A DNA stretch of 64,000 nucleotides from positions 50,054-114,053 of the forward strand of contig JAEUPJ010000028.1 in assembly GCA_016790285.1 (NCBI GenBank), written 5' to 3'. The notes beneath the pieces were generated by a model, which had not been told where the DNA came from, did not search any database, and worked only from the letters and a program-made list of their open reading frames with translations. The stretch comes from Roseateles sp. (GTDB lineage: Bacteria > Pseudomonadota > Gammaproteobacteria > Burkholderiales > Burkholderiaceae_C). The translations under genes were made by a program, and so were the position numbers. Position 1 is the stretch's first letter. Each line of letters starts with the position of its first letter. Below are positions 1-64,000 of the stretch, one piece after another.

Positions 1-173
1 TAGTCGGCCGCCTTCTGGTGGGCCGAGAGCGTCACGCTGCCGGCGAACGCCGCAGGCACCTCGCCGCGGTGCGTGGCCACATGGCGGATCTGGCGCGAGG
101 CCAGCCAGAACTTGACGAGGGTCGAGGCCGCCAGAGCCAGGGCGAACGCGAGGGACAACAGCGTGGGAGACAT
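1..173 (-). CDS. M48 family metallopeptidase, N-terminal fragment
   Basis: Only the first 57 or so codons lie in the window; the rest runs off the left edge. The translation begins MSPTLLSLAFALALAAS, a hydrophobic first membrane segment. It continues with RQIRHVATHRGEVP and then AHQKAADY. These are the N-terminal features of the Ste24/CAAX-protease-like branch of M48 membrane zinc peptidases. The HExxH catalytic motif would lie in the missing part. The gene is divergent from orn with about 50 bp between the starts, so the two share one promoter region. The family call rests on the N-terminal sequence alone. Confidence 0.75.
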   Translation of the reverse strand, partial: MSPTLLSLAFALALAASTLVKFWLASRQIRHVATHRGEVPAAFAGSVTLSAHQKAAD

Positions 174-223
174 GGGGCAGAGTTTAGGCTGCGAGAATTT
201 GCCCTCTTTAGCGTGAGCCCACC

Positions 224-781
224 ATGTCCGACACCCTTGCCCCGAGCGACAACAACCTGATCTGGATCGACCTGGAAATGACCGGCCTGTATCCGGACAC
301 GGACCGCATCATCGAGATCGCCGTCGTCGTCACCGACCCGATGCTGGAAAAGCGCGTGGAAGGCCCCGTCTTTGCCGTGCACCAGAGCGATGCGACGCTG
401 GACGGCATGGACGCCTGGAACAAGGGCACCCATGGCCGCAGCGGCCTGATCGACCGCGTGAAGGCTTCCACCATCTCCGAGGCCGAGGCGGCCGCCCAGA
501 CCATCGCCTTCCTGAAGCAGTACGTGCCCAAGGGCAAGAGCCCCATGTGCGGCAACAGCATCTGCCAGGACCGCCGCTTCCTGGCCAACTACATGCCGGA
601 GCTGGAGAGCTTCTTCCACTACCGCAACCTCGACGTCTCCACGCTCAAGGAACTGGCCAAGCGCTGGAAGCCCGCCGCGCTGGAAGGCTTCAAGAAGGCC
701 CAGGCCCACACGGCGCTGGCCGACATCCACGAGTCCATCGACGAACTGGTGCACTACCGGGCGAACTTCCTGGCGCTGTAA
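224..781 (+). CDS. orn: oligoribonuclease
   Basis: Orn is the 3'-5' exoribonuclease that finishes RNA decay by degrading two- to five-nucleotide RNAs, including pGpG left from cyclic di-GMP turnover. The 185-residue length is usual for the family. The DEDDh exonuclease motifs are visible: WIDLEMTGL (Asp and Glu) near the N-terminus, ICQDRRFL in the middle, and [11 protein letters not shown] (His and Asp) near the end. The ATG at 224 follows a short spacer. The stop codon is directly followed by the TTG start of the pabB fusion, so the two genes are probably co-transcribed. Confidence 0.97.
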
Positions 782-2539
782 TTGATCCAGGCTGCGTTCG
801 ACTTCCCGCGCCACCCGCTCGCCCGGGACGACGGGGAGCGGCTGCGCGGCCTGTGGCGCACGCCGCCCGCGCGCTGGCTGCGCGCGACCAGCGCGGGCGA
901 GGTGAAGCCCGTCATCGCGCAGGCCGAAGCGGCCGCACGGGCGGGGGCGTGGGTGCTGGGCGGCATGCGGTACGAAGCCGCGGCCGCGCTCGACCCGGCG
1001 CTGAGTGGCCATCCTGCCGCGGCGCCGCTGGCGGAGTTCGCCGTCTACGACACCGCCCCCGAGCCCTGGCCCGAGGCAGCGCCTGCCTGGACCGGCCTGC
1101 TCGGCTGGCACGACGCCGAGCCCGAGGCCAGCGCCGCCATCGAGCGCATCCGCGAGTACATCCGCGCAGGAGACTGCTACCAGGTCAACCTCACGACGCG
1201 GCTGCGTGCCCAGACACCCGGCCTCGATCCGGCGCAGCTCTTTTTCGCGCTGCATGCCAGCCAGCCCGGCGGCTTCTGCCTCTTCCTTCGCGAGGCGGGC
1301 GTGGCCAGCGTGTCGCCCGAGCTGTTCTTTGACTGGCGTCCCGTGCCCGGCGCCAAGGCCAGCTGGCTGCTGGCTGCGCAGCCCATGAAGGGCACCGCGC
1401 CTCGCGGCCGCGACCGCGTCGAGGACGAAGCCGCACAGGCGCACCTGCGCACCAGCGAGAAGGAGCGGGCCGAGAACCTGATGATCGTGGACCTGCTTCG
1501 CAACGACCTCAGCCGCGTCGCCCAGCTGGGCACGGTGCGGGTGCCGCGGCTGTTCGAGCTGCATGCCCTGCCGACCGTCTGGCAGATGACGTCCACCGTC
1601 ACCGCCGTCAGCCGCCCGGGGCTGACGCTGGCCGATGCCTTCGCGGCGCTCTTCCCCTGCGGTTCGGTCACGGGGGCTCCCAAGGTGCGGGCCATGCAGG
1701 TCATCCGCGAACTGGAGGCGTCGCCGCGCGGCTGGTACTGCGGGGCGCTGGGCTTGATCCAGCCGGGGGGCGTCGCCACCTTCAACGTGCCCATCCGCAC
1801 GGTCGAGTTCGACGGTGAGCGCCTGATGGCCGGCCTGGGCAGTGCCATCACGCTGGACAGCGAGCCGGCGGCCGAGATCGCCGAATGGCGCGCCAAGTCG
1901 CGCTTCCTGGCGCGCGCCGAGGCCCCCGTGGCGGCCTTGGAGACGCTGCGCCTGGAGAGCGGCGCCGCGGTGCGGGGCGATGCACACCTGGCTCGCATGC
2001 AGCGCACGGCGCGGCATTTCGGGTTGCGCTTCTCGCTTGCCGAGGCCAAGGCCCACCTTCGCGACGTGGCGGCGCAACACCCCGACGGAGCCTGGCGCCT
2101 TCGCCTGACCTGCGATGCCGACGGGCGCCTGGAGCACACGCTGGCGCCTTTCGCACCGACGGCTGCGCCCGTGCGGCTCGCGCTGGCCAAGCATTCGATC
2201 GCCACCTGCGGCGCGGGCGCCGAGTTCCTCGCCCACAAGACGACGCGCCGCGAGGCCTACGCCGGCTTCGACAAGGCCGCCGATGTCTTTGACGTCATCC
2301 TCTGGAACGAGGCCGGCGAGCTGACCGAGTGCAGCTTCGGCAACCTGGCGGTGCTGCTGGATGGGCAGTGGCTCACGCCGCCCCTGTCGGCCGGGCTGCT
2401 GCCAGGCGTCATGCGCGCCGAACTGCTGGCGCAGGGGCGCATCCGCGAGGCAGCGTTGCCCAAGGCCGTGCTGGCCCGCGCGCAGGGCCTGGCCTTCTTC
2501 AACAGCCTGCGTGGCTGGCTAGCTGCCGAGCTGGCGTAG
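782..2539 (+). CDS. pabB: aminodeoxychorismate synthase component I fused to 4-amino-4-deoxychorismate lyase
   Basis: This is a two-step p-aminobenzoate enzyme for folate synthesis, 585 residues long. Residues 1 to about 375 form the chorismate-binding PabB domain, with GDCYQVNLTTRL, PMKGTAPRG, RNDLSRVA and CGSVTGAPKVRAMQ. The rest is a class IV PLP fold of the PabC type; HKTTRREAY probably holds the PLP lysine, and ELTECSFGNLAV is a typical lyase motif. The start is a TTG immediately after the orn stop. No ATG fits as well, because the chorismate-binding N-terminal region begins here. The fused architecture is common in betaproteobacteria and replaces a separate pabC. The 3' end overlaps the convergent DUF2087 gene by 21 bp. 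Confidence 0.93.
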   Translation: MIQAAFDFPRHPLARDDGERLRGLWRTPPARWLRATSAGEVKPVIAQAEAAARAGAWVLGGMRYEAAAALDPALSGHPAAAPLAEFAVYDTAPEPWPEAAPAWTGLLGWHDAEPEASAAIERIREYIRAGDCYQVNLTTRLRAQTPGLDPAQLFFALHASQPGGFCLFLREAGVASVSPELFFDWRPVPGAKASWLLAAQPMKGTAPRGRDRVEDEAAQAHLRTSEKERAENLMIVDLLRNDLSRVAQLGTVRVPRLFELHALPTVWQMTSTVTAVSRPGLTLADAFAALFPCGSVTGAPKVRAMQVIRELEASPRGWYCGALGLIQPGGVATFNVPIRTVEFDGERLMAGLGSAITLDSEPAAEIAEWRAKSRFLARAEAPVAALETLRLESGAAVRGDAHLARMQRTARHFGLRFSLAEAKAHLRDVAAQHPDGAWRLRLTCDADGRLEHTLAPFAPTAAPVRLALAKHSIATCGAGAEFLAHKTTRREAYAGFDKAADVFDVILWNEAGELTECSFGNLAVLLDGQWLTPPLSAGLLPGVMRAELLAQGRIREAALPKAVLARAQGLAFFNSLRGWLAAELA

Positions 2540-3043
2540 CGCGCGCATCAGCGCCATGCCGTCGGCATCGGGCCGGGCGGGCAGCTTGGTGTAGACCGCG
2601 CTGTCGGCGGTGCGCGCAAGGAACCCTTGGGTGACCAGGTCTCGGCGCAGCGTGCAGTGGTCGCCGAAGGCATGCCAAGCGTTCAGGATCTGGTTCACCT
2701 CGCTCTCGCGGTACGGGCGCTTGGCGTCGAAGCGCATCCACAGGCCCCACAGCGCCAGGAACTGCATCGAGCGCTTGGCCGGCAGGCGCGTGAGGCGCCC
2801 TTGGGGATCGAACTGGTGCAGCGTGCGGCGCACGAGCTCGCTCACCGGCTGGGGTGGCGACGCGGCGGGCGCGGGTGGCCGCGCCGTGAGCGTCTGCAGG
2901 TTGCGGTGCCCGGCGGCGCGGGCGACCATGTTCAGCAGCGTCTGGTGGCCGGGCGTGTCAGGATGGGCGAGCAGCTGCGTGCGCAGCGACTTGGCGAACG
3001 CGGACAAGTCGTCCACGACAAGGGGAAGGGCATCACGGGGCAC
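2519..3043 (-). CDS. DUF2087 domain-containing protein
   Basis: The protein has 174 residues from a GTG start at 3043, giving PRDALPLVVDDLSAFAKSL after the initiator; a longer frame to 3067 adds nothing recognisable. The C-terminal half carries the DUF2087 pattern: RLTRLPAKRSMQFLALWGLW, then the YRESEVNQILN stretch and HCTLRRDLVTQGFL. In other proteins this domain is found with helix-turn-helix regulators and is thought to bind nucleic acid, but its function is not settled. The N-terminal helical part resembles a glyoxalase-superfamily or antitoxin-like helix bundle, a weak impression only. It is convergent with pabB and overlaps its end by 21 bp. Confidence 0.8.
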   Translation of the reverse strand: MPRDALPLVVDDLSAFAKSLRTQLLAHPDTPGHQTLLNMVARAAGHRNLQTLTARPPAPAASPPQPVSELVRRTLHQFDPQGRLTRLPAKRSMQFLALWGLWMRFDAKRPYRESEVNQILNAWHAFGDHCTLRRDLVTQGFLARTADSAVYTKLPARPDADGMALMRALRQLGS

Positions 3044-3229
3044 GGTGGAACTCCATGCGCACGCCAACAGGGAAGGGCTGGGCTCGCCGACTTGCAGCCA
3101 AGGCGCACGCGAAGGTTCACACGTGGTCAGAGGCGATTGCGTGGCAGGTTCAGCTCACGGCGGGTGCCGTGCGGCAAGGCCTGGGTGTCTGCCGACCCGG
3201 GCTGCCAGTGTGCCAGACCTCCCCAATAT

Positions 3230-3258
3230 TTGGTGAAAACCCTGATCCGTGCTAGAGT
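3230..3258 (+). promoter_or_regulatory. predicted sigma-70 promoter of the DEAD-box helicase gene
   Basis: A TTGGTG hexamer at 3230-3235 is followed after exactly 17 bp by TAGAGT at 3253-3258. Transcription would start near 3265, leaving a leader of about 290 nt before the helicase ATG at 3554. The match is read by eye and not scored. Confidence 0.5.
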
Positions 3259-3553
3259 CTTGGCTTCGCCTGGGGTGCGCCCCAGGTGTTCAACGTCTCC
3301 TCTGACCTCGTTCGATCCACGCACTCTGCACTGGGCATCGAACTCCGAACACGGATCGGTCGGCGGCGATGAAGCCGTCGCTTTGACTGACTGTTCCCCC
3401 GCGCCGCACCCGGGCTGCTGTAACAAGCCCGAGCCGCACGACGCGAGCTGATCTATCTCCCAGCGACTTGATGATGTCCCGAAGGGCTTTTCACGCCCCT
3501 CGGCGCTGCGCGTTTGCCTGCGCGGCGTGATTGAACGAACGAAAGTAGAAGTC
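3259..3553 (+). promoter_or_regulatory. long structured 5' leader of the DEAD-box helicase mRNA
   Basis: No convincing coding frame occupies this stretch. It contains a 7-bp hairpin at 3269-3286 (CCTGGGG, loop TGCG, CCCCAGG) near the predicted transcript start. GC-rich inverted segments lie just before the start codon at about 3479-3530. Long leaders that control translation are known for cold-induced RNA helicases such as csdA/deaD in enterobacteria. Extending that here is an inference. Confidence 0.45.
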
Positions 3554-5248
3554 ATGAGTTTCGATACCCTGGGCCTGAGCCCCGTCGTGCTGCAAGCCGT
3601 CAAGGATTCCGGCTACGAGACCGCCACCGAGGTGCAAGCCCAAGCCATTCCCGCCGCCATCGCGAACAAGGACCTGATGGTCTCGTCGCGCACCGGCTCG
3701 GGCAAGACGGCCGCCTTCATCCTGCCGGCCCTCGAAAAGATCCTCGCCGCCCGCGGCGACAACACCAAGCGCCGTGAAAAGGGCGTCATCTACGGCCCCA
3801 AGATCCTGGTCCTGGCGCCCACCCGTGAACTGGCCATGCAGGTGGCCAAGGCCGCCCAGACCTACGGCCGCTTCATCCAGGGCCTGAAGGTCGCGACGGT
3901 GCTGGGCGGCATGCCCTACCCGCTGCAGATCCGCCAGCTGACCGGCCCGCTGGACATCCTCATCGCCACCCCCGGCCGCCTGATCGACCACATCAACTCC
4001 GGCAAGTGCGTCCTGAGCAATGTCGAGATGCTGGTGCTCGACGAAGCCGACCGCATGCTGGACATGGGCTTCATCGACGACATCAACATGATCGCCGGCA
4101 ACACGCCCGCCGAGCGCCAGACCGTCATGTTCAGCGCGACCTTCGCCGGCCACGTCGGCCGCCTGGCTCAGCAGCTGCTGAAGGACCCGCAGCGCATCGA
4201 AGTGGCGTCGCACACCGACACCCACGAGAACATCGAGCAGCGCCTGCACTGGGCCGACAACCCCCACCACAAGGACCAACTGCTGGAAGCCATCCTGGCC
4301 CAGCCGGAGCTGGACCAGGCCGTCGTCTTCACCAGCACGCAGCGCGACGCCGACTGGCTCGCCGAGCGCCTGGCCGAGATCGGCCATGCCGTGGCCCCGC
4401 TGCATGGCGCCATGCCCCAGGGCAAGCGCAACCGCGTGCTGATGGGCCTGCGTCGCGGTGACCTGAAGGTGCTGGTTGCCACCGACGTCGCCGCCCGCGG
4501 CATCGACGTGCCCACCATCAGCCACGTCATCAATTACGGCCTGCCGATGAAGGCCGAGGACTATGTCCACCGCATCGGCCGCACCGGCCGTGCCGGCCGC
4601 CAGGGCCTGGCGATCACGCTGGGCCTGCGTGAAGACGTCAGCATGATCCGCCGCATCCAGCAGTTCACGACGCAGACGATCCCGGTTCAGCAGATCGCCG
4701 GCCTGGAGCCCAAGACCCAGGAACCGCGCATCTTCCCGCCGCGCCCGGCGGGTTCCTTCGACGACCGCGGCCCGCGTGGCCACTTCGGTGGCGGCCGCCC
4801 GGGCTTCGGCAACAAGCCGTTCCGCCGTGAAGACGGCGGTCGCCCGCAGCACGGTGGTGGCAAGCCTTTCGGTGACCGCGGCTTCGCCCCGCGCAACGAA
4901 GGCTTCCAGCCGCGTGGTGCTGACGAGCGTGGCTTTGCACCGCGTGGTGCTGATGACCGCGGCTTCCAGCCCCGTGACGACCGCGGTTTTGCGCCCCGCG
5001 CCGACCGTGGCTTCGTGCCGCGTGATGACCGTGGCTTCCAGCCGCGCGAAGAACGCGGTTTCCAGCCGCGTGACGACCGTGGCTTCCAGCCGCGTGGCGA
5101 CCGCCCCTTCAACGCGGGCGGCAAGCCCGCCTTCGCCGGCAAGCCGGCGTTCGGCGGCAAGCCCAGCTTCGGCGGCGGTGACCGCCCGGCCTTCGGCGGT
5201 GAGCGTCGCGGCCCGGCCGGTCCGCGCAAGGGTGGCTTCGGCCGCTGA
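3554..5248 (+). CDS. rhlE: DEAD-box ATP-dependent RNA helicase, RhlE type
   Basis: This is a 564-residue RNA helicase that would remodel RNA in ribosome assembly, cold adaptation or RNA decay. The core is complete: Q-motif region GYETATEVQAQAIP, motif I SRTGSGKT near residue 43, Ia PTRELAMQV, II DEADRMLDMGF near 162, III SATF, V ATDVAARGIDV and VI HRIGRTGRAGR. After about residue 395 comes a low-complexity tail with repeated DRGFQPR-like units and a Gly/Lys/Phe-rich end, an RNA-binding, disorder-prone extension. I chose the ATG at 3554 (MSFDTLGLSPVV) over the in-frame ATG at 3527 because family members begin at this point. A perfect terminator follows at 5283. Confidence 0.95.
   Translation: MSFDTLGLSPVVLQAVKDSGYETATEVQAQAIPAAIANKDLMVSSRTGSGKTAAFILPALEKILAARGDNTKRREKGVIYGPKILVLAPTRELAMQVAKAAQTYGRFIQGLKVATVLGGMPYPLQIRQLTGPLDILIATPGRLIDHINSGKCVLSNVEMLVLDEADRMLDMGFIDDINMIAGNTPAERQTVMFSATFAGHVGRLAQQLLKDPQRIEVASHTDTHENIEQRLHWADNPHHKDQLLEAILAQPELDQAVVFTSTQRDADWLAERLAEIGHAVAPLHGAMPQGKRNRVLMGLRRGDLKVLVATDVAARGIDVPTISHVINYGLPMKAEDYVHRIGRTGRAGRQGLAITLGLREDVSMIRRIQQFTTQTIPVQQIAGLEPKTQEPRIFPPRPAGSFDDRGPRGHFGGGRPGFGNKPFRREDGGRPQHGGGKPFGDRGFAPRNEGFQPRGADERGFAPRGADDRGFQPRDDRGFAPRADRGFVPRDDRGFQPREERGFQPRDDRGFQPRGDRPFNAGGKPAFAGKPAFGGKPSFGGGDRPAFGGERRGPAGPRKGGFGR
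4873..5106 (+). repeat. in-frame 21-27 bp tandem repeats encoding DRGFxPR units
   Basis: About nine imperfect units of the form D/E-R-G-F-(Q/A/V)-P-R, separated by one to three residues, follow each other in the helicase tail. The DNA units differ mainly at third positions and in the Q/A/V codon. Repeat expansion and contraction could change the tail length between strains. Confidence 0.85.
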
Positions 5249-5282
5249 ATCCGCGCTGCCGGCGCGCCTGCAGTGATGAAAG

Positions 5283-5316
5283 AAAGCCCTGTTGCCGTGA
5301 GGTGCAGGGCTTTTTT
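5283..5316 (+). terminator. Rho-independent terminator after the helicase gene
   Basis: A perfect 9-bp stem (AAAGCCCTG at 5283-5291 with CAGGGCTTT at 5305-5313) is followed by a T-run at 5311-5316. On the opposite strand the A-run before the stem makes it usable by the convergent chemoreceptor gene as well. Confidence 0.9.
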
Positions 5317-5323
5317 GCGTCCG

Positions 5324-6865
5324 TCAGGCCATGCCGACCTGGTAGCCCGACACGGCCGCCTCCAGGCCCTGGGTGCGCTCGTTCAGCGTGGCCGCGGCCC
5401 CTGCACTCTGCTCGACGAGCGCGGCGTTCTCCTGCGTGAAGCGGTCCAGCGCCGCGACCGCCTGGCTCACCTGGCCGATGCCCACGCTCTGCTCGTTCGT
5501 CGCCGAGGTGATGGTGCCGATGAGGTGGTGCACATGGCCCGCCTTGGCCACGATCTCCTGCATGACCGCACCGGCCTCGCGCACGCGCACCGTGCCCGAT
5601 GCCACCTGGGCCACGGAGGCCTTGATCAGCCCCTCGATCTCCTGGGCCGCCGCGGCCGTGCGCTGCGACAGCGAGCGCACCTCCGAGGCCACGACGCTGA
5701 AGCCCCGGCCTTCACTGCCGGCGCGCGCCGCCTCGATGGACGCATTGAGCGCCAGGATGTTCGTCTGGAAGGCGATCGCGTTGATCAGCCCGACGATGTC
5801 CGAGATGCGCCTGGAGGCGTCGTTGATCTCGTCCATGGTCGCCACGGCCAGCGTCACGGCTTCGCCGGCGCGGCTGGCGGCCTGCGAGGTCGTCTCGGCC
5901 AGTTCGCAGGCCTGGCGCGACGTCTGGGCGGTGTGCCGGGCCGCGGCCGTGATCTGCTCGACGCTGGCCGCCGTCTGCTGCAGGCTGCCCGCGGCCGACT
6001 CGGTGCGGCGTTGCAGGTGAGCGTTGCCGCTGGCGATCTCCTCGCTGCCGTCGCGCACGGCGGCGCAGTTGCGCTGGATGTGCCGCACCAGGCCGGCGAG
6101 CTTGTCGAAGAACTGGTTGAGCTCGCTGGACAGCGGGTCGAGTTCGGCCACGGCGCTCGGTAGCCGCCGCGTGAGGTCGCTGTTGCCGGCGTTGAGCGAG
6201 CGTGTCGCCTCGGTCAGGCGGCGGATGGGCGCAATGATGGCGCGGAAGGTGAGCAGGCCCGTGGCGATCAGGGTCGCGACCACCGCGGCGGCGAGGCCCA
6301 GCGCCCGGGTGCGCATGGACGAGGTCAGCGCCTCGGTCGCCGCGACCTGGGCGGCGATGTCGTCGCCGATGGCCGACGTCACCGCGGCTAGCAGGGTCTC
6401 CAGCCGCTCGAAGGCGGTGTCGAAGGCGTCGGCGCGCTGCGCCTGCGGGGAGGCAGTGGCCAGATACTGAACGAGGGCGAGCGCCTCGCTGCGGTACTGG
6501 CGCGCCTCCAGCGCTGCGGCCCCGATGGCGGCCCGGGCCTTGGGGCCGAGGTCGGCCGCGGCGAGGGCGTCGAGCCGTTCGACGAAGGCGTTGGCGGTGT
6601 CGGTGGCGGCCTGCTGCGCCTGGGCCAGGGCCGAGGAGTCACCCTGCAGCGCGGTCAGGCGCGCCTGCAGCACGTCGCCACGCACGGTGTCGTGCAGCAT
6701 GTCCACGTCGCCGGCGAGATGCACCAGCGTCGTGTGGTTGGCCGCTTGCTGCAGGGCGCCGACAGAGCGGCTCAAGTTCCACCAGGACTGCGCGGCGACC
6801 AGGGTCACCGCAGCTGCGGCCACGCCGCACAGGATGGAAAGACGGGTCCGGATGCTGGCTTTCAT
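5324..6865 (-). CDS. methyl-accepting chemotaxis protein
   Basis: This is a 513-residue membrane chemoreceptor that would control CheA. It has an N-terminal membrane helix at about residues 8-26, a periplasmic helical-bundle sensor of about 160 residues and a second membrane helix near 188-210. A HAMP domain follows, then a long coiled-coil signalling domain. The hairpin tip carries the conserved [20 protein letters not shown] pattern. The C-terminus ends GYQVGMA and lacks the NWETF-type pentapeptide that tethers CheR, so adaptation would depend on other receptors. A GAGGAG ribosome-binding site precedes the ATG at 6865. No che genes are adjacent. The ligand cannot be told from the sequence. 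Confidence 0.93.
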
Positions 6866-7048
6866 CGACGCTCCTCAGGGCTCCCCGGCGGGGAATGGGC
6901 GCGATTGCAGCGGGGCAGACATCCCTTGTTGTCGGGAAGTGACGAACCGTGAAAGCCGGGGCACGAAGCAGCGTTTGTGGTCCTCCAGTGGCCGGCACCA
7001 AGATGGGGACTGCTTGCGCGGGCGCTGCTGTCGTGCTTTCAGCCGCGC

Positions 7049-7690
7049 TCAGTAGGCGGCGGTGAAACGCGCGCGGCGGTACTGCGGGCTTTCCACCTCG
7101 GCCACGATGGCGGCGGCCAGGTCCTTCACGCTGATGCGGCTCTCGCCCTTGGCGTCCACCACGGGCGATTCGGTTCCGAGACGGTAGCGGCCCGTGCGCT
7201 CACCCGGCTCGAGGTGGATGGCCGGTGAGACGAAGGTCCAGTCAAGCGTGGTCTGGTCGGCGCGCAGCCGGGTCAGCACCTCGCGGGCGGCGAGGGCGCC
7301 TTGCTTCCATTCCGCCGGGAAGGCGGGCGAATCGACCAACTGCTGGCCCGGCGCGATGAAGAGGCTCCCGGCGCCGCCGACCACGAGCAGGCGCACACCG
7401 GCGGCGCGGGCCGCGTCCGCGATGCGCTGGCTGCCACGCAGGAAGTCGTCGTGCAGGTTGGGGTTGGTCCAGCCGGCGTTGAAGGCGCTGACGACGGCGT
7501 CCACGCCGGCGAGTTGCGCGGCCAGGTCGTCCGCGTTCAGCACGTCCACGGCGCGGGTCTCCAGGCCCGGGCGAGGCGCGACCTTGGTGGCGTCGCGCTG
7601 CAGGGCGCGGACTTCATGGCCGCGGTCGAGCAGCTCGTCGAGGAGGGCGGTGCCGACGAAGCCGGTGGCGCCGATGAGGGCGATCTTCAT
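7049..7690 (-). CDS. NAD(P)-dependent oxidoreductase, atypical short-chain dehydrogenase (YwnB-like)
   Basis: The 213-residue protein starts MKIALIGATGFVGTALLDEL, a GxxGxxG dinucleotide-binding fold typical of NmrA/YwnB-type atypical SDRs. It lacks the classical YxxxK pair of active dehydrogenases. Other recognisable parts are VDAVVSAFNAG, LLVVGGAGSLF and DWTFVSPAIHLEPGERTG. Such proteins act as NAD(P)H-binding reductases or redox sensors. I used the ATG at 7690, with GGAG upstream, because an upstream extension to 7774 does not look like coding sequence. The gene is divergent from a LysR regulator, which is likely to control it. Confidence 0.85.
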   Translation of the reverse strand: MKIALIGATGFVGTALLDELLDRGHEVRALQRDATKVAPRPGLETRAVDVLNADDLAAQLAGVDAVVSAFNAGWTNPNLHDDFLRGSQRIADAARAAGVRLLVVGGAGSLFIAPGQQLVDSPAFPAEWKQGALAAREVLTRLRADQTTLDWTFVSPAIHLEPGERTGRYRLGTESPVVDAKGESRISVKDLAAAIVAEVESPQYRRARFTAAY

Positions 7691-7719
7691 GGAGGTTCTC
7701 CAACAGTGGTTTGGGTTGC

Positions 7720-7790
7720 GAAGAATTCTTCCTCCTTCATGATGGTGTGATAAGTCGGTCAAAATGGACTTCACTGTTTAGAAGAACTTC
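7720..7790. promoter_or_regulatory. candidate LysR operator region with two GAAG...CTTC sites
   Basis: The intergenic region between the oxidoreductase and the LysR gene holds a perfect 12-bp palindrome, GAAGAATTCTTC, at 7720-7731. A related GAAGAACTTC lies at 7781-7790, directly before the LysR start codon. Two related dyads between divergent genes fit a LysR regulator controlling its neighbour and itself. This is inferred from layout and symmetry only. Confidence 0.45.
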
Positions 7791-8666
7791 ATGCTCGACC
7801 AACTCAAACGCATGGGCGTGCTGGCGGCGGTGGTGCGCCAGGGCAGCTTTGCCGCCGCCGCCCGGCAGCTGCGCACCAGCACGTCGGCCGTCAGCCAGCA
7901 GATCCGGGCGCTCGAGCAGGACATGGGCGTGACCCTGCTGCACCGCTCCACCCGCAAGCTCAGCCTCACGCCGGCCGGCGAGCGCTTTCACGTCGGCTGC
8001 GCGGCCATGGTGGCGGCGGCCGAATCCGCCCAGGCCCAGCTGCAGCAGCTGCGCGACGCGCCCGAGGGCGAGCTGCGCATCGCCATGACCGTGGGTTTCG
8101 CCCGCCAGCTCGGGCCGGTGCTGGCGCCGCTGCTGGCCGCCCACCCGGGCCTGCGGCTGCACCTGCAGGTGGAGGACGGCTTCACCGACCTCGTCGCCCA
8201 CCGCATCGACCTGGCCATCCGCTTCGGCCGTCTGCCGGACAGCGCCTGGGTCGCCCAGCGGCTGGGCACGCTGCGCACCGGGCTCTATGCCGCGCCCGCC
8301 TACCTGGCCCAGCAAGGCGTACCCACCTCGCCCGAGGCCCTGCAGGCGGCCGACTGGCTGATGCTGCAGGACGGCACCGACACGCCGCGCACATTGCCCG
8401 GCGTCAACCTCACCATCCGTCCGCGCTACACGAGCAACAACCAGCTCAGCCTGCAGCAGCTCTGCGAGGCGGGCCTGGGCCTGGCCTTGCTGGGCGACGA
8501 GGACGTGGCCGAATCGGTCGCTGCCGGCCGGCTGCTCAAGCTGAGCTCGGCAGTGACCTGGCCCGACCTGCCAGTCTGGGCCCTGACGCCCCAGCGCGAC
8601 ACGCAGCCGGCCAAGGTGCGGCATGCGATCAGCGCGCTCAAGGCCCACCTGGAGGCCCAGGCATGA
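7791..8666 (+). CDS. LysR family transcriptional regulator
   Basis: The 291-residue length is standard for LysR regulators. The N-terminal winged helix-turn-helix is clear: FAAAARQLRTSTSAVSQQIR followed by LEQDMGVTLLHRSTR. The remainder is a periplasmic-binding-like effector domain that includes GELRIAMTVGF and LVAHRIDLAIRFGRLPDS, as in the CrgA/DhcR-like branch that often regulates a divergent oxidoreductase. The effector is unknown. The 3' end overlaps the next gene by 4 bp (ATGA), so the cold-shock/DUF1294 gene may be co-expressed. Confidence 0.93.
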   Translation: MLDQLKRMGVLAAVVRQGSFAAAARQLRTSTSAVSQQIRALEQDMGVTLLHRSTRKLSLTPAGERFHVGCAAMVAAAESAQAQLQQLRDAPEGELRIAMTVGFARQLGPVLAPLLAAHPGLRLHLQVEDGFTDLVAHRIDLAIRFGRLPDSAWVAQRLGTLRTGLYAAPAYLAQQGVPTSPEALQAADWLMLQDGTDTPRTLPGVNLTIRPRYTSNNQLSLQQLCEAGLGLALLGDEDVAESVAAGRLLKLSSAVTWPDLPVWALTPQRDTQPAKVRHAISALKAHLEAQA

Positions 8667-9256
8667 CGCGCCAGACCGGCACCCTCGCCCAGTGGGACGA
8701 TGCCAAGGGCTATGGCTTCATCACGCCCGACGGCGGCGGGCCCAAGGTGTTCGTGCACGTCAAGGCCTTCGGGCTGCGCCCGCACCGGCCGTTCGTGGGT
8801 GAGCGGCTGAGCTACCGCGAGGGCGCCGACGCCCAGGGCAAGCGCCGCGCGCAGGACGTGCAGGGCCTGGCCCGGCGGGCACCGGCGCCCAAGCCCGCCG
8901 CGCGGGACGACAGCCTCGTGCTCCTGCTCGTGCCCGCCTTTGCAGCCTGGGTGCTGGCCTGCCACGTGCTGTGGGGCCTGCCGAACTGGCTCTGGGGTGC
9001 CTACTCCGCGCTCAGCATGGCGACCTTCATCGTCTACGCGCTGGACAAGCGCGCGGCGTCGCGGGGTGACTGGCGGGTGGCTGAAAACACATTGCATGTG
9101 CTCGCCCTGGCGGGCGGCTGGCCGGGTGCCCTGCTGGCCCAGCACACCTTGCGCCACAAGAGCAGCAAGGCGTCGTTTCGCCGCGTCTACTGGGCGACCG
9201 TGGTGCTCAACGTCGGCGCGTTCGTCGCGGTGTTCACGCCGCTGCTGAAAACCTGA
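8663..9256 (+). CDS. cold-shock domain fused to a DUF1294 membrane domain
   Basis: The protein has 197 residues. Residues 1 to about 65 are a cold-shock OB-fold with WDDAKGYGFITPDGG and KVFVHVKAF, matching the RNP1 and RNP2 positions. After a Pro/Ala linker come three to four hydrophobic segments and the DUF1294 signature YALDKRAASRGDWRVAENTLH followed by RHKSSKASFR. The combination places a nucleic-acid-binding domain in front of a small inner-membrane protein. It is a recognised architecture, but its role is unknown. The start overlaps the LysR stop, and the end overlaps the convergent hydratase gene by 23 bp. Confidence 0.9.
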   Translation: MTRQTGTLAQWDDAKGYGFITPDGGGPKVFVHVKAFGLRPHRPFVGERLSYREGADAQGKRRAQDVQGLARRAPAPKPAARDDSLVLLLVPAFAAWVLACHVLWGLPNWLWGAYSALSMATFIVYALDKRAASRGDWRVAENTLHVLALAGGWPGALLAQHTLRHKSSKASFRRVYWATVVLNVGAFVAVFTPLLKT

Positions 9257-9965
9257 ACTCGCCCAGGCCCTCGATGGCCAGCGTGCCTTGCGCGGCGCCC
9301 GGGCAGGCGTGCAGGCCGCCCCAGGCCCCCGTCGTCACCACCGTACCGGCCTTGACCGTGTCGCCATGGCGCGTGGCGTGTTGCAGCCAGGCTGCCAGCA
9401 CGCCGGCCGGGTTGGCCAGCGAGTGCCCGCCGCGCCGGGTGATCTCGGGCTGGCCGTCCAGGGCCAGGCGCCAGCCGGCCTGGGCCCAGTCCAGGGGGCG
9501 CCAGGGCTGCCACGCTCCGAGCAGCAGACCGGCGTTGGATTGGAAGTCCGCCATGCGCAGCAGCGCCGGTGCGTCCATGCCCTGGCGCCAGCGCGAGGCG
9601 ACGCACTCGACGGCGATGCACATGGCGTCGACGGCGCCGGCCGGCAGCGGGCCCCGGGCCTCGGCAGGCGAGATGTCCCGGCCCAGGCGCAGCGCCACTT
9701 CGGCCTCCACACCCAGCAGGGGAGCCATCACGACGGGCGACACCGGGGAATGGCTGAACGGGCCCTGCGGCCCGGCGCCGCCCGACTTCCACCGCGTGGC
9801 CGGCCAGCCCAGCGCGGCCACGACGCCGTCGTGCACGGCATAGGCGTCTGCCTCGGTCTGCACGGTGGCGGCCCAGGCGTCGGCGTCCAGGCAGGAGGCG
9901 CTGCGGTGGGCCTGCGCCAGGGCGGCGGCCAGGTCGGCGAGCTTGGCGGGGGCGGTGTGCGTCAT
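9234..9965 (-). CDS. 2-keto-4-pentenoate hydratase family protein
   Basis: The protein has 243 residues from the ATG at 9965. It belongs to the fumarylacetoacetate-hydrolase-like hydratase/decarboxylase family (MhpD/HpaH type), whose members add water to or decarboxylate 2-oxo acids from meta-cleavage of aromatics. The GVEAEVALRLGRD stretch holds the acidic metal-binding E-x-E pattern. FSHSPVSPV, NPAGVLAAWL and TVVTTGAWGG also match the fold. No ring-cleavage operon is directly attached. The DODA-type dioxygenase 0.8 kb away is not in the same transcription unit, so the substrate is open. Confidence 0.8.
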   Translation of the reverse strand: MTHTAPAKLADLAAALAQAHRSASCLDADAWAATVQTEADAYAVHDGVVAALGWPATRWKSGGAGPQGPFSHSPVSPVVMAPLLGVEAEVALRLGRDISPAEARGPLPAGAVDAMCIAVECVASRWRQGMDAPALLRMADFQSNAGLLLGAWQPWRPLDWAQAGWRLALDGQPEITRRGGHSLANPAGVLAAWLQHATRHGDTVKAGTVVTTGAWGGLHACPGAAQGTLAIEGLGEFRFSAAA

Positions 9966-10109
9966 CCCGCCAGTGTCGTGCACCCAAGGGGCGGCAATGC
10001 CGCGACCGCGTGAGCGTTTGCCCCCCCGCGGTGAAGGGGGGCGGGGAACCGATGGGTTCCGGTGGGTACTACCGCAGCAGTTACTCAACCGTCACCTGGA
10101 GTTCCTGCC

Positions 10110-10727
10110 ATGAAAGCGATCCGAACCTTCCTGCTGGCTCTGGCCGCGCTCGCGGCCCAGGCGGGGCTGTCCACCGCTCTGGCGGCCCCGTTGCGCTTCA
10201 CGTTCTATGACTGCGGGGCCTACGCCGACTGCAAGACGACGCCGCCGACCGTGCTGGCGCAGTTCGTCACGCCTGGCACGGTGATGGCGCCGGCCGTGCC
10301 GCCCGCGGGCACGCGCACGCCCGCGGAGGCTGTGAACGTCCAGCAGCAACTGGCGGGCAGCTGGGACGACCTGGGGCTCATCACCTTCAACCAGAACGGC
10401 TTCATCGGCAGCCAGTTCCTGTTCGAAAACCTGCAGGGCGCGTCCGGCCAGACCTATTCGCCGGTCATGAGCATCGCGCCGGCCTTCGTGCAGGCGCTGG
10501 AGCTGGTGTGGGACCTGGGCACCTACACGGGCCTGGGCGTCGTGAACTGCTACAACGTCAACTGCAGCATCACCACCACGATCCGCGCCTACTCGATGCT
10601 CGTCGTGGACCGGTGGACGCCCAACACCAACACGGTGCCGGAACCCCAGGGCGCGGCGCTGGCACTGGCCGCACTCGCCCTGGCGGCGGCCGCGCCGCGC
10701 CGCCGTGGCCGCGCGGCGCAGGCCTGA
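10110..10727 (+). CDS. PEP-CTERM sorting domain protein
   Basis: The protein has 205 residues. A signal peptide (MKAIRTFLLALAALAAQAG, cleavage near ALAAP) is followed by about 150 residues with no recognised domain. Two Cys-containing segments, DCGAYADC and CYNVNC, could form disulfides. The C-terminus has the complete PEP-CTERM layout: VPEPQG, a hydrophobic Ala/Leu helix and then a basic tail, RRRGR. Such proteins are processed by an exosortase and exported, often in bacteria that make exopolysaccharide. The exosortase would be elsewhere in the genome. The gene stands alone, and its stop directly abuts the end of the convergent dioxygenase gene. The ATG at 10110 was chosen for the signal peptide. 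Confidence 0.85.
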   Translation: MKAIRTFLLALAALAAQAGLSTALAAPLRFTFYDCGAYADCKTTPPTVLAQFVTPGTVMAPAVPPAGTRTPAEAVNVQQQLAGSWDDLGLITFNQNGFIGSQFLFENLQGASGQTYSPVMSIAPAFVQALELVWDLGTYTGLGVVNCYNVNCSITTTIRAYSMLVVDRWTPNTNTVPEPQGAALALAALALAAAAPRRRGRAAQA

Positions 10728-11522
10728 TCAGCCGAAGCGAAAGCTCGATGCCGTCACGCCCCCGAGGTACTCGGTCTCGTGATAGTTGCAGAGGGCGTCG
10801 TCCTGCTCGGCGGCCCCGGCGGCCACCATCAGCGGCAGCAGGTGTTCCTCCCGGGCGTGCGCCTGCCGCGCGGCGGGCGCCTGGGCCCAGGCCTTGAGCC
10901 GTTCGGCGCGGCCCGCGGGTGAGGGCAGGGCACCTTGCAGCCAGGCATCGAAGGCGATGGACGGCGCGCGGCCCGCACCGCTGAACATCAGCGACAGGTT
11001 GTGGAAGCTGAAGCCGCTGCCCAGGATGAGCACGCCCTCGTCGCGCAGCGGGGCCAGGGCGCGGCCCAGGGCCAGGTGCTCTGCCGGGTCCAGCCCGCGG
11101 CGCAGGGAAAGCTGCACGACGGGGATCTGGGCGTCGGGGTACATCGGGGCCAGGGTGCAGAAGGCGCCGTGGTCGAAGCCGCGGGTCGCGTTGCGCGCCG
11201 CGGGTAGCCCGGCCGCCTCAATGAGCGCGACCACACGCTCGGCCAGCACCGGGTCGCCCGGGGCCGGGTAGACCACCTTGTAGGTGTGGGGCGGGAAGCC
11301 CCCGTAGTCGTAGAGCATGCCCGGGCGGGGCGCCGTCATCACGGTGAACGCCGGCTCCTCCCAGTGGGCCGAGATCATCACGATGGCCTTCGGGGCCTCG
11401 GGCAGCGTGGCCGGCAGCGCCTTGAGCGAGGCTTCGAGCTGTGCATGTCCCCGGCGGAAGTCGCCATCCATCCAGGGCCAGGGGCCGCCGCCGTGCGAGA
11501 GGAAGAAGGTGGGCTGTCTCAT
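10728..11522 (-). CDS. DODA-type extradiol ring-opening dioxygenase (LigB/YgiD family)
   Basis: This is a 264-residue metal-dependent dioxygenase of the class III extradiol superfamily. Candidate metal-ligand histidines are seen in FLSHGGGP near the N-terminus, ISAHWEEP and FDHGAFCTLAPMYP. LILGSGFSFHN and EEHLLPLMVAAGA are also typical. Family members open catechol-type rings such as DOPA; E. coli YgiD is one. No dedicated pathway genes are adjacent, so the substrate is unknown. The ATG at 11522 is followed by RQPTFFLSHGG, the usual N-terminus. Confidence 0.88.
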   Translation of the reverse strand: MRQPTFFLSHGGGPWPWMDGDFRRGHAQLEASLKALPATLPEAPKAIVMISAHWEEPAFTVMTAPRPGMLYDYGGFPPHTYKVVYPAPGDPVLAERVVALIEAAGLPAARNATRGFDHGAFCTLAPMYPDAQIPVVQLSLRRGLDPAEHLALGRALAPLRDEGVLILGSGFSFHNLSLMFSGAGRAPSIAFDAWLQGALPSPAGRAERLKAWAQAPAARQAHAREEHLLPLMVAAGAAEQDDALCNYHETEYLGGVTASSFRFG

Positions 11523-11622
11523 GATGAGCGCCAGCTTAGGCCCGCGTCCCCGGTCGGGGGTTCAACGCCTCCGCCGCCAGCGCTCAAAGCGGCTGAACGG
11601 TGACCGCGATAATCCGCCCCCC

Positions 11623-12930
11623 ATGCAGATCCTGCCCCCCGATACCGACGACGCCCAGCGCCCCGACCGCGTGGAGGACTACTTCCGCGACGGCGCGGCG
11701 CCGAACGAGGCGCTGCTGTGGTGGCAGCTGGAGCGCCAGGACGCCCTGCAGGCCGCCTTGCGGGCGCTGTTCCAGGGCCCGGCGGGCCTGACGCGGCTGC
11801 GGCTGTGGGTGTTCCTGGAGCTGATGGCGCTGCGCGAGTCGCGCCTGACCCGAGAGGCGCTGAACCAGGCCTTCCATGTGCTGCGCGACGAAGTGCTGGA
11901 CAGCGTCCTCAAGCGCCTGCGCGAGGCCGAGCTGCTGGCCTGGGACGCCACCGCCCAGACCTATGCCGTCACGCCCCTGGCCCAGCAGGTCGTGGGCCTG
12001 TTGCAGCCCCTCACGCAGGAACAGGCCCCCGACGGCGACCTCGCCTCGCTGCTGGCCGGCGTGGCCGGCGCCCACCAGCTCGGCACCCTGCAGCCCGCGC
12101 AGCTGCAGCACCTGCTGGCCCAGCTCTCGCGGCTGTACGACGAGTTCGCCGACGCCATCGCCAGCGGCAGCGAGTTCGCGCTGCGCCGCGCCCGCACGCG
12201 CTTCGAGAAGGCGCTGACGCTGGTGGACCGCGCGGGCGAGGCCCTGGGCGCCATCATTGCCCAGGCCGAGTCAGCCGGCGACGCCCGCTTGGAGCGCCTG
12301 GCGCGCGAGCTGGGTTTGGCCCAGGCGCGGCTGCTGGCCATGGCCAGCCAGTTCAACCGCGCGCTGCAGCAGGCCGACCGCCAGCGCGTGACGCTCGGCT
12401 CCACCGGCATCACCACCACCGACGTGCGCCGCTGGCTGCAGAGCCAGGGCGACCTGGCCGGGCTGCTGGGCGGCGGCTGGCTGCGCCCCGTGCACCCGGT
12501 GCTGGTGGCCCAGCGCGACCTGGTCGACACGACCGAGGCCGAGTTCGAGCGCGACCGCCCCGTCGTGGCTGATGCCGCCGCGCTGCCGCAAGGCCAGGCC
12601 GCGCCCCCGGGCGAGCTGGCCGTGCTGCAGCTGCCGCCCGAGATGGGCCAGATGCAGGCCCTGCTCAACGCCTGGACGGCGGCCGGCACCACCGAGCCGC
12701 AAGACCTCGCGCCGGCCGTGCTCGGCGGCAGCTACGCCCGCGCCGCCTACCGCGCCCAGCTGTTGCCGCTGCTGGGCGACCCGCAGGCCCGCCACCTCAA
12801 GGGCGCCACGGGCGACATGGCGCGCCAGCCTTGGAGCGTGCGCTGGTCGGCCGAGCAAGGCGAAGTCGACGACGAGTTCATCAAGTGGATGAGCCGCGGC
12901 GTCCTTACCCCTGAATCACCTACCCCATGA
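11623..12930 (+). CDS. mksF: MksF-like condensin kleisin subunit
   Basis: This 435-residue protein is the first gene of a three-gene operon with an MksE-like and an SMC-like protein, the order seen for mksF-mksE-mksB in Pseudomonas. It is rich in Leu, Gln and Ala. It has a predicted winged-helix N-terminal part (ALNQAFHVLRDEVLDSVLKRL, then AQTYAVTPLAQQ) and a long helical middle, as expected of a MukF/JetA-type kleisin that bridges the SMC heads. I used the ATG at 11623 because upstream sequence reads as the divergent promoter region. A GATAAT hexamer lies only 9 bp before this ATG. The stop overlaps the mksE start by 4 bp. The call depends on the operon more than on its own motifs. Confidence 0.8.
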   Translation: MQILPPDTDDAQRPDRVEDYFRDGAAPNEALLWWQLERQDALQAALRALFQGPAGLTRLRLWVFLELMALRESRLTREALNQAFHVLRDEVLDSVLKRLREAELLAWDATAQTYAVTPLAQQVVGLLQPLTQEQAPDGDLASLLAGVAGAHQLGTLQPAQLQHLLAQLSRLYDEFADAIASGSEFALRRARTRFEKALTLVDRAGEALGAIIAQAESAGDARLERLARELGLAQARLLAMASQFNRALQQADRQRVTLGSTGITTTDVRRWLQSQGDLAGLLGGGWLRPVHPVLVAQRDLVDTTEAEFERDRPVVADAAALPQGQAAPPGELAVLQLPPEMGQMQALLNAWTAAGTTEPQDLAPAVLGGSYARAAYRAQLLPLLGDPQARHLKGATGDMARQPWSVRWSAEQGEVDDEFIKWMSRGVLTPESPTP

Positions 12931-13607
12931 GCCCACTCGACGACGCCCAGCAACTCGCCGCGCAACTGCTGGCCCGGCGCTGGCTGCCGCGCAGCCACCC
13001 CCTCGTGAAGCGCGCGCTGATCGACACCGAGCTCTGGAACGCCCTCGGCGCGCGGCTGGCCGGCGTCGGCCTGCAGCTGGTGGACAACGTGCATGCCGAC
13101 CACATCGCCGTGGCCCTGCTGCGCCCGGCCGAGAGCGCCGTGTTCGGCGAGACGGGGCTGGCGGCCAACAACAACCTGGACCTGCCGCGGGACGGCGTGG
13201 CGCTGCTGGTGGTGCTGTGGAGCCTCATCGTGCTGCCCAAGCGCCAGCGCCAGGTGGCGCGCAGCGACGCCATCCATGCCGGCCAGGGCGAGATGTTCGC
13301 CACCGACAAGCCCATGCCGCAGGCCGCCAGCGTGTCGCCGCTGATCAGCTACCGCAGCCTGCTGGCCGACTTCGGCGACCAGCTCGGCAAGAAGCTGCGC
13401 CTGGACACCAACCTCAAGCTGCTGGAGCGCCACGGCTTCATCACGCGCCGGGGCGAGGACATCGCCGAGGGCCCGCTGCTGGACCTGCTGATCGACTACG
13501 ACCTGCTCGCGCCCCGCATCCTGGACGGTGCCCTGGGCGACGTGCTCGCCCGCGCCGGCCACCCGCTGCCGCGGCCGCAGGAAGAACAACAAGACATTGA
13601 CGACTGA
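12927..13607 (+). CDS. mksE: MksE-like condensin accessory subunit
   Basis: The 226-residue protein sits between the kleisin-like and SMC-like genes, the place and size of MksE/MukE, a winged-helix protein that binds the kleisin. Visible parts include SHPLVKRALIDTELWNAL, a central LVVLWSLIVLPKRQRQ and a likely recognition helix in NLKLLERHGFITRRGED. It overlaps the mksF stop (ATGA) and is followed by mksB after 2 bp, so the three proteins are probably made in fixed ratio. No signal peptide or membrane segment is present. Confidence 0.8.
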   Translation: MSPLDDAQQLAAQLLARRWLPRSHPLVKRALIDTELWNALGARLAGVGLQLVDNVHADHIAVALLRPAESAVFGETGLAANNNLDLPRDGVALLVVLWSLIVLPKRQRQVARSDAIHAGQGEMFATDKPMPQAASVSPLISYRSLLADFGDQLGKKLRLDTNLKLLERHGFITRRGEDIAEGPLLDLLIDYDLLAPRILDGALGDVLARAGHPLPRPQEEQQDIDD

Positions 13608-13609
13608 AG

Positions 13610-16426
13610 ATGTTCCACCTGCAATCGCTTGAACTGCTGCACTGGGACTACTGCCAGCGCGTGACGCTGCCGCTGGACGGCGCCATCATCACCATCGCCG
13701 GCCCCAACGGCTCGGGCAAGACCACGCTGCTGGACGCCATGCGCACGCTGCTGGGCCTGGAGTGCTCGGGCGGCCGCACCTACAAGACCTACGCCCGCCA
13801 CGCCAACGCCGAGACGGCCTGGCTGCGCGCCCTCGTGGACAACCGCCCGCGCTCGCGCCAGAACAGCAGCCGGCCCTTTGCGTCATCGCTGCTGTACGCC
13901 GACCAGGTCACGCTGGCCTGCCGCATCGAGCGCCACGGCGGCGACTGGGTGCGCCGCTACCTCATCGTCGACGGCGTGCATGAGATCGAGCAGCTCGCCG
14001 AGCGCGGCGAGCGCGACTGGCTGGGCATCGAGGCCTGGAAGAAGCGCCTGGAGGCCGCCGGCCTCACGCGCGCCATCGGCCGCGTGCTGGCGCTGGAGCA
14101 GGGGCAGACCGACCGCCTGTGCGAGCTCAGCCCCAAGGAGCTGCTGCGCCTCGTGTTCGAGGTGTTCGGCGACCAGGAAGTGCTGGATCGCTACGAGCAG
14201 GCCCGCAGCCACCAGCAGCATCTCGGCAAGGAGGTCGAGCAGGCCGCAGCCGAGCTGGCCCACACCCAGGCCCAGCTCAGCGACCTGGCCAACCGCGTCA
14301 ACAGCCACCGCCAGTACCAGCTCAAGGTCCAGGAGCGCGAGCGCCTGGCCACCGAGGTGCTGCCGGTGCTGCGCTGGAGCGAGGCCCGCGAGCGCATCGC
14401 CCGCGACGCGCGCGAGCTGCACCGCCAGCGCCTGTTCGCCTCGGGCGACGTGAAGGCGCTGAGCGAAAAGCGCGCGGCGCTGCATGGCCTCTTCACCGCC
14501 CAGGAGGCCGCCAAGGCACGGCTGAAGGCACTGGAGGGCGAGCGGCGCGAGGCGCGTGCGGCGTTCGACGCGGCGCGTGAGGCCGAGCGGCCGGCGGAGG
14601 CTCTCGTCAAGCGCGAGGACGAGCTGCGCGCGCTGGCCGACGTCGAGGCCGATGCCGCCGCGCTGACCGCCCGCATGCAGGAACTCGCCGCCGAGCGCGA
14701 CCGGCTGCGCGCCGACTACACCCGCGCCAGCGACAAGGCCTCGCGCGCCCAAGCCCAGCTCGGCGAGCTGAGCGGCAAGCGCCTGCCGCCGCCGCCACCC
14801 GAGGTCGCGCCGATGAAGCGCGCCCTGGACGACGCCGGCATCGCCCACTACCTGGTGGCCGACAGCATCGACATCGCCGACGAAACCTGGCGCGCCGCGG
14901 CCGAGGGCCTGCTGCGCCCGTCGCGCTGGGTCGTCGTGCTCAAGCACCGCAGCGACGAAGGCCGTGCCTTCGACATCGCGGCCAAGCAGCGCTACCGGCA
15001 CTACGTCGTCGCCGACACCTCGGCCGTGGGCCAGGCGCCTGCGGGCTCGCTGCTGGCCGCACTCAACGTCAGCGCCCCGCTGCCGACCTGGCTGGTGCGC
15101 CAGCTCGGCGCCATCCGCTGCGTGACCTCCACGGAGGAGGGCGCCAAGACAAGCGGCGAGTGGATCACGACCGATGCGTACTACCGCGACGGCCGCGGTG
15201 GCCGCAGCGTGTTCGTCGAGCCGCGCGACCACCAGTTCGGCGCTTCGGCGGTGGACTCCCGCCGCGCCGCGCTGGAGGCCGAGCTGGCCCGCTGGGACGG
15301 TGAGCTGAGCCGCATCGCCAAGGCCCAGGCCGAGGTGGAGCGCCAGTTCAAGGACGTGCAGCGCGCGGCGGTCGGCCACAAGGCGGCGCAGGAGCTGTCC
15401 GAGCGTGCCGATGAGTTCGCCGAGGCGCGCGTGCGGCTGCCCGTGCTGCGCCAGGCGCGGACCGAAGCCTCCACCCGCATGAGCCAGCTCGACGCCGAGC
15501 ACGAGCGCGTGGTGCGCGAGTCCACCCGCAGCGAGCAGGCCTATGAAGGCGCGCAGATCGCGCTGAAGGACGGCGAAGGCTCGGCGGCTGGCCGCCTGCG
15601 CGAGCACGAGTCCCGGCGCGAGGCGCTGCGCAAGGCCTCGCGCGAGAGCCGTGAGCAGAAGGCCCGCTTCCCCGCCGCCTGGGTCACGCCTGCGGCGCTG
15701 GCGGCCCTGCGCGAGGAGTTCGAGAGCGCCCGCCAGGCCGAGATCCGGGCCCACCACGTGGACCAGGAACTCGACGGTGGCCACTGGGAGGTCGACGCCA
15801 GCGTCGTGGAGCGCCATGCGCGCATGGCCGCGCAGGTGCACGAGCAGGACACCCAGCTCAGCGACCGCCGCGCGAGCAACGAGATGGCGCGCATCGCCGC
15901 CTTCAACGCCCGCGAGCGCTACATCGACGTGCTGCGCGCCACCGTGCGCCGCTACAAGAAGAACGTGGCCGAACTGGGCGAACTGGCCGGCACCACCGCC
16001 GAAGCCGTGCTGCCCCACCTCGACAACGACGACACCGTGCTCGCCCAGGCCGGGCTGCAGGTCAAGTTCAACTTCGACGGCAAGGGCGAGGTCGGCCTGA
16101 ACGACGGCGAGGCCTCGGGCGGCCAGCAGGTGCTCAAGAGCCTCATCCTGCTCGTGGGCCTCATGAAGGACGACGAGACGCCCGGCGGCTTCGTCTTCAT
16201 CGACGAGCCCTTTGCCCACCTGGACGTGCGCAACATCCAGCTCGTCGGCCATTTCCTGCGCTCCACGCGCGCGCAGTACCTGCTGACCACGCCGATCACG
16301 CACAACGTCGAGGTGTTCGAGCCCAGCGAGATCACGCTGGTGACGAGCAAGAAGCCGCGCGGCGAGCGCTGGGCGCCGCCGATCGCGGTGCTGGCGCGCC
16401 GCCCCGAAGTCTCGGCCTATGACTGA
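13610..16426 (+). CDS. mksB: MksB-like SMC ATPase
   Basis: This 938-residue condensin ATPase would extrude or clamp DNA for chromosome organisation or plasmid defence. Walker A is GPNGSGKTT at residues 31-39. Two long coiled-coil arms, at about 190-390 and 540-790, flank a globular hinge-like region at about 395-530. The signature motif SGGQQVLKSL is near 835, and Walker B GGFVFIDEPFAHLD near 860. The size is that of MksB, well below MukB at about 1,480. The conserved head-proximal QTDRLCELSPKELLRLVFEV follows the Walker A lobe. No MksG/JetD nuclease gene follows: the next gene is a thioesterase overlapping by 8 bp. SbcC is less likely given the two partner genes. Confidence 0.88.
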   Translation: MFHLQSLELLHWDYCQRVTLPLDGAIITIAGPNGSGKTTLLDAMRTLLGLECSGGRTYKTYARHANAETAWLRALVDNRPRSRQNSSRPFASSLLYADQVTLACRIERHGGDWVRRYLIVDGVHEIEQLAERGERDWLGIEAWKKRLEAAGLTRAIGRVLALEQGQTDRLCELSPKELLRLVFEVFGDQEVLDRYEQARSHQQHLGKEVEQAAAELAHTQAQLSDLANRVNSHRQYQLKVQERERLATEVLPVLRWSEARERIARDARELHRQRLFASGDVKALSEKRAALHGLFTAQEAAKARLKALEGERREARAAFDAAREAERPAEALVKREDELRALADVEADAAALTARMQELAAERDRLRADYTRASDKASRAQAQLGELSGKRLPPPPPEVAPMKRALDDAGIAHYLVADSIDIADETWRAAAEGLLRPSRWVVVLKHRSDEGRAFDIAAKQRYRHYVVADTSAVGQAPAGSLLAALNVSAPLPTWLVRQLGAIRCVTSTEEGAKTSGEWITTDAYYRDGRGGRSVFVEPRDHQFGASAVDSRRAALEAELARWDGELSRIAKAQAEVERQFKDVQRAAVGHKAAQELSERADEFAEARVRLPVLRQARTEASTRMSQLDAEHERVVRESTRSEQAYEGAQIALKDGEGSAAGRLREHESRREALRKASRESREQKARFPAAWVTPAALAALREEFESARQAEIRAHHVDQELDGGHWEVDASVVERHARMAAQVHEQDTQLSDRRASNEMARIAAFNARERYIDVLRATVRRYKKNVAELGELAGTTAEAVLPHLDNDDTVLAQAGLQVKFNFDGKGEVGLNDGEASGGQQVLKSLILLVGLMKDDETPGGFVFIDEPFAHLDVRNIQLVGHFLRSTRAQYLLTTPITHNVEVFEPSEITLVTSKKPRGERWAPPIAVLARRPEVSAYD

Positions 16427-16853
16427 CTGGGACCGGCCGTCGCCCTTCACGCTGGCCCTCACGCCCGCGCCGGAACACATCGATGGCCTGGGCCACACGA
16501 ACAACGCGGTCTACGTGCAGTGGTGCGAACAGGCTGGCTGGGCGCATTCCGAGGCCCTGGGCCTGAGCCTGGCGGACTACCGGCGCCTGGACCGCGCGAT
16601 GGCGATCCGCGAAGGGCACTACGACTACCTGCTGCCCTCCTTCGTGGGCGAGCCGCTGGTGCTGGGCACCTGGCTCACCGCCAGTGACGGCCGGCTGACG
16701 ATGGAGCGGCGCTTTCAGCTGCGCCGGGCCAGCGACGGCGTGACGCTGCTGCGCGGGCGCTGGGCGCTGGTGTGCATCGAGATCAGCACCGGGCGGCCCA
16801 AGCGCATGCCGGCGGAGTTCCTGGCCGTCTACGAGGCGGCCGTGGTGGCCTGA
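16419..16853 (+). CDS. acyl-CoA thioesterase, hotdog fold (4-hydroxybenzoyl-CoA thioesterase family)
   Basis: The 144-residue hotdog-fold protein carries the typical motif HIDGLGHTNNAVYVQWCEQA; the aspartate and HTNNAVY segment mark the active site of this family. FVGEPLVLGTWL and LTMERRFQLRR form the expected beta strands. It would hydrolyse an acyl-CoA thioester in the cytoplasm, but the substrate cannot be told. Its start overlaps the mksB stop by 8 bp, so it is translated from the tail of the condensin operon. No functional link is evident. Confidence 0.88.
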   Translation: MTDWDRPSPFTLALTPAPEHIDGLGHTNNAVYVQWCEQAGWAHSEALGLSLADYRRLDRAMAIREGHYDYLLPSFVGEPLVLGTWLTASDGRLTMERRFQLRRASDGVTLLRGRWALVCIEISTGRPKRMPAEFLAVYEAAVVA

Positions 16854-16871
16854 GATGCGAGCAGCCCGGGC

Positions 16872-17828
16872 ATGACCGCCACCCCGCCGCCGCTGGCCAC
16901 GCAGCGCGCCTTGCGCTTCGAGCGCGAGCAGGCGCCGCGGTTGCGCGCGCTGGCCTACCGGATGCTCGGCTCGCGCGCCGAGGCGCAGGACATCGTGCAG
17001 GACGCCTGGCTTCGCTGGGCCGAGGTGGACGAGCGCACCATCGAGGAGCCCGCTGCCTTCCTCACGCGTCTCGTGACCAACCTGTGCCTGGACCGGCTGC
17101 GCTCGGCCGCGGTGCAGCGCGAGCAGTACGTGGGCGTGTGGCTGCCCGAGCCGGTGCTGCAAGGCGAGGACGCCTGGGGTTGGGTGCCGGGGCCGGAAAG
17201 CCAGGCGGAGTTCGCCCAGGACCTGTCCGTCGCCTTCCTGCTGGCCCTGCAGCGCCTCTCGCCGCTGGAGCGCGCGGCCTTCCTGCTGCATGACGTGTTC
17301 GACCTGGGCTATGCGGAAGTCGCGCGGCACCTGGACCGCAGCGAGGCCAGCTGCCGCCAGCTCATCAGCCGCGCGCGCAAACATGTGAAGGCCGGCCACG
17401 CGCGGCACGAGGTGGCGCGGGAGGAGGGCGAGCGGCTCGTGGCCGCCTTCATGCAGGCCGTGCGCAGCCGCGACGTCACCGCGCTCGCGCAGATGCTGGC
17501 GGACGACGCCGTGATGATGGCCGACGGCGGCGGCAAGGTCAGCGCCGTGCCCCGGCCGCTCGCGGGGGGCATGGCCGTGGCGCGTGCCTTCATCGGTTTT
17601 GCGGGCATGCCGGCCAGCCGCGGTTGGCGGCTGGTGCCGGCTGTCGTCAACGGCCTGCCGGGGCTGCTCATCGTGGACGACCTCGCCGGCGGCCGCCTCG
17701 TGCAGACGCTGGCCCTCTCGCCGGCGGCCGAGCCCGGGCGCGTGGCGGCGCTCTACATCCAGCGCAACCCCGACAAGCTCGCGGCGCTCGCCGCCCATGT
17801 CACAAACGTGGTGGCTGATCCGTCATGA
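16872..17828 (+). CDS. ECF41-type RNA polymerase sigma factor (SigJ-like) with SnoaL-like C-terminal domain
   Basis: This 318-residue sigma factor has region 2 (LAYRMLGSRAEAQDIVQDAW), region 4 (LSPLERAAFLLHDVFDLGYAEVA, then SEASCRQLISRAR) and a fused C-terminal domain. The three group-defining motifs of ECF41 are all visible: WLPEP in the linker near residues 90-95, DGGGK near 217 and NPDKL near 298. ECF41 proteins have no anti-sigma factor; the C-terminal domain regulates activity. They are usually encoded next to a carboxymuconolactone decarboxylase, oxidoreductase or epimerase gene, and here a carboxymuconolactone decarboxylase-family gene follows. A promoter of the ECF41 type lies in the last codons of this gene. 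The inducing signal is unknown. Confidence 0.93.
   Translation: MTATPPPLATQRALRFEREQAPRLRALAYRMLGSRAEAQDIVQDAWLRWAEVDERTIEEPAAFLTRLVTNLCLDRLRSAAVQREQYVGVWLPEPVLQGEDAWGWVPGPESQAEFAQDLSVAFLLALQRLSPLERAAFLLHDVFDLGYAEVARHLDRSEASCRQLISRARKHVKAGHARHEVAREEGERLVAAFMQAVRSRDVTALAQMLADDAVMMADGGGKVSAVPRPLAGGMAVARAFIGFAGMPASRGWRLVPAVVNGLPGLLIVDDLAGGRLVQTLALSPAAEPGRVAALYIQRNPDKLAALAAHVTNVVADPS
17798..17824 (+). promoter_or_regulatory. ECF41-type promoter for the carboxymuconolactone decarboxylase-family gene
   Basis: TGTCACA at 17798-17804, a 16-bp spacer, and CGTC at 17821-17824 match the target motif I recall for ECF41 sigma factors. The element overlaps the last codons of the sigma gene and lies 51 bp before the downstream ATG. 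Transcription would start at about 17830. Confidence 0.7.
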
Positions 17829-17833
17829 GGGCA

Positions 17834-17857
17834 GGGCGGCAATCACGCCGCCCTTTT
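17834..17857 (+). terminator. hairpin with T-tract between the sigma factor and decarboxylase-family genes
   Basis: GGGCGGC (17834-17840) pairs with GCCGCCC (17847-17853) across a 6-nt loop, followed by TTTT. It can end the sigma-factor transcript. If the ECF41 promoter fires, the same hairpin would sit at the extreme 5' end of the new mRNA. Confidence 0.6.
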
Positions 17858-17874
17858 CCTCACAGGACACCCCC

Positions 17875-18354
17875 ATGAGCACCGCGCAAGCCCGCCTCGA
17901 CTACAGCCGCCTGTCGGCCGACCTCTTCAAGAAATACCTCGACTTCAGCATGGCCTTCAAGATGGACGAAGGCCTGGCGTTGCTTGTGGACATCCGCGCC
18001 TCGCAGCTCAACGGCTGCGCCTTCTGCCTGGACATGCACGTCAAGCAGGCCCGCATCCACGGAGAGCGCGAGCTGCGCCTGCACCACGTGGCCATCTGGC
18101 GCGAGTCGACGCTGTTCACGCCGCGCGAGCGTGCCGCGCTCGCCTGGACAGAGGCGCTCACCCAGATCGGGCCGGACGGCATCTCGGACGCCGCCTACGC
18201 CCAGGCCCGCGAGGCGTTCGACGAAGCCGCGTTGTCGGAGCTGACCTTCCGTGTGGCGGCCATCAATGGATGGAACCGCCTGAACGTGGCGTTCCGCAAC
18301 GTGCCGGGTTCCAAGGACCGCCTGTTCGGCCTGGACAAGGCGGGGCTGAACTGA
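17875..18354 (+). CDS. carboxymuconolactone decarboxylase family protein (AhpD-like)
   Basis: The 159-residue protein carries the AhpD-type redox motif CAFCLDMH, a CxxC followed by His, in the helix after LVDIRASQLNG. LTPRERAALAWTEAL-like sequence (here LFTPRERAALAWTEALT) follows, then WNRLNVAFRNVPGS. Many members with this CxxCxxxH motif act as alkylhydroperoxidases rather than decarboxylases. It is the expected partner of the upstream ECF41 sigma factor, with a matching promoter 51 bp before the ATG. A role in oxidative or xenobiotic stress is inferred. The ATG at 17875 gives the usual start. Confidence 0.9.
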   Translation: MSTAQARLDYSRLSADLFKKYLDFSMAFKMDEGLALLVDIRASQLNGCAFCLDMHVKQARIHGERELRLHHVAIWRESTLFTPRERAALAWTEALTQIGPDGISDAAYAQAREAFDEAALSELTFRVAAINGWNRLNVAFRNVPGSKDRLFGLDKAGLN

Positions 18355-18360
18355 CCCGCC

Positions 18361-18735
18361 TCAGCGCAGCTCGCCGTCGATCCAGGCCCGCGCCTCGGGC
18401 AGGGTCGGGAAGACGCGGTAGGGCGCCTTGATGAAGCCGTGCCGCTGGAAGTCGGCGATGGCGGCGAGGATGTCGTCACGCTGCGCCACGGCCACGATGA
18501 GGATGCGCGGGTTCGTGAACAACGGCCCGATGTGCAGCGCCGCGATCTCTGTCGTGGACGCGGGTGTGGACTCGTAGGCCTGCACCTCGAGGTAGTTGGT
18601 CAGCGCGTAGCGGAGGTCGTCGAAGCGGCGGTCGCCGCTGATGAGCTCCAGCGATGCGCGCCGCTCGACGACGCTCACGTCGCCGAAGTAGTGCCGGTAG
18701 ACGCCGGCCCGTTCCCAGGTGATCTTGTATGGCAT
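18361..18735 (-). CDS. conserved protein of unknown function
   Basis: The protein has 124 residues and begins MPYKITWERAGVYRHYFGDV. I recognise it as a type of short conserved protein common in betaproteobacteria, with an alternating strand-helix pattern that resembles SpoIIAA/STAS-like folds (ALHIGPLFTNPRILIVAVA, and a C-terminal FPTLPEARAWID). No catalytic motif, signal peptide or membrane segment is visible. Translation from 18735 is preferred to an upstream extension to 18816, because the MPYKI start matches relatives I recall. It is convergent with the decarboxylase-family gene (6 bp apart) and divergent from the M28 peptidase. Confidence 0.7.
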   Translation of the reverse strand: MPYKITWERAGVYRHYFGDVSVVERRASLELISGDRRFDDLRYALTNYLEVQAYESTPASTTEIAALHIGPLFTNPRILIVAVAQRDDILAAIADFQRHGFIKAPYRVFPTLPEARAWIDGELR

Positions 18736-18886
18736 GGCCGCCGCCGTGAGAGGCTGCTGGACGCCGCGGATGATAGGAAGGACGCGTTGGCGCGCGCGTT
18801 GTGCCGGCGCTGCCATGGGGCGCGCGCGGGCCGTGCGTGATTTCCTTGGCGCTTAGGATGGGATCCCTTTTCAGCCCACCCATGCC

Positions 18887-20128
18887 ATGGCCCTCAAGAC
18901 CTCGTTTGCCATCCTGGCCCTGGCATGCGCTGCCGCCGCGGGCGCTCAGGAGGCGCCTGCCGCCGACCCCGTCGCGCGCCTGGTCAACCAGCTGGAGCTG
19001 GACCGCTACAAGGCCACCATCCAGGGGCTGACCCGCTTCGGCGACCGGCGCCAGGGCACGGCGCGCAACCGCGCGGCCCTGGACTGGATCGAGGCCCAGC
19101 TCAAGAGCTACGGCTGCACGAACACCGAGCGGGTGCAGTACGAATTCACCGAGCCCGCGCGGCGCGGCCCCGTGCAACTGCAGCCGCTGCGCGCGGCAGG
19201 CCCGGCCGCGCAGGGCGGCGGCACGCTCTTCGGCCGGCGCGCGCCCATCGGCGTGAACACCGACCCCATGGCCCAGCCCGACGAGCGGCTGCGCGCGCTC
19301 AATGCCGAGGCCACACCGCTGGGTACCGGGCCACGCGAGAGCCTGTACTGCACCAAGGTCGGCAGCACCCACCCCGACGAGATGTACATCGTCTCCGCCC
19401 ACATGGACGGCATCGGCTTCGGCGAGGCCGCCAACGACGACGGCTCCGGCACGGCGCTGGTGATGGAGCTCGCGCGCATCTTTCATCAGCCGGGCGTGAC
19501 CACGGAGCGTTCCATCCGGTTCATCCTCTGGAACAACGAGGAGACGGGCCTCAACGGTGCCTACGCCTACGTGGCGCAGCGCAAGGAGTTGCAGGGCGTC
19601 GAGTCGCCCAAGGGCTCGGGCCGCTACCCCGAGCCACGGTGGCTGGGCATGATCCAGCACGACATGCTGCTGTTCGACCACGGCATGCCGGTGCCCAAGC
19701 TCGACGCCGCCGGCAAGCCGGTGCTCGACGCGCGCGGCCAGCCGGTCTACGTGGCGCCCAGGGAGCAGCGCGCGGAGGCGGACGTGAACATCGAGTTCCA
19801 GGTCAATTCGAAGTTCGCCGACGGATCGGCGCGCCTGGCGTGGGCCCTGCGCGCCGCCAATGAGAAGTACGCCACCGACTACCCCGCGGCCGTGGGCAAC
19901 CGCATGACGAACACCGACTCCACGCCCTTCATGGACCTGGTGCCCGCCATCTCGGTGCGCGAGAACGAGCGCGGCATGCAGATCGGCGCCGGCTGGAACC
20001 CGCATTGGCATCAGCCCACCGATCTGTTCGCCAGCTACTCCGACAAGGACTTCCTGCTCGGGCTCAACGCCGCGCAGACCACGCTGGCGGCCGTCGCGCA
20101 ATTGGCGGGCGTAATGCTCAAACCCTGA
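18887..20128 (+). CDS. exported M28 family zinc aminopeptidase
   Basis: The protein has 413 residues with a signal peptide (MALKTSFAILALACAAAAGAQ). The M28 metal-binding and catalytic residues are present in order: His in SAHMDG, Asp in ANDDGSGTA, the Glu pair in NNEETGLNG, a later Asp in TNTDSTPFMD and His in HWHQPTD. It should release N-terminal amino acids or act on peptides in the periplasm or outside the cell. A central insert (residues about 240-300) lengthens the fold. The start ATG at 18887 fits the signal peptide. A 7-bp hairpin with a UUCG loop and short T-run lies about 180 bp downstream. Confidence 0.92.
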   Translation: MALKTSFAILALACAAAAGAQEAPAADPVARLVNQLELDRYKATIQGLTRFGDRRQGTARNRAALDWIEAQLKSYGCTNTERVQYEFTEPARRGPVQLQPLRAAGPAAQGGGTLFGRRAPIGVNTDPMAQPDERLRALNAEATPLGTGPRESLYCTKVGSTHPDEMYIVSAHMDGIGFGEAANDDGSGTALVMELARIFHQPGVTTERSIRFILWNNEETGLNGAYAYVAQRKELQGVESPKGSGRYPEPRWLGMIQHDMLLFDHGMPVPKLDAAGKPVLDARGQPVYVAPREQRAEADVNIEFQVNSKFADGSARLAWALRAANEKYATDYPAAVGNRMTNTDSTPFMDLVPAISVRENERGMQIGAGWNPHWHQPTDLFASYSDKDFLLGLNAAQTTLAAVAQLAGVMLKP

Positions 20129-20397
20129 CCCCATCGCCCGCATTCGCGGGGATGTGCAAATGTTGCAGACGGATACAGTTGCGGCCATAGCGCGGCATGC
20201 AAACGCATTCATGCGCTGACACAAGATGTCGCGGGGCCAGGCCGGCTCCAGCGTGCACGCAGGGGGGAGCATGGGTCGTGGCGACATCGGAACGCGCGGC
20301 CTGAGGACGTCCACTTCGGTGGACGCGTTTTGACCCCGATGCCGTGCTGACCCAACCGTTGCGAGGTGCCCCTGCGGGCGCCTGGCTACGCCGCTGC
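20129..20397 (+). other. intergenic leader before the TPP/citrate-synthase/P450 operon
   Basis: This stretch separates the M28 peptidase from the four-gene operon. Its first part is AT-richer than its surroundings. I see no convincing -35/-10 pair and no coding frame that I trust. The open frame that continues upstream of 20398 could add up to 18 residues to the TPP enzyme. The only clear structure is the UUCG hairpin at 20308-20331. Confidence 0.5.
20308..20331 (+). terminator. UUCG-loop hairpin with short T-run
   Basis: CGTCCAC (20308-20314) pairs with GTGGACG (20319-20325) around a TTCG tetraloop, and TTTT follows at 20328-20331. It could terminate the M28 peptidase transcript or act as an attenuator in the leader of the next operon. 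Confidence 0.45.
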
Positions 20398-22266
20398 ATG
20401 GCGTCTTTCGCTGCCTGCAACGTGGAATCAAATACTGCACTCGCCCCTTTCTACAACGGGGCTGACGACATCTCGCGCGAACCCACCGTGCGTGACGCTG
20501 CTGATCTGCTGGTCGACGCACTTGCCGCGCTCGGCGTGGAGTACGTCTTCGGCGTGCCCGGTGGTGCCATCGAGCCGCTGTACAACGCCCTGGCGCGCAG
20601 CGCCCGGCGCGGCGGCCCGCAGGCCGTGGTGGCCCGCAACGAGCAGGGCGCGGCCTACATGGCCGACGGCTACGCCCGCGAGACGGGGCGCCTGGGCGTC
20701 TGCATCGCGACCTCCGGCCCCGGTGCCACCAACCTCATCACGGGCGTGGCCTGCGCGTACGACAACAACGTGCCCATGCTCGTCATCACGGGCCAGCCGC
20801 CCATCAAAAACTTCGGCAAGGGCGCGCTGCAGGAGTCCAGCTGCACGGGCATCAACACGATGGCGATGTTCCGCCCCTGCACGCGCTACAACTCGCTGGT
20901 CTCGCATGCCGAGCAGCTGCCCACCAAGCTGTTCAATGCATTGATGCAGGCGCAGCGTGCACCCAGCGGCCCGGCCCACCTCTCCATCCCCGTGGACATC
21001 CTGCGCCAGCCGCTGCCGGCCGACCAGGACCTGCCCGACTTCGCCGGCCTGCTGCGCCGCTCGCCCGCGCTCGTGGACCTGCCCGCCGTTCGCCAGCTCG
21101 CGCGTCTGCTCTTCTCGGCACGCCAGCCGGTCTGGCTGATCGGCGACGGCTGCTCTGAAGCCGCAGCCGACCTCATGCAGCTCGTGCAGCGCACCGACGG
21201 CACCTTCATCACCACGCCGGACGGCAAGGGCTTCGTGAACCCGCGCCACCCGCGTTTCCGCGGCGTGTTCGGCTTCGGCGGCCATGCCTGCGCGGCGGAG
21301 CTGCTGCAGGGCGAGCCTGACCTCGTCATCGCGCTGGGTACGGGCTTCGGCGAGTTCAACAGCGGTGGCTGGTCCAGCGCGCTGCTCAACAGCCGGCTCG
21401 TGCACGTGGACGACAGCGACGAGAACCTCATGCGCTCGCCCATGGCGCGGCTGCATGTGCGCGGCCACATCAAGTCGGTGTGTGAGCAACTGGTGGCGCT
21501 GCTGGCACCGTCCAATGGCGGTGCCGATGCCGCCGTGCTGCCCTTCCTGCACCCGCAGATGGCCCGCCACAGCTACGAGGCCATGGTGGACAGCCCCAAG
21601 GCGCTCTACCGCGAAGGCGGCCCCGTCAAGCCGCAGCGGCTCGTGGCGACGCTGGGCGAACGCTGCCCGCCGCAGACCCGCTTCGTGGCCGACGCCGGCA
21701 ACAGCGCCGCCTGGGCCGTGCACTACCTGGCTCCCAACGACCAGCGTGCCGGCCGCATGCCGGGCGGCGCCTACCTGCCCGCCGGCAAGGAGCGGCGTTC
21801 GCGCAACTCCAGCTGGCTGCGCGTCACCATGGACTTCGCCCCCATGGGCTGGGCCATCGGCTCGGCCGTGGGCATTGCCATGGCCAACCGCCGCTGCCCG
21901 GTCGTGTGCATGACGGGCGACGGCAGCTACCTGATGAACGGCCAGGAGATCACCGTCGCCGCCGAGCTGGGCCTGCCGGTGCTGTACGTCGTGCTCAATG
22001 ACGGCGCGCTGGGCATGGTCAAGCATGGCCAGCGCCTGGCGGGTGCCGAGCCCATCGGTTTTCAGCTGCCCAAGGTGGACTTCGCCGCCATGGCCGAGTC
22101 CATGGGCATCCCGGGCATCGTCGTGCGCACGGCCGAGGAGCTCGACGCGATCGACTTCCCCGCGTTGCTGTCCCGCGGCGGCCCGACGCTGCTGGACGTG
22201 CGCATCGACGGCGAGGAAGTGCCGCCGATGAACCTGCGCATGAAGACGCTGGGCACGGCGCGATGA
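20398..22266 (+). CDS. acetolactate-synthase-like thiamine-diphosphate enzyme
   Basis: From 20398 the protein has 622 residues. It shows the three-domain fold of ALS/pyruvate oxidase-type enzymes. The cofactor-activating Glu is in ARNEQGAAYMADGYAR near residue 81, followed by TSGPGATN. The TPP motif runs from GDGSYLMNGQE near 506 to LNDGALGMVKHGQ. It therefore looks catalytically complete and would decarboxylate a 2-oxo acid and transfer the acyl unit. It lacks an adjacent small regulatory subunit, and its neighbours are two citrate-synthase-like genes and a P450. That argues for a dedicated pathway rather than branched-chain amino acid synthesis. The start is uncertain: 20344 or 20398. The stop overlaps the next gene by 4 bp. 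Confidence 0.85.
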   Translation: MASFAACNVESNTALAPFYNGADDISREPTVRDAADLLVDALAALGVEYVFGVPGGAIEPLYNALARSARRGGPQAVVARNEQGAAYMADGYARETGRLGVCIATSGPGATNLITGVACAYDNNVPMLVITGQPPIKNFGKGALQESSCTGINTMAMFRPCTRYNSLVSHAEQLPTKLFNALMQAQRAPSGPAHLSIPVDILRQPLPADQDLPDFAGLLRRSPALVDLPAVRQLARLLFSARQPVWLIGDGCSEAAADLMQLVQRTDGTFITTPDGKGFVNPRHPRFRGVFGFGGHACAAELLQGEPDLVIALGTGFGEFNSGGWSSALLNSRLVHVDDSDENLMRSPMARLHVRGHIKSVCEQLVALLAPSNGGADAAVLPFLHPQMARHSYEAMVDSPKALYREGGPVKPQRLVATLGERCPPQTRFVADAGNSAAWAVHYLAPNDQRAGRMPGGAYLPAGKERRSRNSSWLRVTMDFAPMGWAIGSAVGIAMANRRCPVVCMTGDGSYLMNGQEITVAAELGLPVLYVVLNDGALGMVKHGQRLAGAEPIGFQLPKVDFAAMAESMGIPGIVVRTAEELDAIDFPALLSRGGPTLLDVRIDGEEVPPMNLRMKTLGTAR

Positions 22267-23066
22267 GCGACGCCGCGCTTCGAGAGCGCGTGCACACGCG
22301 CATCTGGCACGAGTCGCCCGAGCCGGACAACGATTTCGCAGCCGCCACCGTGCTGTGCCATGGCTATGACGTCTACGGCGACATGCTCGGGCAGGCGCGC
22401 TGGGTGGAGATGCTCTTCCTGCTGCTGCGCGGCGAGGCGCCATCGGCGCGCCAGGCTGCGCTGCTGGAGGCCCTGGCGCTCGCGCTGGCCAACCCCGGCC
22501 CGCGCGACGCCGCCGTGCATGCGGCGATGTGCGCCGGCGTGGGCGGCTCGACCGCGGCGTCGGCCCTGATCGCCGCGCTGTCGGTGGGTGCCGGGCGCAG
22601 CGGTGGCGCACGCGACGTGTGGGCCGCGATGCAGGCCTTCGAGGCCTGTGGCCGCAGCCCGTCGGCCTGGGAGCGTGCGCTGGCCGCGGCGCCCGCGGAG
22701 CCGGCCGGCATCTGGCCCGCCGCCGAGCACCCGCCGGGCTTCGAGGCGCACGCCGCGCGCAGCAGCGGCATCGTGCGGCGCACGCTGGCGGTGCTGGCGC
22801 CCTTGAGCGACGGCCACTGCCTGCCTTGGCTGCACGCCAGCCGCGAGCCCCTGGAGCAAGCGGCCAGGCGGGGCCTGGCCATGACGGGCGTGGCGGCGGC
22901 GGCGCTGGTCGACCTGGGCTTCAGCCCCGCGCAGGGCGAGATGCTGCATCTGCTGCTGCGCCTGCCGGGTGCTGCGGCGCATGCACTGGAGCAGGCGGCG
23001 CAAGGGCACAAGCAGTTCCCGTTCTTTGCGCTGAACCTGCAGGACGACCCGGGGGTGCCGGCATGA
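22263..23066 (+). CDS. citrate-synthase / citryl-CoA-lyase-like protein, first of a pair
   Basis: This 267-residue protein has the small citrate-synthase fold. WVEMLFLLLRGEAPS is the usual early helix. The core helices NPGPRDAAVHAAMCAGVGGS and GAGRSGGARDV follow, then a C-terminal RLPGAAAHALEQ. In citrate synthases the core loop reads H-G-G-A with a catalytic His; here the position is Ser in RSGGA. The later R...H...E pattern is kept. I see no equivalent of the catalytic Asp. It is translationally coupled to both neighbours (ATGA overlaps). A heteromer with the next gene product is an attractive inference. The reaction is unknown. Confidence 0.78.
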   Translation: MSDAALRERVHTRIWHESPEPDNDFAAATVLCHGYDVYGDMLGQARWVEMLFLLLRGEAPSARQAALLEALALALANPGPRDAAVHAAMCAGVGGSTAASALIAALSVGAGRSGGARDVWAAMQAFEACGRSPSAWERALAAAPAEPAGIWPAAEHPPGFEAHAARSSGIVRRTLAVLAPLSDGHCLPWLHASREPLEQAARRGLAMTGVAAAALVDLGFSPAQGEMLHLLLRLPGAAAHALEQAAQGHKQFPFFALNLQDDPGVPA

Positions 23067-23869
23067 AGGGCCCTCAAGCCTGGCTGGACCAGCTGGATGG
23101 CATGTCGACCCGCATGGGCCAGGCCTTCGTGGGCACGCGCGCCGTGTTCCGCGGTCAGGACCTGCATGCCGAGCTGCGCCACATGGACTGGATGGCGCTG
23201 TACGTGCTGGGCATCACCGGCCGTCACCATGACGACGCGCAGGTGCGCCTGCTGCACGCACTCTGGGTCTGCACCAGCTACCCCGACGCCCGCATCTGGA
23301 ACAACCGCACGGCCGCGCTCGCCGGCTCGGCGCGCAGCACGCCCGCGCTGGGCATTGCCGCCGCGCTGGCCATGTCCGAGGCGACGATCTACGGCGGCCA
23401 TCCCTACGTCAGCAGCATCGGCTTCTTCATCCGCGCCCGCGCGCATGAAGAGGGCGGTGGCGAGCTGCCCGCCTTTGTCGAGGCCGAGCTGGCGCGGGGG
23501 CGCATCTATGGCTACGGCCGGCCCATCGCCTGCATCGACGAGCGACTGCCCTGGGTGCTGGGCATCGCCCGCGAGCTCGCGCTCGACGGCGGGCCCCACC
23601 TGCGCATCGCGCTCGCGGTCGAGGCGCTGCTCGTCGCGCGCAGCCCCAAGCTGCGCATGAACTACGCGGCGCTGATGTCGGCCCTGTGCGCCGACCTCGG
23701 CTTCTCGGTCGACGAGATGCACCACTTCCAGGTGCCGGTCTTCATGGCCGGCATGTCTCCCTGCTTCATCGAGGCTGCGCAACGCCCGTCTGGCGCCGTG
23801 TTCCCGATGACCTGCGCCCACATCGCCTACGAAGGCCCGGCACCCCGCCGCTGGCCGACCCAACGCTGA
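23063..23869 (+). CDS. citrate-synthase / citryl-CoA-lyase-like protein, second of a pair
   Basis: The 268-residue protein is a diverged paralogue of the gene before it. AGSARSTPALGIAAALAMSEATIYGGHPY corresponds to the core helices and loop; the residue run is split here as AGSARSTPALGIAAALAM and SEATIYGGHPY. The C-terminal region that should read R-x-x-G-...-H-...-E instead gives FMAGMSPCFIEA, so the conserved Arg and His are gone. The catalytic Asp segment is replaced by PKLRMNYAAL. It has a distinct C-terminal tail ending EGPAPRRWPTQR. It overlaps the first CS-like gene by 4 bp, and the P450 starts 5 bp after it. It may be a non-catalytic partner subunit or have a new activity. Confidence 0.75.
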   Translation: MKGPQAWLDQLDGMSTRMGQAFVGTRAVFRGQDLHAELRHMDWMALYVLGITGRHHDDAQVRLLHALWVCTSYPDARIWNNRTAALAGSARSTPALGIAAALAMSEATIYGGHPYVSSIGFFIRARAHEEGGGELPAFVEAELARGRIYGYGRPIACIDERLPWVLGIARELALDGGPHLRIALAVEALLVARSPKLRMNYAALMSALCADLGFSVDEMHHFQVPVFMAGMSPCFIEAAQRPSGAVFPMTCAHIAYEGPAPRRWPTQR

Positions 23870-23874
23870 ACATC

Positions 23875-25023
23875 ATGACGACTCCTGACCCCTACCTGCA
23901 CTACGCCCACATGCGCGCGACCGCGCCCGTGCACTTCAACGACACCCTGAACGTCTGGGAGGTCTACGGCTACCACGACATCCAGACGGTGCTGGGCGAC
24001 GCGAAGACCTTCTCGTCCGACCTGTCGGACGGCAAGATGATGGTCTTCATGGACCCGCCGCGGCACACGCAGTTCCGCCGCCTGGTGGCCCGCGCCTTCA
24101 CGAGCAAGGTCATCGCCGACCTGGAGCCCAGCGTGCAGGCCATCACCGAGTCGCTGCTGGACCGCGTCGCGCAGACCGGCCGCATGGACCTCGTCACGGA
24201 CCTGGCCTTCCCGCTGCCGGTGACCGTCATCGCCGAGCTGCTGGGCCTGCCCGCGGCCGACCACGACAAGTTCAAGCAGTGGTCCATCCCGGCCATCCGC
24301 GCGGCGGAGATGGAGCTCATGGGCCTGACGCCCGAGCCGGCCTTCGTGGCCGCCGTCGACGAGCTCGATGCCTACCTCGCCCAGCTCATCGCGGCGCGCC
24401 GCGACGCGCCCACGGGCGACCTGGTCAGTGCGTTGCTGGCCGCCGAGGTCGACGGCGAGCGCCTCACGCTGCTGGAAGTGGCCAGCACCTGCCGGCTGCT
24501 GCTGATCGCAGGCTTCGAGACCACGACCAACCTCATCGGCAACACCCTGCAGCTGCTGCTCGCCCACCCCGCGGCCATGGCGCAGCTCGAGGCCGACCCC
24601 GAGCTGCTGCCGCAGGCCATCGAGGAGGCGCTGCGCTTCAACACGCCGTTCCAGTTCTTCGCCCGCCGCGCCACGCGCGATGTCGAGCTCGGCGGCCACC
24701 TGATCCGGGCCGGCCAGCAGGTCATGACCTTCAATGCCTCGGGCAACCGCGACGAAGCCGCCTTCCCGCACGCCGACACCTTCGACATCACGCGCAGCGT
24801 GAACCGGCACCTGAGCTTCGGGCACGGCATCCACTACTGCCTGGGCGCCGGCCTCGGCCGGCTGGAGGCGCGCGTGGCGATCGCCACGCTGCTGCGCCGC
24901 TTCAGTGGCCTGCGCCCGGATGCCGCGCGCGCCGCGCAGCCCCTGTCCTCGGTCGTGCTGTTCGGTTTCAGCAGCCTGCCGGTGACGTTCTCAGAGGCGG
25001 TAGATGAGCTGTGCGTAGAGTGA
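23875..25023 (+). CDS. cytochrome P450
   Basis: This is a 382-residue soluble bacterial P450. It has the I-helix LLIAGFETTTN (oxygen-activating Glu-Thr), the K-helix EEALRF, and the heme-binding loop FGHGIHYCLGAGLGRLEAR with the ligand Cys at residue 322. PRHTQFRRLVARAF in the C-helix region is also typical. No ferredoxin or reductase gene is adjacent, so electrons must come from general partners. As the last gene of the TPP/CS/CS operon it probably hydroxylates or oxidises the product of those enzymes. Its 3' end overlaps the convergent TonB receptor gene by 33 bp. The ATG at 23875 is 5 bp after the previous stop. Confidence 0.94.
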   Translation: MTTPDPYLHYAHMRATAPVHFNDTLNVWEVYGYHDIQTVLGDAKTFSSDLSDGKMMVFMDPPRHTQFRRLVARAFTSKVIADLEPSVQAITESLLDRVAQTGRMDLVTDLAFPLPVTVIAELLGLPAADHDKFKQWSIPAIRAAEMELMGLTPEPAFVAAVDELDAYLAQLIAARRDAPTGDLVSALLAAEVDGERLTLLEVASTCRLLLIAGFETTTNLIGNTLQLLLAHPAAMAQLEADPELLPQAIEEALRFNTPFQFFARRATRDVELGGHLIRAGQQVMTFNASGNRDEAAFPHADTFDITRSVNRHLSFGHGIHYCLGAGLGRLEARVAIATLLRRFSGLRPDAARAAQPLSSVVLFGFSSLPVTFSEAVDELCVE

Positions 25024-27102
25024 ACGGCGCGCCAGCGGGATGTCGTTCGGCAGCGCCGTGCCCGGGGCCAGGCTCGGCTCGCGGGCGTCGGCGTTGAAGA
25101 GGTTGCGCACCGACAGCGCGACATCCCAGCCGGCCTTGCCGCCGGCCGTGCGCAGCGTGAGGTCGGCGGTCGTGTAGTCAGCGATCGGCGGCCGCGCGTC
25201 GCCCGTGGCCCGGTGGCGCTGGCCGACGTGGTTGACCTGGCCGCTGAGCAGCCAACCGTTGCTGAAACTCCAGTCGGCCCGCGCGTTGAAGTGGCGCCGC
25301 GGCGCGTAGCCCGCGTCGGTGCCGGTCATGTCCTCGATGGACCGCTGCAGCGCCAGGTTCCCCGCCAGGCGCAGCTTGCGCGTGACGTCCCACAAGGCCT
25401 CCAGTTCCACGCCGCTGCCGTGCTGCGCGCCCACGTTGTTGAACTGCGCCGTGCCGCCGCCGGCGTCGGTCGTGCGGATGATGTCCTTCATGTCGTAGCG
25501 GAACAGGCTCAGGTTGAGCTGTGCGTCCGCGCGCGCCTGCCAGGAGAAGGCGGTTTCCCAGGTGCTGATCGTCTCCGGCTTGAGCGCGGCGTTGCCGCGG
25601 ATGACCGGGTTGTTGATGCTGTACTGCTCGGTGAACGCCGGTGCGCGGAAGGCGCGCCCGTACAGCAGCTTCACGGTGAGGTCGAGGTTGGCGTCCCACA
25701 CCAGCGCCGCACGCGGGTTGGTGGTGGCACCGAAGTCGGAGTAGCGGTCCTGGCGCAGGCCGGCGGTCAGTGTCCAGTCCTTGGCGAGCAGCCACTCGTC
25801 CTGCACGTACACATAGTTCACGGTGCGGCGATGCGGCTCGGAGAAGGAGGCCGCGGCGGGGAACTCCTGCAGGTCGCCTGTGGGCGTGGGCACGGGCAGC
25901 CCGACGGCCGGGCCGCTGGGAATGATGGTGAAGTTCTTGAGCTCGCGCGTGCGGTACATGTCCAGGTCGTCATGCCCGATGCCCACGCGCAGGTTGTGCC
26001 CCTTGATGCCGGCGTAGGAGGCCACGGCGGCCAGGCGCAGCTGGTGCTCCCAGGTGCTCGGCGCGCCCAGCATGCCCTTGGGGAAGCTGCCGCCAAAGGC
26101 GCCCGGCGGGAACAGCTGCAGCGGCACGTTGAAGGTCTGCGTGTAGTGCAGGAAGCTTGCGGTCAGTGCACCGCGCCAGTCGGCGCCCAGCTCGATGTCG
26201 GTCCAGGCCAGGTCTGAAGTGACCCGCTCGATGCGGTAGCGGCCCACGGGGTCCAGCGCCCCGGCGACGCCCGCACCCGTTTGCAGGTCGTCGCGCAGCT
26301 TGTAGCTTGCACGCAGGCGGAGCTTCTCCCGGCTGACCTCGACGTTGGCGTCCAGCGCCTTGAAGCCGGTGTTCATGCGGCCGGGTGCCAGGCTCGCCTT
26401 GGTGCCGAAGACGCCATCCAGCAGCGTCTGCTGGTCGGCGGTGACGATCTCTCGCTGCCCGTCGGTCTCGCCCACGCGCACATAGGCGGCGACGTCGTAG
26501 CGGCCGAGGCTGCCGCCGTACTGCCACCAGCCGTCGCGGCTCTTGAAGGAGCCCAGGCGCGCACCGAGCTCCACGCCGTCGATATCGGCCCGGGTCTTGG
26601 TGATGACGTTGATGACCCCGGAGAAGGCGTCGGCCCCGTAGAGCGCCGAGCCCGGGCCGCGGATGATCTCGATGCGGGCGATGTTCTCCACCGGCATGTC
26701 GCCCCAGCCAAGGCCCCGGTTGCCGACGAACAGCGTCGTCAGCGGCACGCCGTTGAGCAGCATCAGCGTCTGCGCGTTGAACTCGCTGTGGATGCCGCGG
26801 ATCAGGTACAGCGGTGTGTTGGTGTTGTTGCTGCGGCTCACGTGGATGCCGGGCACGCTCTCGAGCACCTCGTCGATGCCGGTGGCGCCCATGGCCGCGA
26901 TGTCCTGTGCCGTGATGACGGTCGCGACTGCCGGCGCGCGGCGCAGGGCCTGCGGCGCGCCCGTCGCGATGGAGACAGTGCTCTTGTCGCCGTAGACCTG
27001 GGCCAGTTCCTCTTCCTCGCTCGCGGGCTGCGCCAGGGCTGCCGGCTGCCATACGGCCAGCCATGCGCCGCCCAGGATGGCCAAGCCGAAGAAAGGTCTC
27101 AT
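24991..27102 (-). CDS. TonB-dependent outer membrane receptor
   Basis: The protein has 703 residues from the ATG at 27102, which gives a signal peptide (MRPFFGLAILGGAWLAVW ending near ALAQ). A plug domain follows, with APAVATVITAQDIAAMGATG, VPGIHVSR and IEIIRGPGSALYGADAFSG. The 22-strand barrel ends in ...SLYAQLIYRL. The last residues are hydrophobic, as required for BamA recognition, though Leu replaces the usual Phe. It would import an iron chelate, vitamin B12 or another large ligand with TonB/ExbBD energy. It is divergent from a periplasmic-binding protein and a histidine kinase, which suggests a sensing or uptake unit. I find no clear Fur box. Confidence 0.9.
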   Translation of the reverse strand: MRPFFGLAILGGAWLAVWQPAALAQPASEEEELAQVYGDKSTVSIATGAPQALRRAPAVATVITAQDIAAMGATGIDEVLESVPGIHVSRSNNTNTPLYLIRGIHSEFNAQTLMLLNGVPLTTLFVGNRGLGWGDMPVENIARIEIIRGPGSALYGADAFSGVINVITKTRADIDGVELGARLGSFKSRDGWWQYGGSLGRYDVAAYVRVGETDGQREIVTADQQTLLDGVFGTKASLAPGRMNTGFKALDANVEVSREKLRLRASYKLRDDLQTGAGVAGALDPVGRYRIERVTSDLAWTDIELGADWRGALTASFLHYTQTFNVPLQLFPPGAFGGSFPKGMLGAPSTWEHQLRLAAVASYAGIKGHNLRVGIGHDDLDMYRTRELKNFTIIPSGPAVGLPVPTPTGDLQEFPAAASFSEPHRRTVNYVYVQDEWLLAKDWTLTAGLRQDRYSDFGATTNPRAALVWDANLDLTVKLLYGRAFRAPAFTEQYSINNPVIRGNAALKPETISTWETAFSWQARADAQLNLSLFRYDMKDIIRTTDAGGGTAQFNNVGAQHGSGVELEALWDVTRKLRLAGNLALQRSIEDMTGTDAGYAPRRHFNARADWSFSNGWLLSGQVNHVGQRHRATGDARPPIADYTTADLTLRTAGGKAGWDVALSVRNLFNADAREPSLAPGTALPNDIPLARRSLYAQLIYRL

Positions 27103-27275
27103 GTGCTGGGGCTCCGAGGTGGGGAGTGATGGCCGCCTATTGTGGGGGTATCCCAGGCGTGCGCGAACCTCGCGCGCACGACTGTTGTGCGTTCGTGAAC
27201 TCCGCCCGCACGACCTTGGGGTGGCGGGAAGCCCGCCGGAGGGCGTCTGCATAATGCGCCACTCCACGCACTGCG

Positions 27276-28271
27276 TTGCAACGTCCCGATCCCAACTTGG
27301 TCACCACTGGTCGCTCCTGCCATGCCACGCGCCGCGCGCTGCTGCGTCAGGCCGTCGGCGGCATGGCCGCGCTGGCGGCCGCGGAGGCGGCAGCGGCAGA
27401 GCCCGGGCGGTCCATCGCGGTCGTCTACCCGGAGCTCGGCGAGCCCTTCAAGCAGATCTTCGCCGCCATCATCGACGGCATCGAGGAGCGCCTGCGGGTG
27501 AATGTCGTGAGCCTTGCCGTGACCTCGGCGGCCACGCCTGCCGAAGTCGGCGAAGACCTGCGCCGGCGTGACGTCAAGGTGCTCATCGGGCTGGGCCGCG
27601 GCGGCATGCGCATTGCCGCGGCGCTGTCTGCCGAGCTGGCCGTGCTCGTGGGGTGCGTGGTGTCGGTGCAGGAGACCGAGGCGCGGGCCTTCCCCGTGCA
27701 CACGCTGGCGCCCGACCCGGCGCTGCTGCTGTCGCGCCTGAAGCGGCTCATGCCCGGAGCGCGCCGCGTGCACCTCGTCTACGACCCCAAGCTCAATGGC
27801 TGGCTGGTGCGCCTGGCACGCGAGGCGGCCCGCACCGAAGGCCTGGAGCTGGTGGCCCAGGAAGCGCACGACCAGAGCGGCGCGCTGCGCCTGTACTCGC
27901 AACTGCTCGCCTCGGCCGACCCGGTGCGCGACGCGCTGTGGCTGCCGCAAGACCCGACGACGGTGGACGACAACGTCGTGCTTTCGCTGGTGCTGAAGGA
28001 CGGCTGGAACCGCTCCATCGCGGTGTTTTCGAGCCATCTCGCCCACGTCAAGCGCGGGGCGCTGTTTTCGCTGTACCCCGACAACGCGGAACTCGGTCGC
28101 AGCCTCGCGGCTTCGGCGCTGCGGCTGGTCGGCAACCCGCGGGCGCTGGGCGCCGGCGTGAGCCCGCTGCGCGACACGCGCGCGGCCATCAATGTGCGCA
28201 CGGCGGCCCACCTGGGCATGGACGTCGCTGCGGCGCAGACCGGGTTCGACCTGGTCTACCCGAACAGCTGA
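27276..28271 (+). CDS. ABC-transporter substrate-binding-like protein (COG2984 type)
   Basis: The protein has 331-332 residues from a TTG at 27276; an in-frame TTG at 27297 is also possible. An N-terminal twin-Arg-containing segment (RRALLRQAVGGMAALAAAEA) looks like a signal peptide. The body matches the ABC_sub_bind family: a Rossmann-like repeat with VVYPELGEPFKQIF, VKVLIGLGRGG, LVYDPKLNGWLVR and VFSSHLAHVKRGALFSLYP. No ABC permease or ATPase is nearby. It is followed after 9 bp by a membrane histidine kinase, so it may act as the periplasmic sensor for that kinase rather than in transport. This is inferred from the arrangement. Confidence 0.8.
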   Translation: MQRPDPNLVTTGRSCHATRRALLRQAVGGMAALAAAEAAAAEPGRSIAVVYPELGEPFKQIFAAIIDGIEERLRVNVVSLAVTSAATPAEVGEDLRRRDVKVLIGLGRGGMRIAAALSAELAVLVGCVVSVQETEARAFPVHTLAPDPALLLSRLKRLMPGARRVHLVYDPKLNGWLVRLAREAARTEGLELVAQEAHDQSGALRLYSQLLASADPVRDALWLPQDPTTVDDNVVLSLVLKDGWNRSIAVFSSHLAHVKRGALFSLYPDNAELGRSLAASALRLVGNPRALGAGVSPLRDTRAAINVRTAAHLGMDVAAAQTGFDLVYPNS

Positions 28272-28280
28272 GGAGAGCCT

Positions 28281-29936
28281 GTGACGTCCCGCCCACCCCT
28301 GGCCCGTTCGACCGCTGCAGCGTCGCTGCCCGCGGCCGAGCGCGTGCAGGCGCCCTCGGGCCCGTGGCTGCAGCGCCTGCTGCCGCGCTATTTCCGTGAC
28401 GCGTCATTCCGGCGCCAGCTCAGCGTGGGTGTCGCACTCGGCGCCCTGTGCCTGGCGTTGATGATGGCCGCCGTGAACGCCTGGCAGGGCGGCCGGCAGG
28501 TGCGGGCCATGCTCATGGAGCAGGGCGGGCGCGTGGCCACCAACCTGGCGTCCAACAGCTCGCTGGCCCTGCTGTACGCCGCCGCCGACAACGCCGAGGA
28601 AGCCGTGCGCGCGTCGCTGGCCTTCCCGGACGTGATGGCCATCGAGATTCGCGACACCCGCGGTCACCTGCTGCTGGCCCTCGGCCCCGAAGGCAAGTCG
28701 CGCCCGGTGGAGGCCGCGCCGCCGGCCCAGGCCGCCAGCGAAGCCTGGCTCGACCAGGAAACCGACGACAGCTGGTCGTTCTCCGCGCCCGTCTGGACGC
28801 GCCCCGAGCCATCGCCGTTCGATGTGACGCTGCGCCCGGCGCAGCTGCTCGGGCATGTGCGCGTGGTGCAGAGCAAGGCCACGCTGCACCGCACGCAGAC
28901 GTCGCTGTTCGTCGCCAATTTCGGCATGGCGCTGCTGTTCTCGCTGCTCTTCCTCGTGTCCGTGCGTTATCTCGCGCTGCGGCTGACGCGTCCGCTGGCG
29001 GCGCTGTCCGACGCCATGGAGCGCGTGGAGCGTGGCGAGGGCGACGCGAGAGCCCCGGCCGGCGGGCCGCGGGACATCGAGGCGATGGCGCACACCTTTA
29101 ACCGCATGATCGCGGCCCTGCAGGAGCGCGAGGCCGAACTGGCCGCCCACCGGGACCACCTCGAGGACCTGGTGCAGGAGCGCACGCTGGAGCTCAGCGA
29201 CGCCAAGGAGCGCGCCGAGGTGGCCAGCCGCGCCAAGAGCCAGTTCCTCGCGCGCATGAGCCACGAGCTGCGCACGCCGCTGAATGCGGTCATGGGCTAT
29301 GCCCAGATCCTGAAGATGGACGAGGCGCTGACTGCCAAGCAGCGCAGCGGCCTGGACATCATCCACAGCAGCGGCCAGCACCTGCTGACGCTGATCGTCG
29401 ACATCCTGGACCTGTCCCGCATCGAGGCCGGCAAGGCCGAGCTGCGCATCGCGCCGCTGGAGCTGGTGCCGCGCCTGCAGGCCGTCATCGACATCGTGCG
29501 GGTGATGGCCGAGGGCAAGCAGATCGGCCTGCAGCTCGAGCTCGGCGTCGGCCTGCCGGCCGTGGTGCAGGCCGACGAGAAGCGGCTGAACCAGATCCTG
29601 CTGAACCTGCTGGGCAATGCGGTCAAGTTCACGCACGTGGGCGGCGTGACCTTGCGCGTGCAGCGCGTGACGCCGGCCGACGTGGAGCCCGGCCATGTGA
29701 TGCTGCGCTTCGAGGTGCAGGACACCGGCGTGGGCATCGCGGAGGACCAGGCCGTGCGCCTGTTCGAGCCTTTCGAGCAGGCCGGCAGCGCCGAGCAGCG
29801 CGTCGGCGGCACGGGCCTGGGCCTGGCCATCAGCCGCCAGCTGGTGCGGATGATGGGCGGCGAGATCCGGCTGGAGAGCCGCCTGGCGCAGGGCAGCCGG
29901 TTCTGGTTCGAGATCAGCGTGCCGACCGCGGGCTGA
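28281..29936 (+). CDS. membrane sensor histidine kinase with HAMP domain
   Basis: The protein has 551 residues from a GTG with AGGAGA upstream. A membrane helix near residues 45-67 is followed by a periplasmic domain with MLMEQGGRVATNLASNSSLA, similar to CHASE8-type sensors. A second membrane helix lies near 211-232, then HAMP, a coiled coil, the H-box SHELRTPLNAVMGYAQIL, the N-box NQILLNLLGNAVKFT, G1 DTGVGIAED and G2 GGTGLGLAIS. There is no receiver domain and no response-regulator gene next to it. It is probably co-transcribed with the preceding periplasmic-binding protein. The partner regulator is unknown. Confidence 0.92.
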   Translation: MTSRPPLARSTAAASLPAAERVQAPSGPWLQRLLPRYFRDASFRRQLSVGVALGALCLALMMAAVNAWQGGRQVRAMLMEQGGRVATNLASNSSLALLYAAADNAEEAVRASLAFPDVMAIEIRDTRGHLLLALGPEGKSRPVEAAPPAQAASEAWLDQETDDSWSFSAPVWTRPEPSPFDVTLRPAQLLGHVRVVQSKATLHRTQTSLFVANFGMALLFSLLFLVSVRYLALRLTRPLAALSDAMERVERGEGDARAPAGGPRDIEAMAHTFNRMIAALQEREAELAAHRDHLEDLVQERTLELSDAKERAEVASRAKSQFLARMSHELRTPLNAVMGYAQILKMDEALTAKQRSGLDIIHSSGQHLLTLIVDILDLSRIEAGKAELRIAPLELVPRLQAVIDIVRVMAEGKQIGLQLELGVGLPAVVQADEKRLNQILLNLLGNAVKFTHVGGVTLRVQRVTPADVEPGHVMLRFEVQDTGVGIAEDQAVRLFEPFEQAGSAEQRVGGTGLGLAISRQLVRMMGGEIRLESRLAQGSRFWFEISVPTAG

Positions 29937-29957
29937 GCCGCGGCGCGGCGGGGGCGG

Positions 29958-30368
29958 TCAGCGGCGTTCCTGGATGCGCAGCAGGTTGCCGGCGGGGTCG
30001 CGCACCGCGCAGTCACGCACGCCGTAGGGCTGCAGGGTCGGCTCCTCGACGATCTCGGCATCGGCTGCCTGCAGCCGGGCGAAGGCCTGGTCGAGGTCCG
30101 GCGTTGCCAGGATCAGCATGCCGAAGGTGCCCTTGGCCATCATCTCGGTGATGGTGCGGCGCTCGTCGTCCGTGATGCCGGGCGTGACGGCCGGCGGGTG
30201 CAGCACGATGGACGTGCCGGGCTGGCCCTTGGGGCCGACGGTGATCCAGCGCAGGCCGTTGTAGCCTACGTCGTTGCGCAACTCGAAGCCGAGGGTGTCG
30301 CGGTAGAAGGCCAGCGAAGCCTCGGGGTCGGATTGGGGCAGGAAGCTCGAGTGAATGCTCAGGTCCAT
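29958..30368 (-). CDS. VOC (glyoxalase/bleomycin-resistance) family protein
   Basis: This 136-residue protein has the two beta-alpha-beta-beta-beta modules of the vicinal-oxygen-chelate superfamily: SDPEASLAFYRDTLGFELR near the start, and LDQAFARLQAADAEIVEEP with CAVRDPAGNLLRIQE at the end. Its enzymatic or binding role is not evident. It follows the AraC gene on the same strand after 39 bp and is probably co-transcribed with it. VOC/AraC pairs of this type are frequent, and the AraC protein may regulate it. Confidence 0.88.
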   Translation of the reverse strand: MDLSIHSSFLPQSDPEASLAFYRDTLGFELRNDVGYNGLRWITVGPKGQPGTSIVLHPPAVTPGITDDERRTITEMMAKGTFGMLILATPDLDQAFARLQAADAEIVEEPTLQPYGVRDCAVRDPAGNLLRIQERR

Positions 30369-30407
30369 GGGGTGTCTCCGTGTCGGGTCAGGTCCATGGC
30401 GGGCAGT

Positions 30408-30851
<444 letters not shown>

Positions 30852-30852
30852 G

Positions 30853-31965
30853 TCAGCGCGCTGCAGCGAGCGGTTCGCCACGGCCGCGCGGTGCCAGCCG
30901 GTCGCGCAGCGCCAGCCCCGGGCGCTCCACCGCGTAATGCAGCGCCGCGCCCACGGCCAGGATGACCGCGGCGTAGACGGGGAACAGCGCCGGGCCCTGC
31001 AGCGGCAGCGCCGGCGCGATCCAGGTCTGCACTGCATGCATGGCCAGCTTGTGGCTGAGGTAGAGGCTGTAGGAGATGGCCGCCAGCCAGCCCGCGCCGG
31101 GCACGGCCCACCGGCCCAGCAGGCCCTGAGGCGCCGTGGCCGACAACACCAGCAGCCCGAAGCCGAACGACAGCAGTGGCCAGCCCACCGTGTTGGCCGC
31201 CAGGCCGGTGCGGTTGCGAAACAGCATGAAGGCCAGGGCGGCCAGCGCCACACCCGCCACCAGCAGCCAGGTCGATCGCGCATGCAGGCGCGCCCACCAC
31301 TGCGGGCGGTACACGCGCAGCGTGGCCAGCATCACGCCCACCAGCAGCCCGTCCAGCCGCATCCAGGTCGGGTAGTAGATGTCCTCGATGAACCAGGGGC
31401 GCTGGGGCTGCGTGGCGTCGTTGTGCAGCCAGACGGCGCCGCGCAATGCGATGCCGGCGAGCACCAGCAGCACGCACAGGGCGACGAAGCGGGCCGCCGA
31501 GGGGCGCCGCGTCATCCAGGCGGCGAGCAAGGGGAACACCAGGTAGAAGTGCTCCTCCACGCACAGCGACCAGGCATGCGAGAACGCCTGGTTCTGGCCG
31601 TAGTCGATCAGCAGGTTGAGCGTGAACGTGGCGAACTGCCACCAGGCCTCCAGGTTCGGCTCCTCCCGCAGCACGGGGAAGGTGAGGTAGACGCCCAGCA
31701 CCACGGCGAAGGCCGGCAGGATGCGCCAGGCGCGCCGCCAGTAGAAGTCGCGCAGCGACAGCGGCTGCCCGCGCTGCAGGGTCTGCAGCAGCTGCGAGCC
31801 GATCAGGAAGCCGCTGAGCACGAAAAAGATGTCCACGCCCGCCCAGCCGAAGCGGGTGAGCCATTGCCAGTCAGGCCCCAGGCCGCCGATCAGGAAGGTG
31901 TGGAAGAACATCACCCAGACGATGGCGATGCTGCGCAGCAGGTCGAGGCCGGGAAGGCGGTGCAT
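30853..31965 (-). CDS. acyltransferase 3 family membrane protein
   Basis: This is a 370-residue integral membrane acyltransferase with about ten hydrophobic segments. It begins LPGLDLLRSIAIVWVMFFH; the FFHTF His and the FFVLSGFLIG motif are hallmarks of the OafA/YrhL-type family that O-acylates surface polysaccharides, peptidoglycan or lipids. RRAWRILPAF and WSLCVEEHFYLVFPLL are also typical. No polysaccharide gene cluster is adjacent, so its acceptor is unknown. The stop is adjacent to the AraC start on the same strand. Confidence 0.92.
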   Translation of the reverse strand: MHRLPGLDLLRSIAIVWVMFFHTFLIGGLGPDWQWLTRFGWAGVDIFFVLSGFLIGSQLLQTLQRGQPLSLRDFYWRRAWRILPAFAVVLGVYLTFPVLREEPNLEAWWQFATFTLNLLIDYGQNQAFSHAWSLCVEEHFYLVFPLLAAWMTRRPSAARFVALCVLLVLAGIALRGAVWLHNDATQPQRPWFIEDIYYPTWMRLDGLLVGVMLATLRVYRPQWWARLHARSTWLLVAGVALAALAFMLFRNRTGLAANTVGWPLLSFGFGLLVLSATAPQGLLGRWAVPGAGWLAAISYSLYLSHKLAMHAVQTWIAPALPLQGPALFPVYAAVILAVGAALHYAVERPGLALRDRLAPRGRGEPLAAAR

Positions 31966-32029
31966 GGAGGCGGGGGGCGTGCGGTGAGGGGCGCGCAGCG
32001 TAACGCCGGGACACGGCGCATGCCGTTCG

Positions 32030-32533
32030 TCAGCGGGTCAGCGTGAAGCTGCCGCAGTCCTGGTCCAAGCCCCGGTGTCGATCGCGGGGGCGCGGCGGCG
32101 TGCCGTTGCTCATCACGTCGTGCCAGCGCCAGGCCGCTTGCAACGTGAGCGGGCCGCTGGTGGGCAGGGTGAAGGCATCGTTCAGCGTGACGGTGGCGGC
32201 CACGCTCTGGCCGGCGGGCAGCAGCAGGTAGTCCTCGGCGGACGGGTCGCCCCGCTTGCGCATGGCCCCCTGGAACTTCAATTCGCCCTTCGCGGTGCGC
32301 ACGGTCATGAAAGGCCCGAACCAGGCGCCTTCGAACGGGCTGCCCCAGCGCAGCAGGTGCAGGTCCTGCGGGCCGGCGTTGCGCAGCGTGAAGCTCACGC
32401 TCACGCGGCCCGTGCCCTCGGCGGCAGGCTGGAAGCGGCAGGTCAGGGCGGTGGCGGGTGCGGTGGCGGCCATGGTGAGCGGGGCGGCGGCGAGCAGGGC
32501 CAGCGCGACAGCGAGTGAGCGAGGGGAGGGCAT
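32030..32533 (-). CDS. exported protein resembling the N-terminal domain of the neighbouring M35 peptidase
   Basis: The protein has 167 residues with a signal peptide (MPSPRSLAVALALLAAAPLTMA). The mature part aligns by eye with residues about 40-130 of the M35 peptidase encoded at 32621-33709: LHLLRWGSPFEG against VQVLRWQLPSDR, FQGAMRKRGDPSAEDYLLLPAG against YTGPVIKRAAPTAKDYVEIAAG, then a matching beta-strand region. It lacks the whole catalytic domain. In M35 peptidases this N-terminal domain acts as a propeptide. A free copy could be an inhibitor or chaperone of the peptidase, or a remnant of a duplicated gene. It is the next gene downstream on the same strand, separated by a perfect inverted repeat. 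Confidence 0.75.
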   Translation of the reverse strand: MPSPRSLAVALALLAAAPLTMAATAPATALTCRFQPAAEGTGRVSVSFTLRNAGPQDLHLLRWGSPFEGAWFGPFMTVRTAKGELKFQGAMRKRGDPSAEDYLLLPAGQSVAATVTLNDAFTLPTSGPLTLQAAWRWHDVMSNGTPPRPRDRHRGLDQDCGSFTLTR

Positions 32534-32576
32534 GCATCAAGCCTAGCCGACGTGCGGGTTCAGCGCAGCCCCATGA

Positions 32577-32602
32577 ACAACGCCGCCCGCGGGCGGCGTT
32601 GT
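32577..32602 (-). terminator. perfect 13-bp inverted repeat after the M35 peptidase gene
   Basis: ACAACGCCGCCCG at 32577-32589 is the exact reverse complement of CGGGCGGCGTTGT at 32590-32602, with no spacer. It begins 18 bp after the peptidase stop. The T-tract is weak (TTGTTC across the end), so it may be a leaky terminator or an mRNA-stabilising stem rather than a full stop. Confidence 0.6.
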
Positions 32603-32620
32603 CTCAGGGGCCGAGGCCGG

Positions 32621-33709
32621 TCAGTTCTTGGCCGGGGTGTTCTCGGTGAAGTACTCGTGGTTGTCGGAGTTGTCCAGGGCCTTGGTGGGGTTGGACTTGG
32701 CCAGGCTCAGCGCCGCGCTCTGGCCGTAGGCCCAGTCGTCGGTGCCGGCGATGACGTTGAAGTGCATCATCTCGTGCACCAGCGTGCCGCCCTTGCTGTC
32801 CGTGCCCGTCATGGGGGCGTTCCAGAACGCGCCGCAGACGTAGATCTTGTACGGCTGCGTCGGGTAGACGTAGGCATAGGTGCCGGAGTCCTTGCAGCTG
32901 CAGTCCAGCGTCAGAGCGGCCGTCTGGAAGGCGTTGCGGGCCTTGACGAAGTGGTCCTTGGCCGTGTTCCAGCGCGACAGCGTGTAGGCGCCGAACCAGC
33001 TCGTGTAGCGCGGCGTGGCCGACGGCGTGCCGCTGAGGTAGGCGGCCGAGCTGACGGTGTAGTTGGTGGCCGCCGTCACTGCCGAGGCGAGCGTCGTCTT
33101 CTGGCTGGCGGTGCAGGCGCCGGTGTAGGAGATGCTGGCGGCTGCGGCGGTCAGGCTGGGTGCTGCGTCGGTGCTGGCCACGCCGGCACCGCCATCCTTG
33201 GAGGCCGGGCCGCCGTCGATGCGCTCGTTGCGGTTCTGTGCCCACAGGTACATGTCGGCTGCGCTGCGCATCGACTGCGCGCCGGAGCCGTGCGTGCCGC
33301 GGCCGCTTTCGAAGGCGATGGCATAGCGGCCGTTCTTGCTGATGTCGTAGTGGCCGGTCAGCTCGACGCGGTAGTTCAGCGTGGCGCCGGCGGCGATCTC
33401 GACGTAGTCCTTGGCGGTCGGCGCGGCGCGCTTGATGACGGGGCCGGTGTAGCGCACCGGGGCGTCGTCACGCGTGATGCGGAAGAGCGAGCCGCTCATG
33501 CGGTCGCTCGGCAGCTGCCAGCGCAGCACCTGCACCGGCGTGCGGCACACGTTGGTCACGGAGACGTCGACGAACACGTCCACATCGCCGTCGACGATGG
33601 GGTTGGCGCTGTTCAGTCGCACGTCCAGGCATTCACCCGCCGCGGCATGGCTGGCGCTCGTGGCGACAACGGCAAAGGCGGCGGCGGTCAGCTTGAACCA
33701 GGTCTTCAT
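32621..33709 (-). CDS. M35 family metallopeptidase (aspzincin, peptidyl-Lys type)
   Basis: This is a 362-residue secreted zinc protease. A signal peptide (MKTWFKLTAAAFAVVATSASHA) and an N-terminal beta-rich pro-domain of about 130 residues are followed by the catalytic domain. The active site is HEMMH at residues 312-316, followed by GTDDWAYG, which supplies the third ligand Asp as the aspzincin GTxDxxYG motif requires. NSDNHEYFTENTP near the end is also conserved. Such enzymes cleave before lysine or arginine-rich sites outside the cell. Cys residues in ALTLDCSCKDSG suggest disulfides. A stand-alone relative of the pro-domain lies downstream. A perfect palindrome in the upstream region may be an operator. 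Confidence 0.92.
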   Translation of the reverse strand: MKTWFKLTAAAFAVVATSASHAAAGECLDVRLNSANPIVDGDVDVFVDVSVTNVCRTPVQVLRWQLPSDRMSGSLFRITRDDAPVRYTGPVIKRAAPTAKDYVEIAAGATLNYRVELTGHYDISKNGRYAIAFESGRGTHGSGAQSMRSAADMYLWAQNRNERIDGGPASKDGGAGVASTDAAPSLTAAAASISYTGACTASQKTTLASAVTAATNYTVSSAAYLSGTPSATPRYTSWFGAYTLSRWNTAKDHFVKARNAFQTAALTLDCSCKDSGTYAYVYPTQPYKIYVCGAFWNAPMTGTDSKGGTLVHEMMHFNVIAGTDDWAYGQSAALSLAKSNPTKALDNSDNHEYFTENTPAKN

Positions 33710-33789
33710 GCAGGCTCCTGTCGGCCCCTGGTCGGGGCGCTGGGTTGAGGAAGCCGCGAATTCTGGTGAGGTGCCCGCCTAGCGCGTCG

Positions 33790-33807
33790 TGGGACAAACC
33801 TGTCCCA
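33790..33807. promoter_or_regulatory. palindrome upstream of the M35 peptidase gene
   Basis: TGGGACA (33790-33796) and TGTCCCA (33801-33807) form a perfect 7-bp dyad with an AACC spacer, about 80 bp before the peptidase ATG. The position suits an operator; the regulator is unknown. Confidence 0.35.
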
Positions 33808-33873
33808 TAAACCTGCGTGGCATCCCGTGTGGCGGGGCCAACAGGCCTGCGGTTTACACCGAGGGACAACGCC

Positions 33874-33900
33874 CGTGCGCGGTGACATTCACCGCGCACG
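33874..33900 (-). terminator. stem-loop after aconitase
   Basis: CGTGCGCGGTGA (33874-33885) pairs perfectly with TCACCGCGCACG (33889-33900) across a 3-nt loop. It lies 22 bp after the acnA stop. There is no T-run, so it may be a Rho-assisted end or a 3'-protecting stem. The adjacent 33906-33922 holds a short direct repeat of GGGGCTCA. Confidence 0.5.
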
Positions 33901-33921
33901 CGCGCTCAGGGGCTCAGGGGC

Positions 33922-36636
<2,715 letters not shown>

Positions 36637-36713
36637 GGTTACTCCTTTAGCATCTCGGCCCATTGTGGCGAGTCTGCTGTGAATTTCCTGAATCCCGTTC
36701 GAAGGACTCGGCC

Positions 36714-38063
36714 ATGACGGGCCGATCCACTCGCCCCCGCCTTTTTCCGCTCACCTGGCCGCTGCTGCTGGAGCTGCTGCTGGGCATCGGCATCGGCGTC
36801 ATCGGCACCGCGCTGGCGGCCCGGCTGTCAGACAACAGCGGCGCGGCCTTCGGCATCGCCAACCAGGTGTTCGCGGCGCTTTTCGTGCTCTTTCGCGTCA
36901 TCGGCGCGGGTGTGAGCGTGGCCGTCACCCAGGCGCTGGGGGCGGGCCGCCGCGAAGAGGCCGACGCCGTCGCCCGCGCCGTGGTGGGGGCCAGCACCTG
37001 GCTGGGTCTCGCGGGCGCCGTGCTGGCGCTTGTGGCGGCGGGCCCGATGTTGCAGATGGTGAACACGCCGGCCGAAGTGGTGCCGCTGGCCCGCACGCTG
37101 CTGCAGACCCTGGCACCGGCGCTGCTGCTGGACGCCTGGAACGCCAACATGTCCAGCGTCATGCGCTCCCACCTGCGCAGCCGCGAGGCGCTGGTGGTGG
37201 TGGTGCTGATCCAGGTCGTGACGCTCGTCGTCGCGCTCCTGGCCATGCCCCACCTCGGCCTGCCGGGCTATGCCCTGGCCTGCATCCTGGGGCGCGGCAT
37301 GGGCCTGGCGCTTCACATCACGCTGTGGCGCTCGCGACTGGGCCTGCGGCTGCGTGCGCCGGACTGGTGGCGCCTCGTGCGCGCACCGCTGGCCACGGTG
37401 CTGCACATCGGCATCCCGGGCGCGGCCGAGAACATCGCCTGGCGCGCAGCCTTCATGACGAGCCTGGCCGCCGTGGCCCAGCTCGGTGCCCATGCGCTGG
37501 CCACCCATGCTTACACGATGCAGTTCCTGCACGTCATCCTGATGTTCAGCCTGGCCATCGGCTTCGCGGTGGAAATCCTGGTGGGCCACATGATCGGCGC
37601 CGGGCAGTTGCATGCAGCCCACAAGCTGGTGCGCAAATCCCTGATGCTGGGGTTTGTCGTGGCCTTCATGGTGGCGGGCAGCTTCGCGCTGGCCGGCCCC
37701 TGGCTGATGGCCCAGTTCACCTCCGACCCCGAGATCATCGCCCTGGGCTGCACGCTGCTGTGGTGGACTGTCATCCTGGAGCCGGGCCGCACCTTCAACC
37801 TCGTGGTCATCAACGCCCTGCGCGCCACGGGGGACGCCCGCTACCCGGTGCTGGCCGGCGCCGCCTCCATGGCGGTGGTGCTGGCCGGCGGCAGCTGGTT
37901 CCTGGGCGTGCACCTGGGCTGGGGGCTGGTGGGCGTGTGGATCGCCTACGCCGCGGACGAATGGATCCGGGGCCTCCTGATGTGGCGCCGATGGGCGACA
38001 CTGGGATGGTTGCCCCACGCCCGCGCCGCCCACCGCAAGCTGCGGCTCGTCCGGCCGGGGTGA
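36714..38063 (+). CDS. MATE family efflux transporter
   Basis: This 449-residue inner-membrane exporter has about 12 hydrophobic helices. The paired MATE halves can be seen, with [19 protein letters not shown] at the start of the first and [16 protein letters not shown] at the start of the second. It would exchange Na+ or H+ for cationic drugs or metabolites; the substrate is not predictable. The ATG at 36714 is 77 bp from the divergent acnA start. The next gene, a nucleoside-binding protein, starts 81 bp after the stop with its own likely -10 element (TACAAT at 38105). Confidence 0.92.
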
Positions 38064-38144
38064 ATTGGTATTTTCCTATCCAGTAAAACTTGAGGGATGT
38101 TTTCTACAATGCGCCCCTTTCGCCGGAACACCTCCACCCGCCCC

Positions 38145-39119
38145 ATGACTTCCACCCTGACTCGACTCTCCCTGGCCCTGGCGCTCGTGAGCGGCGCAGC
38201 GCAAGCCCAGCAGCCTGCGGTCATCTTCGACATGGGCGGCAAGTTCGACAAATCCTTCAACCAGGCCGGCTACCAAGGTGCCGAGCAGTGGAAGAAGGAG
38301 AGCGGCAAGACCTATCTCGAGTTCGAGATCAGCAACGACACCCAGCGCGTGCAGGCCATCCGCCGCATGGCCGAGCGGGGCGCCAGCCCCATCATCAGCA
38401 TCGGCTTCGCCCAGGCGTCGGCCCTGCAGCAGGTGGCCAAGGACTTCCCCAAGACCCAGTTCGCCATCATCGACGCCCAGGTGAACCTGCCCAACGTGCA
38501 GTCGGTCCTCTTCAAGGAGCAGGAAGGCAGCTACCTCGTCGGCGCCATGGCCGCGCTGGCCAGCAAGTCAGGCAAGGTCGGCTTCGTGGGCGGCATGGAC
38601 ATTCCCCTCATCCGCAAGTTCCAGTGCGGCTACGAGCAGGGCGCCAAGGCCACCAACCCGAAGATCGAGGTGTTCTCGAACATGACGGGCACCACCTCCA
38701 CCGCCTGGAACGACCCCACCCGCGGCGGTGAGCTCGCCAAGGCTCAGTTCGCCAAGGGCTCGGACGTCGTCTTCGCCGCCGCCGGCGGCACGGGCGTGGG
38801 CGTCTACCAGGCCGCCAAGGACGCCGGCAAGCTCGCCATCGGCGTGGACAGCAACCAGAACCACATCCAGCCCGGCACCATGCTGACCTCCATGGTCAAG
38901 CGCGTGGACGTGGCCGTGTACAACGTGCTCAAGGCCTGGAAGCCTGGCGTGCAGGTGCTGGGTTTGAAGGAAGGCGGCGTGGACTACGCCGCCGACGAGC
39001 ACAACGCCAAGCTGCTCACGCCCGCCCTCAAGGGCAAGGTCGACGCCGTGAAGGCCGACATCATCGCCGGCAAGGTGAAGGTGGCCGACTACATGGCCGA
39101 CAACGCCTGCAAGTACTGA
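38145..39119 (+). CDS. BMP family nucleoside-binding lipoprotein-like protein (ABC importer)
   Basis: This 324-residue periplasmic binding protein is of the basic-membrane-protein (PnrA/BmpA) family, which binds purine nucleosides. Its signal peptide is TSTLTRLSLALALVSGAAQA. Recognisable parts are DMGGKFDKSFNQAGYQGAE (DxGxxxDxSFN motif), SIGFAQASAL, KVGFVGGMDIPLI, AAGGTGVGVYQAAKDAG and GVDSNQNH. No lipobox Cys is present, so it is likely soluble. The ATG at 38145 was chosen over an upstream frame from 38097 for the signal peptide. A TACAAT -10-like hexamer at 38105-38110 lies upstream. It heads an operon of transport and nucleoside-breakdown genes. Confidence 0.93.
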   Translation: MTSTLTRLSLALALVSGAAQAQQPAVIFDMGGKFDKSFNQAGYQGAEQWKKESGKTYLEFEISNDTQRVQAIRRMAERGASPIISIGFAQASALQQVAKDFPKTQFAIIDAQVNLPNVQSVLFKEQEGSYLVGAMAALASKSGKVGFVGGMDIPLIRKFQCGYEQGAKATNPKIEVFSNMTGTTSTAWNDPTRGGELAKAQFAKGSDVVFAAAGGTGVGVYQAAKDAGKLAIGVDSNQNHIQPGTMLTSMVKRVDVAVYNVLKAWKPGVQVLGLKEGGVDYAADEHNAKLLTPALKGKVDAVKADIIAGKVKVADYMADNACKY

Positions 39120-39121
39120 GC

Positions 39122-40660
39122 GTGAGCGCGTCAGTTGCTGTCCGCCTGCAGGCGATCTCCAAGCGCTTCGGCGCCGTGCAAGCCAACCGCGAGGTGTCGT
39201 TCGACATCGCCGCGGGCAGCGTGCATGGGCTGGTCGGCGAAAACGGCGCCGGCAAGAGCACGCTGATGGCCATCCTGTATGGCTACTACCACGCCGACGC
39301 CGGGTCCATCGAGATCCACGGCGAGCGGGTGCAGATCGCCAACTCCCAGCAGGCCATCCAGCTCGGCATCGGCATGGTGCACCAGCACTTCATGCTGGTC
39401 GACACGCTGACCTGCCTGGAAAACATCATGCTCGGCGCCGAGGGGGGCTTCTTCCTGGCGCCCTCCAAGGCCAAGGTGCGCGCCAGGCTCGAGGCCTTGA
39501 TGGCCGAAACGGGCCTGCACGTGCAGCTCGACGCCGTCGTGGCCGACCTGCCCGTGGGCGAGCTGCAGCGGCTGGAAATCCTGAAGGCGCTCTACCGGGG
39601 CGCCAAGATCCTCATCCTGGACGAGCCCACCGCCGTGCTCACCCCCCAGGAGACCGACCAGCTCTTCGTCACGCTGCGCCGCCTGCAGGAGCTGGGCACC
39701 ACGCTCATCCTGATCACGCACAAGCTGCGCGAGGTCATGAGCCTGTGCGGCGCCGTCACGGTGATGCGCGCCGGCCAGGTCGTCGAGACGCGCCACATCT
39801 CGCAGTGGAGCGAGGCGTCGCTGGCCGAGTCCATGGTCGGCCGCAAGGTGACGCTGGGCAGGCCGGAGGGGCTGGAAATCAACGCGGGTGACGTGCGCCT
39901 GCAGGCCAGCGGGCTGAGCCTGAAGCACGCCAACGGCGTGCCGGCGCTGCGCGAAGTGAGCCTCACGCTCAAGGCCGGCGAGATCGTCGGCGTGGCTGGC
40001 GTCTCGGGCAATGGCCAGAGCGAGCTGCTGGAGGTCCTCAGCGGCCTGCGCGCGCCCGAAGGCGGCCGGCTGGAACTCGGCGGCCGGTCGTTCACGCCGG
40101 AAGCCTGGCTGGACACCGAACAAGCCCGCCCGCTGCGCATGGCCCATGTGCCCGAAGACCGGCATGCCGTGGGCCTGGTGATGAGCTTCCCGGCCTGGGA
40201 GTCGGCCGTGCTGGGTTACCAGGGGCTGCCGAAGTACCGTCAGGGCCCGGCGATGAACCACGCCGCCATGAAGGCCGCCACGCGCGAGATGCAGGAACGC
40301 TTCGACGTGCGCCCGCGCGATGAGAACCTCGGCTCCAGCAAGTTCTCCGGCGGCAACCAGCAAAAGCTCATCCTGGCGCGCGAGATCGGCGAGCAGCCGA
40401 CCGTGCTGCTGGTGGGTCAGCCCACGCGCGGCGTGGACATCGGCGCCATCGAATTCATCCACAACCAGCTGCGCGCGCTGCGCGACGCGGGCTGCGCCGT
40501 GCTGCTGGTGAGCAGCGAACTCGACGAGATCCTGGCCCTGGCGGACCGGGTCGTCGTCATGAACGCCGGGCGCATCACGGGCGAGCTGACCATCGACGAG
40601 TGCGATGAGCGGCGCCTGGGCCTCTTGATGGCCGCACAAGAAGAACGAGTCGCGGCATGA
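39122..40660 (+). CDS. nucleoside ABC transporter, duplicated ATP-binding subunit
   Basis: This 512-residue protein holds two ABC ATPase domains, as in sugar/nucleoside importers (NupA/RbsA type). The first has Walker [10 protein letters not shown], signature [13 protein letters not shown] and Walker [12 protein letters not shown]. The second has the degenerate Walker A VSGNGQSE and signature [14 protein letters not shown], with [12 protein letters not shown] in place of a standard Walker B acidic pair. The start is a GTG 2 bp after the binding-protein stop. It would power import by the two permeases that follow; the stop overlaps the first permease start by 4 bp. Confidence 0.95.
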
Positions 40661-41760
40661 GCCAACCCTTGCAACTCCCTCGCTGGATCGACATCGGCCT
40701 GCTGCCGCTGTGGAACCTCGCCGTCGCGCTGGTCGTGGCCGGCCTCGTGGTCCTGGTCATCGGCCACAGCCCCTGGCAGGCGCTGACGGTGCTGCTCAAC
40801 GGGGCGCTGGGCAGCGTGCGCGGCCTGGGCTATTCGCTCTACTACGCCACGACCTTCATCTTCACGGGGCTGGCGGTGGCGGTGGCCATCCATGCGGGCC
40901 TGTTCAACATCGGCGGCGAAGGCCAGGCGACGCTCGGCGGCATCGGCGTGGCGCTGGTGGCGCTGTGGCTGGGCGCCAAGCTGCCGGCCGTGGTGCTGCT
41001 GCCGCTGCTGGTGGTGGCCGCGGCCGTGTTCGGCATGCTGTGGGCGGCGGTGCCGGCCTACCTGCAGGCCTGGCGTGGCAGCCACATCGTCATCACGACG
41101 ATCATGTTCAATTTCCTGGCCGCGGGTCTGAACGGCTACCTGCTCGTGAACTGGCTGCGCCCGGCGGGCAGCATGTCGGTGGAGTCGGCCGAGTTCGCCG
41201 AGAGCGCGCGGATGCCGGCCCTGCACCAGATGGCGGCAGCCTTCGGCGTGGAGCTGCCCTCGTCGCCGCTGAACCTGAGCCTCGTCATCGCGCTGGTGGC
41301 CTGCGTCTTTGTCGGCTGGTTCCTGTGGAAGAGCGCCGCGGGTTACGCCGTGCGGGCCGTGGGCAGCGCGCCGCGCGCCGCGCACTACGCCGGCATCCGC
41401 CCGCGCTCGCAGGTGCTGCTGGCCATGGCGCTCTCCGGCGCGCTGGCGGGCATGGTGGGCATCAACGAGATCTCCGGCGTGCAGGGCAAGCTGACGCTGG
41501 ACTTCGTCGCCGGTGCCGGCTTCACCGGCATTGCCGTGTCGCTGATGGGCCGCAACCACCCGGTCGGCATCGTGCTGGCGTCGCTGCTCTTCGGCGTGCT
41601 CTACCAGGGCGGCGTCGAGGTCAGCTTCGAGCTGCAGGGCTTCAGCCGTGAGATGGTGGTGACGGCCCAGGGCCTGATCGTGTTGTTCTCGGGCGCCATG
41701 GCCACGGTCAGCGCCCCGCTGTTTGCCCGCGTCTACGGCGCTGTGAAGGGAGGCCGCTGA
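40657..41760 (+). CDS. nucleoside ABC transporter permease, first subunit
   Basis: This 367-residue inner-membrane permease of the BPD_transp_2/NupB (YufP) type has eight to ten hydrophobic helices. [18 protein letters not shown] is the conserved glycine-rich segment of this family, and [19 protein letters not shown] is the EAA-like cytoplasmic loop that contacts the ATPase. It overlaps the ATPase stop by 4 bp and the second permease start by 1 bp, so subunits are coupled in translation. Confidence 0.94.
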
Positions 41761-42725
41761 TGGATGAAGTCCTGATCGCCTCGGTGCTGGCCTCCACGCT
41801 GCGCGTGAGTGCACCGCTGCTGCTGTGCGCGATGGCGGGTGTGCTGTCGGAGCGCTCCGGCGTCGTCGACCTCGGGCTGGAGGGCAAGATGCTCTTCGCC
41901 GCCTTCGCGGCGGCGGCGGCAGCCTCCGTCACCCATTCCACGGCCTGGGGGCTGCTGGCGGCCATCGGTGTGGCCTGCGCGGCCTCGCTGCTGCACGGCT
42001 TCGCCTGCGTGAGCAACCGCGGCGACCAGGTCGTCTCGGGCGTGGCCTTGAACATGATCGCTGCCGGCCTCACGGTGGTGCTGGGCATCGCCTGGTTCCA
42101 GCAGGGCGGCCAGACGCCGCCCATCGCGCCCGAAGTGCGCCTCACGGCCCTCGCGCCGGCCTTTGCCGAGCCGCAGCCGGGGAACTGGTTCGCGTCGGTC
42201 TTCGGCCATGGCTTCCTGAGCCACAACGTGCTCGTCTACGTGGCCTTCCTGATGGTGGCCGCGGTGTGGTTCTTCCTGGAGCGCACGCGCCCGGGCCTGC
42301 GCCTGCGCGCGGTCGGCGAAAACCCCGCCATGGTCGAGGCCGCCGGCATGTCCGTGCAGGGCCTGCGCTACCAGGCGCTGCTGATGAACGGCGTGCTGTG
42401 CGGCCTGGCCGGCGCCTACCTGACGCTGGCGCAGAACGCCTCCTTCTCGCCCAACATGACCGCCGGCCGCGGCTTCATCGCGCTGGCCGCCATGATCTTC
42501 GGCAAGTGGAAGCCCCTGCCCACGATGGCCGCCTGCCTGCTGTTCGGCTTCCTGGACGCGGTGGCCATCCGCATGCAGGGCGTGCAGCTCCCGGGCGTCG
42601 GCGAGGTGCCGGTGCAGCTCATCCAGGCGCTGCCCTACATCCTGACCGTCGTGCTGCTGGCCGGCTTCATCGGCTCGGCCATCGCGCCCAAGGCGCTGGG
42701 CCGCCCCTACGTGAAGGAACGCTGA
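41760..42725 (+). CDS. nucleoside ABC transporter permease, second subunit
   Basis: This 321-residue partner permease is of the NupC (YufQ) type. It has about eight membrane helices, the conserved [16 protein letters not shown] near the N-terminus, [19 protein letters not shown] as the coupling loop and [18 protein letters not shown] near the end. With the preceding permease it forms the heterodimeric channel. The ATG uses the last base of the previous stop (TGATG), and the stop does the same with the cytidine deaminase start. Confidence 0.94.
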
Positions 42726-43141
42726 TGGAGCTCTCCCAAGACCTGCTGGACCGGCTGCTGGCCGAGTCCCTGCGCGCCCGGGGCTTTGCCCATGCGCCGT
42801 ACTCCAAGTACCGCGTCGGCGTGGCGCTGCTGGACGAGCAGGGCCGCATCCACGTCGGCGCCAACATGGAGAACGCCTCCTACCCGCAGGGCTGGTGCGC
42901 CGAGCCCTCGGCGCTGACGGCCATGCTCATGGCCGGCGGCAAGCAGGCCAAGGTCGCCGTCGTGACGGGCCCGGGCCCCGACATCATCACCCCCTGCGGC
43001 GGCTGCCGCCAGAAGCTGCGCGAGTTCTCGGTGCCCGAGGAACTCGTCATCATTGCCGGAGATCCAGGCGGCATCCGCCAGCGCTGGACCCTGGCCGAAC
43101 TCCTGCCCCACAGCTTCGGGCCGGAACATCTGAAGTTCTGA
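42725..43141 (+). CDS. cdd: cytidine deaminase
   Basis: This 138-residue homotetrameric-type deaminase should convert cytidine and deoxycytidine to uridine and deoxyuridine. The zinc site is present: CAEPSALTAM (Cys-Ala-Glu) and PCGGCRQKL (PCxxC). YSKYRVGVALL and GANMENASYPQGWCAE are substrate-site segments. Two positions differ from the common pattern I recall: CAEPSA where many enzymes have CAERVA or CAERTA, and PCGGC instead of PCGAC. This may reflect a subfamily with altered substrate range. It lies between the transporter and purine nucleoside phosphorylase genes, which supports nucleoside catabolism. Confidence 0.92.
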   Translation: MELSQDLLDRLLAESLRARGFAHAPYSKYRVGVALLDEQGRIHVGANMENASYPQGWCAEPSALTAMLMAGGKQAKVAVVTGPGPDIITPCGGCRQKLREFSVPEELVIIAGDPGGIRQRWTLAELLPHSFGPEHLKF

Positions 43142-43150
43142 GGTTTTCCC

Positions 43151-43987
43151 ATGATCGACAACAAGAACCTCGACGTCGCGATCCCCGCGAGCGTCGACAA
43201 GCTGCAATCCCTGTTCGGCAAGGCGCCTGAAGTGGCCGTGGTGCTCGGCTCCGGCTGGGCCGGCGCCGTGAGCCATGTGCAGGAGCCCCGGAGCCTGCCC
43301 TACACCGAGCTGCCGGCCTTCCCGCAGCCCAAGGTCGAGGGGCACGTCAACGAGGTCGTCGTCGGTCACATCGGCGGGCAACGCGTCATCTTCCTGCGCG
43401 GCCGCGCCCACACCTACGAGACGGGCGACTGCACCGGCATGGCCGGTGCGCTGCGTACGCTCAAGGCCTGGGGCGTGAAGCTGCTGCTGCAGACCAACGC
43501 CTCCGGCTCGCTGCGCGGCCACATGCCGCCGGGCAGCCTGATGCTGATCGCCGACCACATCAACGCTCCGCAGCGCAGCCCGCTGGTGGGCGAGCAGGGC
43601 AGCCACCGCTTCGTCGACATGGTCAACGCCTACGACGCCGATCTGCGCCGCCACGCCCTGGCCCTGGCCAAGCGCGAGAACCTGATGCTGGGTGAAGGCG
43701 TGTACTGCTGGGCCCTGGGCCCGCAGTTCGAGACGGCGGCCGAGATCCGCATGTTCGCCGCCTGGGGCGCCGACGCCGTCGGCATGAGCACCGTGCCCGA
43801 GACCATCCTGGCCCGCCATGCCGGCCTGAAGGTGATGGGCATTGCCCTCATGACCAACATGGCCGCCGGCCTCTCCGCCGAGGCCCTCACGCACGACCTG
43901 ACGCTCAAGCAGGCGCAGATGTCCGGCGAGCGCGCCGCCGGCTTCCTGGCCGCCCTGGTCGCCAGCCTCAAGGACGTCGCGCTGTGA
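43151..43987 (+). CDS. punA: purine nucleoside phosphorylase, class I trimeric type
   Basis: This 278-residue enzyme cleaves purine nucleosides with phosphate to base and (deoxy)ribose 1-phosphate. Conserved parts are VVLGSGWAGAV (phosphate loop), GRAHTYETGD (His/Glu), LLLQTNASGSL, ALGPQFETAAEIRMFAAWGA (cut here as ALGPQFETAAEIRM), GADAVGMSTVPETI and TNMAAGLS, whose Asn contacts the purine. It supplies ribose 1-phosphate to the pathway that continues with deoC and deoA. It starts 9 bp after cdd and overlaps deoC by 4 bp. Confidence 0.95.
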   Translation: MIDNKNLDVAIPASVDKLQSLFGKAPEVAVVLGSGWAGAVSHVQEPRSLPYTELPAFPQPKVEGHVNEVVVGHIGGQRVIFLRGRAHTYETGDCTGMAGALRTLKAWGVKLLLQTNASGSLRGHMPPGSLMLIADHINAPQRSPLVGEQGSHRFVDMVNAYDADLRRHALALAKRENLMLGEGVYCWALGPQFETAAEIRMFAAWGADAVGMSTVPETILARHAGLKVMGIALMTNMAAGLSAEALTHDLTLKQAQMSGERAAGFLAALVASLKDVAL

Positions 43988-44748
43988 GCCAGGACCTGAA
44001 GGCCGCGGCCCGCACGGCGCTGGCCTGCCTGGACCTCACCAGCCTGAACGACGGCGACACCGCCGCCGACATCGACGCGCTGTGCCGCCGCGCGCAGACC
44101 GCATACGGCCCGGTGGCCGCCGTCTGCGTGTGGCCGCGCTTCGTCGCCCAGGCTCGCGCCGCGCTGCCGCCCGAGATCAAGGTCGCCGCCGTGGCCAACT
44201 TCCCCGATGGTGCCCTTGACGTGGCCCGCGCGCTCGCCGACGTGGCCGAGATCGCCCAGGCGGGCGGCGACGAGGTCGACGTGGTGCTGCCCTACCGCGC
44301 GCTGATGGCCGACCAGTCCACCGAGGTCGGCGAGTTCCTGTCCGAGGTGCGCTTCGCCAGCCGGCCGCTCACGCTCAAGGTCATCATCGAGTCGGGCGAA
44401 CTGGCCTCCGCCGACCGCATCGCCCAGGCCACGCGCCTGGCGCTCGCCGCGGGCGCCGACTTCGTCAAGACGAGCACCGGCAAGACCAAGGCCGGTGCCA
44501 CGCCCGAGGCCGCCGCCGTCATGCTCAAGGAAATCAAGGCCAGCGGCCTGTCGTCCGCCGGCTTCAAGGCCTCGGGCGGCGTGCGCTCGGTGGTGGACGC
44601 CGCCGGCTACATCGCCCAGGCCGAGGCCACCCTCGGCGCCGACGCGCTGAACCCGCAGCGCCTGCGCTTCGGCGCCAGCGGCCTGCTGACCGACATCGAG
44701 GCCGTGCTTGGCGGCGCCGCCTCCACGGCGTCCACAGCCGCCTACTGA
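43984..44748 (+). CDS. deoC: deoxyribose-phosphate aldolase
   Basis: This 254-residue enzyme cleaves deoxyribose 5-phosphate to acetaldehyde and glyceraldehyde 3-phosphate. The Schiff-base lysine is in FVKTSTGKTKAG and the second lysine in GFKASGGVRS. The acid residue is in EVDVVLPY, and CVWPRFV holds the substrate-loop Cys. The GTG at 43984 overlaps the punA stop. The enzyme completes deoxynucleoside catabolism begun by punA and deoA. A deoB phosphopentomutase, needed to convert the 1-phosphate to the 5-phosphate, is not in this window. Confidence 0.96.
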   Translation: MSQDLKAAARTALACLDLTSLNDGDTAADIDALCRRAQTAYGPVAAVCVWPRFVAQARAALPPEIKVAAVANFPDGALDVARALADVAEIAQAGGDEVDVVLPYRALMADQSTEVGEFLSEVRFASRPLTLKVIIESGELASADRIAQATRLALAAGADFVKTSTGKTKAGATPEAAAVMLKEIKASGLSSAGFKASGGVRSVVDAAGYIAQAEATLGADALNPQRLRFGASGLLTDIEAVLGGAASTASTAAY

Positions 44749-44758
44749 CCCGCACACC

Positions 44759-46072
44759 ATGCTTGCCCAAGAAATCATCCGCGCCAAGCGCGACGGCCAG
44801 GCGCTCAACGAAGCGCAGATCAACCATTTCGTTCGCGGCCTCGTGGACAACTCCTGGAGCGAAGGCCAGGTCGCTGCACTCGGCATGGCCGTCTTCCTGC
44901 GCGGCATGGGCCGTGACGAAGCCGTGCTGCTGACCCGCGCCATGATGAACTCCGGCCGCGTCATGCGCTGGCCCGACATGCCCGGCCCCATCCTCGACAA
45001 GCACAGCAGCGGCGGCGTGGGCGACAAGGTCAGCCTCATGCTCGCGCCCATGGTGGCGGCCTGCGGTGGCTATGTGCCCATGATTGCCGGCCGGGGCCTC
45101 GGCCACACGGGTGGCACGGTCGACAAGCTCGAAGCCATCCCCGGCTACTCCACGACGCCCGACCCGGCGAAGTTCGACCAACTCGTGCGGTCCCTGGGCT
45201 GCGCCATCATCGGCCAGACCGCCGACCTGGCGCCCGCCGACAAGCGCTTCTACGCCACGCGCGACGTGACGGCCACGGTGGAGAGCGTGCCGCTCATCAC
45301 CGCCAGCATCCTGTCCAAGAAGCTGGCCGCGGGCCTGGAAGGCCTGGCCATGGACATCAAGTGCGGCAACGGCGCCTTCGCGGCCACGCCCGAGTTCGCG
45401 CGTGAGCTGGCCGAGAGCATCGTGGCCGTGGCGGGCGGCGCCGGCCTCAAGACCCGTGCGCTGATCACCGACATGAACCAGATCTTGGGCACCGACGTCG
45501 GCAACGCGCTGGAAATCTGGGAGACCGTGCGCTACCTCAAGGGCGACGGCCCGCGCGAGTCGCGCCTGCATGAAGTGACGCTGGCGCTGTGCGCCGAGAT
45601 GCTGGTGCTGGGCAACCTGGCGACTGACACCGCCGCTGCACGCGTCAAGCTGCAGGCGGCCCTGGACAGCGGCGCCGCGGCCGAGAAGTTCGCGCAGATG
45701 GTGGCTGCCCTCGGCGGCCCGGCCGACCTGCTCGACAAGCCGGCCCAGTACCTCGCCGCCGCACAGGTCGTGAAGCCTGTGCCGGCTCCGCGCGCCGGCG
45801 TGCTGCAGGCCATGGCCACGCGTGACCTGGGCGTGCTCATCGTCGAGCTGGGCGGTGGCCGCCGCAAGGCCGGTGACGCCATCGACATGCGCGTCGGCTT
45901 CTCGGCCGTGCAGCCGGTCGGCACCCGCTTCGCCGCGGGTGAGCCGCTGGCCCTGGTGCATGCCGCGGACGAAGCCGCTGCCGACCGTGCCGTGGCCTCG
46001 TACCTCGCTGCCTGCACGCTGGGCGACGCCGACGTGGCTGCCGCCCCCATGGTCATGGCCGAGGTGGGCTGA
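44759..46072 (+). CDS. deoA: thymidine phosphorylase
   Basis: This 437-residue pyrimidine nucleoside phosphorylase has [15 protein letters not shown] (phosphate/substrate loop), the family signature around [19 protein letters not shown] and a [14 protein letters not shown] segment with the phosphate-binding Ser-Lys. [10 protein letters not shown] follows. It converts thymidine or deoxyuridine to base and deoxyribose 1-phosphate. The ATG at 44759 is 10 bp after deoC. An in-frame extension to 44708 would overlap deoC with a Pro-rich leader and is rejected. The stop overlaps the trmB start by 1 bp, which ties the salvage operon to the next genes. Confidence 0.96.
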
Positions 46073-46773
46073 TGAGCGACGACGACCAGGGCGCCGCGCC
46101 GCGCCGGGCGATCAAGAGCTTCGTCACGCGCGCCGGCCGCATGGGCACGGGCCAGATCAAGGCCCTGGCCGAGCTGGGCCCGAAGTTCGTCCTGCCGTAC
46201 AAGACCGAGAAGCTCGACCTGGCCGCCACCTTCGGCCGCCGGGCGCCCGTGGTGCTGGAAATCGGCTTCGGCATGGGCGGCGCCACCGCCGAGATCGCGG
46301 CCACGCTGCCGGACCATGATTTCATCGGCTGCGAGGTGCACGAGCCCGGCGTGGGCGCGCTGCTCAAGCTCATCGACGAGAAGCAGCTCGCCAACATCCG
46401 CATCGTCCAGCACGACGCGGTCGAGGTGCTGCGCGACATGGTGGGCGAGGGCGTGCTTGCCGGCGTGCACATCTTCTTCCCCGACCCCTGGCACAAGAAG
46501 CGCCACAACAAGCGCCGGCTGATCCAGCCCGCGTTCGTGGCGCAGCTCGTGAAGCACATCGCCCCGGGCGGCTACCTGCACTGCGCGACCGACTGGCAGC
46601 CCTATGCCGAGCAGATGCTCGAGGTGCTGTCCGCCGAGCCTGGCCTCCTGAACACCGCGGCCGCTGCAACCGGTTACGCTGACAAGCCCGCCTACCGGCC
46701 CCTGACCAAGTTCGAGGCCCGTGGGCTGCGTCTCGGGCATGGGGTCTGGGACCTGGTGTTCAGGAAGCGCTGA
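46072..46773 (+). CDS. trmB: tRNA (guanine-N7-)-methyltransferase
   Basis: This 233-residue SAM-dependent enzyme makes m7G46 in the variable loop of tRNAs. Motif I is [16 protein letters not shown], motif [15 protein letters not shown], and the TrmB signature [16 protein letters not shown] is intact. The usual C-terminal [19 protein letters not shown], cut here as [13 protein letters not shown], is also present. It starts in the deoA stop codon, and its own stop is shared with the coaBC start, so it sits within one continuous transcription unit. Confidence 0.97.
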
Positions 46774-47987
46774 TGAGTCCACTGCACGGCAAACACATCC
46801 TCCTCGCCATGACCGGCGGCATCGCCGGCTACAAGATCGCCGAACTCACGCGGCTGCTCGTGAAGGCGGGCGCGACCGTGCAGGTCATGATGACCGAGGC
46901 GGCCGAGCAGTTCATCACCGCGGTGACCATGCAGGCGCTGTCCGGACGGCCGGTCTACACCTCCCAGTGGGACAGCCGCCCGGCCAACAACATGGCCCAC
47001 ATCAACCTCAGCCGCGAGGCCGACGCGATGGTGCTGGCCCCGGCAAGTGCCGACGCCATCGCGGCGCTGGCGCAGGGCAGGGCGGATGAGCTCATCAGCC
47101 TGACGGCGCTGGCACGGCGCATCGATGAATGCCCCTTGTTCGTCGTGCCCGCGATGAACCGCGAGATGTGGGCCCACCCGGCCACGCAGCGCAATGTGGC
47201 GCAGGTCAAGGCTGACGGCGCTCACCTCATCGGCCCGGCCAGTGGCGACCAAGCCTGCGGCGAGACGGGCGACGGGCGAATGCTGGAGGCCCAGGAGATC
47301 TTCGACGAGATCGAAGGCCGCCTGGCGCCCAAGCCGCTGCGTGGGCGCAATGTGCTGGTCACCGCGGGCCCGACCTTCGAGCCCATCGACCCCGTGCGCG
47401 GCATCACCAACCACAGCAGCGGCAAGATGGGCTTCGCCATCGCCCGCGCGGCGGCAGAAGCCGGCGCCGTGGTCACGCTGGTGGCCGGCCCCGTGCACCT
47501 TCCCACGCCGCGCCACGTGCGCCGCATCGACGTGCAGACCGCCCGCGAGATGCATGACGCCGTCATGCGCCAGGCGCCTGGGCAGCACGCCTTCATTGCC
47601 ACCGCGGCTGTGGCCGACTGGCGCCCGGTCGAGGTCCACGAGCACAAGCTCAAGAAGACGGAAGGCGGCGCCACCGCGCCCACCATCGCGATGGCCGAGA
47701 ACGCCGACATCCTGGCTGACGTCGCGCGTCTGCCGTCGCCCCCTTATTGCGTCGGCTTCGCCGCGGAGAGCGAGAAGCTTGCCGAACACGCCGACGCCAA
47801 GCGCCGCCGCAAGGGCATTCCGCTCATCGTGGCCAACCTGGGCCCCGCCACGTTCGGCCGCGACGACAACGCGTTGCTGCTCATCGACGAAGCGGGCCAG
47901 CGTGAACTGCCCGAAGGTGGTGGCACGGCCGACAAGCTCAGCCTCGCCCGCGAGCTGATCGCAGAACTTTCCAGAAGACTCGGATGA
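46773..47987 (+). CDS. coaBC: bifunctional phosphopantothenoylcysteine decarboxylase / phosphopantothenate-cysteine ligase
   Basis: This 404-residue Dfp protein carries out two consecutive steps of coenzyme A synthesis. In the CoaC flavoprotein half, [13 protein letters not shown] binds [10 protein letters not shown] holds the catalytic His, and PAMNREMW and [10 protein letters not shown] are the substrate motifs with the active-site Cys. The CoaB half begins near residue 190, with [27 protein letters not shown] and the [10 protein letters not shown] loop followed by the conserved Lys in KLKKTEGG. It overlaps dut by 4 bp; coaBC-dut is a common pair. Confidence 0.97.
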
Positions 47988-48433
47988 CCCCCATCGACCT
48001 GCAAGTGCTCGACCCCCGCATGGCCGAGCAGATCCCCGCCTACGCGACACCCGGCAGTGCCGGCCTCGACCTGCGCGCCTGCCTGGACGCCGCTGTCACG
48101 CTGGCCCCCGGCCAGACGACGCTCATCCCCACGGGCCTGGCCATCCACATCGGCGACCCCGGCCTGGCGGCCATCATCCTGCCGCGCTCGGGGCTAGGCC
48201 ACAAACACGGCATCGTGCTGGGGAACCTGGTGGGCCTGATCGACAGCGACTACCAAGGCCAGCTGATGGTCAGCTGCTGGAACCGCGGCCAGGCCGAGTT
48301 CACGATCCAGCCCTTCGAGCGCATCGCGCAGCTCGTCATCGTGCCGGTGGTGCAGGCGACGTTCCGCCGCGTGGACAGCTTCGAAGCGTCAGACCGCGGC
48401 GCGGGCGGCTTCGGCTCGACCGGCAAGGCCTGA
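47984..48433 (+). CDS. dut: deoxyuridine 5'-triphosphate nucleotidohydrolase
   Basis: This 149-residue trimeric dUTPase hydrolyses dUTP to dUMP, keeping uracil out of DNA and feeding thymidylate synthesis. All five motifs are visible: [39 protein letters not shown] and the C-terminal P-loop-like [12 protein letters not shown]. It is the last gene of the long run that starts at the nucleoside transporter. A strong hairpin follows the stop. Confidence 0.98.
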
Positions 48434-48455
48434 CGGCGTTCCTGCGCACACAAGA

Positions 48456-48475
48456 AAGGGCGCCTCGGCGCCCTT
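48456..48475. terminator. bidirectional terminator between dut and the FKBP gene
   Basis: AAGGGCGCC (48456-48464) pairs with GGCGCCCTT (48467-48475) across a 2-nt gap (a 4-nt loop in practice). The stem lies between two convergent genes and can serve both, although the T-run is short. Confidence 0.7.
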
Positions 48476-48493
48476 CGTCATTGGTGGGGGGGC

Positions 48494-49015
48494 TCAGTGC
48501 AGCGGCTCTTCCGGCGGGGCGCCGGTCTGCACCATGAAGATGGGCTCGCCCACCGAGCCGGCCTCGACCTCGGCTTCGGTCGCGGCGCGCACGTCCAGCA
48601 GCGTGAGATGCATGCGCAGGCCGATGCCGGCCAGCGGGTGGTTGCCGTCGAGCACGACGTGCTCGGGGTAGACCTCGGTGACGGTGTAGACGGCTTCGGC
48701 CGGCATGCCTTCGGTTGCGGCACCCTCCGGCAGGCCCTCGAACTGCATGCCGGGCGAGACATCTTCCGGGAAGAGGGCGCGCGCCTCGAAGCAGACGAGG
48801 TTGGAGTCGTAGTCGCCGAAGGCTTCTTCGGGTTGCAGGGCCAGCGCGGTCTCAAAGCCGACCTCCTGGCCTTCGAGGGCGGTCTCGACCTTGGCGAACA
48901 GGTCATCGCCACCCACCATGAATTCCATCGGTTCGGCGAGCTCGTCGATGAGCTGGCCTTGGGCGTCTTCAAGTCTCCAGCGCAGGGAGACAACACAGGG
49001 GCGGGTCACTTGCAT
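48494..49015 (-). CDS. FKBP-type peptidyl-prolyl isomerase, SlyD-like
   Basis: The protein has 173 residues from the ATG at 49015; a longer frame to 49108 would cross the roxA start and is rejected. PCVVSLRWRLEDAQGQLIDE and FMVGGDDLFAKVETALEGQEVG are the FKBP half, LQPEEAFGDYDSNLVC follows, and the inserted flap domain ends with the SlyD signature LDGNHPLAGIGLRMHLTL (cut as LDGNHPLAGIGL). There is no His-rich metal-binding tail as in E. coli SlyD. It should act as a cytoplasmic prolyl isomerase or chaperone. It is divergent from roxA with 31 bp between the starts. Confidence 0.9.
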   Translation of the reverse strand: MQVTRPCVVSLRWRLEDAQGQLIDELAEPMEFMVGGDDLFAKVETALEGQEVGFETALALQPEEAFGDYDSNLVCFEARALFPEDVSPGMQFEGLPEGAATEGMPAEAVYTVTEVYPEHVVLDGNHPLAGIGLRMHLTLLDVRAATEAEVEAGSVGEPIFMVQTGAPPEEPLH

Positions 49016-49046
49016 CGGCGCATTTTCGCATCGGCACAATGCCCGC

Positions 49047-50162
49047 ATGCAGATCGACCTTCCCACCCCCCTGCTCGGCGGCCTGAGCCCCGAGCAATTC
49101 ATGCGCAAGCACTGGCAGAAAAAGCCCTTGCTGGTCCGTCAGGCCTTCACCGGTGCCACGCCGCCTGCGTCGCTCAAGGAGCTGGCTGCGCTGGCGGCGC
49201 GCGATGACGTCGAGTCGCGGCTCGTCACGGCCTTCAATGGCGACTGGAAACTCAAGCACGGCCCCATCGCCCGGCTGCCCGCCATGAGCAAGCCCGGCTG
49301 GACGCTGCTTGTGCAGGGGCTGGACCAGCACCTGCCCGAGGCCCGCGCACTGCTGGACCTGTTCCGCTTCGCGCCAGACGCGCGCCTGGACGACCTGATG
49401 CTGTCCATCGCGAGCGATGGCGGGGGCGTCGGCCCGCATTTCGACTCCTACGACGTCTTCCTGATCCAGCTCGGCGGGCAGCGCCGCTGGCGCATCGGCG
49501 CCCAGAAGGACGCCGAGCTGCGCGACGACGTGCCGCTCAAGATCATCGCCAACTTCAAGCCCGAGCGGGACTTCGTGCTGGAAGCCGGCGACATGCTCTA
49601 CCTGCCGCCCGGCTGGGCCCATGACGGCATCGCCGTGGGGACGGGTTGTTTCACGGCATCGGTGGGCTTTCGGGCGTCCAGCGCCGAGGGCCTGGCGGCC
49701 GAGCTGCTGCCGCGCTTGCTGGATGCCGTCGACAGCGCCGGCAAGCTCTACGCGGACCCACGCCAACCTGCCACGACCGAACCCGCACGCGTGCCGCCGG
49801 CACTGCTGGATTTCGCCCGGCGTGCCGTGGAGGCCGCGGTGCAGCGGCCCAAGGCCCTGGAGCGCGCCCTGGGTGAAGCGCTGACCGAGCCCAAGCCCAC
49901 GGTGTGGTTCGAGGGCGGCGAGCCGTTGCTGCAGGGCCTGGGCGCACAGCTGGACCGCCGCAGCCGCATGCTCTACGACGACGCGCATGTCTTCCTGAAC
50001 GGCGAGAGCTTCCGCGCGGCGGGGCGCGATGCGTCGCTGATGCGCCGCCTGGCCGACCGCCGCCAGCTCACACCGGGCGACGTGGCCCGCCTGTCCCCCG
50101 GCGCGCGCGAACTGCTGGACCAGTGGACCGAGGACGGCTGGGTGCAGCCGTTGCTGCCATGA
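49047..50162 (+). CDS. roxA: ribosomal protein L16 arginine hydroxylase-like JmjC oxygenase
   Basis: This 371-residue 2-oxoglutarate/Fe(II) oxygenase is of the RoxA/YcfD type, which hydroxylates an Arg of ribosomal protein L16 in E. coli. The N-terminal signature FMRKHWQKKPLLVRQAF is typical. The Fe ligands are His and Asp in GPHFDSYDVF and a later His in PPGWAHDGIA. QLGGQRRWRIG and GDMLYLPPG also match. The C-terminal winged-helix/dimer region is complete. A CACAAT hexamer 6 bp before the ATG hints at a very short leader. The stop overlaps the next gene by 4 bp. Confidence 0.92.
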   Translation: MQIDLPTPLLGGLSPEQFMRKHWQKKPLLVRQAFTGATPPASLKELAALAARDDVESRLVTAFNGDWKLKHGPIARLPAMSKPGWTLLVQGLDQHLPEARALLDLFRFAPDARLDDLMLSIASDGGGVGPHFDSYDVFLIQLGGQRRWRIGAQKDAELRDDVPLKIIANFKPERDFVLEAGDMLYLPPGWAHDGIAVGTGCFTASVGFRASSAEGLAAELLPRLLDAVDSAGKLYADPRQPATTEPARVPPALLDFARRAVEAAVQRPKALERALGEALTEPKPTVWFEGGEPLLQGLGAQLDRRSRMLYDDAHVFLNGESFRAAGRDASLMRRLADRRQLTPGDVARLSPGARELLDQWTEDGWVQPLLP

Positions 50163-50653
50163 AGGCCCAGGCGTTCGAAGGCCGTTCGGAGTTCCAGCGG
50201 CTGGTGCAGGAGGCGCTGGCCTGGGCGGCCGAGCAGGGCTGCCGGGAGCTGCATGCCTGGGACGCGAGCTTCGTCGACTGGCCGCTCTCCGACGCCGCGG
50301 CGCTGGCCTCGCTCGCTGCCTGGGCGCGCGCTGGCCGGCAGCTCCACTTGTTGGCGCTGCAGTACGACGACATCGTGCGACGTCACCCGCGCTTCGTGCG
50401 CTGGCGTCGCGATTTCGCGCATTGCGTGACGGCCCGCGCCGTCGAGCCCGAACTGCGCCTGGAAGCCGCGCCCGAAAGCTTGCTGCTGGCCGTCGGTGCG
50501 GCCGGGCAGGTGACGTTGCGGCTGTTCGATCGCCATCTGTGGCGGGGTGAAATCAGCCTGGAGGCCCGCGACCGGGTCCGTGCGATGGAGTGGTTTGATG
50601 CCATCGCACAACGTTCGAGCGATTCATTTGCGCCCACGACTTTGGGGTTGTGA
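50159..50653 (+). CDS. conserved protein of unknown function coupled to roxA
   Basis: The 164-residue protein has no signal peptide or membrane helix. It starts MKAQAFEGRSEFQRLVQEAL, and WASELAWD-like acidic/aromatic stretches are seen (LHAWDASFVDWPLSDAAALA). A patch of basic residues follows (DIVRRHPRFVRWRRDF). The second half is predicted as beta strands around LRLEAAPESLLLAVGA. I do not recognise a characterised family. The 4-bp overlap with roxA implies coupled translation, which in Burkholderiales suggests a functional link or a shared regulation rather than a known role. Confidence 0.75.
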   Translation: MKAQAFEGRSEFQRLVQEALAWAAEQGCRELHAWDASFVDWPLSDAAALASLAAWARAGRQLHLLALQYDDIVRRHPRFVRWRRDFAHCVTARAVEPELRLEAAPESLLLAVGAAGQVTLRLFDRHLWRGEISLEARDRVRAMEWFDAIAQRSSDSFAPTTLGL

Positions 50654-50675
50654 GTCGACGCGACGTACAAACCCC

Positions 50676-50681
50676 TATAAT
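50676..50681 (+). promoter_or_regulatory. consensus -10 element upstream of the small lipoprotein gene
   Basis: A perfect TATAAT lies about 137 bp before the lipoprotein ATG, directly after the previous gene. No good -35 is at 16-18 bp; TTGTGA at 50648 is 22 bp away. If used, the mRNA has a leader of about 130 nt. Confidence 0.4.
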
Positions 50682-50817
50682 CGTTGGCTAGGCGAGGGAA
50701 GCGCTCGAGGTTTTCCGCGTCTTGTTCTGTCGGGGTCGGCAGTCGGTGTGAATTAAGCACTGGCGCACGACCCCAAAATTATGGTGTGCACCGTCGTATC
50801 AACGTTTGAGGACAAGT

Positions 50818-51021
50818 ATGAATAAGTCGATCCTGTTGGCTTCCCTGCTGGCTGCTGCTGCTCTGACCGCTTGCAGCAAGAAGGAAGAACCCAAGGTTGA
50901 GGCCCCGGCCCCCGTCGCCGCTCCGGCCGCGGCCGCTTCGGAAGCTGCCTCGGCTGCCGCTTCGGCTGCTGACGCTGGCGCTTCGGCTGTCGACGCTGGC
51001 GCGTCCGCCGCTTCGAAGTAA
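50818..51021 (+). CDS. small Ala/Ser-rich lipoprotein
   Basis: The 67-residue protein has the lipoprotein signal MNKSILLASLLAAAALTACSK with lipobox LTAC, Cys19. The mature part is low-complexity: KKEEPKVEAPAPVAAPAAAA, then SEAAS/SAAD/DAGAS repeats. The codons here use more T-ending GCT and CTG than neighbouring genes, as in highly expressed short genes. TTGAGGACAAGT before the ATG contains a GAGG ribosome-binding site. A perfect TATAAT upstream and a 12-bp terminator stem downstream suggest a strong monocistronic transcript. It may be an abundant periplasm-facing lipoprotein; the function is unknown. Confidence 0.85.
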   Translation: MNKSILLASLLAAAALTACSKKEEPKVEAPAPVAAPAAAASEAASAAASAADAGASAVDAGASAASK

Positions 51022-51042
51022 TCGCTTCGTCCCCACGGAAAG

Positions 51043-51080
51043 AGCCGTCGCTGCGCAAGCAGCGGCGGCTTTTTTCTTTT
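51043..51080 (+). terminator. strong Rho-independent terminator of the lipoprotein gene
   Basis: AGCCGTCGCTGC (51043-51054) pairs with GCAGCGGCGGCT (51059-51070) with one G-U pair and a GCAA tetraloop. A T-rich run, TTTTTTCTTTTTT, begins at 51070. Confidence 0.95.
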
Positions 51081-51157
51081 TTGCGACGCTTTGGGTGCAG
51101 AAGCCCGGGCGGTTACAAATCTTTGCGTACGCCTGGGAAGGCGTGAGCGGCGGCTCA

Positions 51158-51937
51158 TCAGGCCACGGGCATCCAGTCCAGGCCCAGTTTCGGGTCGGCG
51201 ATCCGAAGTCCTGAGCTGGCGCCGCCCAGCACAGGCTCCAGCGCCGCCGCGGCAAGCGCCGGCGTGTTGTTCTTCTCGCTCAAGTGGGCCGCCGCGACCA
51301 CGTTGAGTCGTTCGTGCAGGCAGCGCGCCAGCAAATCGGCTGCGGCCGCGTTGGACAGGTGGCCATGCGTGCCCAGGATGCGCTTCTTGAGCGACGGGTG
51401 ATACGGCCCGGTGCGCAGCATCTCCTCATCGTGGTTGGATTCCAGCAGCAAGGCGTGGCAGCGGCCCAGCGCCTGCGCGACGCTCTCAGGCGCGCTGCCG
51501 AGGTCCGTCACGATGCCCAGCCTCACGCTGCCGTCGTGCAGGCTCAGCTGCAGCGGTTCGTTCGCATCGTGGGGCACGCCGAAGGGGCGCAGTTCCATGT
51601 CGCCAAGCGCCACCGCCTCGCCGCAGCGGGCAAAGCGCAGCAGTGCGGTGTCGAAGTCTTCCTGCCCGACGGCGCGCCATGTGCCCCGGCTCATGAGCAA
51701 AGGCACGCGGTAGCGCGAGGCAAACGACAGCGCGCAGCCGATGTGGTCGCCGTGCTCGTGGGTGATGAAGAGGGCGTCGACGTCCTCCGGCGCGCAGCCG
51801 GCGCGCGCCAGGCGCCGCACGAGCTCCCGCAGGCTGAAGCCCGCATCCACGAGCAGCCGGGTGCTCGTGATGCCCTGGCTTGCCTCGATGAGCGTCGAGT
51901 TGCCGCCGCTGCCGCTGCCGAGGCTGCAGAACCGCAT
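51158..51937 (-). CDS. MBL-fold metallo-hydrolase, WalJ/YycJ-like
   Basis: The protein has 259 residues from the ATG at 51937. It begins RFCSLGSGSGGNSTLIEA, the family N-terminus. The metal motif is THEHGDHIG (HxHxDH), and further ligands are expected in DLGSAPESV, LESNHDEEML and AAHLSEKNN. This group includes WalJ/YycJ, a putative nuclease that works in DNA repair or cell-wall-linked processes. It follows bamC on the same strand after 18 bp, giving a dapA-bamC-MBL operon that is conserved in Burkholderiales as I recall. Confidence 0.92.
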   Translation of the reverse strand: MRFCSLGSGSGGNSTLIEASQGITSTRLLVDAGFSLRELVRRLARAGCAPEDVDALFITHEHGDHIGCALSFASRYRVPLLMSRGTWRAVGQEDFDTALLRFARCGEAVALGDMELRPFGVPHDANEPLQLSLHDGSVRLGIVTDLGSAPESVAQALGRCHALLLESNHDEEMLRTGPYHPSLKKRILGTHGHLSNAAAADLLARCLHERLNVVAAAHLSEKNNTPALAAAALEPVLGGASSGLRIADPKLGLDWMPVA

Positions 51938-51955
51938 CACGGCAGCAGCTCTGCC

Positions 51956-53134
51956 TTACTTCAGGTCGTCCATCAGCAGGCTGAGGATGCGCTTGGCGTT
52001 GTCGTCGGCGATGGCTTGGCCGCGGTCGTCAAGGACGCGCACCGTGCTCTTGATGCCTTCTTCCTTGACCGAGACGCGGTAGCGCACCGGTGTGGACGCC
52101 TTGGCGCCGAACAGGCGCTGGAAGAAGTTGGGTTCGTCCTGGCCGGCCTTCTCGGGGTCGGCGTAGCGCAGGAAGAACAGGCCAGCGGAGCGGTCGCGGT
52201 CCTCGATGGTGAAGCCGTGGCGGTCCAGCGACAGGCCGACCCGGCGCCAGGCGCGGTCGAAGCCGTCGTTGACGCTGAGGCTGTCGGGCACTTCAGACAG
52301 CGCGCGGCGCTCGGTGCGCGGCGTGTCGCCGCCCACCTTGAGCGTGCTGGCCGAGGTGGCCGGCGCGGGCTTGCCGGCGTCGGCGACGACGGCCTTGGCC
52401 GTGTCTTCCTTGCCGCCGAGCTTGAGCATCAGGCGCGACAGCATCTCGGCTTCGAGATAGGGGTCGGCCGGGCGGTTCTGCCAGGCGGTGGAGTCACGCC
52501 CCTGGGAGGTGTAGACCTCCTGCATGCCGCGGTGGCTGATGAAGATGTCCGTGCCCGTGGGGCTGCGTTCGATGCGCGTGCGGTACATGTCGCGCTCGCC
52601 GGTCGAGTACAGGCCGTCGAAGACCTTGCCGATGGTGGAGCGGATGAAGTCCTGCGGCAGCTTGGCGCGGTTCTCGCCCCAGTTCGTCTCCATGACGCCG
52701 ATCTCGGGCTGCTCCTTGACGACTTCCAGGCCGCGCTCCTGCCAGAAGGTGCGCACCTGCGGCCACAGCTGCTCGGGCGTCGCACTGGTGTGCAGCCAGC
52801 GGTCGTTGCCGGCGCGCTCCAGGCGCACGTCGCCGGCGCTGTTGGCGGCCACGCTGCCGGCCACCAGGGACTGGGCGTTCGTGGAATTCGCCGGTTTCAC
52901 GGCGGAGAGTGCCGAGGCGGTGATGGAGCCACCCTGCACCTGGGCGCGGTTGTCCTTGGCGAGCTGGGTCAGGTCCGGCGGCACTTCCAGACCCTGGGTC
53001 TGGCGCGACGCGGCCTTGTAGTCGACCTTGTCCGTCGAGAACATGCTGTCGAGGGTGCTGCAGCCGGCGAGCGACAGGACGAAGGCCGAGCAGGCCAGGC
53101 GGGTCGCCGTGGGGCGAAGCGAGGAAACAGACAT
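51956..53134 (-). CDS. bamC: outer membrane protein assembly factor BamC
   Basis: This 392-residue lipoprotein subunit of the BAM complex inserts beta-barrel proteins. The signal peptide ends FVLSLAGC with lipidated Cys25. The extended N-terminal region has the BamD-binding pattern VDYKAASRQTQGLEVPPDLT. Two helix-grip domains follow, the first starting near WLHTSATPEQLWPQVRTFW and the second around VNDGFDRAWRRVGLSLDRHG. I used the ATG at 53134 for the signal peptide; the frame remains open further upstream but runs through an unlikely Arg/Pro-rich sequence. It lies downstream of dapA, the classical dapA-nlpB arrangement. Confidence 0.94.
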   Translation of the reverse strand: MSVSSLRPTATRLACSAFVLSLAGCSTLDSMFSTDKVDYKAASRQTQGLEVPPDLTQLAKDNRAQVQGGSITASALSAVKPANSTNAQSLVAGSVAANSAGDVRLERAGNDRWLHTSATPEQLWPQVRTFWQERGLEVVKEQPEIGVMETNWGENRAKLPQDFIRSTIGKVFDGLYSTGERDMYRTRIERSPTGTDIFISHRGMQEVYTSQGRDSTAWQNRPADPYLEAEMLSRLMLKLGGKEDTAKAVVADAGKPAPATSASTLKVGGDTPRTERRALSEVPDSLSVNDGFDRAWRRVGLSLDRHGFTIEDRDRSAGLFFLRYADPEKAGQDEPNFFQRLFGAKASTPVRYRVSVKEEGIKSTVRVLDDRGQAIADDNAKRILSLLMDDLK

Positions 53135-53190
53135 CACGCTGGAAATCTCCGGGGAACTAAGGCGCCGGGCGGTGCCGGCGCAGCCGCGCA

Positions 53191-54072
53191 TTAGAGCAGA
53201 CCTGCCTCGACCATCGCCTGGCCGACGCTGGCCTGTCCGGCTGCCGTCAGCGGGGTGATGGGCAGGCGCAGCGTGCCGCCGCAGCGGCCCAGGCGCGACA
53301 GGGCCCACTTGGCCGGGCCGGGGCTGGGCTCGCAGAACAGTTGCTTGTGCAGGCCGAGCAGCTGCAGGTGGATCTTGCGGGCCTCGATGGCGTTGCCGGC
53401 GATGGCCAGGCGGCACAGCTCGGCCATCTGGCGCGGCGCCACGTTGGCCGTGACGCTGACGTTGCCGTGGCCGCCCAGCAGCATGAGCGCCACGGCGGTG
53501 CCGTCGTCACCCGAGTAGATGTGAAAGCCCGCCGGCGCATGCTTGATGAGGTAGGCGGCGCGCTCGATGTTGCCGGTGGCTTCCTTGATGCCGAACACGC
53601 CCGGCAGGCTGGCGCAGCGCAGCGTCGTCTCCGGGGCCAGATCGGCCACGGTCCGGCCGGGCACGTTGTAGAGCATCATCGGGATGTCCACGGCCTCGGC
53701 GATCGCCTTGAAGTGCTGGTAGATGCCTTCCTGCGAAGGCTTGTTGTAGTAGGGCACGACGGACAGCGTGCAGTCCGCGCCGACTTCCTTGGCGTAGCGG
53801 CTGAGCTCGATGGCTTCAGCCGTGGAGTTGGCGCCCGTGCCGGCCAGGATGGGAATGCGGCCCTTGGCATGCTCGACCGCGACACGGATGATTTCGCGGT
53901 TTTCTTCCATGCTCACCGTGGGCGACTCGCCCGTGGTGCCGACGACGCCGACGCAGGCCGTGCCTTCCTCGATATGCCAGTCGATCAGGCGACGCAGCGC
54001 CGGGTAGTCGATGCTGCCGTCCTCGTTCATGGGGGTGACGAGGGCGACGATGCTGCCGAGGATGGGCTTCAT
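53191..54072 (-). CDS. dapA: 4-hydroxy-tetrahydrodipicolinate synthase
   Basis: This 293-residue enzyme condenses pyruvate with aspartate semialdehyde in lysine and diaminopimelate synthesis. The TIM-barrel motifs are complete: [14 protein letters not shown], catalytic Tyr in [10 protein letters not shown] and Schiff-base Lys in [22 protein letters not shown] follows. The ATG at 54072 begins [14 protein letters not shown], the standard N-terminus. It heads the dapA-bamC-MBL run, with 56 bp before bamC. Confidence 0.98.
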
Positions 54073-54113
54073 GGTGAGGCGGTTCTTGAGAATCTGGCGA
54101 TTTTAGGGGGCAG

Positions 54114-54620
54114 TCACCGGGAGTCGGCGGGCCGGATGGCCGCAACGCGCTGCACGAAGCGCGGGTTGACGCCCGGCTCGAAGAGGTCTTCGTAAGCCAC
54201 GATGCGCCAGTCGCCGCACACGCGCAGCAATTCACCCCGCTGAAGCAGGAAGTCAGGCCGCGAGGGGCGGCCGATGGTCTGCTGGCCGTCGGCGAAGGTT
54301 TCCCAGATGAGCCAGCCACCGGGCTTGACGGCGCCCTTGATGGTGTCGACAAGCGGGCGCCAAAGGTAGTTGCACACGACGACCATGTCGAAGGCCTCGC
54401 CGGGCAGCGGCCAGGGGCCGGCCTCGATGTCGGCGTTCACGATCTTTGCAAGGCTTTGCAGGGGCGCCGTGGCGGCCATGTCACGGTCCACGCCCGTGAC
54501 CTGCCAGCCGGCGTCGGCCAGCCAGCGCAGGTTGCGCCCGGAGCCGCAGGCCACGTCCAGGGCCGTACCGGGCGGCTGGGGCGCGAAGCGCTGCAACCAG
54601 GCGGAAGGGGTGCCGCTCAT
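54114..54620 (-). CDS. class I SAM-dependent methyltransferase
   Basis: This 168-residue methyltransferase of the small, TehB-like type has motif I ALDVACGSGRNLRWLADAG and an acidic residue in VTGVDRDM. The mid-region DMVVVCNYLWRPLV and GGWLIWETFADGQ include the substrate-side loop. It lacks an extra recognition domain, so the substrate is unknown; small molecules such as toxic oxyanions or thiols are possible. It starts in the stop codon of a 41-residue membrane protein gene and ends 41 bp before dapA. Confidence 0.9.
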   Translation of the reverse strand: MSGTPSAWLQRFAPQPPGTALDVACGSGRNLRWLADAGWQVTGVDRDMAATAPLQSLAKIVNADIEAGPWPLPGEAFDMVVVCNYLWRPLVDTIKGAVKPGGWLIWETFADGQQTIGRPSRPDFLLQRGELLRVCGDWRIVAYEDLFEPGVNPRFVQRVAAIRPADSR

Positions 54621-54742
54621 CCGAAGCACGCCCAGATCTGCTCGCCGAGCTGGATCATGACCTCCGGCTGGCGGTAGGCCAGCGCGGTGGCCGTGAGCGT
54701 CACGACGACCACGGCCGGCACGATCCAGCGGCGCGGCTTCAT
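54617..54742 (-). CDS. 41-residue membrane protein
   Basis: This short frame codes for a basic N-terminus (MKPRRW), one hydrophobic helix (IVPAVVVVTLTATALAY) and an acidic-to-neutral tail ending WACFG. Both ends overlap its neighbours with the ATGA pattern: its ATG overlaps the MFS stop, and its stop overlaps the methyltransferase ATG. That tight packing is the main evidence that it is translated. A single-pass inner-membrane peptide is predicted. The function is unknown. Confidence 0.6.
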   Translation of the reverse strand: MKPRRWIVPAVVVVTLTATALAYRQPEVMIQLGEQIWACFG

Positions 54743-55962
54743 GCGGGCCGGGCGCTGCTCGAGCGCAGGATCGGGCCTTCACGCACCGGCAGGTTGGCCA
54801 GCATCGCCATCACGCCCAGCGCGATGGCCAGCCACCAGACGACGTCGTAGCTGCCGGTGGCGTCGTAGAGCTTGCCGCCCAGCCACACGCCCAGGAAGCT
54901 GCCGACCTGGTGGCTCAGGAAGACGAAGCCCCCGAGCATGGACAGGTGTTGGGCGCCGAAGATCTGCGCGACGACGGCGTTGGTCGGCGGCACGGTGGAC
55001 AGCCACAGGAAGCCGATGACGGCCGCGAAGACGTACACGCTCAGCGGCGTCAGCGGCACCGAGATGAAGGTCAGGATGGCCACGGCGCGCAGGCCGTAGA
55101 TGGCCGACAGCAGGTAGCGCTTGGGGAAGCGCTGGCCCAGCATGCCGGCGGCATAGGTGCCGAAGATGTTGAACAGGCCGATCAGCATCAGCGCGCCGGT
55201 GGACACGCCGATGCCCAGGCCGTGGTCCTTCAGGTAACTGGGCAGGTGCACGCCAATGAAGACGACCTGAAAGCCGCAGACGAAGTAGCCGAGCATGAGC
55301 AGCTGGAAACTGCGGTAACCGAAGGCCTCGCGCAGGGCCTGGCCGATGCTCTGGTGCGCGCCGCTGAAGGCGGCCACGCTGCGCTCGCGCACGCCCAGCG
55401 CCAGCGGCAGGATCAGCAGCGCCGCGCCCGCCAGCAGGAAGAGTGCCCCCTGCCAGCCGAGGTGGCTGATCAGCCAGGTCTCGACCGGGATCATGACGAA
55501 CTGCCCGAAGGAGCCCGCCGCCGCCGCCACGCCGAAGGCCCAGGAGCGCTTCTCGGGCGACACGGTGCGGCCGAGCACGCCGTAGATGACGGCGTACGTG
55601 GTGCCCGACTGGGCGATGCCGATGAGCACGCCGGCACCGAGCGTGAAGCTCAGCGGGTGGCTGGTGACCGCCATCAGCAGCAGGCCGCCGGCGTAGGCCA
55701 GGCCGCCGCCGATGAGCACTTTCCAGGCGCCGAAGCGGTCGGCCAGCATGCCGGCGATAGGCCCGGCGATGCCCCAGGCCAGGTTCTGCACGGCCATCGC
55801 GAAGGAGAAGGTCTCCCGCGTCCAGCCCCGCTCGGTGATGAGGGGCTGCAGCCAGAAGCCGAAGCCATGGCGGATGCCCATCGACATCGTGACGATCAAG
55901 GCGCCGCACAGCAGCACCTGCTGCACGGACAGCCCGGTGGGCGTGGAGCGGGAGGCGGTCAT
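54739..55962 (-). CDS. MFS transporter
   Basis: This 407-residue 12-helix major facilitator protein starts with a cytoplasmic segment, then the first helix VLLCGALIVTMSMGIRHGFG. The loop 2-3 pattern is GMLADRFGAWKVLIGGG. The second half contains AAGMLGQRFPKRYLL at the equivalent loop. IRHGFGFWLQPLITERGW resembles the oxalate/formate antiporter-like (OFA) branch that moves carboxylates. The substrate is uncertain. It is followed by a coupled 41-residue membrane protein and a methyltransferase. Confidence 0.92.
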   Translation of the reverse strand: MTASRSTPTGLSVQQVLLCGALIVTMSMGIRHGFGFWLQPLITERGWTRETFSFAMAVQNLAWGIAGPIAGMLADRFGAWKVLIGGGLAYAGGLLLMAVTSHPLSFTLGAGVLIGIAQSGTTYAVIYGVLGRTVSPEKRSWAFGVAAAAGSFGQFVMIPVETWLISHLGWQGALFLLAGAALLILPLALGVRERSVAAFSGAHQSIGQALREAFGYRSFQLLMLGYFVCGFQVVFIGVHLPSYLKDHGLGIGVSTGALMLIGLFNIFGTYAAGMLGQRFPKRYLLSAIYGLRAVAILTFISVPLTPLSVYVFAAVIGFLWLSTVPPTNAVVAQIFGAQHLSMLGGFVFLSHQVGSFLGVWLGGKLYDATGSYDVVWWLAIALGVMAMLANLPVREGPILRSSSARPA

Positions 55963-55975
55963 CCGCGGACTGTAC

Positions 55976-57388
55976 TCAGCGCGCCTTGGCCTTGCCGGTC
56001 GCCTTGGATTTGCTGGCCGTGGCCTTGCTCGTCTTCGCCGTGGACTTGGCGGATGCCTTGCCCTTCTTCTTGCCGGCGGCCGCCTTGGCCGGCTCGGCGG
56101 TGGATGCGGTCGCCTGCGCGCTGGACGCGGCCACGTCGGCCAGCCGGGTCAGCAGGCGGCCCTGCTTCACGCGCAGCAGCGGCATGTCCACCTGGGCGAG
56201 GTCCGCCAGCGGGTCGCCGCCCAGCAGCAGGAAGCTCGCCTCGCAGCCCGGCTCGAAGCAGCCCAGGCGCCGGCCGGGGAAGAGGGCGCGGGGCGTGTCC
56301 TGCGTGGCCAGCCGCAGCAGCGTGGCGCGGTCCAGGCCGAGGTCGTCCAGCGCGTGCAATTCGGCCCGCGCGGTGCCGATGAAGACGTCCGACCCCACGA
56401 GCAGCGGCACGCCGGCGGCCTGCAGCCGCGCCAGGTTGGCGCGTTGCACCTCGCGCAGCGCGGCCAGCCGGGCGTCGTCGAGCTTGAAGAGGCCGGTGGC
56501 CGCCGTGGTGGTGATGACGGCGGTGCGCTGGCGGGCCGCCAGCGCCGCCGCGCTTTCGCTGATGGCAAAGCGCTCGGGCGGTTCGTCCAGCGTGTTGGCA
56601 TAGCCGGGCAGGTGGGCGATGGCGTCGACACCCGCGGCCAGGGCGGCGTCGAAGTCCGCGGCCGTCTCCACATGGGCGACGACCTGGCGGCCGTTGGCGT
56701 GCGCCAGGCGGGTCAGCTCGGTGGCGGTGTCAGGGCGCAGGCCGAGCCGGCCGAACATGGCGGCCTGCTCGCGCAGCTCGGCTCGCTCGCTGTGGGCCAG
56801 CACGATGCGCAGCCAACGGCCGCCCCGGGCCTGGATGGCCGGCCACTGCGCGCGGGCCTGCTCCGGGGTGTCGACGAGGACGATCAGCTGCTGGGCAGCC
56901 GCGGCGGCGGGTGTCGGCTCGGGCAGCACGGCCGCCAACGGGTAGCCGTCGGGCGAGGTGATGCAGGCGGAGACGAAGCTCACGTCCGGCGCCGCCGGCG
57001 TGGCGGCGAGCGGGGCCACCTCGGCCACGCCGGCAGGGTCGCCGCAGAGCATGGCGGCGTAGAACACGCCCTCGTCGATGTACTTGTCTGCGTACTGGCC
57101 CCAGCCCCAGGCCGTCTGCAGGTTGTGGTTGTGGGCCTCGGCCAGCGGATTGATCAGCACCTGCTGGCCGCGCAGGTCCATCTTGCGGTTGACCTTGGCG
57201 GGCTTCCTGGCCACGAAGACGCCGTTCTCGACATAGAGGCTGCCGCGCTGGATCTGGCGCCCGTCGAACCAACGCGCGTTCTTGAGCTCCCAGCTCAGCG
57301 GGGCGCTGGCCTGGTAGGGCTGGGCGGGCAGGGGCTGGGCCTGTGAAAAAATACAGGACATCAGCAAGCAGGCGATCAGAAATCTCAA
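55976..57388 (-). CDS. exported amidohydrolase with a lysine-rich C-terminal tail
   Basis: The protein has 470 residues from a TTG at 57388; an ATG nine codons further (57361) is the alternative. The TTG start gives a plausible signal peptide (RFLIACLLMSCIFSQAQ). Amidohydrolase-like sites are AEAHNHNLQ (HxH-type but with Asn), VVAHVETAAD, AIAHLPGYAN and LVGSDVFIGT. The C-terminal 50 residues are Lys/Ala/Ser/Thr-rich (GKKKGKASAKSTAKTSKA), similar to histone-H1-like bacterial proteins. An exported enzyme with such a tail is unusual. It lies divergent from parE. Confidence 0.85.
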   Translation of the reverse strand: MRFLIACLLMSCIFSQAQPLPAQPYQASAPLSWELKNARWFDGRQIQRGSLYVENGVFVARKPAKVNRKMDLRGQQVLINPLAEAHNHNLQTAWGWGQYADKYIDEGVFYAAMLCGDPAGVAEVAPLAATPAAPDVSFVSACITSPDGYPLAAVLPEPTPAAAAAQQLIVLVDTPEQARAQWPAIQARGGRWLRIVLAHSERAELREQAAMFGRLGLRPDTATELTRLAHANGRQVVAHVETAADFDAALAAGVDAIAHLPGYANTLDEPPERFAISESAAALAARQRTAVITTTAATGLFKLDDARLAALREVQRANLARLQAAGVPLLVGSDVFIGTARAELHALDDLGLDRATLLRLATQDTPRALFPGRRLGCFEPGCEASFLLLGGDPLADLAQVDMPLLRVKQGRLLTRLADVAASSAQATASTAEPAKAAAGKKKGKASAKSTAKTSKATASKSKATGKAKAR

Positions 57389-57454
57389 GCGGCGGCACTC
57401 GGTCTTCGGGGGCCGCGAATCCTAGCCCGAGCGCCTCCCTAGAATCCCGCCCCT

Positions 57455-59449
57455 ATGTCCAGCCGTCCCTCTTCTTCCTCTGCCGCCAAAGCTCCCGAGT
57501 ACGGCGAAGCCTCCATCCGCGTCCTGAAGGGCTTGGAACCCGTCAAGCAACGCCCGGGCATGTACACCCGGACGGAGAACCCGCTGCACTGCATCCAGGA
57601 GGTCATCGACAACGCCGCCGACGAGGCGCTGGCCGGCTACGGCAAGCGCATCGACCTCACGCTGCACGTGGACGGTTCGGTGTCGGTCGCCGACGACGGC
57701 CGCGGCATTCCCTTCGGCCTGCACCCGGAAGAAGGCGTGCCCGTGGTCGAGATCGTCTTCACCCGGCTGCACGCCGGCGGCAAGTTCGACAAGGGCTCCG
57801 GCGGCGCCTACAGCTTCTCGGGCGGCCTGCACGGCGTGGGCGTGTCGGTGACGAATGCGCTGGCCAAGCGGCTGGAAGTGGCCGTGTGGCGCGACAAGCA
57901 GGTGGCCGGCATCGCCTTCGAGCATGGCGACGTGGTGCAGCAGGTGGTGACCCGCCCGGCCGCCAGCGGCGACCGCAAGCAGGGCACGACCGTGCGCGTC
58001 TGGCCCGACCCCAAGTACTTCGAGAGCGCCGAGCTGCCGCGCCACGAGCTGGTGCACCTGCTGCGCTCCAAGGCCGTGCTGATGCCGGGCGTCACGGTCA
58101 CGCTCAAGCTCGAGAAGACCGGGGAAGTCACCACCTGGCTGTACAAGGCCGGGTTGCGCGACTACCTGGCGCAGTCGCTCACCGCCGACCCGCTCATCCC
58201 GCTCTTTGAAGGTGAAGGCTTTGCAACCGCCGGCGAGAGCGAGAACTTCGCCGAAGGCGAGGGCGCCGCCTGGTGCGTGGCTTTCACGGAAGACGGCGCG
58301 CCGCTGCGCGAGAGCTACGTCAACCTCATCCCGACGGTGGCGGGCGGTACGCACGACTCGGGCTTGAAGGACGGCCTCTTCGGCGCGGTCAAGGGCTTCA
58401 TCGAGATGCACTCGCTGCTGCCCAAGGGCGTCAAGCTCATGCCCGACGACGTGTTCTCGCGCGCCAGCTTCGTGCTCTCGGCCAAGGTGCTGGACCCGCA
58501 GTTCCAGGGCCAGACCAAGGAGCGGCTGAACTCCCGCGACGCCCTGCGCCTGGTGTCGGCCTATGTGAAGCCGGCGCTGGAACTGTGGCTCAACCAGCAT
58601 GTGGAGCACGGCAAGAAGCTCGCTGAGCTCGTCATCAAGCAGGCCCAGACGCGCCAGCGCGCCAGCCAGAAGGTGGAAAAGCGCAAGGGCTCCGGCGTGG
58701 CCGTGCTGCCCGGCAAGCTGACCGACTGCGAAAGCCGCGACCTGAGCCTGAACGAGGTCTTCCTGGTCGAAGGCGACAGTGCCGGCGGCAGCGCCAAGAT
58801 GGGCCGCGACAAGGAGACGCAGGCGATCCTGCCGCTGCGCGGCAAGGTGCTGAACAGCTGGGAGGTGGAGCGCGACCGCCTCTTCGCCAACAACGAGATC
58901 CACGACATCGCGGTGGCCATCGGCGTGGACCCGCATGGGCCGAACGACGAGCCCGACTTCAGCGGCCTGCGCTACGGCAAGGTGTGCATCCTCAGCGATG
59001 CCGACGTCGACGGCTCGCACATCCAGGTGTTGCTGCTGACGCTGTTCCTGCGCCACTTCCCGAAGCTGATCGAGCGCGGCCATGTGTTCGTGGCCAAGCC
59101 GCCGCTGTTCCGTGTGGACGCGCCGGCGCGCGGCAAGAAGCCGGCGGCCAAGATCTACGCGCTGGACGAAGGCGAGCTGGAGGCCACGCTGGACAAGCTG
59201 CGCAAGGAAGGTGCGCGCGAGGGCAGCTGGAGCATCAGCCGCTTCAAGGGCCTGGGCGAGATGAACGCCGAGCAGCTGTGGGAGACCACGCTGAACCCCG
59301 ACACGCGCCGTCTGCTGCCGGTGCGCTACGGCCTGGCCGGCTTCGATGCCACGGTGCAGTCGCTGACCAAGCTGATGGGCAAGGGCGAGGCCGCGGCGCG
59401 CCGCGAGCTGATGGAACTGCACGGCGACGCGATCGAAGTCGACGTGTAG
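57455..59449 (+). CDS. parE: DNA topoisomerase IV subunit B
   Basis: This is the 664-residue ATPase subunit of topoisomerase IV, which decatenates daughter chromosomes together with ParC. ATP-site motifs are EVIDNAADEALAGYG, DDGRGIPFGLHPEEGVPVVE (cut as DDGRGIPFGLHPEEG) and GGLHGVGVSVTNAL. The Toprim domain has EGDSAGGSAKMGRDKETQ and LSDADVDGSHI. MNAEQLWETTLNP near the end is typical. ParE is preferred over GyrB because of its length and the short spacer after the Toprim domain; GyrB is usually about 800 residues. A TAGAAT hexamer sits 9 bp before the ATG. parC is not in this window. Confidence 0.95.
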   Translation: MSSRPSSSSAAKAPEYGEASIRVLKGLEPVKQRPGMYTRTENPLHCIQEVIDNAADEALAGYGKRIDLTLHVDGSVSVADDGRGIPFGLHPEEGVPVVEIVFTRLHAGGKFDKGSGGAYSFSGGLHGVGVSVTNALAKRLEVAVWRDKQVAGIAFEHGDVVQQVVTRPAASGDRKQGTTVRVWPDPKYFESAELPRHELVHLLRSKAVLMPGVTVTLKLEKTGEVTTWLYKAGLRDYLAQSLTADPLIPLFEGEGFATAGESENFAEGEGAAWCVAFTEDGAPLRESYVNLIPTVAGGTHDSGLKDGLFGAVKGFIEMHSLLPKGVKLMPDDVFSRASFVLSAKVLDPQFQGQTKERLNSRDALRLVSAYVKPALELWLNQHVEHGKKLAELVIKQAQTRQRASQKVEKRKGSGVAVLPGKLTDCESRDLSLNEVFLVEGDSAGGSAKMGRDKETQAILPLRGKVLNSWEVERDRLFANNEIHDIAVAIGVDPHGPNDEPDFSGLRYGKVCILSDADVDGSHIQVLLLTLFLRHFPKLIERGHVFVAKPPLFRVDAPARGKKPAAKIYALDEGELEATLDKLRKEGAREGSWSISRFKGLGEMNAEQLWETTLNPDTRRLLPVRYGLAGFDATVQSLTKLMGKGEAAARRELMELHGDAIEVDV

Positions 59450-59503
59450 CGGTCCGCGCGGCGCGCTACAGTCGGGCGGTCATCGTTCACCGGGAGCCCC
59501 GCC

Positions 59504-60796
59504 ATGGCCGCCGTCCTCGAAGTCACCCCCGACACCCAAGCCATTCGCGACGCGGTGGCGGCACTGCGCCAGCCGGCGGTCGACCTGCTGCTGAAGCTGG
59601 TGGCCGAGCCTTCGCTGCTGGGCGACGAGGCCTCGGCGCAGGCGCTGATGGCACAGTACTTTGCCGGGCTGGGTCTGCGCGTCGACGAGTTCGAGATCGA
59701 CGAGGACAAGATCCGCGACCACCCGGGCTATTCGCCGTCGATCGTGCCCTATGCCGGCCGGCGCAACGTGGTCGGCGTGCACCAGCCGAAGGGCCCGGTG
59801 CGTGGCAAGTCGCTGATCATGAACGGACATATCGACGTGGTGCCGGTGGGCGCGCAGCGGCTGTGGACGAAGCCGCCCTTCGCGCCGTGGATCGATGGCG
59901 ACAAGCTCTATGGCCGTGGCGCCGGCGATATGAAGGCCGGCATCGTCGCCTACTGCATGGCCTTCGAGGCGCTGCGCCGCATGGGCCTGGAGCCGGCGGC
60001 GCCGGTGTACTTCCAATCGGTGATCGAGGAAGAATGCACCGGCAACGGCGCGCTGTCCTGTCTGGTGCAGGGCTACCGCGGCGAGGCGGCGCTGATTCCC
60101 GAGCCGATCCCCGGCATCATGACCGGGCAGATGGGCGTGATGTGGGTCGGCATCGAGGTGCTGGGCCTGCCGGTGCATGCCGCGGTGGCGCAAACTGGCG
60201 TGGCGGCCATCGAGTTCGCGCAGTACCTGTGCGCCAAGCTGAAGGAGATCGAGGCGCAGTGGAACCAGCCGGCGAACCGGCACCCGCACTACGCCGGCCA
60301 TGACCATCCGATCAACTTCAACATCGGCAAGCTGTCGGGCGGCGAATGGGCTTCGTCGGTGGCCACGCAGTGCCGCGCCGACGTGCGCATCGGCTTCTAT
60401 CCGGGCATGAAGCCCGCCGCCGTTCGCGCGCTGATCGAGGCGGCGCTGAAGGCCGCCTACGAAGCCCACCCGAAGAAGGCCAGCGTGCGCTACGAGGTGC
60501 TGTACGAAGGCTTCCAGGCCGAAGGCATGCTCGTCGACATGAACCAGCCGATGATCGACACCCTGAAGGCATGCCACCGGGAGGTGGCCGGCTCCGAGGT
60601 GGCGCTGATCGCCAGCACCGCCACCACCGACGCGCGCTTCTTCCAGCTCTACGGCGGCATCCCCGCCACCTGCTACGGCCCGCAGTCGGGCAACACCCAC
60701 GGCATCGACGAATGGGTGTCGATCGACAGCATGATGGAAGTGACCCAGGTGCTGGCGCTGTTCATGGCCCGCTGGTGCGAGGTGAACGAGCGCTGA
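59504..60796 (+). CDS. ArgE/DapE family deacylase (M20 peptidase fold)
   Basis: The 430-residue zinc-dependent amidohydrolase belongs to the M20 family. Metal and catalytic residues are in order: His and Asp in NGHIDVVPVG, Asp in YGRGAGDMKAG, Glu pair in VIEEECTGNG, Glu in IPEPIPG and His in NTHGIDEWVS. A dimerisation insert occupies about residues 200-330. Several enzymes share this architecture, including acetylornithine deacetylase, succinyl-diaminopimelate desuccinylase and N-formyl or N-carbamoyl hydrolases, so the substrate is open. It lies after parE and is convergent with the MscS gene. Confidence 0.88.
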   Translation: MAAVLEVTPDTQAIRDAVAALRQPAVDLLLKLVAEPSLLGDEASAQALMAQYFAGLGLRVDEFEIDEDKIRDHPGYSPSIVPYAGRRNVVGVHQPKGPVRGKSLIMNGHIDVVPVGAQRLWTKPPFAPWIDGDKLYGRGAGDMKAGIVAYCMAFEALRRMGLEPAAPVYFQSVIEEECTGNGALSCLVQGYRGEAALIPEPIPGIMTGQMGVMWVGIEVLGLPVHAAVAQTGVAAIEFAQYLCAKLKEIEAQWNQPANRHPHYAGHDHPINFNIGKLSGGEWASSVATQCRADVRIGFYPGMKPAAVRALIEAALKAAYEAHPKKASVRYEVLYEGFQAEGMLVDMNQPMIDTLKACHREVAGSEVALIASTATTDARFFQLYGGIPATCYGPQSGNTHGIDEWVSIDSMMEVTQVLALFMARWCEVNER

Positions 60797-60840
60797 GCCG
60801 GGACTTCGGGCGGGTTTCGCCGCCTAGCGGCCGAGTTCCC

Positions 60841-61662
60841 TCAGGCCGCCGGAAGCTGCAGCAGCTTGTTGATCTGCGCCGGCGTCGGAGCAGGCCAGCC
60901 GGCTTCCTTGGCCACGCGCAGGATCGCTTCGTTGGTGTCGAAGTAGACCTGCCAGTAGTGATCGGTGTGGCAATAGGGCCGCACCGAGATCACGGGACCG
61001 ACGAGATTGATGTCCAGCACGTTGACTTCCGGCGCAGGCACCTGCACCACGTTCGGAATGGCGGCCACCGCCGCGCTGAAGCGGGCGATCGCATCCTGCA
61101 CGTCCACGCCGCCCGCCAGTTGCGCGGTGCGCTCCACGCGGCGTGACGGGTTGGCGGAGAAGTTCTGGATGTTGTCGGCAAAGATCTTGCCGTTGCCGAC
61201 GATGCTGACCACGTTGTCCGGCGTGACGATGGTCGTGGCGAACAGGCCCAGTTCCTTGACCGTGCCCACCAGGCCGCCGGCAGCGATGAAATCGCCCACC
61301 TTGAAGGGCCGCAGCACCAGCATGAAGGCGCCGGCGGCGAAATTGCCGAGCATGCCGCTCCAGGCGGCGCCGATGGCCACGCCGGCACCGGCCAGCAGCG
61401 CGGCAAAGCTGGTGGTCTGGATACCGAAGTAGCCCAGGATGCCAAGCACCAGGGCGATGTTCAGCATCACCGCGACGATGGAGCCCAGGTACTTGGTCAG
61501 CGTCGGGTCGACATGGTTGCGGGCCATGGCCGCCTGCATCATCTCGACCACCTTGCCGATCAGCCAGCGGCCGATGATCCAGAAGGCGATGGCGGCCAGG
61601 ACCTTCATCCCCAGCTCGTAGGCCGTCGTACCGAGAAAGCTCTGGATGCCCTGCATGTCCAT
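60841..61662 (-). CDS. mscS: small-conductance mechanosensitive channel, MscS family
   Basis: The 273-residue channel should release solutes on osmotic downshock. Three membrane helices are visible: near residues 15-35, around IVAVMLNIALVLGILGYFG, and the pore helix with the Gly/Ala pattern LAGAGVAIGAAWSGMLGNFA. The conserved FMLVLRPFKVGDFI loop follows, leading into the cytoplasmic beta domain (VSIVGNGKIFADNIQNFS) and the alpha/beta domain. I used the ATG at 61662, giving MDMQGIQSFLG; a start 11 codons upstream is less likely. Confidence 0.93.
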   Translation of the reverse strand: MDMQGIQSFLGTTAYELGMKVLAAIAFWIIGRWLIGKVVEMMQAAMARNHVDPTLTKYLGSIVAVMLNIALVLGILGYFGIQTTSFAALLAGAGVAIGAAWSGMLGNFAAGAFMLVLRPFKVGDFIAAGGLVGTVKELGLFATTIVTPDNVVSIVGNGKIFADNIQNFSANPSRRVERTAQLAGGVDVQDAIARFSAAVAAIPNVVQVPAPEVNVLDINLVGPVISVRPYCHTDHYWQVYFDTNEAILRVAKEAGWPAPTPAQINKLLQLPAA

Positions 61663-61734
61663 CGTGCGCTGCCTCTGCGGTTGTCTGACGCCCACCCCCC
61701 GGCGGGACGGGCGGGCGCGATTATGGAGGCAGTT

Positions 61735-62571
61735 TCAGCCGACGCGGTGCAGCAGGTTCAGCGTGGGGCCCTCGCCCAGGTTCAGCAGCTCCGCCACGTC
61801 GCGCACATCGTCGGGCAGCGCGGCGTTGTCCCAGCCTCGCGCGCTGTGGCGTGCCACCCGCACGGCCAGCAACACGTTGCGCACGGCCGCCGTGTCGGCG
61901 TGGCGGTCGTCGCTCAGGCGCACCAGCAGCGCCGGCAGATGCCAGGCCTGCATCAGCGCCTGCTGCAGGTCGGCCAGCTCGATGTGCAGCAACTCGCGCT
62001 GCACCGCGGCCGAGCGCAGGGTCGGGTCCTGGCGCTGCCGTTCGGCGATCTGCAGCGCCAGCGCCGGTGCATGCAGCCACAGCAGCATCTCGGCAAAGTC
62101 GTGCAGCAGCGCCGCGGCATGGATCTGCGGCGCATCGGTGTCCATGCGGTGGACGGCAAAGGCCAGCGCCAGCGCTGCGGCACGGCGGGCGCGTGCCAGC
62201 ACCTCCTCCAGGCCTTGCAGCGCCTCGGGCTGGCCGGCCAGCTGCTGCTCCACCGTGGGCTGCGGCCCGAAGGCGCGGAAGAAGGGGGCCACACCCAGCA
62301 GCACCAGCGCGGCGGTCACCGTCTCCGGGTCGGCCGTGCTGCGCCCGCTGCGCACACGGGCCACGTGCGACATCAACTTCAGCGTCATCAACGGGTCGGC
62401 CGAAACGCCTTCGGCCAGCAGGTGCGCATCCATCGCGTCTTCCCGCTCGCGGCAATCCTCTAGCCAGTCGGCCGTGCGCGACAGCACCGGCAGCGGTGCG
62501 GCGACGAAATGCGCCGTCCAGGCCCTCAGGTCAGGCAAGGCGCGGTGGATCTGCGTTGGGGCACTGCACAT
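61735..62571 (-). CDS. HDOD domain-containing protein
   Basis: This 278-residue all-helical protein has PLMTLKLMSHVARVRSGR near the N-terminus and AALVLLGVAPFFRAF, followed by IHAAALLHDFAEMLLWLHAPA, which matches the HDOD core. No GGDEF, EAL or kinase domain is fused. HDOD proteins lack most HD metal ligands and act as signalling adaptors, often with cyclic-di-GMP or two-component systems. The trigger is unknown. It is followed by the MscS gene on the same strand after 72 bp, with no obvious link. Confidence 0.85.
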   Translation of the reverse strand: MCSAPTQIHRALPDLRAWTAHFVAAPLPVLSRTADWLEDCREREDAMDAHLLAEGVSADPLMTLKLMSHVARVRSGRSTADPETVTAALVLLGVAPFFRAFGPQPTVEQQLAGQPEALQGLEEVLARARRAAALALAFAVHRMDTDAPQIHAAALLHDFAEMLLWLHAPALALQIAERQRQDPTLRSAAVQRELLHIELADLQQALMQAWHLPALLVRLSDDRHADTAAVRNVLLAVRVARHSARGWDNAALPDDVRDVAELLNLGEGPTLNLLHRVG

Positions 62572-62643
62572 CGGCCCTCCTATGTGCGGTGGACGTCCCC
62601 CGATATCGGCCTGCAGCGCGCAGGCTTGAGCCGGGAGCTCTGG

Positions 62644-63777
62644 CTACATCGACAACATCAGGCCTTCGCGGGCATCCACCCGGCCGTCCAGCAGCGCCAG
62701 GCAGGCCTCGGCCACCGCCGGCGCGCCGCGGGCCTCGCGCACCCGCAGCCAGGGCGCGGCCGGGTCGTTGACCGGCTTCATGAAGGCCGTCCAGGCGGCG
62801 GCAATGCGCTGCTGCAGTTCCGCCGCGCCCCAGCCTTCCGGGGGTGCCGCGCTGCGCTTGGCAATCTGCGCCGGCGCGAAGAACAGCGTGGGCCGCGGCC
62901 CAGGCAGGTCGCGCCCGCCGCCCAGCTCGTCCCAGTGCGTGCCGCCGACCGAGCAGCTGTAGCGCAGCGCATCGCCGAAGTGCTCATGGACGCTGCGGCG
63001 CAGCCCGGCATTGCCAGCGAAGTCGACGTACACCGAGGGCACGCTGCGGTCCATCGCGGCGACGGCATCGTAGGGGCACAGTTCGTCGTAGCAGCCCAGC
63101 GAGTGGCAGAAATCCAGGTTGCCCGGCGAGGTCAGCCCGACGATGCGCGCGGCGCCGGCCTGGCCGCGGCGCAACGCCAGGCAGAACGCGGTGCCGAAGG
63201 CGGTCTTGCTGGAGGCGCTGGACAGCAGCACCTGCCGTGCGCCGAAGAAGCCGTTGTCGGCCAGGAAGTCGTCGATCAGGAACGAGGTGATGAACAGCGG
63301 CTTCAGCAGCGCCTGCTGCGCCTCCTGCGCGGCCACGTAGGCGGGGTCGGCCGCGCAGCGCTGGATCTGGTTGTAGACCGCCGGCAGGCCGGCGCGGTGC
63401 GCGGCCCCGTCGCTGAAGCCGTGCCGGCCTACGCGCGCCGGCTGCACCACCAGATAGCGGCCCATCGGCCAGTAGCCGTACAGCCGCTCGCCCACCGCCA
63501 CGCCCTCGGCGCGCGATTCCACCACCTCGGCAAAGCCCCACACCGGAATGCAGCCCCAGGTGGCATCGCCGGTGGGGAAGAAGTCCCAGTACTTCATCGC
63601 CTCGCCGAAGGCGGCGTAGGTGATGTTGTTCGAGGTCAGCGCGAAGCGGTCGATGCGCAGCCGCGCCTGGCCCTCGGCCAGCGGCCGCGCGTCCGGCGCG
63701 TCGGGGTCGGGCACCAGGCGCGACTGACGCAGGTTGCTGCGCGAAACCTCGAATCGCTGGGCATCGTCTACCGTCAT
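62644..63777 (-). CDS. DUF2855 family protein
   Basis: The protein has 377 residues. RIDRFALTSNNITYAAFGEAM is the signature I associate with DUF2855, which is related to medium-chain dehydrogenase/reductases in overall fold (GCIPVWGFAEVVES, GERLYGYWPMGRYLVV, LLSSASSKTAFGTAF). No classical zinc site is seen. It could be an oxidoreductase acting on small carbonyls; the reaction is unknown. The ATG at 63777 begins TVDDAQRFEVSRSNL. It is divergent from the aldo/keto reductase at the right edge. Confidence 0.85.
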   Translation of the reverse strand: MTVDDAQRFEVSRSNLRQSRLVPDPDAPDARPLAEGQARLRIDRFALTSNNITYAAFGEAMKYWDFFPTGDATWGCIPVWGFAEVVESRAEGVAVGERLYGYWPMGRYLVVQPARVGRHGFSDGAAHRAGLPAVYNQIQRCAADPAYVAAQEAQQALLKPLFITSFLIDDFLADNGFFGARQVLLSSASSKTAFGTAFCLALRRGQAGAARIVGLTSPGNLDFCHSLGCYDELCPYDAVAAMDRSVPSVYVDFAGNAGLRRSVHEHFGDALRYSCSVGGTHWDELGGGRDLPGPRPTLFFAPAQIAKRSAAPPEGWGAAELQQRIAAAWTAFMKPVNDPAAPWLRVREARGAPAVAEACLALLDGRVDAREGLMLSM

Positions 63778-63848
63778 GGGGAACCTCGTCGGAGCCGTGG
63801 GCCGGGCAGTATGCAGCAGCCTCGTGCCACGCGGCCTAAGATGCCGGC

Positions 63849-64000
63849 ATGACGCTTGCCGCGCCCGTGCCCACGCTGAATCTGCCCGATGGCAGCCCGA
63901 TGCCGCGCTTCGGCCTGGGCACCTGGCGCATGGGCGAAAGCCGCCGCACGCAGGCGGGCGAACTGGCCGCGCTGCGGCTGGCGCTGGAGCTGGGCTACCG
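63849..64000 (+). CDS. aldo/keto reductase, N-terminal fragment
   Basis: The first 50 codons run off the right edge. The translation TLNLPDGSPMPRFGLGTWRMGES is the N-terminal strand of the NADPH-dependent aldo/keto reductase TIM barrel, which carries the GLGTW motif. The catalytic Asp/Tyr/Lys/His lie outside the window. It is divergent from DUF2855 with about 70 bp between the starts. A TAAGAT hexamer sits 6 bp before the ATG. Confidence 0.88.
   Translation, partial: MTLAAPVPTLNLPDGSPMPRFGLGTWRMGESRRTQAGELAALRLALELGY

Follow-up and report, generated by a model that had tools for sequence, protein, structure and literature searches.

The closest described counterparts of the sensing genes discussed here are LuxP/LuxQ, which senses autoinducer-2, and TorT/TorS. 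In both, a periplasmic binding protein is combined with a membrane histidine kinase, and the ligand is a small molecule. Among enzymes, the closest described are the acyloin synthases ScyA and NzsH, and citryl-CoA lyase. ScyA and NzsH act on indole-3-pyruvate, to which ScyA joins a second 2-oxo acid (PMC9822442). The partner used by NzsH is a 2-oxo acid too. The window analysed, a stretch of 64,000 nucleotides from Roseateles sp. (contig JAEUPJ010000028.1), places genes for both kinds of function side by side, and we give an even chance to the reading that it carries one version of a cassette for making a TPP-derived molecule, taking it up and sensing it.

The gene for a TPP-dependent enzyme of the acetolactate-synthase/ScyA kind (20398..22266, inferred start codon) overlaps by 4 nt (ATGA) that of CS1 (22263..23066), which in turn overlaps by 4 nt that of CS2 (23063..23869); CS1 and CS2 are the first and second members of a conserved pair of citryl-CoA-lyase-fold proteins. 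After a gap of 5 nt there follows an accessory cytochrome P450 (23875..25023). All four are on the forward strand, positioned and tightly packed as described in an earlier note on this DNA, and Pfam matches to TPP_enzyme_N, TPP_enzyme_M and TPP_enzyme_C and to p450 bear out its assignments of the first and last. A TonB-dependent outer-membrane receptor is encoded on the reverse strand (24991..27102, inferred start). Beyond it on the forward strand are a periplasmic substrate-binding protein (PF04392, 27276..28271, uncertain start) and a membrane sensor histidine kinase with HAMP-HisKA-HATPase architecture in Pfam (28281..29936). Receptor, binding protein and kinase are the conserved partners of the TPP, CS1 and CS2 genes. 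Ahead of the TPP gene, two blocks (20138..20180, forward strand) that are conserved in an alignment of five Roseateles-group loci are possible regulatory sites; each occurs once in the window, a count not above chance. As both are single-copy there, a motif common to the TPP and receptor promoters was rejected. No known RNA was found at Rfam gathering scores between positions 18000 and 31000. Plasmid relatives comprise a single weak match of 29% identity.

The comparison is based upon 64 non-duplicate loci with CS2 (L067, a duplicate of L020, was removed), many of them close relatives, so the counts are not independent. Locus counts were taken from a profile map because the crude gene caller produces antisense genes. 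CS1 is present in all 64 loci, and by script it is next to CS2 in the same orientation in 62; the midpoint rule overlooked the pair in L035 and L044, where the genes are adjacent as well. The TPP gene is found in 61, the three exceptions (L006, L040 and L041) all being at contig starts. The P450 gene is present in only seven, so it is accessory; the four-gene operon that the earlier note took as the functional unit is rejected, and the natural unit differs from it. The order TPP-CS1-CS2-P450 is nevertheless conserved elsewhere, in L002, L003 and L004, and in L020 with an SDR gene inserted. SDR genes occur at 18 loci, including weak generic matches in L081 and L083. The TPP-CS1-CS2 triad is near FkbH and MaoC-SDR genes in L083 and near ACP and AMP-ligase genes in L082, which is a biosynthetic setting.

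The same note had considered the TonB receptor uninformative about the product. This was mistaken, as the receptor gene is in 53 of the 64 loci. The binding-protein gene is found in 41 and the kinase sensor-half profile in 39, and the kinase adjoins the binding protein in 39 of the 41. All six genes occur together in 36 loci, in shuffled orders. In the 43 loci whose flanks extend 6.5 kb or more on each side, the TPP gene and CS1 are found in 43, the receptor in 39, the binding protein in 33 and the kinase sensor half in 32; no kinase was detected by the profiles used near the long-flank loci L010, L044 and L072. ABC_sub_bind was matched in all 13 binding proteins scanned (21 collected). Alignments A1 (13 of 21 proteins) and A2 (18 of 34) were hand-picked, and A5 has 23 of 29 rows, omitting L015 (stop codon), L020, L023, L031, the second L033 copy and L043.

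Whole genomes give a similar association. The binding protein is present in 15 of 299 genomes in the family sample, including all nine with CS2 (hypergeometric 1e-13), and in 15 of 398 in the phylum sample, including six of the ten with CS2 (hypergeometric 2e-7); kinship is uncorrected in both, E limits differed between the CS2 and binding-protein searches, and the number of candidates scored per genome was limited to 7 or 8 for the family and to 5 or 6 for the phylum. Six family genomes have the binding protein without CS2, and in the phylum sample the receptor-only genomes (nine) outnumber those with both (six), so the ligand of the receptor may be something other than the cassette product. 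Receptor genes without the synthase are exemplified by L100–L105, and in three genomes (L106–L108) the binding protein and kinase lie elsewhere. The sensor type is exchanged between loci. In L026, L080, L081 and L083 the receptor set is absent and the synthase genes are near a large STPK-AAA-GAF-kinase protein; L082 likewise lacks the set and has a large Ser/Thr-kinase protein, judged from its cut-off start. All five lack a TonB gene of the cassette's family. Further synthase genes lacking the receptor set have as signalling neighbours a dCache kinase (L005), a YfiR-kinase (L033) and REC-GGDEF proteins (L008 and L009).

The genes of the cassette covary in divergence, unevenly. With rpoB removed (mirror-tree values without this control overstate covariation), the partial correlation between TPP enzyme and binding protein is 0.64 over 30 genomes and 0.73 over the 22 of the near group. 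In the 18 cases with the two genes apart from each other it is 0.52, or 0.56 for the 15 near ones among them, while CS1 and CS2 in the same 18 cases give −0.09 and −0.12 with the binding protein. The receptor covaries more with CS1 (0.72) than with the TPP enzyme (0.46) in the near group, as does the kinase over all 30 genomes (0.53 against 0.38). In the 12 loci where the TPP and binding-protein genes adjoin, the value for TPP enzyme and kinase is 0.07.

The TPP enzyme is below the cut-off for every one of the best 25 of its 54 NCBIfam matches. The biosynthetic acetolactate synthase equivalog gives 303.9 bits against a cut-off of 538.35, so identity as an ordinary acetolactate synthase was rejected. 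The enzyme shares with ScyA and NzsH an AHAS-like character, but a ScyA-related NCBIfam model gives 239 bits, far short of the 1000 and 1020 set as cut-offs for ScyA. The catalytic glutamate and the GDG...N motif (E82, G507, D508, G509 and N534) are present in 58 of 61 loci, with gaps in the other three; G544 is kept in 57, also with three gaps. Position 544 may correspond to that of the acceptor-pocket tryptophan, W464 of AHAS II. The nearest solved structure is BbmA (PDB 8x3x, 313 bits), to which the Pelotalea cassette enzyme (L012) is nearer (475 bits), and the site of a Gly-to-Phe replacement in PDB entry 8xod aligns with G544. No paper describing BbmA was recognised in literature searches.

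CS1 has no Pfam match, and CS2 barely passes for Citrate_synt (27.2 bits, cut-off 27.0). NCBIfam citryl-CoA lyase models match all 29 CS1 proteins scanned, with the window copy far under the cut-off (best 53.5 against 261 bits); CS2 reaches 41.2 against 193. The top Foldseek match of both predicted structures is citryl-CoA lyase 6hxp (CS1, E 3.6e-07, TM 0.64; CS2, E 2.7e-07, TM 0.55), the models being of moderate quality (mean pLDDT 75.8 for CS1 and 67.7 for CS2). On these models the assignment of both to a citrate-synthase-type, citryl-CoA-lyase fold holds, in agreement with the earlier description of diverged citrate-synthase relatives. The canonical catalytic positions are the His of GYGH and the Asp of NVDG. 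Aligned with 6hxp, CS2 lacks both; CS1 lacks the aspartate, and its H156, kept in 51 of 64 loci, aligns near the histidine. Ten CS2 residues are invariant in all 64 loci (P74, D75, R77, W79, R153, P154, R161, N200, D211 and Y256). In the alignments, the canonical catalytic residues are largely replaced by other conserved residues, and because of this the ordinary condensation or cleavage proposed for the pair is weakened; identity as a true citryl-CoA lyase was rejected on residues and NCBIfam cut-offs. The predicted fold and the length are those of 6hxp and the citrate synthases, but the catalytic residues differ and two unlike copies adjoin. Whatever the product, the pair offers an unexplored active site on a fold of central metabolism.

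In the make-import-sense reading, the TPP enzyme would decarboxylate a 2-oxo acid and couple the remainder to an acceptor, giving an acyloin-type product. CS1 and CS2 would process this further, probably as a heteromer whose active site has been rebuilt, and SDR or P450 may alter it in some lineages. The product would leave the cell by secretion, re-enter the periplasm through the TonB receptor and be bound there by the orphan binding protein; the membrane kinase would then report the bound product, in many loci via receiver, GGDEF and EAL domains. The conservation of the genes, their co-occurrence, the exchange of sensor type and the covariation are observed, whereas we infer the identity of the ligand, its secretion and binding, and the direction of signalling. 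That the sensing cell itself makes the ligand is suggested by linkage and covariation. Against this reading, small signals do not usually pass through a TonB channel.

The frequency of the receptor would also fit a metallophore system, in which TPP-CS1-CS2 would make a small alpha-hydroxy-acid-like chelator, the chelated metal would enter through the receptor, and uptake would be regulated by the binding protein and kinase. Siderophore and B12 receptors are among the 25 of 32 NCBIfam matches listed for the receptor, all under cut-off (siderophore receptor TIGR01783, 141.9 against 223.5 bits); L100–L105 would represent piracy, and several of the genera among the relatives are iron- or metal-cycling. 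Yet an ABC permease was not recognised among the recurring neighbour families of L001–L048 (crude gene calling), GGDEF and EAL outputs are present in nine of the 18 kinases scanned, and five loci lack a TonB gene of this family. We regard a metallophore as unlikely. The c-di-GMP outputs and the receptor-only loci also speak against a catabolic operon, where the receptor would import a substrate sensed by binding protein and kinase and degraded by TPP/CS1/CS2/SDR/P450. Import, sensor and enzymes together are a usual catabolic layout, TPP lyases and citryl-CoA lyase can cleave C-C bonds, and SDR and P450 are accessory; but no inner-membrane transporter was recognised among the same neighbours, called as crudely, and the setting of the triad in L082 and L083 is biosynthetic. 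We think degradation improbable.

The synthase and the TonB-binding protein-kinase set could instead be two modules with unrelated ligands that share loci only because they are regulated or transferred together. This would explain the genomes having the binding protein without CS2 (six of 299 and nine of 398), the synthase with other sensors, and L106–L108. It is very unlikely in view of the binding protein in all nine CS2 genomes of the family sample, and of covariation with the TPP enzyme beyond rpoB even when the genes are not neighbours.

On the make-import-sense reading, the cassette may represent a form of bacterial signalling not yet described. The earlier suggestion that these genes form a conserved small-molecule set, apparently new to the literature, is supported, and literature searches brought up no paper recognised as describing the TPP-CS1-CS2/receptor set. 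Rather more tentatively, and at less than even likelihood, it would constitute a new class of cell-cell signalling. A ThDP carboligase and a heteromeric rebuilt citryl-CoA-lyase pair would make the signal by a CS1-CS2 reaction not known for the fold. Its import and reading would fall to the TonB receptor, the orphan binding protein and the kinase, the synthase would work with two or more unrelated kinds of sensor, and receivers would exist without synthase. If the make-import-sense reading is right, the known families of bacterial signalling gain both a signal chemistry and this layout, and the binding protein can be used directly to fish for the ligand.

The cassette resembles LuxP/LuxQ and TorT/TorS in having a binding protein beside a membrane kinase. 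It differs in that the binding protein belongs to PF04392 and is linked to a TonB receptor and to TPP-CS1-CS2, and the kinase misses the NCBIfam cut-offs for LuxQ (239.4 of 1200 bits) and TorS (297.3 of 676.5). With FecA-FecR-FecI cell-surface signalling it shares the linkage of a TonB receptor to signalling, but kinase and binding protein replace the sigma and anti-sigma factors. The window receptor is also unlike the FecA type in that only Plug and barrel families are detected by Pfam, the extra N-terminal signalling domain being absent.

The operon lies on the + strand and comprises genes for a TPP-dependent enzyme of the acetolactate synthase/ScyA kind (TPP; 20398–22266, three TPP domains in Pfam), a pair of proteins of the citryl-CoA lyase fold, CS1 (22263–23066, no Pfam match) and CS2 (23063–23869, borderline Pfam Citrate_synt), and a P450 (23875–25023, Pfam p450). 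These four genes are placed as the earlier note described, with 4-nt overlaps at TPP/CS1 and CS1/CS2 and a gap of 5 nt between CS2 and the P450. CS1 and CS2 match citryl-CoA lyase models of NCBIfam, all below cut-off, and the best 25 of the 54 NCBIfam matches of the TPP enzyme are likewise all below cut-off. A TonB-dependent receptor (TonB) is encoded on the – strand (24991–27102), and an orphan periplasmic PF04392 protein (the binding protein; 27276–28271) and a membrane sensor histidine kinase (28281–29936) on the + strand. Upstream of the operon are an M28 peptidase gene (18887–20128) and, by ∼2.6 kb, a SigJ-type sigma factor gene (16872–17828). From crude gene calls in L001–L048 (loci that carry cassette genes) the upstream peptidase is found only in L003, L004 and L037. 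The non-coding segment 20129–20397, 5′ of the TPP gene, contains blocks that are kept in five Roseateles-group loci; these may be promoter or regulator sites.

Scanning genome contigs with CS2 recovered 47 loci, under record names that include Roseateles, Pelomonas, Aquabacterium, Leptothrix, Gallionella, Sideroxydans, Sulfuricella, Dechloromonas, Geobacter and Pelotalea; the names require caution because many of the records are MAGs. With 16 extra stretches and the window this makes 64 loci (L067 was left out as a duplicate of L020), which were mapped with profiles for eight families. TPP is present in 61, CS1 and CS2 in 64, TonB in 53, the binding protein in 41, the sensor half of the kinase in 39, an SDR in 18 (two weak) and the P450 in 7. 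Forty-three loci have flanks of 6.5 kb or more on each side, and among these the counts are 43 each for TPP, CS1 and CS2, 39 for TonB, 33 for the binding protein, 32 for the kinase sensor half, 11 for the SDR and 4 for the P450. The P450-containing order seen in the window does recur in L002, L003 and L004, and in L020 with an SDR gene. The earlier proposal that the four genes form the unit is nevertheless displaced, since the P450 is so seldom present (7 of 64). TPP, CS1, CS2, TonB, binding protein and kinase occur together in 36 of the 64 loci, in several orders (TonB-CS1-CS2-TPP-binding protein-kinase in L076–L079, for example). TPP-CS1-CS2 is found twice in tandem in a Pseudomonadales genome (L033:5320–12570), possibly giving two different products, and L020 has a second cassette-type TPP gene downstream (13097–15091), with no CS pair for that copy within the locus.

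The distribution of CS2 is sparse; its profile matches 9 of 299 genomes in the family of the window and 10 of 398 in the phylum, each including the window's own genome, in which CS2 has a single match. The binding protein occurs in 15 of the 299 family genomes, including all nine with CS2, and in three of these nine it lies with a kinase away from the synthase genes (L106–L108). In the six family genomes with the binding protein and no CS2 (L100–L105) it is adjoined by the kinase in six and by TonB in five. In the phylum sample it is present in 15 of 398, including 6 of the 10 CS2 genomes; in the seven inspected (L124–L130) of the nine lacking CS2, TonB and kinase adjoin it in every case. One genome with CS2 also has, on a separate contig (L109, G241:C6), a further binding protein-kinase-TonB set with no synthase genes alongside. 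PF04392 was matched by all 13 binding proteins scanned, out of 21 collected. Among 18 signalling proteins scanned, HAMP, HisKA and HATPase domains are found in 13, receiver domains in 11, GGDEF in 9 and EAL in 9.

The sensor is exchanged in some genomes. The phylum CS2 genomes without the binding protein are L080–L083, which encode a large protein that is also found in the Fibrobacteres MAG L026. In L026, L080, L081 and L083 it contains Ser/Thr kinase, AAA, GAF and histidine-kinase-type ATPase domains; in L082 it is a contig-end fragment whose start is of the same type. In L083 it is followed by a LuxR-type response regulator, and similar genes are seen in L080 and L081. In L080–L083 the TPP-CS1-CS2 triad lies beside the large protein and forms the core of a distinct and richer cluster, some versions of which also carry FkbH, MaoC-SDR, ACP or AMP-ligase genes; FkbH and MaoC-SDR in L083, and ACP and AMP-ligase in L082, make these surroundings a biosynthetic setting. 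Elsewhere the synthase genes lie near a dCache kinase (L005), a YfiR-kinase and a GGDEF-EAL protein (L033) or REC-GGDEF proteins (L008, L009). With these included, signalling genes are seen in 48 of 64 loci (39 + 5 + 4) as a raw count. The remaining loci are mostly on short contigs, or have the binding protein and kinase elsewhere (L020, L068, L070); in L010, L044 and L072, with long flanks, the profiles used found no signalling gene.

Covariation beyond that of rpoB was calculated for the 30 of 36 genomes for which rpoB was obtained, the window's own genome being outside the 30. The partial correlations of TPP are 0.64 with the binding protein, 0.67 with TonB and 0.38 with the kinase (0.73, 0.46 and 0.78 in the 22 near genomes). 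The binding protein gives only 0.06 with CS1 and 0.07 with CS2 (both 0.44 in the near group). Contrary to this trend, CS1 exceeds TPP with TonB in the near group (0.72) and with the kinase at n = 30 (0.53). Where the TPP and binding protein genes are not neighbours (n = 18, 15 near), TPP gives 0.52 with the binding protein (near, 0.56) and 0.74 with the kinase (near, 0.84), and the binding protein gives –0.09 with CS1 and –0.12 with CS2 (near, 0.31 and 0.26). Linkage is therefore not the sole cause of the covariation of TPP with the binding protein, because 0.52 persists in these 18 genomes. Where the genes are neighbours (n = 12) TPP gives just 0.07 with the kinase. That the binding protein tracks TPP and not CS1-CS2 would be expected if TPP sets the ligand; this evidence is suggestive, given that the distances depend on one another.

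Linkage, co-occurrence, sensor exchange and covariation are observed, and from the layout we infer, with about even confidence, a cassette by which the cell makes a small molecule, takes it up again and senses it. The product of the enzymes would be exported and re-imported, then bound and signalled by the receptor side. A metallophore system is an unlikely alternative reading of the same genes, and a catabolic operon is improbable to a similar degree. No transporter was found among the recurring neighbour families scanned in L001–L048 (some small antisense-looking clusters lay outside the scan); the non-cassette families were a subtilase, a class-III aminotransferase, a cytochrome c and a TetR protein. 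Under the make-and-sense reading, the P450 would be a local addition that modifies the product. The literature searched, which took in few subscription journals, yielded no paper recognised as describing this TPP-CS1-CS2/receptor gene set.

CS1 and CS2 are modelled with the citryl-CoA lyase fold, and align to each other with an hhalign probability of 95.4%. Compared with the citryl-CoA lyase structure 6hxp, CS2 lacks the GYGH histidine and the NVDG aspartate and has tyrosine at the HGGA histidine, and CS1 lacks the HGGA histidine and the aspartate. CS1 H156, kept in just 51 of 64 loci, may stand in for the other histidine. In CS2, P74, D75, R77, W79, G111, G150, R153, P154, R161, N200, D211 and Y256 are present in all 64 loci, C234 in 60 and C251 in 61. 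The residue pattern speaks for a predicted working but different active site, probably within a CS1-CS2 heteromer.

The catalytic glutamate and GDG...N motif of TPP are present in 58 of 61 loci; the remaining three have gaps there. The nearest solved structures are BbmA (PDB 8x3x) and CsmA. G544 of the window enzyme aligns with the glycine that is phenylalanine in the BbmA entry 8xod, which we take to be the position of the acetolactate synthase tryptophan that limits the acceptor, so the acceptor site is predicted to be roomy. Carboligations are carried out by the related ScyA and NzsH (PMC9822442).
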